Origin: Agrococcus sp. HG114
GTDB taxonomy: Bacteria; Actinomycetota; Actinomycetes; Actinomycetales; Microbacteriaceae
Assembly: GCF_024723325.1 (NCBI RefSeq)
Contig: NZ_JANQCH010000007.1
Span: forward strand, 1 to 38,233
Direction of reading: 5' to 3'
DNA: 38,233 nt
Part shown: positions 1-38,233 of the stretch, in pieces
Layout of the letters: each line of letters opens with the position of its first letter
Position numbering within the stretch: the first letter of the stretch is position 1
Made by a program: the position numbers and the translations under genes
The notes under the pieces: generated by a model
What the model saw: the letters and a program-made list of their open reading frames with translations, nothing else
Databases searched by the model: none
What the model was told of the DNA's origin: nothing

Positions 1-634
1 GCTCGAGGCCGAGCAGCAGCGCCACCTCGAGGTCGCGACGGCGCTCGCCGACCGGCTGAGCGAGCTGCGGCGCGAGGCGGCCCGGCAGCTCGAGGCGGCT
101 GTCGGCGACGAGCTGCGCGCGCTCGCGATGCCGAACGCCCGCCTCGTCGTCGAGGTCGCGCAGGCGGAGGCGCTCGGCGCGACCGGGCGCGACCGGGTGA
201 CGATGCTGCTCGCGCCCCATCCGGGCGCGGAGCCACGGCCGGTGCAGAAGGGCGCCTCTGGCGGCGAGCTCAGCCGCATCATGCTCGCGCTCGAGGTCGC
301 GCTCGCCGACGAGAGCGTGCCCACGATGGTCTTCGACGAGGTCGACGCGGGCGTCGGCGGCGCGGCCGCGACCGAGATCGGGCGCCGGCTCGCGCGGCTC
401 GCGGAGCACTGCCAGGTGATCGTCGTCACGCACCTCGCGCAGGTCGCCGCCTTCGCCGAGCACCACGTGCGCGTCGAGAAGGGCACCGACGGGCGCATCA
501 CCGCGTCGCAGGTGCGGCTCGTGGAGGGCGACGAGCGCCTGGCCGAGCTCGCCCGCATGCTCTCGGGCAGCGCATCCGACACCGCGCTCGCGCACGCCCG
601 CGAGTTGCTGGATGAGTCGCGGGTCGTGGGATAG
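1..634 (+). CDS. recN: DNA repair protein RecN, C-terminal part (5' end outside window)
   Basis: This is the C-terminal third of an SMC-like ATPase that acts in double-strand break repair. The reading frame is open from base 2, so the coding region extends upstream of the window, and the ATG at 128 is internal. Visible parts are the end of the coiled coil (rich in Glu, Arg and Leu), the ABC signature [15 protein letters not shown], the Walker B stretch [13 protein letters not shown] and the H-loop [14 protein letters not shown]. These are diagnostic of RecN. The Walker A half lies upstream. The TAG stop at 632-634 sits inside the probable -10 hexamer of pyrG. A recN-pyrG neighbourhood is usual in Actinobacteria. 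Confidence 0.95.
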
Positions 635-637
635 GCT
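632..637 (+). promoter_or_regulatory. Probable -10 element (TAGGCT) of pyrG
   Basis: TAGGCT fits the actinobacterial TANNNT -10 pattern and ends 8 bases before the GTG of pyrG, so transcription would start at or next to the start codon (leaderless mRNA). Its first three bases are the recN stop codon. No convincing -35 is visible. Confidence 0.5.
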
Positions 638-645
638 CGAAGCCC

Positions 646-2336
<1,691 letters not shown>

Positions 2337-2337
<1 letters not shown>

Positions 2338-2951
2338 TGCTCGCCGACGCGCTCGGACGTCGGCCGGTGCTCGCGCGCGAGCGCCTCTTCACCGGGCGCA
2401 TCTGGGACGTCGAGGCGCAGGAGTTCGAGCTCGACGGGCAGCGCATCCGGCGCGAGGTGCTCGTGCACCCCGGCGCGGTCGCGGTCGTCGCGATGAACGA
2501 GCAGGGCGAGGTCATGCTCGTGCACCAATACCGGCACCCCGCGGGCGGCACGATGTGGGAGCTGCCGGCGGGCCTGCTCGACCTCGAGGGGGAGGACCCG
2601 CTCACCGCGGCGCAGCGCGAGCTCGCGGAGGAGGCCGACCTCGAGGCCGACGAGTGGCGCACGCTGCTCGACATCTCCACGACCGGCGGCGGCTCGAGCG
2701 AGATCATCCGCATCTACCTCGCGACCGGCGTCCGCGAGCTCCCGGATGCGTTCGCGCGCGTCCACGAGGAGGCGGCGATGGAGTGCCGCTGGGTGCCGCT
2801 GCCCGAGGTCGTCGAGGCGGCGCTCGCGATGCGGCTGCACAACGCCACGCTGCTCGCGGCCGTGCTCGCGCTGCACGCGATGCGCGAGCGCGGCGCGGAG
2901 CCGCACGCCGTCGACGCGCCCTTCGACTGGCACCCCGCCCACCGCCCGTGA
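2337..2951 (+). CDS. NUDIX hydrolase, ADP-ribose pyrophosphatase type
   Basis: This 204-residue NUDIX protein probably hydrolyses ADP-ribose or a related nucleoside diphosphate derivative in the cytoplasm. The NUDIX box is recognisable from about residue 80 (PAGLLDLEGEDPLTAAQREL, then AEEAD). The metal-binding glutamates of REL-x-EE are present, but the glycine that usually follows EE-x is Asp. The Gly-to-Glu spacing is one residue longer than the classic box, as often seen in ADP-ribose pyrophosphatases. The gene starts on the A of the pyrG stop and ends overlapping the GTG of xerD, so pyrG, this gene and xerD form one operon. The exact substrate cannot be told from sequence. Confidence 0.88.
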
Positions 2952-3844
2952 CGCCCTCGACCGCGGTCGAGCGGCTCCTGCGGCAGCTCGCGATCGAGCG
3001 GGGGCTCTCGGCGCACACCGTCGCCGCGTACCGCCGCGACCTCTCGAGCTACCTCGCCGTCCTCAAGGCGCGCGGGGTGACGGATGCGTCGGCGATCGGC
3101 CGCGCGGACGTCGCGGCGTTCCGCGGCGCGCTCGCCGACCGCGGACTCGCCGCTTCGTCGGTCGCCCGCCACCTCTCGGCCGTGAAGGCGCTGCACCGGT
3201 GGCTCGTCGAGGAGCGCGTCGCCGCGGAGGACGTCACTCGGGACGAGCGGCCCCCCAAGCTGCCGCAGCGGCTCCCGAAGGCGATCTCCGTCTCGCAGAT
3301 GCAGCGGCTGCTCGAGACGCCGAGCGGTGACGACCCGACGGGCCTGCGCGACCGGGCGCTGCTCGAGCTGCTCTACGCGACCGGCGCGCGCATCTCGGAG
3401 GTGCTGGGGCTCGACGTCGACGACCTCGTCGCCGAGCAGGGGCTCGTGCGCGTGACGGGCAAGGGCGCCAAGCAGCGGCTCGTGCCGGTCGGCTCGTACG
3501 CGCGCGCGGCCGTCGAGGCGTGGCTCGTGCGCGGGCGCCCCGCGCTCGCGGCGAAGGGCCGCGGCGGCCCCGCGCTGCTCCTGGGCGCGCGCGGCGGCAG
3601 GCTCAGCCGGCAGGGGGCGTGGGAGATCATCCAGCGGGTCGCCGACGAGGCCGGCGTCGCGCACGTCTCGCCGCACACGTTCCGCCACTCGTTCGCGACG
3701 CACCTGCTCGAGGGCGGCGCCGACGTGCGCGTCGTGCAGGAGCTGCTCGGCCACGCGTCGGTCGCGACGACGCAGATCTACACGCACGTCACGGCCGACG
3801 CGCTGCGCGACATGTACACGACCGCGCACCCCCGCGCCCGCTGA
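2948..3844 (+). CDS. xerD: Site-specific tyrosine recombinase XerD
   Basis: This tyrosine recombinase resolves chromosome dimers at dif together with XerC. The 298-residue length is typical. An N-terminal SAM-like DNA-binding domain (about 1-100) is followed by the catalytic domain with the full catalytic set: Arg148 (ATGARISE), Lys172 (GKGAKQR), His243 and Arg246 (HTFRHSFATHL), His269 (LGHASVATTQ) and nucleophile Tyr278 (QIYTHV). The GTG start at 2948 overlaps the NUDIX stop (GTGA). Position beside pyrG and ahead of parA-scpAB supports XerD rather than a phage integrase, and GC content is host-like. A 6-bp hairpin (GGCCGT/ACGGCC, 3845-3860) follows the stop and might be a weak terminator. 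Confidence 0.93.
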   Translation: MTPSTAVERLLRQLAIERGLSAHTVAAYRRDLSSYLAVLKARGVTDASAIGRADVAAFRGALADRGLAASSVARHLSAVKALHRWLVEERVAAEDVTRDERPPKLPQRLPKAISVSQMQRLLETPSGDDPTGLRDRALLELLYATGARISEVLGLDVDDLVAEQGLVRVTGKGAKQRLVPVGSYARAAVEAWLVRGRPALAAKGRGGPALLLGARGGRLSRQGAWEIIQRVADEAGVAHVSPHTFRHSFATHLLEGGADVRVVQELLGHASVATTQIYTHVTADALRDMYTTAHPRAR

Positions 3845-3884
3845 GGCCGTCGTCACGGCCCTGTCGGCCGGAGACCCTCGCGGA

Positions 3885-3890
3885 TAGCCT
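3885..3890 (+). promoter_or_regulatory. Probable -10 element (TAGCCT) of the VOC gene
   Basis: TAGCCT matches TANNNT and ends 6 bases before the ATG at 3897, which predicts a leaderless transcript. No clear -35 or Shine-Dalgarno sequence is visible. Confidence 0.45.
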
Positions 3891-3896
3891 GGGCGC

Positions 3897-4280
3897 ATGC
3901 CCTCGATCGACGCCATCGGCATGGTCGCGCGCGACATGCCCGCCTCGCTGGCCTTCTACCGCGCGCTCGGGCTCGACATCCCCGCCTCCGCCGACGGCGA
4001 GGCGCACGCGGAGGCCGTGCTGGCCGGCGGGATGCGCCTCATGTGGGACACCGAGGCGATGATCCGCTCGTTCGACCCGGAGTACCGGCGCGAGCCCGGC
4101 CAGAGCCACACCCTCGCGGTGCGCTGCGACAGCCCGGCCGAGGTCAACGAGACGGTGGCCCGGCTCGCCGGGCTCGGATACGCGGTCGTGCGCGAGCCGT
4201 GGGACGCGCACTGGGGGCAGCGCTACGCGACGGTCGCCGACGCCGACGGCTACGCGGTCGACCTCTACGCCGCGCTCTGA
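3897..4280 (+). CDS. VOC (glyoxalase/bleomycin resistance) family protein
   Basis: This 127-residue protein has the fold pattern of the vicinal oxygen chelate superfamily: two beta-alpha-beta-beta-beta halves, starting IDAIGMVARDMPASLAFYRALGLD and ending with the typical GQRYATVADADGYAVDLY. The family includes dioxygenases, glyoxalases and antibiotic-binding proteins. Nothing here fixes a substrate. The first metal position, usually His near the N-terminus, is not obvious, so it may be a binding protein rather than an enzyme. It appears to be transcribed alone, with its own -10 at 3885 and a hairpin after its stop. Confidence 0.8.
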   Translation: MPSIDAIGMVARDMPASLAFYRALGLDIPASADGEAHAEAVLAGGMRLMWDTEAMIRSFDPEYRREPGQSHTLAVRCDSPAEVNETVARLAGLGYAVVREPWDAHWGQRYATVADADGYAVDLYAAL

Positions 4281-4288
4281 GCGAGGAC

Positions 4289-4303
4289 GGCCGAGCCTCG
4301 GCC
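4289..4303 (+). terminator. Possible weak terminator hairpin after the VOC gene
   Basis: GGCCGA-GCC-TCGGCC forms a 6-bp GC stem with a 3-base loop, 9 bases after the VOC stop. There is no T-run, which is common for GC-rich actinobacterial terminators. Confidence 0.3.
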
Positions 4304-4311
4304 CGCTCAGC

Positions 4312-4328
4312 CTCAACCAGAGGTTGAG
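4312..4328. promoter_or_regulatory. Perfect inverted repeat upstream of parA, possible operator
   Basis: CTCAACC-AGA-GGTTGAG is a perfect 7-bp inverted repeat with a 3-base centre, 57 bases before the parA start and 44 bases before its -10. The symmetry and size suit a dimeric regulator. The shape recalls MerR-family operators, but that assignment is only a resemblance. It could also form a small hairpin at the end of the VOC transcript. Confidence 0.4.
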
Positions 4329-4372
4329 ATACACGCCGTCCCCACCTGCGCGGCGGAGGCGCGCCGGGTTCC

Positions 4373-4378
4373 TAGACT
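4373..4378 (+). promoter_or_regulatory. Probable -10 element (TAGACT) of the parA-scpAB operon
   Basis: TAGACT fits TANNNT and ends 7 bases before the GTG at 4386, so the mRNA is predicted to be leaderless. Confidence 0.5.
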
Positions 4379-4385
4379 CGGTGGC

Positions 4386-5264
4386 GTGAGCACGAGCAAC
4401 GAGACCCTGACCGGCATGGAGGCACCTGCGCTCGGGCCCACCCGGCGCCCCGCGCGCGACTTCGCCGTCCCGGCGCCGCTGAAGAGCCACGGCCCCGCCC
4501 GCATCATCGCGATGTGCAACCAGAAGGGCGGCGTCGGCAAGACGACGACCTCGATCAACCTCGGCGCCGCGCTCGCGGAGTACGGTCGCCGCGTGCTCGC
4601 CGTCGACTTCGATCCCCAGGGCGCGCTCTCGGCCGGCCTCGGCGTCGACAACCACGACGCGACGACCATCTACGACCTGCTGCTGAACCCGCGGCTCGAT
4701 CCGCGCGACGCGATCCAGCGCACGAGCACCCCCGGGCTCGACGTCATCGCAGCGAACATCGACCTCTCGGCCGCCGAGGTGCACCTCGTGAACGAGGTCG
4801 CGCGCGAGCAGATCCTCGCGCGCGTGCTCCGCAAGGTCGCCGACGACTACGACCTGATCCTGGTCGACTGCCAGCCGTCGCTCGGCCTCCTCACCGTGAA
4901 CGCGCTCACGGCCGCGCACGGCGTGCTCATCCCGCTCGAGAGCGAGTTCTTCGCGCTGCGCGGCGTCGCGCTGCTCAAGGAGACGATCGAGAAGGTGCAG
5001 GACCGCCTGAACCCCGCGCTGCAGCTCGACGGCATCCTCGTGACGATGTACGACTCGCGCACGCTGCACGCGCGCGAGGTCATGGAGCGCGTCGTCGACG
5101 CGTTCGGCGAGACCGTGCTCGAGACCGTCGTGCGCCGCACGGTCAAGTTCCCCGACGCATCCGTCGCCGGTGTGCCGGTGACCCAGTTCGCGCCCGACCA
5201 CTCCGCCGCGGAGGTCTACCGCCAGCTCGCCCGCGAGCTGATCCACCGTGGCGCCATCGCCTGA
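4386..5264 (+). CDS. parA: ParA/Soj-family chromosome partitioning ATPase
   Basis: This deviant-Walker ATPase of 292 residues binds DNA in its ATP form and drives chromosome or cargo positioning. The deviant Walker A motif CNQKGGVGKTTTSINLGAAL carries the signature Lys47 and Lys52. It is followed by the VDFDPQGALSAGLGV switch and the DYDLILVDCQPSLGLLTVNAL Walker B region. No parB lies nearby. Instead the gene overlaps scpA by 17 bases and heads the parA-scpA-scpB-rluB block. This is the common actinobacterial arrangement of a second ParA linked to the SMC-ScpAB condensin, so it may act in segregation independently of the origin-proximal parAB. The GTG at 4386 is chosen for its leaderless distance to TAGACT; the ATG at 4416 is an alternative. 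Confidence 0.92.
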   Translation: MSTSNETLTGMEAPALGPTRRPARDFAVPAPLKSHGPARIIAMCNQKGGVGKTTTSINLGAALAEYGRRVLAVDFDPQGALSAGLGVDNHDATTIYDLLLNPRLDPRDAIQRTSTPGLDVIAANIDLSAAEVHLVNEVAREQILARVLRKVADDYDLILVDCQPSLGLLTVNALTAAHGVLIPLESEFFALRGVALLKETIEKVQDRLNPALQLDGILVTMYDSRTLHAREVMERVVDAFGETVLETVVRRTVKFPDASVAGVPVTQFAPDHSAAEVYRQLARELIHRGAIA

Positions 5265-6081
5265 GCAGCCGCCGCCCGCAGCCGAGGCCGACGAGCAGGG
5301 CGGCTTCCGGCTCGCGCTCGACAACTTCGACGGGCCCTTCGACCTGCTGCTGACCCTCATCGGCAACCGCTCGCTCGACGTCACCGAGATCGCCCTGTCG
5401 AGGGTGACGGATGAGTTCATCGCGTACGTGCGGACGCTCGACACCGAGGAGGAGCTCGAGCAGGCGAGCGAGTTCATCGTCGTCGCGGCGACGCTCCTCG
5501 ATCTCAAGATCGCGTCGCTCCTGCCCGCGGGCGACGTCGTCGACAGCGAGGACGTCGCGCTGCTCGAGGCGCGCGACCTGCTGTTCGCGCGGCTGCTGCA
5601 GTACCGCGCGTTCAAGCAGGCCGCCGCGTGGTTCGAGGCCCGCATCGGCGCCGAGTCGCAGCGGCACGCGCGCTCCGTGCGGCTCGAGGACCGCTTCCGG
5701 CAACGGGTGCCCGAGCTCAAGTGGACGCTCTCGCCTGACGACTTCGCCGCGCTCGCGCTGCTCGCGCTCACGCCGCGCGAGATCCCGACGGTCGGGCTCG
5801 GCCACCTGCACGCGCCGCTCGTGTCGATCCGCGAGCAGGCCGCCCACATCGTCGCGACCCTCCGCTCCGCAGGGACGACGACGTTCCGCGAGCTCATCGC
5901 GGGGGAGTCGACCCGCGGCGTCGTCGTCGCCCGGTTCCTCGCCGTGCTCGAGCTCTACCGGCACGCCGCGGTCGCCTTCGAGCAGCTCGAGCCGCTCGGC
6001 GAGCTCTCCATCAGCTGGACCGGCCACGACTTCCGCGACGAGGACCTCGTCGCGCTGGGGGCAGACTATGACCATGCATGA
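5248..6081 (+). CDS. scpA: Segregation and condensation protein A
   Basis: ScpA is the kleisin subunit of the SMC-ScpAB condensin that compacts and separates chromosomes. The protein is 277 residues long, which is usual. The N-terminal SMC-neck-binding helix region is clear (FRLALDNFDGPFDLLLTLI, about 21-39). The TEEELEQASEFIVVAATLLDLK stretch and the C-terminal winged-helix SMC-cap-binding region (TFRELIAGESTRGVVVARFLAVLEL) are also clear. The GTG start at 5248 lies inside the parA 3' end, giving a 17-base overlap that suggests coupled translation. Its stop overlaps the start region of scpB. Confidence 0.94.
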   Translation: MAPSPEQPPPAAEADEQGGFRLALDNFDGPFDLLLTLIGNRSLDVTEIALSRVTDEFIAYVRTLDTEEELEQASEFIVVAATLLDLKIASLLPAGDVVDSEDVALLEARDLLFARLLQYRAFKQAAAWFEARIGAESQRHARSVRLEDRFRQRVPELKWTLSPDDFAALALLALTPREIPTVGLGHLHAPLVSIREQAAHIVATLRSAGTTTFRELIAGESTRGVVVARFLAVLELYRHAAVAFEQLEPLGELSISWTGHDFRDEDLVALGADYDHA

Positions 6082-6685
6082 GACGCGCGCCGAGTCGACC
6101 GACGCGCGCGCCGACGACCGCTCGCACCTCCCGCTCGAGCGGCGCATCGAGGCGATCCTGATGGTCGCCGACGAGCCGCAGGGCGCCGTGCACCTCGCGA
6201 CCGCGCTGCGGGTGCCCGTCAAGGAGGTCAAAGCGGCGATCGAGGCGCTGCGCGCCGACTACGACGGCCGCCCCGTCGGCGATCGCCCCGCCGGGCCCGA
6301 GCGCGGCTTCGAGCTGCGCGAGGTGGGCGGCGGCTGGCGCATCTACGTGCGCGAGGCCTACGACGCCGACGCCGCCGACTTCGTGCTGACCCAGACGCCC
6401 TCGAAGCTGTCGCAGGCGGCGCTCGAGACGCTCGCGGTCATCGCGTACAAGCAGCCGATCACGCGCGGCGCGGTCGCGGCGATCCGTGCCGTGAACGTCG
6501 ACTCCGTCGTGCGCACGCTGCTGGGCAGGGGCCTCATCCGCGAGGCGTTCGCCGACTCCGAGACGGGCGCGATCCACTACGAGACGACCGAGCTGCTGCT
6601 GACGCAGCTCGGGCTCAACTCGCTCGACGAGCTGCCGCCGATCAGCCCGCTGCTGCCGGACGGCGAGGAGGACGTGCTCGCATGA
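6068..6685 (+). CDS. scpB: Segregation and condensation protein B
   Basis: ScpB forms the dimeric winged-helix partner of ScpA in condensin. The protein is 205 residues. Typical features are LPLERRIEAILMVADEPQ at the N-terminus and the family hallmark SKLSQAALETLAVIAYKQPITRG, then IRAVNVDSVVRTLLGRGLI. The start ATG at 6068 is preceded by a GGGGG ribosome-binding site at 6057-6061 with 6-base spacing, inside the scpA coding region. The ATG at 6074 is a weaker alternative. The stop overlaps the ATG of rluB (ATGA). Confidence 0.94.
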   Translation: MTMHETRAESTDARADDRSHLPLERRIEAILMVADEPQGAVHLATALRVPVKEVKAAIEALRADYDGRPVGDRPAGPERGFELREVGGGWRIYVREAYDADAADFVLTQTPSKLSQAALETLAVIAYKQPITRGAVAAIRAVNVDSVVRTLLGRGLIREAFADSETGAIHYETTELLLTQLGLNSLDELPPISPLLPDGEEDVLA

Positions 6686-7428
6686 CCGATCCCTCCGCAC
6701 AGGGCGAGCGCCTGCAGAAGGTCCTCGCGGCCGCGGGTGTCGCGAGCAGGCGCGTCGTCGAGGACATGATCGTCGCCGGCCGCATCGAGGTCGACGGGAG
6801 GGTCGTGACCGAGCTGGGCACGCGCATCCGCCCCGACGCGCGGGTGACGGTCGACGGCACCGCGGTGCAGCTCGACACCACGAAGCGCTACCTCATGCTC
6901 AACAAGCCCACCGGCGTCGTCTCGACGATGCGCGACGAGCAGGGCCGGCGCGACCTGCGCGAGTTCACCGACCGCATCGACGAGCGCGTCTACAACGTCG
7001 GGCGGCTCGACGCCGACACCTCGGGTCTGCTGCTGCTCACGAACGACGGCGAGCTCGCGCACGTGCTCGCCCACCCGTCGTTCGGGGTCGAGAAGACGTA
7101 CGTCGCGAAGGTGCGCGGCGCCGTCGACCAGCGCGTCATCCGCCGCCTGCTCGACGGCTTCGAGCTCGATGACGGCGAGATCCACGCCGACGCCGCGAGG
7201 GTCGTCGGCCGCCCCTCGCAGGGCCACTCGATGGTCGAGCTCACGCTCCACTCCGGGCGCAACCGCATCGTGCGCCGCATGCTCGACCACGTCGGGCACC
7301 CCGTCGTCGAGCTCGTGCGCCGCTCCTTCGGGCCGCTGCACCTCGGCACCCTCCGGTCGGGCCATGTGCGGGAACTCACTAGCATGGAGCGCGGCGCGAT
7401 CCTCACCCTGTCGAGGTCGCAGCCCTGA
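6682..7428 (+). CDS. rluB: 23S rRNA pseudouridine synthase, RluB/RsuA family
   Basis: This enzyme isomerises a uridine in rRNA, most likely in 23S helix 89 as for RluB. It has 248 residues: an N-terminal S4 RNA-binding domain (ERLQKVLAAAGVASRRVVEDMI, about 9-30) and a pseudouridine synthase domain with catalytic Asp110 in GRLDADTSGLLLLTNDG. RYLMLNKPTGVVST and the C-terminal GRNRIVRRMLDHVGHPV are also diagnostic. It starts in the scpB stop codon (ATGA), the classic scpA-scpB-rluB order. RluB rather than RsuA or RluE is inferred from this context. Confidence 0.92.
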   Translation: MTDPSAQGERLQKVLAAAGVASRRVVEDMIVAGRIEVDGRVVTELGTRIRPDARVTVDGTAVQLDTTKRYLMLNKPTGVVSTMRDEQGRRDLREFTDRIDERVYNVGRLDADTSGLLLLTNDGELAHVLAHPSFGVEKTYVAKVRGAVDQRVIRRLLDGFELDDGEIHADAARVVGRPSQGHSMVELTLHSGRNRIVRRMLDHVGHPVVELVRRSFGPLHLGTLRSGHVRELTSMERGAILTLSRSQP

Positions 7429-7474
7429 TCCCGCCCGCCCCGCGGGCCCCGATCCCACCACCCGAGGAGCGTCC

Positions 7475-8554
7475 GTGACCCACCGACTGCGCGGACCCGT
7501 GCGCATCGTCGGCACGGGCCTGCTCGGCACGTCGATCGGCCTCGGCCTCACCGCGCGCGGGGTCGAGGTGCAGCTCGTCGACGCGAGCCCGACCGCCGAG
7601 CGGCTCGCCGCCGACTACGGCGCGGGCCGGCTCGCGCAGCCCGGCGACCGCCCCGAGCTCATCGTCGTCGCGGTGCCGCCCGACGTCACCGCGCGCGTCG
7701 TCGCGGCCGAGCTCGAGGCGTTCCCGGATGCGGTGGTCACCGACGTCGCGTCGGTCAAGGCGGTGCCGCTCGAGGAGCTCCGCGCGCTCGGCGCCGACAT
7801 CAGCCGCTACCTCGGCTCGCACCCGATGGCGGGCCGCGAGCGGTCGGGCGCGCTCGCCGGCTCGGGCGACCTGTTCGTCGGCCGGCCGTGGGTCATCGCC
7901 GGGCACGATGCGATCTCGTACGAGCGCGGCAGCCTCGTCGACGACCTGATCCTGGACCTCGGCGCGGTGCCGATCGAGTCGACGCCCGAGGAGCACGACC
8001 GGGCCGTCGCGATCGTGAGCCACCTGCCGCAGCTCGTCTCGTCGCTCATGGCGGCGCGCCTCGTCGACGCGCCCGACGAGGCGCTGCGCCTCGCGGGCGG
8101 CGGGGTGCGCGACGTCACGCGGGTGGCGGCCTCCGATCCGGCGCTGTGGATCCAGATCCTCGGCGCGAACGCGCCGGCCGTCGCCGAGCAGCTGCGCGCC
8201 CTCCAGGACGACCTCGCGACGCTCGTCGATGCGCTCGAGCGCATCGACGCATCCGGGAGCCGACGGGCGGTGGCGGATGCGCTGCGCGCGGGCAACGAGG
8301 GCGTCTCGCGCCTGCCGGGCAAGCACGGCACGCACGCGCGGTTCACGCGCGTGCAGGTGCGCGTCGACGACCGGCCCGGGCAGCTCGCGCGGCTGCTCGC
8401 CGACATCGGCGACGCGGGCGTCAACCTCGAGGACGTGCGCATCGACCACGCCGAGGGCGCGCAGTTCGGCGTCGCCGAGATCACGGTGCTCCCCGAGGCG
8501 GTGCAGCACCTGCACGAGGCGCTCGAGCAGCTCGGCTGGCAGGTAATCGCATGA
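7475..8554 (+). CDS. tyrA: Prephenate dehydrogenase (TyrA) with ACT domain
   Basis: This is an NAD(P)-dependent dehydrogenase for tyrosine synthesis, 359 residues long. The N-terminal Rossmann motif is VRIVGTGLLGTSIGLGL (about 9-25). The conserved SHPMAGRERSG and HDRAVAIVSHLPQLVSS stretches carry the substrate-binding and catalytic histidines. The C-terminal 80 residues (VQVRVDDRPGQLARLLADIG onward) form an ACT domain, so feedback control by tyrosine is likely. The GTG at 7475 follows a GAGGAG ribosome-binding site (7464-7469) at good spacing. It begins 46 bases after rluB, the only real gap in this operon, and ends in an ATGA overlap with cmk. It could use arogenate as well as prephenate. 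Confidence 0.92.
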   Translation: MTHRLRGPVRIVGTGLLGTSIGLGLTARGVEVQLVDASPTAERLAADYGAGRLAQPGDRPELIVVAVPPDVTARVVAAELEAFPDAVVTDVASVKAVPLEELRALGADISRYLGSHPMAGRERSGALAGSGDLFVGRPWVIAGHDAISYERGSLVDDLILDLGAVPIESTPEEHDRAVAIVSHLPQLVSSLMAARLVDAPDEALRLAGGGVRDVTRVAASDPALWIQILGANAPAVAEQLRALQDDLATLVDALERIDASGSRRAVADALRAGNEGVSRLPGKHGTHARFTRVQVRVDDRPGQLARLLADIGDAGVNLEDVRIDHAEGAQFGVAEITVLPEAVQHLHEALEQLGWQVIA

Positions 8555-9219
8555 GCGCCGCGACCGTCGTCGCGATCGACGGGCCCGCGGGCAGCGGCAA
8601 GTCGTCGGTCGCGCGCGCCGTCGCCCGGGCGCTCGGCTTCCAGTTCCTCGACACGGGCGCCGCGTACCGCGCGCTCGCGTGGCTCGTGCTCGAGCAGGGC
8701 GGCGACACCGGCCACGAGCCCACCGTGATCGCGGCGCTCGACGCGCTCGGCACGCTCGAGCTCACGATCGACCCCACCGGCCAGCGCGTCTCGATCGCCG
8801 GGCACGACGTGACCGAGGCGATCCGCAGCGAGCGCATCTCCGCGGCCGTCTCGGGCGTCGCGCGCACCCTGCCGGCGCGCGAGGCCGTCAACGTGCGCTT
8901 CCGCGAGATCATCGCGGCCGCCGATCCCGGCATCGTCGCCGAGGGGCGCGACATCACGACCGTCGTCGCTCCTGACGCCGACGTGCGCGTGCTGCTGACC
9001 GCCGACGAGGCCGTGCGCATCCGCCGCCGCTTCGGCGACGTCGGCGGCGACGAGCACCAGGTGGGCGCGCGGCTCGCGGCCCGCGACGCCTCCGACGCGA
9101 AGGTCGTCGACTTCCTGACCGCCGCCGACGGCGTGACCGTGGTCGACTCCACCGACCTGACGTTCGACGAGACTGTCGAGGCGATCGTCCGCCTCGTGAG
9201 CGAGGAGACCCATGACTGA
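8551..9219 (+). CDS. cmk: Cytidylate kinase
   Basis: This kinase phosphorylates CMP and dCMP with ATP. The 222-residue product starts with [20 protein letters not shown], whose P-loop contains Lys17, followed by [12 protein letters not shown], which in the family binds the nucleotide base and phosphate. [24 protein letters not shown] and [10 protein letters not shown] (LID region) are also family marks. The ATG overlaps the tyrA stop, and the 3' end overlaps der by 8 bases. The tyrA-cmk-der order is typical of Gram-positive chromosomes. Confidence 0.95.
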
Positions 9220-10723
9220 CGAGCTGCATGAGCGCGAGGAGCTCGGCACCGATCTCGACGGCACCGCCGGCGCGGAGGCGTTCGAGACCGACGAGGCGCG
9301 CGTCTCCGCGCTGCGCGCCGGCTTGGCGGACTACGAGCTCGACGACGAGGACGCGGCGCTGCTCGACCTCGACATCGAGGACCCGGATGCGCTGCAGATC
9401 CTGCCCGCGCTGCCGGTGCTCGCGATCGTCGGGCGCCCGAACGTCGGCAAGTCGGCGCTCGTGAACCGCATCCTGGGCCGCCGCGAGGCGGTCGTCGAGG
9501 ACACGCCGGGCGTCACCCGCGACCGCGTCTCCTACAAGGCCGAGTGGAACGGGCGCCGCTTCACGCTCGTCGACACGGGCGGCTGGGAGCCCGACGCGCG
9601 CGGCATCGACCGCTCGGTCGCCCAGCAGGCGGAGATCGCGGTCGAGCTCGCCGACGCGGTGCTCTTCGTCGTCGACGTGAACGTCGGCCCGACCTCGACC
9701 GATGAGCACGTCGTGCGCATGCTGCGCCAGTCGAAGCGGCCGGTGCTGCTCGTCGCCAACAAGTCCGACGACTCGCGCCGCGACCTCGAGGCCGCGTCGC
9801 TCTGGAGCCTCGGCCTCGGCGAGCCCCACCCCGTGTCGGCGCTCCACGGCCGCGGCGTGGCCGACCTGCTCGACCTCGCGATGGATGCGCTGCCCGAGAT
9901 CTCGGCGGTCGCGAAGGAGGAGCTCGGCGGCCCGCGTCGGGTCGCGCTGCTCGGCCGCCCGAACGTCGGCAAGTCGAGCCTGCTCAACAAGGCGGCGGGG
10001 GAGGAGCGCGTCGTCGTCAACGAGATCGCCGGCACGACGCGCGACCCGGTCGACGAGCAGATCGAGCTCGGCGGCCGCGTGTGGCGCTTCGTCGACACCG
10101 CCGGCATCCGCCGCCGGGTGCACCTGCAGCAGGGCGCCGACTTCTACGCGACGCTCCGCACGCAGGCCGCGCTCGAGAAGGCGGAGGTCGCGGTCGTGCT
10201 GCTCGACGTCACCGAACCCCTGTCGGAGCAGGACGTGCGCATCATCGACCTCGTGCTCGAGTCGGGCCGCGCGCTGGTGCTCGCGTTCAACAAGTGGGAC
10301 CAGCTCGACGACGAGCGGCGCCGCTACCTCGAGCGCGAGATCGAGCAGGACCTCGCGCACGTCGCGTGGGCCCCGCGCGTGAACATCTCCGCGCGCACGG
10401 GGCGGCACCTCGAGAAGCTCGTGCCGGCGCTCGAGACGGCGCTCGAGTCGTGGGACAAGCGCATCCCCACCGGCAAGCTCAACGCGTTCATCGCCGACCT
10501 CGTGGCGGCGCATCCGCACCCCCTGCGCGGCGGCAAGCAGCCGCGCATCCTGTTCGCGACCCAGGCAGGCACGCGGCCGCCGACCTTCGTGCTCTTCACG
10601 ACCGGCTTCCTCGACCCGCAGTACCGGCGCTTCATCGAGCGCCGCCTGCGCGAGGACTACGGCTTCGAGGGCAGTCCGATCCAGGTCAACATGCGTGTCC
10701 GGGAGAAGAGGCAGCGCCGCTAG
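9212..10723 (+). CDS. der: Ribosome biogenesis GTPase Der (EngA)
   Basis: Der is an essential tandem GTPase that matures the 50S subunit. The 503 residues contain two G domains, each with GRPNVGKS (about residues 74-81 and 249-256), their own switch regions ([17 protein letters not shown]), DTGG/DTAG motifs and NKSD/NKWD specificity motifs, and a C-terminal KH-like domain. The first about 65 residues are an acidic extension (many Glu and Asp) that precedes the first G domain. Such extensions are common in actinobacterial Der, but this one makes the protein longer than the roughly 440 residues of firmicute homologues. The stop is only 7 bases from the convergent pdxY stop, with no clear terminator between. 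Confidence 0.96.
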
Positions 10724-10730
10724 GCGCGAC

Positions 10731-11582
10731 TCAGCGCACCTGGCGGGCGGCGAACTGCATGCGCGGGTGCGCGAACGCGTCCTGCGCCTGCACGAGCCGC
10801 AGCTCGCGCTCGCCCGACTCGAGGGTCGCCTGCAGCAGGTCGAACACGCTCGACGCCGTGCGCTCGAGCGCCGTCGAGGCCGAGCCCGTCTCGCGGTAGT
10901 GCGCGGTGAACAGCGCGCTCGTCACGTCGCCCGAGCCGTTCGCCTTGAACGGCAGGTGCGGCGTCTGCACGATCCAGGCGCCCTCGTCGTCGACGGCGAG
11001 CATCTCGATCGTGTCGGCCTCGCGGTCGGGTCGCAGCACGCTCGTGACGAGCACCGTGCCCGGGCCGAGGTCGCGCGCGCGGTCGACCGACTCGAGCGTC
11101 GAGTCGATCGTGTCGGGGTCGGTGCCGGTCATGAAGCCGAGCTCGAACTGGTTGGGCGTGATGATGTCGGCGACCGGGAGCGCGCGCTCGCGGATGAGGG
11201 GCGGGATCGCCGGGGCGACGAAGCAGCCCGACTTCGCGTTGCCCATCACCGGGTCGCACGTGTACGTCGCCTGCGGGTTCGCCGCCTTCACGCGCGCGAC
11301 CGCGTCGAGCACGACCTCGACGATCGCCTCGCCCCCGAGGTATCCGGAGAGCACGCCGTCGGCCGTGCCGAGCACGCCCCGGTCCTCGATGCCGGCGACC
11401 ACCGCGCGCACGTCGTCGGCGGAGATGAGCGGTCCGCCCCACGCGCCGTAGCCCGTGTGGTTCGAGAAGTTGACCGTGAGCACGGGCCACACCTCGTGGC
11501 CGATGCGCTGCAGCGGGAAGACGGCGGCGGAGTTGCCGACGTGCCCGTAGGCGACGTGCGACTGGATCGACAGGAACCTCAT
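10731..11582 (-). CDS. pdxY: Pyridoxal kinase
   Basis: This is an ATP-dependent kinase of the ribokinase superfamily that salvages pyridoxal to pyridoxal 5'-phosphate. The 283 residues begin MRFLSIQSHVAYGHVGNSAAVFPLQ, characteristic of PdxY/PdxK, and include TYTCDPVMG, ITPNQFELGFMTG and the anion-hole/catalytic FKANGSGDVTSALF with the catalytic Asp. The ATG at 11582 is the only start that keeps the beta-1 strand. A GAGAAT hexamer 6 bases before it may be a degenerate -10. The gene is convergent with der and is followed upstream by a separate minus-strand MFS gene 38 bases away. GC is host-like. Confidence 0.93.
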   Translation of the reverse strand: MRFLSIQSHVAYGHVGNSAAVFPLQRIGHEVWPVLTVNFSNHTGYGAWGGPLISADDVRAVVAGIEDRGVLGTADGVLSGYLGGEAIVEVVLDAVARVKAANPQATYTCDPVMGNAKSGCFVAPAIPPLIRERALPVADIITPNQFELGFMTGTDPDTIDSTLESVDRARDLGPGTVLVTSVLRPDREADTIEMLAVDDEGAWIVQTPHLPFKANGSGDVTSALFTAHYRETGSASTALERTASSVFDLLQATLESGERELRLVQAQDAFAHPRMQFAARQVR

Positions 11583-11620
11583 CCGTCGATTCTCGCATCG
11601 CGCGCGGGCGGACCCGCGCC

Positions 11621-12883
11621 TCAGCGGTCGACGACCTCGATGCCGGCGGTCGTCGGGCCGAGCACCGTCGCGACCACGTGGTGCGTCGCCGTGTCGGGCC
11701 CGCGCTCGACCGCGAGGCTCCACAGCGCGAGCCCGAAGCCGGTCGAGGCGAGGGCGACGCCGATCCATGCGGGGGCGAGGTAGCCGAGCCCGGCCGCGAT
11801 GACCGCGCCGCCGAGCGCCGCGCCGAGCGCGTTGCCGACGTTGAACGCCGCGTGGTTCGCCGCCGCGCCCAGCAGCTCGGCGTCGCCGGCGATGCCCATG
11901 ATGCGCGCCTGGATCGCCGGCGTGAGCACCGAGCCGGCGCCGCCGATGAGGAACGCGAGGGCGAACATCGCGACCGGGTGCCAGCCGAGCAGCCCGAAGA
12001 GCGCGAGCGAGCCGATGAGCACCGGGAACGCGACGAGGATCGTGCGGCGGATGCTGCGGTCGCTCGACCAGCCGCCGATCGCGTTGCCGATCGTCATGCC
12101 GATGCCGACGGTCGCGAGCAGCCACGCGATCGCGGCCTCGGGCAGCCCCGCGACGCGCGTGACGGTCTCGGCCGCATAGGAGTAGACCGCGAAGAACCCG
12201 CCGAAGCCGATGCAGCCGACGGCGATCATGAGCCAGAGCCGCGGGCTGCGGAACGCGGCGAGCTCGCGCCGCGCGCTGCGGCTCGGGTCCCCGGGCTGGG
12301 AGGGCAGGAAGAGCCACGCGAGCACGAGCGTCGCGAGGAAGATCGCGGCGACGGCCGCATACGTCCACCGCCAGCCCGCCGTCTGGCCGAGCCAGGTGCC
12401 GAGCGGCACGCCGATGACGTTCGCGATCGTGAGGCCCGAGAGCGCGAGCGCGACGCCGGCGCCCTGGCGGCCGGGGCCCATGATCCTCGCCGCGAGGAGC
12501 GAGGCGACGCCGAAGTACGCGCCGTGGGGGAGGGCCGCGACGAAGCGCGCGGCGATCGTGAGCTCGAACGTCGGCATGAGGCCGCTCGCGAGGTTCGCGA
12601 CCGCGAACGCAGCGACGAGCAGCAGCACGAGCGTGCGCTGCGACATCCGCGCGGCCCACACCGACACGAGCGGCGCACCGACGACGACCCCGAGCGCGTA
12701 CGCGGTGATGAGCCAGCCCGCGCGCGCGATGCCGGCCGCCGGGTCGGCGTCGAAGCCGGGCACGAGCTCGGTCGCGGCGAGCGGCAGGATGCCCATGGTC
12801 GCGAACTCGGTCGTGCCGATGCCGAACCCGCCGAGCGCGAGGGTGCACAGGGCGATGAGGCGTCGCGCGGGGGTGAGCTGCAT
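11621..12883 (-). CDS. MFS drug/arabinose-efflux type transporter
   Basis: This 420-residue integral membrane protein has about 12 hydrophobic helices and belongs to the DHA1-like branch of the major facilitator superfamily. The N-terminus GGFGIGTTEFATMGILPLAATEL is the hallmark of the AraJ/CmlR efflux group. GWLITAYALGVVVGAPLVS and AARFVAALPHGAYFGVASLLAARI correspond to the A-like loop and helix 4 regions. The substrate is unknown. It is divergent from the siderophore-interacting gene, and the iron box at 12937-12953 lies between them. A role in siderophore or metal-stress export is therefore possible but unproven. A TAGCAT hexamer at 12894-12899 (minus strand) ends 10 bases before the ATG. 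Confidence 0.88.
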   Translation of the reverse strand: MQLTPARRLIALCTLALGGFGIGTTEFATMGILPLAATELVPGFDADPAAGIARAGWLITAYALGVVVGAPLVSVWAARMSQRTLVLLLVAAFAVANLASGLMPTFELTIAARFVAALPHGAYFGVASLLAARIMGPGRQGAGVALALSGLTIANVIGVPLGTWLGQTAGWRWTYAAVAAIFLATLVLAWLFLPSQPGDPSRSARRELAAFRSPRLWLMIAVGCIGFGGFFAVYSYAAETVTRVAGLPEAAIAWLLATVGIGMTIGNAIGGWSSDRSIRRTILVAFPVLIGSLALFGLLGWHPVAMFALAFLIGGAGSVLTPAIQARIMGIAGDAELLGAAANHAAFNVGNALGAALGGAVIAAGLGYLAPAWIGVALASTGFGLALWSLAVERGPDTATHHVVATVLGPTTAGIEVVDR

Positions 12884-12936
12884 GCTGCCGACGATGCTAC
12901 GCGCGTGCGCGGTGCTCGCGCTCCTTGCTACATTGG

Positions 12937-12953
12937 GAGGTAAGGCTTACCTC
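12937..12953. promoter_or_regulatory. DtxR/IdeR-type iron box
   Basis: GAGGTAAG-G-CTTACCTC is a perfect 8-bp inverted repeat around one base. The 19 bases 12936-12954 match 14 of 19 positions of the DtxR/IdeR consensus TTAGGTTAGGCTAACCTAA. It lies 41 bases before the siderophore-interacting gene and 53 bases from the divergent MFS start. Known family biology predicts repression when Fe(II) is plentiful. Confidence 0.75.
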
Positions 12954-12994
12954 AGTCCTCTGAGCGCGGCATGACGGATGCGTTGGGAGCAGCG

Positions 12995-13792
12995 ATGGCA
13001 GGACCGGAGCGCGTGGCCGCGGTCGCCCCGCGGTTCATCGAGCTCGAGGTGCTCGAGAGCCAGCAGCTGTCGCCGCACGTCCGGCGGGTCACGCTCGGCG
13101 GCGACGAGGTCTCGGCGATGACGCCGCAGGGCTACGACCAGTGGTTCCGGTTCTTCATGCGGCGCGACGGGCAGGACGAGCTGCGCGTCCCGACGAGCCC
13201 GGCGACCTGGTTCCCGCAGTACCTGGCGATGCGCGAGCAGCAGCGGCCCTGGGTGCGCAACTACACCGTGCGCGACTTCCGGCTCGAGGCGGGCGAGCTC
13301 GACATCGACTTCGTGTGCCACGAGGATCCCGGCCCGGGCGCCGCCTGGGCGATGGCGGCCCAGCGGGGCGAGCGCGCCGTGCTCCTCGACGAGGGGCTGC
13401 TCTACAACGACGACGGCCTCGAGGGCGCCGTGCTCGTCGTCGGCGACGAGTCAGCGCTGCCGGCGATCGCCGGGATCTGCGGCTCGCTCGACGAGGGCAG
13501 CCGGGGCGTCGCGGTGATCGAGGTCGGCCACCGCGACGACATCCAGCGCTTCGACCGCCCCGCGGGCGTCGACGTGCGCTGGGTCGAGCGCGGCGCCGCT
13601 CGCGCGGGCGACTCGGCGCTCGAGGAGCTCCGCGGGCTCTCGATCGACGCCGGGCTCGGGTACGCCTACTCCGCAGGGGAGCAGCGGCTCGCGACCGGCA
13701 CCCGGCGGCACCTGGTGCGCGAGCGCGCGGTCGACAAGAGCCGCATCACCTTCACCGGCTACTGGAAGCTCGGCGCCTCGTACGTGTCCTGA
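12995..13792 (+). CDS. Siderophore-interacting protein (FAD-binding ferric-siderophore reductase family)
   Basis: This 265-residue flavoprotein of the SIP/ViuB family probably reduces ferric siderophores in the cytoplasm to release iron. The FAD-binding domain has LSPHVRRVTLGGDEV and the RNYTVRDFR motif (R-x-Y-[ST]), followed by VCHEDPGPGAAWAMAAQRGE. The C-terminal domain starts VLVVGDESALPAIAGI and ends FTGYWKLG, both typical. I choose the ATG at 12995 because a GGGAG site (12985-12989) sits 5 bases upstream; an ATG at 12971 would add 8 residues. The upstream DtxR-type box fits iron-dependent control. Confidence 0.9.
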   Translation: MAGPERVAAVAPRFIELEVLESQQLSPHVRRVTLGGDEVSAMTPQGYDQWFRFFMRRDGQDELRVPTSPATWFPQYLAMREQQRPWVRNYTVRDFRLEAGELDIDFVCHEDPGPGAAWAMAAQRGERAVLLDEGLLYNDDGLEGAVLVVGDESALPAIAGICGSLDEGSRGVAVIEVGHRDDIQRFDRPAGVDVRWVERGAARAGDSALEELRGLSIDAGLGYAYSAGEQRLATGTRRHLVRERAVDKSRITFTGYWKLGASYVS

Positions 13793-13801
13793 CGCGCGGG
13801 A

Positions 13802-13825
13802 GTGAAAGATGCGGCGATCTTTCAC
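13802..13825. promoter_or_regulatory. 9-bp inverted repeat between the SIP gene and gapB (operator or terminator)
   Basis: GTGAAAGAT-GCGGCG-ATCTTTCAC is a perfect 9-bp dyad with a 6-base centre, 9 bases after the SIP stop and 75 bases before the gapB start. The arms are unusually A/T-rich for this chromosome. It lacks a T-run, so a regulator site for gapB is as likely as a terminator. Confidence 0.45.
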
Positions 13826-13886
13826 CGACGTGAGGTCGACGCCATCCTGAACCGCTGCGCGGAGCCCGGTGGCCCATCCGCTTGCC

Positions 13887-13892
13887 TATCGT
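13887..13892 (+). promoter_or_regulatory. Probable -10 element (TATCGT) of gapB
   Basis: TATCGT fits TANNNT and ends 7 bases before the GTG at 13900. An overlapping TGTAAT (13892-13897) is a second candidate. Confidence 0.4.
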
Positions 13893-13899
13893 GTAATTC

Positions 13900-15342
13900 G
13901 TGGCATCCGCAATCGTTCCCGCCGTCGACTCCGCCCACCAGGCCTGGCTCGACCGCGTCGCCCTCGCCGAGTCCGCCGTGCCGATCATCGGGCGCCTCTA
14001 CCGGGAGCGCGATGTCATCACGCACGTGCACGGGAAGCAGCTCGTCAACCAGTCGCCGATCGAGATCCTCAAGGCGCACAAGTGGGCTCGCCGGGTCGGC
14101 GAGCGCGTGCTGCGCATCGAGGACTCGATCGCCGTGCTGCGGCTCGTCGACGAGCTGGGCCTCCGCGGGATCTCGCTCGACCTGGGCCTCATCCTCGGCG
14201 AGGCGCCCGAGAGCGGCGTCGCCGAGTGGGCGCGCGAGCGCGTCGCGGCGCTGCCGTCGTGGGAGCAGGACCACCCCACCGACGTCGTGCTCTACGGGTT
14301 CGGCCGCATCGGCCGCCTGCTCGCCCGCATCCTCATCGGCCACGCGGGCCGCGGCCTGGGCCTGCGCCTCCGCGCGATCGTCGTGCGCCGCGGCGGCGAC
14401 AACGACCTCGAGAAGCGCGCGAGCCTCCTGCGTCGCGACTCGGTGCACGGCGCGTTCGAGGGCACGATCGAGATCGACCACGAGGCGAGCACGATCCTCG
14501 CCAACGGCACGCTCATCCAGGTCATCTACTCCGACGACCCGAGCGCGGTCGACTACACCGAGTACGGCATCGAGCGGGCGATCGTGGTCGACAACACCGG
14601 CCGCTGGCGCGACGAGGCGGGCCTCGCGCAGCACCTCGAGTGCCCGGGCGTCGACCGCGTCGTGCTCACCGCGCCCGGCAAGAGCCCGCTCAAGAACGTC
14701 GTGTTCGGCGTCAACCACGAGACCATCGCGGCCGACGACCGCATCGTCACCGCCGCATCCTGCACCACGAACGCCATCACGCCGGTGCTCAAGGTCGTCA
14801 ACGACGCGTACGGCATCGAGCACGGCCACGTCGAGACGGTGCACTCGTACACGAACGACCAGAACCTCATCGACAACTTCCACAAGGGCGCGCGCCGCGG
14901 CCGCGCCGCCGCGCTCAACATGGTGCTCACCGAGACGGGCGCCGCGAAGGCCGTCTCGAAAGCGCTGCCCGAGCTCGAGGGCAAGCTCACCGGCAACGCG
15001 ATCCGCGTGCCGACGCCGAACGTGTCGATGGCGATCCTCAACCTCACGCTCGAGCAGGCCGTCGAGCGCGACGCGGTCAACGACCTGCTGCGCCGCACCT
15101 CCCTCACGGGAGCGCTGCGCGCGCAGATCGACTTCACCGACTCGGCCGAGGTGGTCTCCTCCGACTTCGTCGGCAACAACCGGGCCGGCATCGTCGACGG
15201 GCTCGCGACCATCGCGAGCGGCCGCCACCTCGTGCTCTACGTCTGGTACGACAACGAGTTCGGCTACTCGTCGCAGGTGATCCGCGTCATCGAGCACATG
15301 GCCGACCAGAAGGCCAAGGCGCGCCAGCTCGAGCCCGCCTGA
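13900..15342 (+). CDS. gapB: Glyceraldehyde-3-phosphate dehydrogenase, long GapB type
   Basis: This enzyme interconverts glyceraldehyde 3-phosphate and 1,3-bisphosphoglycerate. At 480 residues it is much longer than glycolytic GapA (about 335) and matches the length of the corynebacterial GapB/GapX type, which favours the gluconeogenic direction with NADP. An extension of about 125 residues precedes the Rossmann motif VVLYGFGRIGRLLARIL. The catalytic domain has Cys288 in AASCTTNAITPVLKV and His315 in VETVHSYTNDQNL. WYDNEFGYSSQV near the C-terminus is also canonical. The GTG start gives a plausible leaderless mRNA. A strong hairpin follows the stop, so the gene is likely monocistronic. Confidence 0.93.
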   Translation: MASAIVPAVDSAHQAWLDRVALAESAVPIIGRLYRERDVITHVHGKQLVNQSPIEILKAHKWARRVGERVLRIEDSIAVLRLVDELGLRGISLDLGLILGEAPESGVAEWARERVAALPSWEQDHPTDVVLYGFGRIGRLLARILIGHAGRGLGLRLRAIVVRRGGDNDLEKRASLLRRDSVHGAFEGTIEIDHEASTILANGTLIQVIYSDDPSAVDYTEYGIERAIVVDNTGRWRDEAGLAQHLECPGVDRVVLTAPGKSPLKNVVFGVNHETIAADDRIVTAASCTTNAITPVLKVVNDAYGIEHGHVETVHSYTNDQNLIDNFHKGARRGRAAALNMVLTETGAAKAVSKALPELEGKLTGNAIRVPTPNVSMAILNLTLEQAVERDAVNDLLRRTSLTGALRAQIDFTDSAEVVSSDFVGNNRAGIVDGLATIASGRHLVLYVWYDNEFGYSSQVIRVIEHMADQKAKARQLEPA

Positions 15343-15349
15343 CACAGAC

Positions 15350-15394
15350 TTGCCGCCGTCGGGACTCTCCTGGGTGGAGGCCCGACGGCGGCAA
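15350..15394 (+). terminator. Strong intrinsic terminator hairpin after gapB
   Basis: TTGCCGCCGTCGGG (15350-15363) pairs perfectly with CCCGACGGCGGCAA (15381-15394), a 14-bp stem. The 17-base loop contains a further CTCC/GGAG pairing. It begins 7 bases after the gapB stop. No T-run follows, as usual in GC-rich Actinobacteria. Confidence 0.85.
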
Positions 15395-15401
15395 ACCCCT
15401 C

Positions 15402-15429
15402 CTGACGCCCTGGGCGCATCCGCTACCGT
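15402..15429 (+). promoter_or_regulatory. Probable promoter of the FBP-domain/amidohydrolase pair
   Basis: CTGACG (15402-15407) as -35 and TACCGT (15424-15429) as -10 are separated by 16 bases. The -10 ends 8 bases before the ATG at 15438, predicting a leaderless mRNA. Confidence 0.45.
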
Positions 15430-15437
15430 AGGTCGGC

Positions 15438-15929
15438 ATGCGCGAGGTGACCGAGGAGCAGCTCCGAGCGAGCTTCGTGAACGCCACCCGGCGCGAGCTC
15501 GAGCAGCTGCCCATGCCCGGCCTGCACGAGACGATCTGGGCTGAGCGCGAGTACCTCGGCTGGCGCGACCAGCGCTCGAGCCGGCTCGGCTACATCGTGC
15601 ACTGGCGGGGCGACGAGCTCATCGGCGTCGTCGTGCGGGCCGCCCCCGGGGCGCTGCGGCCCGGCATCGCCGCCATGTGCTCGATGTGCCACTCGACGCA
15701 GCCGGCGACGCAGGTGCGCATGTTCAGCGCCCGGCTCGCGAGCCTCGACGCCGACAGCGGCAGCTCGATCGGCACCTACCTCTGCGATGACCTCGCGTGC
15801 TCGCACATCATCCGCTCCGGCCCCGCGCACCTCACGAGCCCCGAGCGCGTCGCCGCGCGCGGCGCGGCGCTGCTCGAGCGGCTCGCGCGGTTCACGGCGC
15901 GGGTCGAGCGAGCCGTGCGCGATGCCTGA
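15438..15929 (+). CDS. FBP-domain (FusB-like treble-clef zinc finger) protein
   Basis: This 163-residue protein resembles the actinobacterial FBP-domain proteins, which share the C-terminal treble-clef zinc finger of the elongation factor G-binding protein FusB/Fbp. Zinc ligands are visible as Cys81 and Cys84 (MCSMCHS) and Cys116 and Cys121 (CDDLAC). The N-terminus (EQLRASFVNATRRELEQLPMP) and the aromatic stretch YLGWRDQRSSRLGYIV are typical. By family knowledge it may bind EF-G and affect ribosome release or fusidic acid tolerance; that function is inferred. The stop overlaps the ATG of the amidohydrolase by 8 bases. Confidence 0.8.
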   Translation: MREVTEEQLRASFVNATRRELEQLPMPGLHETIWAEREYLGWRDQRSSRLGYIVHWRGDELIGVVVRAAPGALRPGIAAMCSMCHSTQPATQVRMFSARLASLDADSGSSIGTYLCDDLACSHIIRSGPAHLTSPERVAARGAALLERLARFTARVERAVRDA

Positions 15930-17118
15930 GCTGCGGCGGGTCAGCGGCGTCCGCGACGTGCGCCCGTGGGGCGGCGCGCGGTCCGACATCCACTTCGACG
16001 GCGATCGCATCGCCGCGGTCGAGCCGCACGATCCAGGGCGGATGCGCGAGGGCATGCTCGAGGGGCGCGGCCTGCTCGCGCTCCCCACGGTGGTCAACGC
16101 GCACGCGCACGTCGACAAGTCGTGGCTCGGGCTGCCGTGGCAGAGCTACGGCGGCGAGCCCGGCGTCGACGGGCGGATCCGCCACGAGCGAGCGCGCCGC
16201 GGCGAGCTCGGCATCCCGAGCGTCGAGCGCAGCGCCGCGGTGCTCGCGGCGCACGTGCGGCACGGCACGACGGCGCTGCGCACCCACGTCGACGTCGACC
16301 TCGGCGTCGGGCTGCGCGGCATCGAGGCGGTGCGCGAGGCGGTCGCCGCGTACGACGGCGCGATCGAGGCGACGATCGTCGCCTTCCCGCAGGACGGCGT
16401 GCTCCGCCGCCCGGGGGTGCTCGAGCTGCTCGAGGAGGCCGCGCGAGCGGGCGTCGACCACAGCGGCGGGCTCGACCCCGCCTCGATCGACCGCGACCCG
16501 GTCGGCCAGCTCGACGGCATCTTCGGCATCGCCGAGCGGCACGGCGCCGGCATCGACATCCACCTCCACGACGCCGCCGAGCTCGGCGCCTTCGAGCTCG
16601 AGCTCATCGTGGAGCGCGTCGACCGGCTCGGCCTCGCCGGGCGGGTGACGATCGCCCACGGCTTCGCCCTCGCCCAGCTGCCCGAGGCCCGCCGCCGCGA
16701 CCTGCTCCAGGCGATGGGCGAGCTCGGCATGTCGTGCACGACCGTGGCCCCGCTGCGCCTCCCGCAGCTGCCGCTCGCAGAGCTCGACGCGGCCGGGGTG
16801 CGGCTCGCGTTCGGCACCGACGGCATCCGCGACCTCTGGAGCCCCTACGGCGACGGCGACACCCTCGCGATCGCCCGCCAGTTCGCGCGCGCGTCGTCGC
16901 TCGTGCGCGACGAGGAGCTGCGCCGCGTCGTCGAGGTCGCCACGAGCGGCGCCGCCGCCTTCGTCGGTCGCGAGACCCACGACCTCGTGCCCGGCGCTCG
17001 CGCCGACGTCGTGCTGCTCGACGCCGAGCACGCGATGGACGCCCTCGTGACCGCGCCCCCGCGCCGCGCGGTCGTCGGCGGCGGCCGGCTGCTGCACGAG
17101 GTGCCGACCGGGGCGTGA
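15922..17118 (+). CDS. Amidohydrolase, cytosine-deaminase-like
   Basis: This 398-residue metal-dependent hydrolase has the amidohydrolase TIM-barrel pattern. Metal ligands His61 and His63 lie in VNAHAHVDKSW, as in cytosine deaminase. They are followed by TALRTHVDVD, IDIHLHDAAELG, VTIAHGFAL (metal His) and the distal Asp in LAFGTDGIRDLWSPYGDGD. The last segment (GARADVVLLDAEHAMDALV) is the usual beta-sandwich composite domain. Cytosine, isocytosine or another small heterocycle is the likely substrate class, but the specificity cannot be read from sequence. Translation is probably coupled to the FBP-domain gene, whose stop lies inside its first codons. Confidence 0.85.
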   Translation: MPELRRVSGVRDVRPWGGARSDIHFDGDRIAAVEPHDPGRMREGMLEGRGLLALPTVVNAHAHVDKSWLGLPWQSYGGEPGVDGRIRHERARRGELGIPSVERSAAVLAAHVRHGTTALRTHVDVDLGVGLRGIEAVREAVAAYDGAIEATIVAFPQDGVLRRPGVLELLEEAARAGVDHSGGLDPASIDRDPVGQLDGIFGIAERHGAGIDIHLHDAAELGAFELELIVERVDRLGLAGRVTIAHGFALAQLPEARRRDLLQAMGELGMSCTTVAPLRLPQLPLAELDAAGVRLAFGTDGIRDLWSPYGDGDTLAIARQFARASSLVRDEELRRVVEVATSGAAAFVGRETHDLVPGARADVVLLDAEHAMDALVTAPPRRAVVGGGRLLHEVPTGA

Positions 17119-17154
17119 GCGCGGCCTGCGCATGGCGGGCGCTGCGCGATCGCC

Positions 17155-17160
17155 TACGCT
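17155..17160 (+). promoter_or_regulatory. Probable -10 element (TACGCT) of the S10 peptidase gene
   Basis: TACGCT matches TANNNT and ends 7 bases before the GTG at 17168, predicting a leaderless mRNA. Confidence 0.45.
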
Positions 17161-17167
17161 CGATCGG

Positions 17168-18652
17168 GTGAGCGACGACGCCAAGCCCGCCGACCCCGCC
17201 GACCGCAACCGGCACGATCCGCCGCCGCCCATCGACGAGGTCGTCACCACGCGGCACGCCCTGGAGACCGACGACGGGACGCTCGCGTACACCGCGCGGT
17301 CGGGCCGCGTGGTGCTCTGGGACGAGCACGTCGAGGACGACGTGTTCCGCGGCCGCCGCGCTCGCGCGCAGGTCGCGGTCACCGCGTACACGCTCGACGA
17401 CGCGGACCCGACCGAGCGCCCCGTGACCTTCGCGTTCAACGGGGGACCGGGCTCGGCGAGCGTGTGGCTGCACATGGGGCTCCTCGGCCCCCGCCGCGTC
17501 GTGATGGGCGACGCGGGAGCCCTCGCGGCACCGCCCTACGGGATCGCCGACAACCGCGAGACGCTGCTCGCCGTCTCCGACCTCGTCTTCATCGACCCGG
17601 TCTCGACTGGCCGCTCGCGGCCCGCCGAGGGGCAGAAGGCGAAGGACTTCCACGGCTTCACCGCCGACATCGAATCGGTGGCCGAGATCATCCGCCAGTG
17701 GGTGACGGCCGAGGGCCGCTGGCTGAGCCCGAAGTTCCTCGCGGGGGAGTCGTACGGCACGACGCGCGCAGCCGGGCTCGCGCAGCACCTGCAGGGCGAG
17801 CTCGGCATGTACCTCAACGGGCTCCTGCTCATCTCGAGCGTGCTCGACTTCTCGACCGCGAACTTCGAGCGCGGCGGCGACCGCGCCCATGCGCTCTACC
17901 TGCCGTTCTACGCCGCGACCGCCTGGCAGCACGGCTTCCACGAGGGCCGCTCGCTCGAGGAGGTCGTCGCCGAGGCGCACGAGTACGCCGCGCGCGACTA
18001 CCCGTACGTCCTCTCGCGCGGGGCTCGGCTGACGGAGGAGGAGCGATCGGCAGCGGTCGCCCGCCTCGCGCGCCTCACCGGGCTCTCGACGGACTACGTC
18101 GACCGCGCCGATCTCCGCATCGAGCACTGGCGCTACTTCGGCGAGCTGCTGCGGGACCGCGGGCTCACCGTGGGCCGGCTCGACTCGCGCTTCACCGGGC
18201 CCGCCGCGAGCGGCATCGCGGAGCACATGGACGCCGACCCGTCGATGGATGCGATCCTCGGCCCCTACGCGGCGGCGTACCAGCACTACCTGCACCACGA
18301 GCTCGACGTCCGCGACACGGGCCCGTACCACGTGTTCGGCAAGGACGTCATCGAGCACTGGAGCTACAAGGAGTTCGAGAACGCGCCGGTCTACGTCATC
18401 GATCGCCTCTCGCGCGCCATGCGGCAGAACCCGCACCTCGCCGTGCACTTCGCCTACGGCTGGTTCGACGGCGCGACGCCGTTCTCGGCGGCGGAGGACT
18501 CCGTCGCGCACCTGCGGATCCCGGAGCCGCTGCGCGCGAACCTCGAGCACCGCTACTACGAGGCCGGCCACATGATGTACGTGCACGAGCCGTCCCGCGT
18601 GGCCCAGGCAGCGGACCTCGCCGACTTCGTGCGGCGGCGATCAGGTCGCTGA
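17168..18652 (+). CDS. S10 family serine carboxypeptidase-like peptidase
   Basis: This 494-residue alpha/beta-hydrolase is of the serine carboxypeptidase family (MEROPS S10). The oxyanion motif FAFNGGPGSASVWLHMG is followed by the nucleophile Ser195 in GESYGTTRA, Asp434 in YGWFDGATPF and His468 in AGHMMYVHEPS, so the catalytic triad is complete. No signal peptide is visible: the N-terminus is hydrophilic and Pro/Asp-rich. A cytoplasmic peptidase acting on small peptides is therefore likely, unlike the secreted eukaryotic members. The GTG at 17168 is selected by distance to TACGCT. It ends 73 bases before tRNA-Pro. Confidence 0.9.
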   Translation: MSDDAKPADPADRNRHDPPPPIDEVVTTRHALETDDGTLAYTARSGRVVLWDEHVEDDVFRGRRARAQVAVTAYTLDDADPTERPVTFAFNGGPGSASVWLHMGLLGPRRVVMGDAGALAAPPYGIADNRETLLAVSDLVFIDPVSTGRSRPAEGQKAKDFHGFTADIESVAEIIRQWVTAEGRWLSPKFLAGESYGTTRAAGLAQHLQGELGMYLNGLLLISSVLDFSTANFERGGDRAHALYLPFYAATAWQHGFHEGRSLEEVVAEAHEYAARDYPYVLSRGARLTEEERSAAVARLARLTGLSTDYVDRADLRIEHWRYFGELLRDRGLTVGRLDSRFTGPAASGIAEHMDADPSMDAILGPYAAAYQHYLHHELDVRDTGPYHVFGKDVIEHWSYKEFENAPVYVIDRLSRAMRQNPHLAVHFAYGWFDGATPFSAAEDSVAHLRIPEPLRANLEHRYYEAGHMMYVHEPSRVAQAADLADFVRRRSGR

Positions 18653-18680
18653 CGAGGCGCGACGGATGCGCGGGATGCGC

Positions 18681-18686
18681 TAGTCT
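18681..18686 (+). promoter_or_regulatory. Probable -10 element (TAGTCT) of the tRNA-Pro gene
   Basis: TAGTCT fits TANNNT and lies 39 bases before the mature tRNA 5' end. Between them, immediately before the tRNA, TCGATCT-CGC-AGATCGA (18709-18725) forms a 7-bp dyad in the 5' leader, possibly relevant to processing. Confidence 0.4.
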
Positions 18687-18725
18687 GTTGCAGTTGCCTT
18701 CGGGCGGCTCGATCTCGCAGATCGA

Positions 18726-18799
<74 letters not shown>

Positions 18800-18806
18800 C
18801 AGATGT

Positions 18807-18852
18807 CCTGAGTCGCGACATCGTTGACACGGTGTCGCGGCTCAGGGCTTTT
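18807..18852 (+). terminator. Terminator hairpin after tRNA-Pro
   Basis: CCTGAGTCGCGACA (18807-18820) pairs with TGTCGCGGCTCAGG (18833-18846) with one mismatch and a 12-base loop, followed by GCTTTT. This is the most canonical Rho-independent signal in the window. The same sequence overlaps the end of a transposase remnant read on the minus strand and resembles ends of actinobacterial IS elements, so it may have arrived with an insertion. Confidence 0.65.
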
Positions 18853-18985
18853 CTGTAGGTTCGTGCGGGTTGTCGTGGATGTCGCGACTCATCGGGTCAA
18901 TGATCAGGCGCGTGGTGGGTCGCTGGTAGTCGCGTTCGGGGTCGATGTGGTGCTCGGCGATGACCTCGCCGGTGTCGGCGCGGCT
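18842..18985 (-). pseudogene. Fragment of a transposase C-terminus (IS481-like), cut by the IS3 element
   Basis: The minus strand from the IS3 boundary to the TGA at 18842-18844 reads about 47 residues ending in HEPTEKP. The segment TGEVIAEHHIDPERDYQR resembles from memory the C-terminal tail of actinobacterial IS481-type transposases (TGEL...LDPTRDYQ). No start or catalytic part is present. The other side of the IS3 element (20232 onward) shows no continuation, so the rest was deleted or the fragment came alone. Confidence 0.35.
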
Positions 18986-19011
18986 GGAGCCTGCCCCGGT
19001 TTTCCGGACAC
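18986..19011 (+). repeat. Terminal inverted repeat of the IS3 element, OrfB side
   Basis: This arm begins GGAGCCTGCCCCGG and ends CCGGACAC. It is the inverted partner of 20206-20231 with mismatches only in the central six bases. A TG dinucleotide typical of IS3 ends occurs at 18985-18986 and again at 18992-18993. Confidence 0.75.
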
Positions 19012-19025
19012 GTTCTCTGAGGTGA

Positions 19026-19903
19026 TCATGCCGCGGCGAGGGTGGTCGTGTGAAGGGCTTCGAACTCGGCCGGGGCGAGGTTGCCGAGGCTGGTGTGGCG
19101 GCGGCGAGGGTTGTAGTAGCCCTCGATCCATTCGAAGATCGCGGACGCGAGCTCGGTGCGTGACCGCCAGGTGCGGCGGTCGAGAAGCTCGCGCTGCATG
19201 GTCGACCAGAACGACTCGATGAGTGCGTTGTCGACGCTGGACGCGACGCGGCCCATCGATCCGAGCAGCCCGGCTTGGCGGAGGCGGTGGCCGAAGACCC
19301 AGGACGTGTATTGGCTGCCGCGGTCGGAGTGGACGATCGTGCCGATGGGCTTGCGCTGCCAGCGGGCCATCTCGAGCGCGTCGACGACCAGCTCGGTGCG
19401 TATGCGATCGGAGATCGACCAGCCGACGACGCGGCGGCTGAACGCGCCGACGACCGCGGCGCAGTAGACCCAGCCGTCCGCGGCGCGATGCTGCGTGATG
19501 TCGGTGAACCAGACCCGGTCCGGCCGGTCGGCGACGAACCGGCGGCGCACGAGATCCTCGTGCGTCGCCGGTGCCGGCCGCCATCCCCGCCGCTTCCGTC
19601 GATGGCAGACGCCCGCCAGCCCATCGCCGCGCATCAGCCGCGCGATGCGCTTCCGCCCGACGCGGATGCCGAGCCCGAGCCGCAGCTCCGCGTGCACGCG
19701 CGGCGCCCCGTAGGTGCCGCGCGAGTCGAGGTGCGCGCGGCGGATCGCGCCCAGCAGCTCGGCATCGGCGACCGCCCTGGCCGACGCCGGCCTGGCGAGC
19801 CAGTCGTAGTAGCCGGACGTGGAGACCCTCAGCACCCGGCACGTCACCGCGACGGGGAACCCGTCACGGCGCAGCTCGTGGACGAGCCGGAAGCTTATTT
19901 TGG
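19026..19903 (-). CDS. IS3-family transposase OrfB (rve/DDE integrase core)
   Basis: OrfB carries the DDE integrase core of the IS3 transposase and is expected to be made as an OrfAB fusion by -1 frameshifting. From the shift site it reads KISFRLVHELRRDGFPVAVTCRVL (HTH_21 region), then RGTYGAPRVHAELR. The catalytic core has Asp in VWFTDITQH, Asp in IVHSDRGSQYTSWVF and Glu in DNALIESFWSTMQREL, followed by IEGYYNPRRRHTSLGNLAPAEFE. All three acidic residues are present, so this half looks active. The frame is open further upstream (to 20075), but that part only shadows OrfA. Confidence 0.92.
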
Positions 19904-20140
19904 GAGGACGTTCTCCCTCGCGAAGTAGGCGCTGGCGCGCTTGAGGATCTCGTTCTCCATCTCGAGCACCCGGTTCTTCCGCCGCAGCTCGATCAGCTCG
20001 CGCTTCTCGACTGACGTCAGCCCGTCTGCTCGGCCCGCGTCGACGTCGTCCTGCGCCATCCACCGGCGCAGGCACGACTCGCTGATCCCGAGATTCCTCG
20101 CGGTCGCGGCGACCGGCTCACCCTGCGCGACCAGATCCAA
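19895..20140 (-). CDS. IS3-family transposase OrfA (helix-turn-helix and leucine zipper)
   Basis: OrfA supplies DNA binding and dimerisation for the OrfAB transposase. The visible part contains a helix-turn-helix (EPVAATARNLGISESCLRRWM) and a leucine-zipper-like helix (KRELIELRRKNRVLEMENEILK), ending FARENVLPK. In the same frame the family-like sequence continues upstream (APKSPEFRRRALDLV) to a TGA at 20189-20191 without any ATG or GTG. Only the TTG at 20138-20140 can start it, and that would remove part of helix 1. An ATG in the next frame, with one extra G in the GGGAGGGAG run, would restore a normal N-terminus. A one-base insertion or sequencing error is therefore likely. Confidence 0.8.
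   Translation of the reverse strand: MDLVAQGEPVAATARNLGISESCLRRWMAQDDVDAGRADGLTSVEKRELIELRRKNRVLEMENEILKRASAYFARENVLPK
19898..19904 (-). other. Programmed -1 frameshift heptamer (C_CCA_AAA) at the OrfA stop
   Basis: On the minus strand OrfA ends CTC CCA AAA TAA. The heptamer CCCAAAA fits X_XXY_YYZ exactly. A one-base backward slip gives CCC AAA ATA AGC, which enters OrfB. The stop codon is directly next to the slip site, which should increase pausing. Confidence 0.8.
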
Positions 20141-20205
20141 CGCTCTCCGCCGGAACTCCGGCGACTTCGGTGCTCCCTCCCGAGACGATCATCGCCTCAG
20201 CTCAG

Positions 20206-20231
20206 GTGTCCGCGAAAGCGGGGCAGGCTCC
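20206..20231 (-). repeat. Terminal inverted repeat of the IS3 element, OrfA side
   Basis: On the plus strand this arm reads GTGTCCGCGAAAG followed by CGGGGCAGGCTCC, the inverted partner of 18986-19011. Confidence 0.75.
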
Positions 20232-20264
20232 GCCCCCAGTCGACTGACCAGCAGTCGTGCACCT

Positions 20265-20320
20265 GGCGGCATCCGACCGAGCTTTGAGAGCTACGTGCTC
20301 TCGCTCGGGAGGATGCCGCC
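20265..20320. terminator. Large imperfect inverted repeat, terminator-like
   Basis: GGCGGCATCC (20265-20274) pairs perfectly with GGATGCCGCC (20311-20320). Inside, CCGAGC and GAGAGC pair with GCTCGG and GCTCTC around a TACGT loop with small bulges. TTATT follows the right arm. It may end transcription entering from the IS element, insulate the operon, or be the end of a lost element. Confidence 0.5.
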
Positions 20321-20355
20321 TTATTCATATGCTTGCGCGCGCATGACGCCAGACC

Positions 20356-20384
20356 TTCACGAAACATGCTGATCGTGAGACAAT
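20356..20384 (+). promoter_or_regulatory. Candidate promoter of the defence operon
   Basis: TTCACG (20356-20361, 4 of 6 to TTGACA) and GACAAT (20379-20384, 4 of 6 to TATAAT) are 17 bases apart. Transcription would start near 20391 and give a leader of about 260 bases, unlike the leaderless host genes. Confidence 0.4.
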
Positions 20385-20553
20385 CGAGGGGAGATCGCAG
20401 GGTCTGGTTGAGCGGCTCAGCTCCCACCTGCGACGTCCGTCTGGCTACCTCACAAGCGCGTCGCCTGGGCGGTGTCCGAGGTCGCCGGTACCCTAAAGAC
20501 AGCCATGAATAGAACTTAATCGCGCCGTCGGCGCAAAGGAGCGCCAGCACCCG

Positions 20554-20652
20554 ATGAGACGAAGAGCGGCACGATCACCCCGCCGCGACGGCCACCAGGC
20601 CGCCGCGGCTTCGTTGCGCTCGCGTTGCTCTGTTCAGAGGGGACGCCGATGA
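20554..20652 (+). CDS. Possible 32-residue leader peptide overlapping the helicase start
   Basis: ATG at 20554 opens a 32-codon frame (MRRRAARSPRRDGHQ...) whose TGA (20650-20652) overlaps the helicase ATG (20649-20651). AAAGGAG lies upstream with a rather long 12-base spacing. The peptide is Arg-rich with no recognisable domain. The overlap would suit translational coupling, but in GC-rich DNA such short frames arise by chance. Confidence 0.2.
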   Translation: MRRRAARSPRRDGHQAAAASLRSRCSVQRGRR

Positions 20653-23543
20653 CCTCCCCACTCACCGACTACCAGGCGAAGTACTACGCGCACGAGCTGC
20701 AGCGTAGCTACGCGAACGATCACGTCGGCAAGCTCGCCGGCCTGCTGTTTGACGCCCAAGTGGAGCCGAAGCCGCACCAGATCGACGCCGCCCTGTTCGC
20801 GCTGCAGACACCGTTCCTGCCGGGCGTGATCCTCGCTGATGAGGTCGGCCTCGGTAAGACGATTGAGGCGGGCATCGTCATTTCGCAGTACTGGGCGGAA
20901 CGCCGCCGCAGCATTCTGATCGTTGCCCCGTCGAGCCTTCGGCAGCAGTGGCAGCAGGAACTCCACGAGAAGTTCCTGATCCCGTCCGCCATCCTCGACC
21001 CAAAGTCGAAGGACTCGCTGCTTGATGCTGCGGGTGGTCGTTCGGCGCAGGTGCTGATCTGCTCCTATGAGTTCGCGCTGCGGCACGAGACCTCACTGCT
21101 CAAGGCGTGGGATCTGGTGGTTGCGGACGAGGCACACCGACTGCGCAATTACTGGACAGGCAAGACAAAGGCGGCCGAGGCAGTCGCGCATATCGTTGGC
21201 GGTGCACACAAGACCGTCCTGCTGACCGCCACGCCACTGCAGAACAAGCTCGAGGAGCTGTATGGGCTGGTGTCGATCTTCGACCCTGGCTACTTCTACT
21301 CGCTCGATGCCTTCCGGGAGCGGTACGTCAAGAATCGAGACCTCGGCGGTGACGACGACCTGGTGGAGCGTGTCGCCACCGTCTCGAAGCGCACGCTGCG
21401 GCGCGATGCCGACAAGTACATCCACTTCACCAAGCGCCTGCCGCTGACGGTTGAGTTCACCCCGTCGCCCGACGAGGCGCGGCTCTACGACCTGGTGAAC
21501 GACTACCTGCAGCGCGACGAGCTGTTCGCCTTCGCCGGGAGTCAGCGTCACCTCTCTGCCCTGATCATCCGCAAGCGTCTCGGTTCGTCGACCTACGCGG
21601 TCGCGAGCACGCTGGAGAATATCGCCAACCGTCTGGCCGATGAGGTTGCAGCCGGGCAGCGTCGCGACGGCCGCGGTGGTCTGGTCGCAGCAGACTTTGC
21701 CGTCGACGACGAGATCACCAGCGAGGAGCTGGAGGAGGCCGAAGAGATCAGCGGACGCACGGAAGCCCGCTCCTCTGTGCCGCTGGACGAGTCGTTGCTG
21801 GAGGCGATGCCTGCCGAGGTTGCGGAGCTGCGCGAGTACGCGGCTCTGGCTCGTTCGATCACCGAGAACCAGAAGGCGGTCAAGCTCGGAGAGGCGCTCG
21901 ACCTCGGCTTCGAGCGCCTGCGCGAGCTGGGCGCTCCCGAGAAAGCCATCATCTTCACGGACTCGACGAAGACGCAGGAGTACATCGCGCGCTCACTGCG
22001 GGAGGCTGGTCGCGGCGAGGGCCTCGTTCTTTTCAACGGGGCGAACAACGGGCCGGAGCAGACCGCGATCTACCAGGCGTGGTTGGAGAAGAACAGAGAC
22101 GGCGACCTGATCACCGGCATTGCTGCTGTGGATCGGCGCAAAGCGCTCGTGGACTACTTCCGCACCGAGGGCAAGATCATGATCGCGACCGAGGCTGCGG
22201 CAGAGGGCATCAACCTGCAGTTCTGCTCGATGCTCGTCAACTACGACCTGCCCTGGAACCCGCAGCGGGTTGAGCAGCGCATCGGCCGTGTGCACCGCTT
22301 CGGGCAGAAGCACAACGTCGTCGTCGTGAACTTCTCGAACAAGGGCAACATCGCCGAGCAGCGCATCCTGGAGCTGCTGACGAACAAGTTCCAACTGTTC
22401 TCCAGCGTCTTTGGCGCAAGCGACGAGGTGCTCGGCGCGATCGAGGACGGACTGGACTTCGAGAAGACGATCAGCGACATCCTCACCCGCTGCAGAACCG
22501 CCGACGAGCTGGACTCTGCGTTCAGGGAGCTGGAGGCGCAGTACGCGGGCGAGATCTCGCGCGAGATGGCCAGCGCAAAGGCGAAGGTCTTCGACAACCT
22601 CGACCCCCACGTCCAGGATCGCCTCAAGGCCTATGACACGCAGTCCGGCGAGGTGCTCAACAAGTTCGAGCGCCTGCTGCTCGCGGTAACCCGGCACGAA
22701 CTCGACCAGCACGCCACCTTCGAGGGCGACGGGCGCACCTTCGTGTTGAACCAGTCGCCCGTGAAGGACGCGCCGACCGGGCGCTACTTCTTCAAGTCCC
22801 AGCTGCTGGAGAACGCCCACCAGTACCGCTACGCAAGCCCCCTCGCTCAGCACGTCGTCGAGACCTCGAAGACTCACGACACCCCCGCACGCGAGCTGAC
22901 GTTCTCGCTCGGCCAGTCGGAGCGTGTGAGCAGCGCGATTCGTGCGCTGGAGGGCACCGGCGGCGAACTCACCGTCAGCGTTGCGACCTTCCGGATGAGG
23001 GCGCGCGACGAGGACGTCTCCGAGTCCTACATGCTCGCCGGCGCCATGACCGATGACGGCCGGTGGCTTGATGAAGAGTACGTCGCAGACATCCTTGACC
23101 TCGCCTGCATCGTCGTTGGGACACGGCCGGTGGCGATCGATGAGGGCGGCTTCACGCCGCATCTGGACACTCGACGGGCTGAGTTGGAGAAGGAAGTCCA
23201 GGGCCGTAACTCTCGCTACTACGACCAGCAGGAGGAACTCCTCTACCGCAACCAGCAGGATCGTAAGGCCGAGCACGAGGGCAAGATCCGCGAGTACCGC
23301 GCCAAGGAGAAGGAAGCCCGCAAGCTCGCCCGGCAGGCCGACGATCCGATGGAGCAACTGCGGCTCAAGAAGGAGGCCCGCAAGTGGGAGCAGCGTGCCG
23401 AGGAGGCCGACGAGCACTTCCGAGACACACGCAAGAAACTCCGGGCCGAGGCCGATAAGTACCTCGAGCTGATCGAGCAGTCGCTCCAGGGAACCCAGGA
23501 TATCGAGCATCTGTTCACAATTCGCTGGCGCATAGCCACATAG
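20649..23543 (+). CDS. SNF2/RapA-type superfamily 2 helicase (defence island)
   Basis: This 964-residue ATP-driven DNA translocase is of the SNF2/RapA group. Motif I is ADEVGLGKTIEAG (Lys70), motif II is VVADEAHRLRN (Asp160, Glu161), motif III is LLTATPLQNKLEELYGL, and the C-terminal RecA domain has IATEAAAEGINLQFCSMLVNYDLPWNPQ with VEQRIGRVHRFGQ (Arg544). After about residue 850 a long charged coiled coil (KAEHEGKIREYRAKEKEARKL...) is present. The ATG at 20649 follows AGAGGGG at good spacing. It lies 60 bases upstream of the methyltransferase gene and reads in the same direction, so it is probably an accessory to the type III restriction system. By analogy to DISARM DrmD it may translocate on invading DNA, but no DrmA, DrmB or DrmC genes are nearby. 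GC is about 60%. Confidence 0.9.
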   Translation: MTSPLTDYQAKYYAHELQRSYANDHVGKLAGLLFDAQVEPKPHQIDAALFALQTPFLPGVILADEVGLGKTIEAGIVISQYWAERRRSILIVAPSSLRQQWQQELHEKFLIPSAILDPKSKDSLLDAAGGRSAQVLICSYEFALRHETSLLKAWDLVVADEAHRLRNYWTGKTKAAEAVAHIVGGAHKTVLLTATPLQNKLEELYGLVSIFDPGYFYSLDAFRERYVKNRDLGGDDDLVERVATVSKRTLRRDADKYIHFTKRLPLTVEFTPSPDEARLYDLVNDYLQRDELFAFAGSQRHLSALIIRKRLGSSTYAVASTLENIANRLADEVAAGQRRDGRGGLVAADFAVDDEITSEELEEAEEISGRTEARSSVPLDESLLEAMPAEVAELREYAALARSITENQKAVKLGEALDLGFERLRELGAPEKAIIFTDSTKTQEYIARSLREAGRGEGLVLFNGANNGPEQTAIYQAWLEKNRDGDLITGIAAVDRRKALVDYFRTEGKIMIATEAAAEGINLQFCSMLVNYDLPWNPQRVEQRIGRVHRFGQKHNVVVVNFSNKGNIAEQRILELLTNKFQLFSSVFGASDEVLGAIEDGLDFEKTISDILTRCRTADELDSAFRELEAQYAGEISREMASAKAKVFDNLDPHVQDRLKAYDTQSGEVLNKFERLLLAVTRHELDQHATFEGDGRTFVLNQSPVKDAPTGRYFFKSQLLENAHQYRYASPLAQHVVETSKTHDTPARELTFSLGQSERVSSAIRALEGTGGELTVSVATFRMRARDEDVSESYMLAGAMTDDGRWLDEEYVADILDLACIVVGTRPVAIDEGGFTPHLDTRRAELEKEVQGRNSRYYDQQEELLYRNQQDRKAEHEGKIREYRAKEKEARKLARQADDPMEQLRLKKEARKWEQRAEEADEHFRDTRKKLRAEADKYLELIEQSLQGTQDIEHLFTIRWRIAT

Positions 23544-23553
23544 ACCACGGGTC

Positions 23554-23583
23554 TTTCACAAACCCGACGCAAATTGTTAAAAT
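23554..23583 (+). promoter_or_regulatory. Candidate internal promoter ahead of mod
   Basis: TTTCAC (23554-23559) and TAAAAT (23578-23583, 5 of 6 to TATAAT) are 18 bases apart, in an A/T-rich pocket between helicase and mod. It could let the methyltransferase be made before the rest of the system. Confidence 0.45.
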
Positions 23584-23603
23584 CATGAGAGAGAATCACC
23601 CGA

Positions 23604-25433
23604 ATGACTGACGAGATCTACGAAACACCATCCACTACACCGAACTTCCAGACCGAGCTGGCAGCGCAGCTTGCCGATCTGATTCCCGAGGCCATCGCCG
23701 ACGGCAAGGTGGATGTCGAGAAGCTCGAGGAACTGCTCGACGGTGACGTGGCCGACAGCAGCGAACGGTTCGGACTCTTCTGGCCCGGCAAGAAGCGAGC
23801 CCTCCGTGCGGCGCAGGAGCCGACCACAGCAACGCTGAAGCCCGACTTCGAGAACTCGAAGGACTGGGACACGACGCAGAACGTCTTCATCGAGGGCGAC
23901 AACCTTGAAGTGCTCAAGATCCTGCAGAAGCACTACCACGCGAAGATCAAGATGATCTACATCGACCCTCCGTACAACACCGGCAAAGACTTCGTCTACC
24001 CGGACAACTACAAGGAGGGCCTCGACACCTACCTCGAGTGGACGCGCCAGGTCAACGAGGAGGGCAAGAAGGTCACGACGAACGCCGAGACCGAAGGCCG
24101 CTATCACTCCAACTGGCTCAACATGATGTATCCGCGCCTCAAGCTCGCGCGCAACCTGCTCGCCGATGACGGGGTAATCTTCGTTTCGATAGATGACAAT
24201 GAAGCGGCGCACTTGCGCAGACTATTGGATGAGGTTTTCGGTGAGGGAAACTTCGTTGCTGCTATCAACCACAAGTCGCGCGGATCCGTTTCGAATGACA
24301 AGATCATCTCTCCAAACCACAATACGATTTTCGTTTACGCGCGCCGTTTTGAGGATATCTATTCAAATCGCACGTCGATTGGACTCGATCCAGACTTGTC
24401 TGGATTCGAGACATCGGACGAGCGTGGTGCCTACAAATTAGTTCCGGTCGATGGGCCGGGTGGGGCTCGAAAAGGGAACCCATACTATGAGTTCTTGGGA
24501 GTCGAGGGATACTTCCGATACTCGCGCGAAACTATGCAAGAACTCTACGACGCAGGCGAGATAGTCAAGCGAGGCAACACGCTTCAGCGAAAATACTATC
24601 GAGAGAAGGCGGAGGCGAGTCGGAAGACCGACACCACATGGTGGGACGATGCCGGATATACGTCCAGCGCCACCTCGGCATTGAAGTCACTCATGGGCGG
24701 TGCCTATTTCGATAGCCCGAAGCCGATCAGTTTGATCGGTCGTATGCTCACCCAGTTTTCGGACAAGGACTCCTTGGTTCTGGACTTCTTCGCGGGATCA
24801 GGATCGACTGGCCACGCTGTAATGAAGCAGAATGCGCTCGACGGCGGTTCCAGACGGTTCGTTCTTGTGCAACTTCCAGAGCCCACCCCCGAGACTTCTG
24901 AAGCACGCAAAGCAGGTTTCGCAACAATTTCAGATGTGGCTCGAAGGCGCCTGGACCTCGCGGGCGATCAGATCAAAGCCGAGGTCACGGCTCAGTCGGT
25001 GGACTGCGGCTTCCGCTCCTACAAACTCTCGGACACAAACTTCGCCAAGTGGCGCGTTTCGAGTGATGTTGAGGAGGACGCACTGCAGGAGCACCTGCTC
25101 AGCCTGCGTGACAGTGCTACAGACGACGCGACTGCCGATGACCTGCTCACTGAGATCCTGCTGAAGCAGGGTTACTCGCTGACCGAGGCGGTTTCGCCTG
25201 CCGAGATTGATGGCCTTGACATTCGGCTTGTGCGGGATCGCGACGGTGACATCGCTGTCTTGGCGTACCTGAACGAGCACGTCAAGCCGACGCTCGAGCA
25301 GCTTCGTGCACTCGTTGACGAGTCTCCGACGCGGATCATCGTGCTCGAGGACGCGTTCCAGGGCGATGACGAACTCAAGACCAACCTGGCCCAGCTCGCA
25401 AAGAGCAAGGGCATTGAGCTCTGGGCGGCCTGA
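23604..25433 (+). CDS. mod: Type III-like DNA adenine methyltransferase (Mod)
   Basis: This is a 609-residue beta-class N6-adenine methyltransferase. The catalytic motif IV comes first (MIYIDPPYNTGKDF, Asp121 to Tyr124) and the AdoMet-binding motif I later (LVLDFFAGSGSTGHAV, Asp394 to Gly400), which defines the beta class used by EcoP15I-type Mod proteins. The target recognition domain must lie between, at about residues 195-390. That stretch is visibly poorer in GC and uses rare codons such as ATA and TTA, unlike the ends of the same gene. The C-terminal domain (after about 430) probably contacts Res. The stop is 2 bases before the res ATG. It should protect self DNA and supply sequence specificity to Res. 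Confidence 0.93.
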   Translation: MTDEIYETPSTTPNFQTELAAQLADLIPEAIADGKVDVEKLEELLDGDVADSSERFGLFWPGKKRALRAAQEPTTATLKPDFENSKDWDTTQNVFIEGDNLEVLKILQKHYHAKIKMIYIDPPYNTGKDFVYPDNYKEGLDTYLEWTRQVNEEGKKVTTNAETEGRYHSNWLNMMYPRLKLARNLLADDGVIFVSIDDNEAAHLRRLLDEVFGEGNFVAAINHKSRGSVSNDKIISPNHNTIFVYARRFEDIYSNRTSIGLDPDLSGFETSDERGAYKLVPVDGPGGARKGNPYYEFLGVEGYFRYSRETMQELYDAGEIVKRGNTLQRKYYREKAEASRKTDTTWWDDAGYTSSATSALKSLMGGAYFDSPKPISLIGRMLTQFSDKDSLVLDFFAGSGSTGHAVMKQNALDGGSRRFVLVQLPEPTPETSEARKAGFATISDVARRRLDLAGDQIKAEVTAQSVDCGFRSYKLSDTNFAKWRVSSDVEEDALQEHLLSLRDSATDDATADDLLTEILLKQGYSLTEAVSPAEIDGLDIRLVRDRDGDIAVLAYLNEHVKPTLEQLRALVDESPTRIIVLEDAFQGDDELKTNLAQLAKSKGIELWAA

Positions 25434-25435
25434 GT

Positions 25436-28432
25436 ATGAAAAACGGCACAGCGAGCGGTTCAGGATTCCAGTTCGACGCCAGTCAGCCGTATCAGCTGGA
25501 TGCGATCGCGTCCGTGGTTGACCTGGTCGACGGGCAGCCGAAGGATGCGGAGAAGCTGGTCACGACCCTGCGTGGTGCGGCGGCGCTGCCCGACTCAGAT
25601 CAGTCGGTGCTTGACATCGACCTGACGCAGGAGGTCGGCGCAGTCGGCAACAGCCTGGTGCTCGATCGTGACCTGATCCTCGCGAACCTGCAGCGTGTGC
25701 AGGATCGCAACGGCCTTGAGGTTGCGTCGGCGCTTGCGGGCGACGCGCTCGACTTCGATATCGAGATGGAGACCGGTACGGGTAAGACCTACGTCTACCT
25801 GCGCACGATCTTCGATCTGGCCGTGCGGTACAACTTCACGAAGTTCGTGATCCTCGTGCCGAGCGTCGCGATTCGCGAGGGTGTCAGCACGAGCATCCGG
25901 CTCATGCGTGAGCACTTCGAGACCCTCTATAAGCCGCAGGGCATCACCTTCGATGCCTCCGTCTATAGCGGCAAGAGCGCCGAGGAGGTGCAGTCGTTCG
26001 CGACCTCGACCAACGTGCAGATCCTGATCATGACGATCGACTCGATCCGTGGCAATGCGAACACGCGCATCATCCACCAGACGCGCGACAAGCTGAACGG
26101 CCTGCGCCCGATCGACTATCTGAAGGCAACTCACCCCGTTGTCATCATGGACGAGCCGCAGAACATGGAGTCGCAGCTGTCGCAGTCGGCGGTCGGTGAA
26201 CTCGCCCCGGTCTTCACCCTGCGCTACAGCGCCACGCACAAGAAGCAGCGCAACGTCGTCTACCGGCTCGACCCGGTCGACGCCCACGATCTGGGTTTGG
26301 TGAAGCAGATCGTCGTGGCTGAGGTGGCCCAGCAGGGCGCGGACGCGACGCCGTATATCAAGCTGGTTGAGGTGCGGCGTGAGCCGTCGTGGTCGGCCCG
26401 GCTGGAGCTTTCCTGCCGCAAAGCCGATGGCTCGCTTGAGCGCCGGGTTGTGAGTGCGAAGCAGCATCAGGAGCTGTCGGATGCGCGCCTGACGAACAAT
26501 CCGATCTACGAGGGCTGGCGCATCAACGAGATGAGCATCGAGCCCGCCTACGTCGACCTCACCACCCACGGGTTCCTGTACGAGGGCGAGAGCACCGGTG
26601 CCTCGGCCGGCGCGATCTACAAGGAGATGATCCGTGAGACCGTTCGCGAGCACCTGCGCAAGGAATCGATGCTCCGGGCCAAGTGCATCAAGGTGCTCAG
26701 CCTCTTCTTCGTCGACAAGGTTGCCAGCTACCTGGGCGACGGCACGAACAACGATGATGCGAGCGGCGACTTCGTGCAGTGGTTCGACGAGGTGTTCGTC
26801 GAGGAGCGCGCGAAGTCTGCGCGCTACCAGGAGCTGCTGCCGCAGGCGCCGAGCGAACTTCGCCGGGCGTACTTCTCCCAGATCAAGCGCGGCAAGACAA
26901 CCACCTTCCAGGACTCGTCCGGCACCACCAAGGCCGATGACGACGCCTACGAACTGATCATGCAGCAGAAGGAACGCCTGCTCGACGAGAACGAGCCCGT
27001 GCGCTTCATCTTCAGCCACTCTGCCCTGCGCGAGGGCTGGGACAACCCGAACGTCTTCCAGATCTGCACCCTGCGCGAGATGGGTGCCGAGACCGAGCGG
27101 CGCCAGACCCTCGGCCGTGGACTGCGCCTCCCCGTCGCCAAGACCGCTGACGGCTACACCCGCGTGGCTGACCGGGGCGTCGCGACGCTGACGGTCGTGG
27201 CGAACGAGTCGTACACGAAGTTCGCGGACGCGCTCCAGCGTGAGTACAAGGACGCCGGTGTCGAGATCGGCCGGGTGCGCCGGGCCGAGTTCTCGAAGAT
27301 CCCGCTGCAGGACGAGAACGGTGCGCTCACCGATGACCAGTTCGGCTACCAGCGATCCGTCCTCGTGTGGGAGCACCTCAAGGACAAGGGCTTCCTCGAC
27401 AAGGACGGCGCGGTCACCTCGAAGTTTCAGCCGAACCAGCTCGGCTTCGACCTCGGCCTGCCCGTCGACTTCGTCTGGGCTGAGCCGATCATCATCGAGC
27501 TGGTTGAACGCGCAAACATCGGCAAGTACGTCAAGCCGGTCAGCAAGCGTCAGCCGCGCGTGCTTAACAAGCAGCTCTACTCGACACCGGAGTTTGAGGA
27601 GTTCTGGGAGACGATCAGCCAGAAGACCACCTACCGCGTCAAGGTCGAGCGTAAGGATCTGATCGAGAACGCCATCCGGGCGATCCGTGAAGCGCCGAAG
27701 ATCGACGCGCTGCGTATCCAGGTCACCCGCGCCGGAGTCAAGGTGCTGAGAGGCGGAGCCAAGGGTGAAGAACTCGGCACCCGCTCGGCCGACCTCAAGG
27801 GCAGCTACGACCTGCCCGACATCATCACGGAACTCCAGGAGGCGACCTCCCTCACTCGCAAGACCATCGTCGACATCCTGATCGGCAGCGAGCGGCTGGG
27901 AGAGTTCATCGGCAACCCGAACGACTTCATCGCGATGACCAAACGCGCGCTGCAGAGCGAGTTGGCAAAGATCGTGGTCGAGGGCATCCAATACGAGCGG
28001 ATCGCTGGCTCGGTCTACGAGCTTCGCGAGCTGCAGCGGGACGGCGAGGAGGAGAAGGAGCGCTTCCTCGACCAGATGTACAAGGTGCAGCACACCCAGA
28101 AGACCGACTTCGACTACGTCGTCTTCGATTCCGATGTCGAGCGCCAATTCGCGGAGCTGCTCGACTCTCGCGAGGACATCAAGCTGTTCATGAAGCTGCC
28201 CGCGAAGTTCAAGATCGACACCCCAGTCGGCCCGTACAACCCCGACTGGGCGATCATCAAGCAGGAGGACGGCGAAGACCGGATCTACATGATCCGCGAG
28301 ACGAAGAGCGCGCTCGACGACTCGAAGCTCCGCCCAACAGAACTCGCCAAGATCAAGTCCGCCAAACGCCACTTCGAAGCCATCGGCATTGACGACTACG
28401 CGCGGGCGGCACCGGGGGCGTGGAGGCTATGA
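25436..28432 (+). CDS. res: Type III restriction enzyme Res subunit (helicase-endonuclease)
   Basis: Res is a 998-residue superfamily 2 helicase-nuclease that cleaves DNA together with Mod. Motif I is METGTGKTYVYLRT (Lys117). Motif II is VVIMDEPQNME (Asp239, Glu240); this DEPQ form is typical of type III Res. Motif III is LRYSATHKKQ and motif VI QTLGRGLRLPV. The C-terminal PD-(D/E)xK nuclease is intact: Asp937 in YNPDWAII and Glu955/Lys957 in IRETKSAL. The start lies 2 bases after the mod stop and the end overlaps the next gene (ATGA), so mod, res and the OLD gene form one operon. Length matches EcoP15I Res (about 970). The restriction activity should be functional. Confidence 0.95.
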   Translation: MKNGTASGSGFQFDASQPYQLDAIASVVDLVDGQPKDAEKLVTTLRGAAALPDSDQSVLDIDLTQEVGAVGNSLVLDRDLILANLQRVQDRNGLEVASALAGDALDFDIEMETGTGKTYVYLRTIFDLAVRYNFTKFVILVPSVAIREGVSTSIRLMREHFETLYKPQGITFDASVYSGKSAEEVQSFATSTNVQILIMTIDSIRGNANTRIIHQTRDKLNGLRPIDYLKATHPVVIMDEPQNMESQLSQSAVGELAPVFTLRYSATHKKQRNVVYRLDPVDAHDLGLVKQIVVAEVAQQGADATPYIKLVEVRREPSWSARLELSCRKADGSLERRVVSAKQHQELSDARLTNNPIYEGWRINEMSIEPAYVDLTTHGFLYEGESTGASAGAIYKEMIRETVREHLRKESMLRAKCIKVLSLFFVDKVASYLGDGTNNDDASGDFVQWFDEVFVEERAKSARYQELLPQAPSELRRAYFSQIKRGKTTTFQDSSGTTKADDDAYELIMQQKERLLDENEPVRFIFSHSALREGWDNPNVFQICTLREMGAETERRQTLGRGLRLPVAKTADGYTRVADRGVATLTVVANESYTKFADALQREYKDAGVEIGRVRRAEFSKIPLQDENGALTDDQFGYQRSVLVWEHLKDKGFLDKDGAVTSKFQPNQLGFDLGLPVDFVWAEPIIIELVERANIGKYVKPVSKRQPRVLNKQLYSTPEFEEFWETISQKTTYRVKVERKDLIENAIRAIREAPKIDALRIQVTRAGVKVLRGGAKGEELGTRSADLKGSYDLPDIITELQEATSLTRKTIVDILIGSERLGEFIGNPNDFIAMTKRALQSELAKIVVEGIQYERIAGSVYELRELQRDGEEEKERFLDQMYKVQHTQKTDFDYVVFDSDVERQFAELLDSREDIKLFMKLPAKFKIDTPVGPYNPDWAIIKQEDGEDRIYMIRETKSALDDSKLRPTELAKIKSAKRHFEAIGIDDYARAAPGAWRL

Positions 28433-30408
28433 GGCTCATCTCTGCTCACGTCCAGGGCTACGGCCGGATCGTCGATTCCAAGATCAACTTGGATGCGAAG
28501 GTCATCGCTATCGTGGGGCCGAATGAGGCAGGCAAGACCACCCTGCTCAAGGCGCTCGCTCACGTCGATGGCGAGACCGCCGTGCCGGTACCTCAGCGTT
28601 CGCGAGCTACCGAAGTAACCGATCAGACCCGTGTGACGACCTTCGACTACGTCGTGGAGGAGGAAGATTGCACTGCCCTTGCGGATCTCGACTTGCACGA
28701 GCAGCCGACTCGCGCCCACGTTGCACGCTCCGCTTCCGGAGACAAGCTCATCGTCGACCTGCTTCCAGCGCCTCGAAAGTCCGTGCGGCCACTCCAAGAT
28801 GCACTCGACACTCTTAAGGCAGCAGCCGTCAAAGAAGACCTTGATGACTGGATCGATCCGAACACTACGTATGCCGATCCGGGGTCTGACGATCCGCATG
28901 ATTACCGGGCGGAGCTCAGCTCCGTGGTCGAGGCTGTCGAGGCTGCCGTCGCGGAGGTCGGAAGTGATCTTCCTGCCGAAGCAGTTCAGACTGCGCAATC
29001 CCTCCGGGGTGTCACGCTTGCTGACGACGTCGATGCGGAGTCGCTGCGTGCGGCCTTCGATGCGATCATCGCGTGGTCTGAGCGAGAAGACCCCGCTCCA
29101 GCCGCTCGCGACCGCATCTGGAGGCGCACGCCGGACTTCATCCTCTTCGACGAGGCCGATCGCTCATTTCAATCCGCGTACACGTTCGACGACGCGCTGA
29201 TCAACGACACCCCAGTCGCGCTTGCGAACCTTGCGGGCACAGCGTCACTCGACCTCGCAGAGCTTCTCCAGTTCGTTCGAACAGGAGACATTGCGCGTCG
29301 ACGAACGGCGATCGTCCAGGCCAACAGGCGGATGGACGCCATCTTCGACGAAGCGCGGAAACAGTCGAAGCTGGCTGTCCACTTTGAGCTTGACGGTGAT
29401 CAGCTTCGCATCGAGCTCATGGAGGACGGCGACAACATCACAGTCTTCGACGAGCGCAGTGCCGGCCTCCGAATGTTCGTCGCACTGATCGCCTTCCTGA
29501 AGGTTCATGGTTCGGAGCGTGCGCCGATCTTGCTCATCGACGAGGCAGAGAACCATCTCCACATCGATGCGCAAGCGGATCTGGTCAATATGTTCGTCAC
29601 GCAGGAGCACGCGATCAAGGTCATCTACACGACCCACAGTCCTGCGTGCCTTCCGCCCGACCTTGGCACTGGGATTCGTGTTGTCGTACCGCGTCACGAC
29701 AACTTCCAAGTGAGCGACGTGAAGAACAGCTTCTGGCAAGGTGCAGCAGGCTACTCGCCTCTGATGCTTGCTATGGGTGCAGCGGCCGCTGCCTTCACAC
29801 CCGCTCGCTACGTCGTCCTGGCCGAGGGGGCCACCGAGATGATCCTTCTACCTACGCTGATACGTTCCGCAACTGGACAGACGGATCTGCCTTATCAAGT
29901 GGCCCCAGGACTGTCCGAAGTCCCGAACGACTTCCTGCCAAAACTCGACCTCGAGGCTGCCCATGTCGCATACCTCGTCGACGGTGATGATGGCGGGGTG
30001 AAGCTGAAGACTGCCCTCACAGATGCAAGCGTGCCAGAGAGCCTGATCACTGAGCTGGGATTGCCGGGGATCGAGAACGCCCTCGAGCCAGACGCCTACA
30101 GGGCTGCGATCTCGGCGCTGCTTCCTGAGTGCAATCCAGGAGTCACCGCGAGCGATCTTCCAGAAGTGCCACCGATCGCAGCAGAGACGGGCGCTTCGGC
30201 TGCGAAGTGGATGTACGACTGGATCAAGAGCGTCGGGCTAAAGGCTCCGTCTAAGGTGGCGGTCGCGAATTGGTTGGTCGAGAATGACCGATCAACGCCG
30301 AGCGCTGAAGGGTCGGCGGTGTTGGTGTCGCTCCACGCGAACCTGGTGCGGGCGCTCGGGATAGAAAACGACGAGAGTCTGGCGAAGCTAGGAAAGGCAA
30401 GTCGATAG
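28429..30408 (+). CDS. OLD-family ATPase with TOPRIM nuclease domain
   Basis: This 659-residue protein combines an ABC/SMC-type ATPase and a TOPRIM nuclease, as in the phage P2 OLD protein and the GajA subunit of Gabija. Walker A is IVGPNEAGKTTLLKAL (Lys36). The signature-like ERSAGLRMFVALIAFL precedes Walker B ILLIDEAENHLHIDAQ (Asp371, Glu372), and the H-loop is VIYTTHSPACLPPD. The TOPRIM domain has Glu466 in VVLAEGATEMILLP and the acidic cluster Asp518-x-Asp520 in YLVDGDDGGV. ATG 28429 is chosen for its overlap with the res stop; a GTG at 28420 is possible. No UvrD-like GajB or AriB gene is adjacent, so it is neither standard Gabija nor PARIS. GC is about 57%. Confidence 0.9.
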   Translation: MRLISAHVQGYGRIVDSKINLDAKVIAIVGPNEAGKTTLLKALAHVDGETAVPVPQRSRATEVTDQTRVTTFDYVVEEEDCTALADLDLHEQPTRAHVARSASGDKLIVDLLPAPRKSVRPLQDALDTLKAAAVKEDLDDWIDPNTTYADPGSDDPHDYRAELSSVVEAVEAAVAEVGSDLPAEAVQTAQSLRGVTLADDVDAESLRAAFDAIIAWSEREDPAPAARDRIWRRTPDFILFDEADRSFQSAYTFDDALINDTPVALANLAGTASLDLAELLQFVRTGDIARRRTAIVQANRRMDAIFDEARKQSKLAVHFELDGDQLRIELMEDGDNITVFDERSAGLRMFVALIAFLKVHGSERAPILLIDEAENHLHIDAQADLVNMFVTQEHAIKVIYTTHSPACLPPDLGTGIRVVVPRHDNFQVSDVKNSFWQGAAGYSPLMLAMGAAAAAFTPARYVVLAEGATEMILLPTLIRSATGQTDLPYQVAPGLSEVPNDFLPKLDLEAAHVAYLVDGDDGGVKLKTALTDASVPESLITELGLPGIENALEPDAYRAAISALLPECNPGVTASDLPEVPPIAAETGASAAKWMYDWIKSVGLKAPSKVAVANWLVENDRSTPSAEGSAVLVSLHANLVRALGIENDESLAKLGKASR

Positions 30409-30410
30409 TC

Positions 30411-33251
30411 ATGGCAAACGAGTCCACTAGAGCCATCGAGTTGGCTGACAATGGCGGTCACTTCTATCGTGCTGACTTCCAAGTCCATACCCCGCGTGAC
30501 ACCCAGTGGGACGGGGATCGCCCCACCGCTTCTGAGCGCGACACGTGGGCTGCGACATTCGTTTCTGCTGCGCGTTCGCAGGGTCTCAACGCGGTTGCCA
30601 TCTCTGATCACCACGACTTCGCGTTCTTCCCGTTTATCAAGCGCGCTGCAGCCGCAGAGCGGTTAGCGGACGGCACACCGGTGCCTGTTCGCGAGCAACT
30701 GACAGTGTTTCCTGCGCTCGAGCTGACGTTGAGCGTTCCGTGTCAGGCGATTCTCATTCTCGACGCAGACTTCCCAGAAGGCCGCCTCAATGACGTCTTG
30801 AAGGCCCTTCATTTTGACCCAATTGATGCAGCCCTCGATGTTCTCCCTCAGACAACGGTCTTGCCGGACTCAGGCGATCTCAACGACATCCACGCGAAGC
30901 TTGACAAGAATGATTGGCTCCGAGGGAGGTATATCCTCCTTCCGAACGTCACGCCGAACGGTCATAAGACTCTGTTGCGGGAATCCTTCCAGGCCAAGTA
31001 TCGGGACATGGTTGCTGTCGGGGGATACCTCGACAAGCCCATCACGGAGCTGGACCGCCAGAAGTACGCCGGCGAGAAGCGGATTCTCGATGGCGGCGAC
31101 GGCAACTGGGGATCGAAGCGTCTTGCATTGTTCCAGACTTCCGACGCGCGCAAAGCCGACTTCTCCACGCTTGGTGAGCACGCGACATGGGTGAAGTGGG
31201 CGAAGCCAACTGCTGAGGCAATCCGTCAGGCATGTCTGGCGCAGGAGTCTCGAATCTCCCACAGCTCTCCGGCGATACCGAACGTCTGGGTTTCGCGCGT
31301 TGTGGTGTCGAACAGCAAGTTCATGGGTCGCGTAGACGTCGCACTCAACCCGCAATACACAGCTCTCATAGGTGGACGAGGCACCGGCAAATCGACGGTG
31401 CTTGACTACCTCCGTTGGGCCTTGTGCGACCAGCCTGCTCGGGCAACCGAGGATGACGAGGTTGCAGATCCCCGAGTGCGTCAGCGCAAACTCATCGACG
31501 CGACGCTCAAGCCTTACGACGCGCACGTAGAAGTGCACTGCGTAATCAACGGGATCGCCCACGTTGTGCGCAGACACGCTGGCGACGGGACGATTCAACT
31601 CAAGGTAGGTGGCGGTCAGTTCGAGAAGGTGACTGAAGCCGCCATCCAGAGTGTCCTTCCAATCCAGGCATACAGTCAGAAGCAACTGAGTAGCGTCTCC
31701 ATACGAGTCGATGAACTGTTGCGATTCGTCACATCGCCGATCCAGCGGCAGCTCGAAGAGATCGACCGCAAACGACAAGAAGTGGCCGGCCGACTTCGCG
31801 AGAACTACGGCACCCTCCAGCGGTATCGGAACCTGTCTGCCGAGATTGAGCGTGGCGATTTGCGCATCCGGTCGTGGGCCGAACAGGCGCAGTCGCTGCG
31901 CGATGGCCTTGCGGGGATTTCTGAGGAGGATCGAAAAGTCCTCGACGGGAAGGCCGGGCATGACGATTTGCGCTCAGCCCAGACCCGCTGGCTCCGGCAC
32001 ATCGAGGTTACACAGGAGAATCTCGCTTCTCTGGTTGAATCGCTGGACTCATCGCTAGAGGATCTTGAACTCCCAGCCTCCGCTCCAGCCAGCCTCACTG
32101 CAGAAGCCAACGCATTGCTTACTACGGCCCGTGATGCACTGGTCGGTCTGCGATCGGCGGTCAGTAGGCTGGAAACTGACTTCAATGCGCTCTCTGCGGA
32201 AGGTGGCGCGGTCGCTACGACCGCTGAAACCCTGTCGGTCAAGCTGACCGAATACGACGGGGCGTATCGGGCCGTGAAGGAACGGTCTTCGGCGCACGAA
32301 GCCAAGCTGGCAGAACTCGCCAGCCTAGAGGAGCAGCAACGCAAGGCTCGCGAGCTTGTGCAGCGTCAGCGAACCGATCGCGACGCGCTCGGCAAGCCGG
32401 GCGACAAGCACAAGGAGTTCCGCGCCGAGCTGACCGCCGCAAGGAAAGAACGGACGAGCGCACTGCGAGCTGAGTGCGAAGCGCTCGCAGCCTCGTCGGA
32501 CGGAATGATCCGTGCGACGTTGTCGACGGACCGTGGATTCGATGGCGCGCAGATCAAGTTCAAGGCGCTGATCGCGGGCTCAAACGTACGGGCCAGCAAG
32601 GTCGACGCCTTCTTCGAAGAGCTCGCGAAGGAGTCGGATTCCGCAGCGACCTGGGAGACTGTGCTCGAAGAGCTCGAGTCGCTAACCCTACTCGAACCGG
32701 ATGCCGATATCAGCTCGGAACAAACTCCGGTGCTGACCAGACTAGGCCTCACAGTCGCCGACCAGAAGAGAATCGTCCCGAAGCTCACGCCCGATGGCTG
32801 GCTCGATCTGTCGCTCGCAGAGTTGTCCGACTTCCCCGAGTTCGAGTACCGGGCAAAGGAGAGCGAGTACATCCCGTTCGACTCTGCTTCAGCCGGACAG
32901 CAGGCCTCCGCTCTGCTCGGCACGCTGCTTTCTCAGAGTGGTACACCGCTGATCATCGATCAGCCGGAGGATGATCTCGATAGTGACACCGTGCAGCAGA
33001 TCGTCTCCAAGATCTGGCGATCTAAGAATCGGCGACAACTGATCTTCTCCAGCCACAACGCGAACCTGGTCGTCAACGGGGATGCCGACTTGGTGCTGGT
33101 ATGCGCCTACCTGACCGCGGGGGACCAGTCGGCGGGGCACATCAAGGAGCAGGGCGCCATAGATGTTGCCGCAGTGCGCGACGAGATTACGTCAGTAATG
33201 GAGGGTGGAGAGCGGGCCTTCCGCCTCCGCAAAGAGAAGTACGGCTTCTGA
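30411..33251 (+). CDS. PHP-domain plus SMC-like ATPase (TrlF-type)
   Basis: This 946-residue fusion starts with a PHP-type metallo-phosphoesterase domain: FQVHTPRD (His26), AISDHHDF (Asp66, His67, His68) and FPALELTL (Glu104). The first His of the usual HxH is Gln. An SMC/RecF-like ATPase follows, with Walker A IGGRGTGKSTVLDYL (Lys327), a coiled coil of about 270 residues (roughly 430-700), signature SAGQQASALLGTLL, Walker B PLIIDQPEDDLDSDTV (Asp850) and H-loop LIFSSHNANLVV. From memory, such proteins are annotated as TrlF-family AAA-like ATPases and occur near restriction systems. It starts 2 bases after the OLD stop and closes the operon. It may be an ATP-gated nuclease or a sensor of modified or broken DNA; the function is inferred. 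Confidence 0.88.
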   Translation: MANESTRAIELADNGGHFYRADFQVHTPRDTQWDGDRPTASERDTWAATFVSAARSQGLNAVAISDHHDFAFFPFIKRAAAAERLADGTPVPVREQLTVFPALELTLSVPCQAILILDADFPEGRLNDVLKALHFDPIDAALDVLPQTTVLPDSGDLNDIHAKLDKNDWLRGRYILLPNVTPNGHKTLLRESFQAKYRDMVAVGGYLDKPITELDRQKYAGEKRILDGGDGNWGSKRLALFQTSDARKADFSTLGEHATWVKWAKPTAEAIRQACLAQESRISHSSPAIPNVWVSRVVVSNSKFMGRVDVALNPQYTALIGGRGTGKSTVLDYLRWALCDQPARATEDDEVADPRVRQRKLIDATLKPYDAHVEVHCVINGIAHVVRRHAGDGTIQLKVGGGQFEKVTEAAIQSVLPIQAYSQKQLSSVSIRVDELLRFVTSPIQRQLEEIDRKRQEVAGRLRENYGTLQRYRNLSAEIERGDLRIRSWAEQAQSLRDGLAGISEEDRKVLDGKAGHDDLRSAQTRWLRHIEVTQENLASLVESLDSSLEDLELPASAPASLTAEANALLTTARDALVGLRSAVSRLETDFNALSAEGGAVATTAETLSVKLTEYDGAYRAVKERSSAHEAKLAELASLEEQQRKARELVQRQRTDRDALGKPGDKHKEFRAELTAARKERTSALRAECEALAASSDGMIRATLSTDRGFDGAQIKFKALIAGSNVRASKVDAFFEELAKESDSAATWETVLEELESLTLLEPDADISSEQTPVLTRLGLTVADQKRIVPKLTPDGWLDLSLAELSDFPEFEYRAKESEYIPFDSASAGQQASALLGTLLSQSGTPLIIDQPEDDLDSDTVQQIVSKIWRSKNRRQLIFSSHNANLVVNGDADLVLVCAYLTAGDQSAGHIKEQGAIDVAAVRDEITSVMEGGERAFRLRKEKYGF

Positions 33252-33272
33252 CGATCGGCCGGATAGAGTACG

Positions 33273-33729
33273 TTACTCAGGCCGCCCGGTCGCTGGACGG
33301 ATCTCGACCCCTACCTTCATGATGGCCACCCGCATGGTTTCCTGGTTCACCTTGAGCGCTTCGGCGACCTGCGAGAGTGAGAGGCCGGATTCGTATAGGC
33401 GGGCAGCTTCACTCACCTGGTCTGCTGTAATCGACTGGCGACGGACGATGACGTTATTGGCGCGGAGGATGCCGATGATCGTGGACTTGGCGACGGCGTA
33501 GTCCTTCGCCAAGGCTGTCGTCGTGACCTGCCGAGTACCGAGCGACCACCTGCGCGCGGGCTTCGTTGTTCAGGCGCTTCCACTTGCGGCGAGGAGCCGT
33601 GACAGTGCGAGAGGTTTGAGCGTCGTCCGGCAAGGTCTCCGCGCCTGTCGTTCGAGAGCTGTCGTGAGAACCCCTGATCCGGCGCAGATTCTCGGTTTCT
33701 ACCCCTGTTGGGTATGGAACAGAGGTCAA
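33273..33729 (-). pseudogene. Frameshifted helix-turn-helix (resolvase-associated type) gene
   Basis: Two overlapping minus-strand frames join into one protein. The first (33729 down to about 33530) reads WKRLNNEARAQVVARYSAG. After a one-base shift the sequence continues TTTALAKDYAVAKSTIIGIL, then ITADQVSEAARLYESGLSLSQVAEAL, ending TGRPE at 33273. Both halves are helix-turn-helix units of the kind found in short actinobacterial proteins next to serine resolvases. The joint lies at about 33531, where removing one base from GCAGGTCACGACG restores the frame. This is a broken gene or a sequencing error. It marks the right edge of the accessory region. Confidence 0.7.
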
Positions 33730-33757
33730 TAAGGGCGACCGATGGTCGGAACCAGCG

Positions 33758-33792
33758 CATCGGGCCCGGATCCTCTGGATCCGGGCCCGATG
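33758..33792 (-). terminator. Very strong terminator hairpin after the glutaredoxin-like gene
   Basis: CATCGGGCCCGGATCC (33758-33773) pairs perfectly with GGATCCGGGCCCGATG (33777-33792): a 16-bp stem with a TCT loop. It starts 15 bases after the minus-strand stop at 33808. There is no T-run. It also separates host DNA from the island. Confidence 0.85.
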
Positions 33793-33807
33793 GCGTTCTC
33801 CGGCCGC

Positions 33808-34062
33808 TCAGAGCAGCGCGAGCGCCTTGAGCTTCGCCTCGACCTCGGCGTTCGTCGGCTCGACCTGGTGCGATCCGTCGGGGAAGACCACGACAGGGAT
33901 CTGCATGCGGCCTGAGATGCGCTGGGCCTCGCGGGCGGCGGCCTCGTCCTGCTCGAGGTCGATGTAGTCGTAGGCCACGGCCAGGCCGTCGAGCTGCTGC
34001 TTCGTGCGCCGGCAGTCGCGGCACCAGTCGGCTCCGTACATGCGGATCGTCGTGTCGGTCAT
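33808..34062 (-). CDS. Glutaredoxin/mycoredoxin-like protein
   Basis: This 84-residue thioredoxin-fold protein has the redox motif CRDC (MYGADWCRDCRRTKQQLD, Cys14 and Cys17), the cis-Pro stretch RMQIPVVVFPDGS and the C-terminal helix NAEVEAKLKALALL. Actinobacteria use such mycoredoxin-like proteins with mycothiol to reduce mixed disulfides, and a CxxC active site fits that role. The ATG at 34062 overlaps the DUF3054 stop (ATGA) and is directly preceded by GGAGGG. The strong hairpin at 33758-33792 ends the transcript. Confidence 0.88.
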   Translation of the reverse strand: MTDTTIRMYGADWCRDCRRTKQQLDGLAVAYDYIDLEQDEAAAREAQRISGRMQIPVVVFPDGSHQVEPTNAEVEAKLKALALL

Positions 34063-34484
34063 CCCTCCACCGTACGTGAGCGCCGGTCGCGCACGCGCCG
34101 CGCGGCCGCGGCCATGGCTCGCCAGCCGACGAGCAGCAGCAGGAGCGTGAGCGATGCGACGACCACGAACGGCACCGCCGTGCCCTGCCCCGCGATCGCG
34201 CGCAGCAGCATCCCGCCCACCGCCGTCACGAGCCAGACGGGCAGCCCCGTGCGGAGCGGAGCCGTCGGTGCTCGCCACGCGCGCGAGATGAGCCACCCGA
34301 GGGCGAGCGCCGCGAGGAACGGCCACGCGGTCGTCGCGAGCCCGAGCCCGGCAGCGCCGAGCACGCCTCCGCCCTCGTCGTGGGTGGCGCGCCCCACTGC
34401 TGCGAACGCCACGACGAGTGCCGCGTCGAGCGCGAGCGGGACGGCGGAGCGCGGCCGCACTCGGGCCTTCGATGGGGATGCCAC
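34059..34484 (-). CDS. DUF3054 membrane protein
   Basis: This 141-residue protein has four hydrophobic helices: LALDAALVVAFAAVGRATHDE, AAGLGLATTAWPFLAALALGW, WLVTAVGGMLLRAIA and PFVVVASLTLLLLLVGW. The pattern, with the early Arg and His and the P-F pair, matches DUF3054, a family of small actinobacterial and archaeal membrane proteins of unknown function. The GTG at 34484 lies 6 bases after a TACCGT hexamer on the minus strand. It is the first gene of a two-gene operon with the glutaredoxin-like gene. Confidence 0.8.
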   Translation of the reverse strand: MASPSKARVRPRSAVPLALDAALVVAFAAVGRATHDEGGGVLGAAGLGLATTAWPFLAALALGWLISRAWRAPTAPLRTGLPVWLVTAVGGMLLRAIAGQGTAVPFVVVASLTLLLLLVGWRAMAAAARRVRDRRSRTVEG

Positions 34485-34490
34485 CCCTCG

Positions 34491-34496
34491 ACGGTA
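34491..34496 (-). promoter_or_regulatory. Probable -10 element (TACCGT) of the DUF3054 gene
   Basis: On the minus strand TACCGT matches TANNNT and ends 6 bases before the GTG at 34484, predicting a leaderless mRNA. Confidence 0.45.
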
Positions 34497-34689
34497 GTCG
34501 GCCCGGATCGAGGTCGAGCAGCCGCGGGGCGGCGCTGCACCCAGGATCGAGAGGCGTGCTGAGGGCGGTGCAAGCGCAAGGAATCCCTCGCGCGCCGAAG
34601 ATCTCCTCCGCTTTGGTCGTAGTTCTCCGTATCGCCGTTACCGTCGCGGCAACCCGCACTCGCGGGTGCCTCTTCGAGATGGAGTCACG

Positions 34690-35892
34690 ATGCGTCTTTC
34701 CTCCTTGGCGGCCGCGACGACGCTGGGCCTGGCCCTCGCGCTCACGTCCGTCGCCCCCGCCTTCGCCGGCCCCGCGGAGCGCGAGGCCAACTGCGCCGCG
34801 CTCGGCGGCACCCTCAGCGGCAACGGCGCCAACCAGACCTGCACGGTGGTCACGGTCGTCGTCGCGCCGGACGTCCCCGCCGGGACGCCGACCACCGTCT
34901 ACAGCGCCGACCGCCCGGTCGGGGATCCGGTCACGGTCGACACGTCCCTGCCCGCGCGGCAGCCCGATCCCGCTGTCACGACGGAGGAGCGCAACGTCGG
35001 CGACGCGGTCGTCGTCGGCACGGAGCGGGCCGGCACTCCCGTCGTGACGGAGGAGGAGCGCGATGCCGGCGAGCCGATCAGCGAGAGCGTGATCGTGGCC
35101 GGGACGCCGACGTCCACCACGCGCACCGAGTTCGGCACCCCGGTCAGCGTGCAGACGCCCACCACGATCGACTGCGAGCGCGTGAACCACGAGCGTGCCG
35201 CACGTCCCGTCGAGCGGTGCGAGCGCGCGGCCCTCACCACGACCACCACGCCCACCACCATCGTGACCACGACGACGACGCCGCGGCAGCTGGTCACCAC
35301 GACGACGCAGCCGCGCGAGACGCTCATCACGACGACGACGCCGTTCACCGAGGTCTTCACGAGCACGCAGCAGCGCGAGCTCTGCACGACGCTCACGTAC
35401 CAGACGCAGATCGCCACCATGACGACTCAGCTGACGGAGCGCACCGCGACGACGACGCAGCCGACGACGCGGACGACGACCACGACGACGACGACCTACA
35501 GCTTCCCGCGCGGCACGGATGTGCCGACCCCGAGCGGCACCCCCACGGTCACGAGCTCCACGGCGCCCGGGACCCCCGTGGTGACGGAAGCCGTCGTCCC
35601 GGGCACGCCGATCGTGACGACCGGCACGCGCCCGGGACCCGAGGAGTCGGACACGACCTGCGCGCCGATCGCCCCGGTCGTCACCGTCACCGAGGGCGAC
35701 ACGCGGCAGCAGGTCGAGACGGCGACCGTGCCGGCCGAGCCGGTCATCACCGTGACGAGCGAGGACGTCGAGCCGCTCGTCGTGGAGACGGAGACGCCGG
35801 GAGCGCCCATCGTCACGACCGACACCCGCGGCACGGGTGAGACGTGCACGATCACGCCGGCAGCGGGGAAGCAGCGGGGAAGCGGCTGCTGA
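34690..35892 (+). CDS. Secreted threonine-rich repeat protein
   Basis: This 400-residue protein has a clear signal peptide (MRLSSLAAATTLGLALALTSVAPAFA, cut before GPAERE). The ATG at 34690 follows GGAG with 5-base spacing; a GTG at 34666 would add 8 residues before the signal. I do not recognise a catalytic domain. The mature part contains repeated units of the form xGTPVVT/xGTPIVTT (near 35030, 35570-35630 and 35800) around a central stretch of runs such as TTTTTPTTIVTTTTTP with regularly spaced QPRET, RQL and TQL inserts. Eight cysteines lie outside the T-runs, one of them the last residue. No LPxTG motif or membrane anchor is present, so it is probably released or held by other means. The T-runs could be glycosylated. 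Confidence 0.75.
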   Translation: MRLSSLAAATTLGLALALTSVAPAFAGPAEREANCAALGGTLSGNGANQTCTVVTVVVAPDVPAGTPTTVYSADRPVGDPVTVDTSLPARQPDPAVTTEERNVGDAVVVGTERAGTPVVTEEERDAGEPISESVIVAGTPTSTTRTEFGTPVSVQTPTTIDCERVNHERAARPVERCERAALTTTTTPTTIVTTTTTPRQLVTTTTQPRETLITTTTPFTEVFTSTQQRELCTTLTYQTQIATMTTQLTERTATTTQPTTRTTTTTTTTYSFPRGTDVPTPSGTPTVTSSTAPGTPVVTEAVVPGTPIVTTGTRPGPEESDTTCAPIAPVVTVTEGDTRQQVETATVPAEPVITVTSEDVEPLVVETETPGAPIVTTDTRGTGETCTITPAAGKQRGSGC

Positions 35893-35908
35893 CGTCCGGA
35901 TGACCGCT

Positions 35909-35938
35909 GACTGCCGCCTCCTCCGGGAGGCGGCAGTC
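35909..35938 (+). terminator. Terminator hairpin after the threonine-rich gene
   Basis: GACTGCCGCCTCC (35909-35921) pairs with GGAGGCGGCAGTC (35926-35938), a perfect 13-bp stem with a 4-base loop, 17 bases after the stop. Confidence 0.8.
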
Positions 35939-36042
35939 GGCGTTCGCGGGGCACCCCGCTCGAAGCCGAGACGACTCCGGCCCGTCGCCCTGCTCCAGCG
36001 GGGTGCGACGGCGCCGGCCCGGTGCTCCGGCATACTCGCAGC

Positions 36043-37263
36043 ATGGAGCACACCGCAGTGGCCGATCTCGACGTCGACGCGCTTCGCGCCGGGTTCCCCG
36101 CGCTCGCCTCCGGCATCGCGCACTTCGACGGCCCCGGCGGCACGCAGACGCCGGCCGTCGTGGGGGAGGCCATCGCGCGCACCCTCACCGGGCCGCTCTC
36201 GAACCGCGGCCGCAGCGCCGTGAGCGAGCGGAACGCCGACGACGCCGTGGCCGCGTTCCGATCCGCGTTCGTCGACTTCCTCGGCGCCGACCCGCGCGGC
36301 ATCGTCTACGGCCGCAGCGCCACGCAGCTGACCTACGACTTCTCGCGCGCGCTCGCGAAGCGGTGGCGCCCGGGCGACGAGCTCGTCGTGACGCAGCTCG
36401 ACCACGACGCGAACGTGCGCCCGTGGATCCAGGCCGCGGACCGCGTCGGGATGGCGGTGCGCTGGCTGCGGCTCGACCCGGCGACCGCGCAGCTGCGGCT
36501 CGACGAGCTCGACCGGGTCGTGACCGACCGCACCCGCCTCGTCGCCGTCACCGGCGCATCCAACCTGCTCGGCTCGAAGCCCGACGTCGCGCGCATCGCC
36601 GAGCGCGCCCACGCGGTCGGCGCGCTCGTGCACGTCGACGCCGTGCACCTCGCCGCGCACGACGCGATCGACCTCGGCACCCTCGGCGCCGACCTGCTGG
36701 TCTGCTCGCCCTACAAGTTCTTCGGCCCCCACTGCGCGGTGCTCGCCGCGTCGCCCGAGCTGCTCGAGACGATCCGGCCCGACAAGCTCCTGCCCTCGAC
36801 CGATGCCGTGCCCGAGCGCTTCGAGCTCGGCACCCTGCCGTACGAGCTCATGGCGGGCGCCACGGCGGCGGTCGACGTCATCGCCGGGCTCGGCGGCGAG
36901 CGCGGCGACCGGCGGGCGCGCATCGTCGCCGCGAACGCGCGCATCGAGCAGCACGAGCTGCGCCTGCGCGAGCGGATCGAGGCGCACCTGCGCTCGCTCG
37001 AGCCGCGGCTCACGCTGCACTCCGTCGCCGCCGAGCGCACCTCGACGCTCTTCGTGACCTTCGCCGGCCACGACCCGTTCGCGGTCAGCGCGGCGCTCGC
37101 CGAGCGCGGGGTGCTCGCGCCCGCCGGCACATTCTACGCGCACGAGCCGTTCCGCGCGCTCGGCGTCGGCGCGAGCGCGGGGCTCCGCGTGGGGCTCGCG
37201 CCCTACAGCAGCGACGACGACGTCGACCGGCTGCTCGAGGGCCTGAGCGCCGCGCTCGCCTGA
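36043..37263 (+). CDS. Cysteine-desulfurase-like PLP enzyme (class V aminotransferase family)
   Basis: This 406-residue fold type I PLP enzyme resembles SufS/NifS. The start MEHTAVADLDVDALRAGFPAL at 36043 is preferred to a TTG-type start at 36022. FDGPGGTQTP, GRSATQLTYDFSRAL, TQLDHDANVRPW, VHVDAVHLAAHDAIDLG (PLP-ring Asp) and LVCSPYKFFGPHCAVL with the Schiff-base Lys225 are all present. The usual catalytic loop RxGHHC is replaced by APAGTFYAHEP, with no cysteine there. It therefore probably belongs to the cysteine-desulfurase-like subgroup and may act as another PLP lyase or transferase. No iron-sulfur cluster genes are adjacent. Confidence 0.85.
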   Translation: MEHTAVADLDVDALRAGFPALASGIAHFDGPGGTQTPAVVGEAIARTLTGPLSNRGRSAVSERNADDAVAAFRSAFVDFLGADPRGIVYGRSATQLTYDFSRALAKRWRPGDELVVTQLDHDANVRPWIQAADRVGMAVRWLRLDPATAQLRLDELDRVVTDRTRLVAVTGASNLLGSKPDVARIAERAHAVGALVHVDAVHLAAHDAIDLGTLGADLLVCSPYKFFGPHCAVLAASPELLETIRPDKLLPSTDAVPERFELGTLPYELMAGATAAVDVIAGLGGERGDRRARIVAANARIEQHELRLRERIEAHLRSLEPRLTLHSVAAERTSTLFVTFAGHDPFAVSAALAERGVLAPAGTFYAHEPFRALGVGASAGLRVGLAPYSSDDDVDRLLEGLSAALA

Positions 37264-37280
37264 GAGCGCGCCGGCCGGCG

Positions 37281-38233
37281 CTAGGGTGCGAACACGAGGA
37301 TGCGGTCGTCGTCCTCGGCGGGTCGGCCGCGCCCGTCGGTGTTGCCGGTGAGCGCCCAGAGCGCGCCGTCCGGCGCCGCGGCGACATCGCGCATCCGACC
37401 CGATTCGCCCCGCCAGTGCACCGTCGAGGTCGCGAGGTCGTCGACGGGCACGCGCCGCAGCGACTCGCCGCGCAGGTTCGCGATCCACAGCGCCCCGTCG
37501 GCGAAGGCCATGCCGCTCGGGCTCGCCTCGCTCGGGCGCCACTGCTGCACGGGATCGACGAAGCGCGCGTCGCCCGCCGCCCCCTCGACCTCCGGCCAGC
37601 CGTAGTTCGCGCCCGGCTCGATGACGTTGAGCTCGTCCCACGCGTCCTGCCCGAACTCGGTCGCGTAGAGAGTGCCGTCGTCGTCCCACGCGAGGCCCTG
37701 CGGGTTCCGGTGCCCCAGGGAGTAGACGGGGGAGCGCGGATCGGGGTTGTCGGCCGGCACGGTGCCATCGGGCTCGAGCCGCAGGATCTTGCCGGCGAGG
37801 CTCGCGGGGGCCTGCGCGCGGGCGGGCGCGCCCGCGTCGCCGGTCGTGATGTAGAGCATGCCGTCGGGGCCGAACGCGATGCGGCCGCCGTCGTGGATGC
37901 GCGCGGCGGGGATGCCGCCGAGCAGCTGCTCGGGCTGCCCGAGCTCGCGAGCCCCGGGGCTGCCGCGCAGCGGCGCGCGCATCACGACGTTGCCGCCGTC
38001 GGTCGTCGCGCACCAGTAGAGGTGCCCGTCGTGCACGGCGATCCCCAGCAGGCCGCCCTCGCCGCGCGCCGCGATCCCGGCGATGCGCGCGACGAGCCGC
38101 GTGCTGCCGTCGCGGAGCACCTCGACGATCGCTCCCGAGTCGCGCTCGCTCACGAGCGCGCCGCCGTCGTCGGGGAACGCGATCGACCACGGCACCCGCA
38201 GCCCCGTCGCGAGCGTCGCGGGCGCCTCGAGCG
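37281..38233 (-). CDS. PQQ-type glucose/sorbosone dehydrogenase family protein, 5' end outside window
   Basis: This is the C-terminal about 317 residues of a six-bladed beta-propeller of the soluble glucose dehydrogenase/sorbosone dehydrogenase family, which oxidises aldose sugars with pyrroloquinoline quinone. The frame is open to the end of the window (ATGLRVPWSIAF...), so the start lies beyond 38233, and the GTG at 38195 is internal. Motifs include GGLLGIAVH, GGRIAFGPDGMLYITTGD, SLAGKILRLEPDGTVP, YSLGHRNPQGLAWDD and ATEFGQDAWDELNVIEPGANYGWPE. Family members are usually exported lipoproteins; the signal region is not visible here. Convergent with the PLP enzyme gene, with a 17-base gap. Confidence 0.9.
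   Translation of the reverse strand, partial: LEAPATLATGLRVPWSIAFPDDGGALVSERDSGAIVEVLRDGSTRLVARIAGIAARGEGGLLGIAVHDGHLYWCATTDGGNVVMRAPLRGSPGARELGQPEQLLGGIPAARIHDGGRIAFGPDGMLYITTGDAGAPARAQAPASLAGKILRLEPDGTVPADNPDPRSPVYSLGHRNPQGLAWDDDGTLYATEFGQDAWDELNVIEPGANYGWPEVEGAAGDARFVDPVQQWRPSEASPSGMAFADGALWIANLRGESLRRVPVDDLATSTVHWRGESGRMRDVAAAPDGALWALTGNTDGRGRPAEDDDRILVFAP

Follow-up and report, generated by a model that had tools for sequence, protein, structure and literature searches.

The 38,233-nt contig of Agrococcus sp. HG114 analysed here (the window, meaning this whole stretch) carries five large consecutive genes, and raises the question of whether they form one joint defence system or a restriction-modification (R-M) core to which other genes have been attached. 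Reading frames and coordinates confirmed the layout given in an initial annotation, with all five genes on the + strand and spacings of 60, 2, -4 and 2 bases, and its view of a defence-type operon was supported; the family matches are far beyond chance. Among the matches listed (25 per protein), no PADLOC model marked all five genes together. The features are as follows:

18726-18800, + strand: tRNA-Pro (GGG), left edge of the variable region (ARAGORN).
20649-23543, + strand: DrmD-like helicase of the SNF2 family, opening the core (ATG start; in-frame TTG at 20625).
23604-25433, + strand: type III Mod, a methyltransferase that includes a target-recognition region (PF01555, MTase_III).
25436-28432, + strand: type III Res, combining an endonuclease domain with a helicase motor (PF19778, REase_III).
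28429-28432, + strand: boundary between the modules, where the OLD start codon overlaps the res stop codon as ATGA (homology ends and starts, pS rise).
28429-30408, + strand: ABC-ATPase of the OLD family, its C-terminal part probably a TOPRIM region (AAA_21, conserved residues, fold search).
30411-33251, + strand: TrlF-family protein with altered PHP-like N-terminus and SMC/Rad50-like ATPase (NF045780).

The operon lies next to the tRNA-Pro gene in a region (20-33.8 kb) over which G+C drops from about 0.72 to about 0.55-0.65, and different genes follow the same tRNA-Pro in the four relatives read. A search for a second tRNA-Pro 3' end within the window returned short chance matches only; a repeated tRNA-Pro 3' end is present in locus L126, unlike the window.

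The first three genes carry the expected motifs of a type III system preceded by a helicase. The helicase matches the SNF2-rel profile (3.9e-31) with DEVGLGKT (K70) and DEAH located, and homology on its side begins at 20647-20671 in L012, L054-L056 and L058-L060. Mod, the sole PF01555 match in the genome (4.7e-33), aligns over nearly its full length with PADLOC MTase_III (596 bits, 1.9e-179) and has DPPY and FFAGSGST; its middle part (~24072-25281) is exchanged relative to Mycobacterium L012 (pS 0.65-0.77, pN up to 0.49), so that it combines N6/N4 methylase motifs with an exchangeable target-recognition region, as a type III Mod does. Res contains both the helicase motor and the endonuclease domain, with a match to PF19778 (7.6e-34), a nearly full-length match to PADLOC REase_III (882 bits, 1.5e-265) and the motifs DEPQ, NPDW (D937) and ETK (E955, K957). 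Low pN/pS was observed in the four genes compared (helicase, Mod, Res and OLD), with values of 0.11-0.14 for the helicase and 0.115-0.224 for Res (3 comparisons each) and 0.21-0.31 for OLD (5 comparisons, pS near saturation).

The fourth gene has an OLD-type ABC-ATPase core, as indicated by its matches to AAA_21 (2.9e-17) and AAA_15, by conserved motifs and by fold matches to GajA and OLD. Its motifs GPNEAGKT, LLIDEAE, EGATE (E466) and DGDDGG (D518, D520) were located, and E466, D518, D520 and E549 are invariant across 13 alignment rows. The Walker A/B motifs that had been claimed thus stood, while the TOPRIM region claimed with them is indicated by residues and fold search, the Pfam OLD-like_TOPRIM model reporting no match to this protein. 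The predicted model is of moderate confidence overall and low over the ATPase core (pLDDT 70, pTM 0.49), and its best fold matches are GajA (8x5i) and an OLD nuclease (6p74), with TM 0.28-0.31 on the query. Searching with OLD yielded 20 plasmid records, all below 60% identity and one covering at least 80%, and 8 loci on viral contigs (24-40% identity).

The last protein belongs to the TrlF family (NCBIfam NF045780, 515 bits against a cut-off of 350) and has the ATPase motifs GGRGTGKST and IDQPEDDL. The positions given in the initial annotation were recovered for the helicase, Mod, Res, the OLD Walker motifs and the SMC Walker motifs, but its claim of intact PHP metal residues did not hold as worded: the DLHVHTP of several relatives is DFQVHTP in the window TrlF, and the SDAH of L091, L093 and L097 corresponds to TSDAR in it, so that the canonical PHP residues are absent at these sites, while H26, D66, H67, E104 and D245, among which we assume the metal-binding positions, remain. 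The alteration is compatible with TrlF membership, because the members L078 and L096 also lack the canonical residues, and DxQ(V/I)H(T/S)PRD is found in 8 of 8 rows of the clade, the window included. Pfam PHP gave no match to the window TrlF at E<=1; this is not decisive, since the model likewise fails on L091 despite its DLHVHTP, yet detects L096, in which both His are absent. Given the altered PHP residues, the activity of TrlF is uncertain. On viral contigs, the TrlF query hit 8 loci (21-41% identity); at one of these, L143, the upstream gene encodes a PF01555 methylase.

Among 349 genomes sampled in a survey of the family, a close Res (59-92%) was found in 8 others. The helicase lies upstream of mod at six of these eight loci (L057 is ended by a contig end and L061 has no helicase match), and the window OLD or TrlF had a match at none of them (0/8). 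Window-like versions of helicase, mod and res are also grouped on plasmid L132, and on plasmid L133, where a DUF262 gene separates mod from res. OLD is coupled to an R-M operon at 5 of 17 loci, of type III in the window, L012 and L018 and of type I in L016 and L017 (in L017 via a YgjP-like gene); at one further locus, L009, it lies 0.4-0.5 kb behind hsdR, and at 11/17 there is no R-M gene directly upstream (L011 and L029 of these being at contig ends). Of 13 other TrlF neighbourhoods, 6 have a methylase or R-M gene immediately next to TrlF, which may follow, precede or lie within another R-M operon; TrlF directly follows res on plasmids L128, L129 and L136, and in Novosphingobium PP1Y (L134, plasmid) one uninterrupted open frame encodes both Res and TrlF. 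No R-M gene is seen directly upstream of TrlF at L078, L096, L099, L102, L131 and L135. Since these six TrlF loci and 11 of the 17 OLD loci show no R-M gene in that place, the add-ons can stand alone. The core, OLD and TrlF therefore each recur independently, and the step from tight coupling to a joint five-gene system, made in the initial annotation, was not borne out: the core is found elsewhere with neither OLD nor TrlF, both of these lie beside other R-M systems, and other genes occupy the place behind res at other loci.

Mycobacterium L012, from another family, has the same first four genes, all open, followed by a 29-codon TrlF stub and then a TIR gene that replaces most of TrlF. The gene order is thus found beyond this genome. 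OLD relatives adjoin the window-type helicase-mod-res core at 2/17 loci but are coupled to some R-M operon at 5/17, so that the refuting outcome named in the initial annotation is half borne out. Because the window and L012 share both OLD and TrlF, the two genes stayed or travelled together in this lineage. A TniB/TniQ-like identity, suggested by eye for two genes that lie ahead of the operon in L012, was not retained; Pfam gives the second no family.

The alignments place a module boundary at 28429-28432, with divergence differing on either side. Homology to core loci stops at 28432 (L054), 28435 (L055), 28437 (L056), 28428 (L058) and 28424 (L059), and earlier in L057 (28400), L060 (28401) and L061 (28261); homology to OLD loci begins at 28429 (L013, L014, L016) and 28430 (L015). 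In the best-aligned relatives, the end of core homology and the start of OLD homology fall within ~10 bases of the res/OLD junction, where synonymous divergence (pS) from L012 goes up.

Behind res, seven of 20 related type III loci have an OLD/AAA_13-type gene or part of one, compared with 3/300 other genes, a statistic that is partly circular as 5 of its 8 query proteins are slot genes; Pfam independently supports six of the seven slot ATPases, L064 weakly. Cargo elsewhere includes OLD+TOPRIM (L055, L063), AAA_13 (L056, L060, L066) and GmrSD_N (L072), and several of the genes that neighbour OLD or follow res have matches among the PADLOC PDC models (PDC-S06, PDC-S53).

On balance, we favour a modular defence operon in which a type III R-M core carries swappable add-ons behind res, likely second-layer effectors. 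The operon looks modular rather than a fixed five-part machine because in related operons this place is empty or taken by other attachments. Mod would mark the DNA and Res would cut it, and the helicase, whose gene precedes both, would probably track on or remodel DNA for the core, judging from its likeness to DrmD. The slot behind res would recurrently accept, by exchange, ATP-driven nuclease-type genes and other effectors. OLD and TrlF, presumably made together with Res, are likeliest to be backup effectors, as the initial annotation suggested, called upon once restriction is under way or has been blocked: they may fire if phage DNA escapes cleavage or an anti-restriction protein disables the system, and might then cut phage or host nucleic acid, as is reported for PARIS and PrrC next to restriction systems. 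More tentatively, and with appreciably less confidence, the 3' end of type III res (and some hsdR) could be a dedicated docking slot, at which translational coupling would meter ATP-driven nucleases (OLD, AAA_13 or TrlF) to Res; these would be interchangeable fail-safes able to sense that restriction has failed or been blocked. The window would then hold two stacked plug-ins, and the DFQVHTPRD TrlF clade would be a restriction-associated effector type of its own, joined to Res in one frame on one plasmid.

It is possible, if doubtful, that OLD and TrlF act as defence genes in their own right and hitchhike on the res transcript, neither sensing nor needing the R-M system. The varied slot cargo, the CBASS-type pair after OLD in L018 and the genes without R-M neighbours (OLD in L015, L019, L020, L028 and L030, TrlF in L078, L096, L099 and L135, by eye on called or annotated genes) would fit this, but an overlap or near-overlap behind res or hsdR recurs across different hosts, three plasmid TrlF relatives come directly after res, and OLD/AAA_13 types are frequent in the slot, with the circularity mentioned above. 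An integrated machine, in which helicase, Mod, Res, OLD and TrlF would act jointly on the same DNA, appears unlikely: OLD and TrlF are unmatched at 8/8 close Res loci, the add-ons are attached to other R-M types, divergence goes up at the res/OLD junction, and L012 has a TIR gene instead of most of TrlF, its other four genes being open; the spacings of 60/2/-4/2, the traces of the same order in L012 and the Res-TrlF frame of L134 are what speak for it.

A degraded or divergent DISARM-like system was considered because the helicase is closest to DrmD, and we regard it as very improbable. DrmD models are indeed top-scoring for this protein (591 bits for PADLOC PDLC02619, 592 bits for NCBIfam DrmD_b), but the latter score is below the cut-off of 950, the 25 matches listed per protein include no DrmB or DrmC, and plain type III models score best for Mod and Res. 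DISARM membership was thus rejected; the DrmA match listed is the helicase gene itself and is weaker than DrmD. A helicase mechanism shared with DISARM is possible.

Defence genes lodged in R-M or BREX loci are already known, and what appears new is this arrangement; among the papers listed by searches of open-licence PMC literature, no title or displayed abstract describes this gene set or a slot behind type III res. If the modular reading is true, looking directly behind res would expose candidate anti-phage effectors, swappable fail-safes of restriction systems against anti-restriction proteins would become testable, and there would be a context in which to test the function of the TrlF clade whose PHP residues are altered.

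Compared with a type III R-M system, to which Mod and Res match over nearly their full length, the window differs by the SNF2 helicase gene before and the two ATPase genes after. An enzyme of this type would be expected to cleave, with ATP, where two unmethylated sites lie in inverse orientation. Membership in other systems was rejected for Gabija (no GajB UvrD-like helicase partner among the five genes), PARIS (ATPase and TOPRIM-like residues in one protein, no separate AriB TOPRIM gene among the five), Ppl (175 bits for the TrlF-family protein against an NCBIfam cut-off of 1000) and the TRL operon (no TrlG (AlbA_2) or TrlR partner among the five). AlbA_2-like partners, recognised by eye, adjoin some other TrlF loci. 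A 2024 preprint by Payne et al. is said to describe defence genes embedded within other defence systems. DarTG2, for instance, lies between hsdS and hsdR (PMC12255303); such cases likewise have further defence genes lodged in R-M operons, and the window differs by its type III host, by the use of the 3' end of res rather than the inside of hsd, and by its OLD and TrlF cargo. The TRL operon of Photorhabdus (trlF, trlG, trlR) was studied for temperature-restricted growth, that study reporting no mutations in trlF (PMC7554251), and is like the window through the TrlF name shared with the NCBIfam family, by name alone. Auxiliary OLD-ABC/TOPRIM nuclease effectors of BREX were proposed, with PARIS and Gabija, as backup (PMC12839542); both cases place OLD-ABC/TOPRIM modules on methylation-based defence, whereas here the host is a type III R-M system with an SNF2 helicase and there is no AriB or GajB partner. 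The anticodon nucleases PrrC and RloC are linked to R-M, and a phage anti-restriction factor activates PrrC (PMC2610378, PMC3874168); they too are ATPase-type effectors tied to R-M, and the window differs in that neither OLD nor TrlF showed an identifiable anticodon-nuclease domain. With regard to this last comparison, AAA_13 proteins occupy the slot of some related loci.

The five open reading frames that the initial annotation described as a composite defence operon were all found at the positions and with the spacings (60, 2, -4 and 2 bases) given there, and profile searches assigned their products as follows:

20649-23543, + strand: DrmD-like SNF2 helicase
23604-25433, + strand: type III Mod
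25436-28432, + strand: type III Res
28429-30408, + strand: OLD-type ATPase
30411-33251, + strand: TrlF-family protein (previously termed PHP-SMC)

The motifs described as intact were found in the proteins, except that the PHP set of TrlF is altered: its first, N-terminal His is replaced by Gln (DFQVHTP) and its late SDxH reads SDAR. Because DxQ(V/I)H(T/S)PRD is common to all 8 rows of this TrlF clade (the window, L098, L127-L130, L135 and L143; L-numbers denote loci in other genomes, plasmids or viral contigs), the alteration looks, from the alignment, conserved rather than due to decay. The Pfam PHP model had no match in the window's TrlF at E ≤ 1; the same model misses L091, which has the canonical motif, and matches L096, which does not. 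The Pfam TOPRIM model had no match in the window's OLD protein, the acidic residues of which are invariant in an alignment of 13 rows; its structure model (moderate confidence) is nearest to GajA and an OLD nuclease.

The operon is modular, with a helicase-mod-res core and OLD and TrlF as add-ons. We searched 349 genomes of the window's family with Res (E ≤ 1e-100), yielding 23 genomes with a match, 9 of them close (including the window's own) and 14 near 35%, and retrieved neighbourhoods for 20 of the 22 other genomes. Among the 8 close loci (59-92%, window excluded), the helicase lies upstream in six (L054, L055, L056, L058, L059, L060), L057 begins at mod because its contig starts there, and L061 gave no helicase match; the window's OLD or TrlF was matched at none of the eight at the thresholds used. 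In the 35% group, L067 carries a helicase and DUF4391 ahead of mod-res (Pfam-confirmed), with similar genes seen by eye in several other loci. Res also matched 297 plasmid records, 8 of which were read: L132 (helicase-mod-res) and L133 (helicase-mod-DUF262-res) have genes all related to those of the window, in L137, L138, L140 and L142 the helicase is more distant and separated from mod by other genes (DUF4391 in three), and L139 and L141 have no helicase. Immediately upstream of the operon, an IS3-type transposase region with matching ends was noted by eye (about 18990-20226, - strand); a similar transposase-like ORF lies between helicase and mod in L055 (about 12544-13596), where the mod match is restricted to the 3' part.

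Homology to the core loci stops at 28424-28437 in five of the eight (L054, L055, L056, L058, L059); in the remaining three it ends earlier, at 28261-28401. Homology to OLD loci begins at 28429-28430 in all four compared (L013-L016). Against L012, the Mycobacterium copy, pS is 0.37-0.59 in windows of the helicase and 0.35-0.56 in those of res, and goes up at the res/OLD junction to 0.63-0.76 in OLD; mod shows a target-recognition exchange. Low pN/pS against L012 was obtained for four genes: helicase 0.12, res 0.12, OLD 0.21 (with pS near saturation) and mod 0.37. Homology to L012 extends to 30486, within TrlF, of which L012 retains 29 codons that match at 79%; next in L012 comes an ORF whose product has a TIR domain (PF13676, 6.2e-25). 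Either the five-gene order predates both copies and recombination later swapped OLD-TrlF, or this site received an OLD-TrlF cassette on two occasions; under either scenario the L012 TrlF was shortened.

We defined the slot as the position at most 100 bases behind res on the same strand; of 20 type III loci, 10 have a called gene in it and 10 do not.

Genes found in the slot behind res
OLD+TOPRIM: L055, L063
AAA_13: L056, L060, L066
Fragment of an OLD/AAA_13-type ATPase: L064 (weak), L073
GmrSD_N: L072
Without Pfam family: L059 7000-8643 (also without PADLOC family), L069 11221-12036

ATPases of the OLD/AAA_13/TrlF kind numbered 7 in the slot, and the 300 other genes in these stretches included 3 (Fisher P 2.8e-10, a figure inflated because 5 of the 8 query proteins came from the slot). 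The slot genes of L059 and L069 are candidates for unknown effectors.

The OLD set comprised 17 loci: 9 from GTDB contigs, 7 from genome samples of 296 and 394 (leaving out three weak matches) and the window. OLD is coupled to an R-M operon in five, of type III (window, L012, L018) or type I (L016, L017, the latter having between operon and OLD a gene that resembles the L014 YgjP gene at 66%), and lies 0.4-0.5 kb behind hsdR in L009. By eye, no R-M gene was found directly upstream of OLD in the other 11, including L011 and L029 at contig ends; among these, YgjP precedes OLD in L014, a cytosine-methyltransferase-like gene follows it in L011, and a weak Mod-like match (L027) or a methylase-like gene (L010) lies about 4 kb or 3 kb upstream. 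In a tree of 16 OLD rows, the window paired with L012 (support 88/91) within a clade of 8 (100/99) covering type I and type III hosts. The gene behind OLD varies by locus: TrlF in the window, a TrlF stub then the TIR gene in L012, AAA_13/PDC-S06 in L013, a PDC-S53 helicase in L016, and, behind the type III mod-res-OLD of L018, a CBASS-type cyclase and Cap15-like 2TM effector (11923-13421). In L018 the end of OLD and the start of the cyclase gene overlap. L009 encodes an HsdR-like protein (6528-10037) that carries a Schlafen AlbA_2 domain at its C-terminus.

For TrlF, we searched 296 genomes of the window's phylum (Actinomycetota) with NF045780 (E ≤ 1e-60), which matched in 15, 12 of them above the cut-off, the window's own included. 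A Pfam-checked methylase or R-M gene is its direct same-strand neighbour in 6 of 13 other neighbourhoods (L091, L092, L093, L095, L098, L101), with TrlF behind mod-res (L098), ahead of it (L092), between mod and res (L093) or behind hsdR (L101). L094 has, by eye, a truncated DUF1156-like gene two genes away, and no same-strand methylase or R-M gene was identified nearby in L078, L096, L097, L099, L100 and L102. The window's genome has a single PF01555 match, the operon's mod; elsewhere, N6_Mtase gave two low-scoring matches. It would therefore be unusual to find such a gene nearby by chance. On plasmids, 1094 records matched TrlF, 7 covering at least 80% of the protein; among these seven, res directly precedes TrlF in L128, L129 and L136. 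L127 has an Mrr/nSTAND3 gene there, and no res or R-M gene precedes TrlF in L130, L135 or the partially matching L131. In the Novosphingobium PP1Y plasmid (L134, 4052-9802), Res and TrlF form one open frame of 1916 residues, possibly a sequencing error or decay since an apparent split mod adjoins it. An IMG/VR contig (L146, 4007-14851) carries, by eye, TrlF and an AlbA_2-like neighbour flanked by hsdM/hsdS-like and hsdR-like genes.

Were restriction blocked, OLD and TrlF would act as a backup; we infer this role by analogy with the nucleases of BREX loci, OLD-TOPRIM among them, described as backup effectors in an excerpt of PMC12839542, with PARIS, which senses the anti-restriction protein Ocr as recounted in the same excerpt, and with DarTG2, embedded between hsdS and hsdR according to an extract of PMC12255303. 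The operon is known in kind, because earlier work has described defence genes inside R-M and BREX loci; it is new as a variant, combining an SNF2-type III core with a plug-in slot 3' of res, two stacked add-ons and a PHP-altered TrlF clade.

The operon region is bounded on the left by a tRNA-Pro gene (18726-18800). The left-flank query matched all 21 genomes of the genus, in some at the tRNA only, and in the four relatives read (L123-L126) genes other than the window's lie behind this tRNA, which within the genus appears to be a hotspot for integration. By eye, L126 has a GajA-like/UvrD-like (Gabija-like) pair flanked on each side by a 46-bp copy of the tRNA 3' end, and L124 has an integrase-like gene. 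Behind TrlF, the window carries two short ORFs (33273-33729, - strand) that by eye resemble helix-turn-helix proteins; the first has matches of 28-31% in L018.
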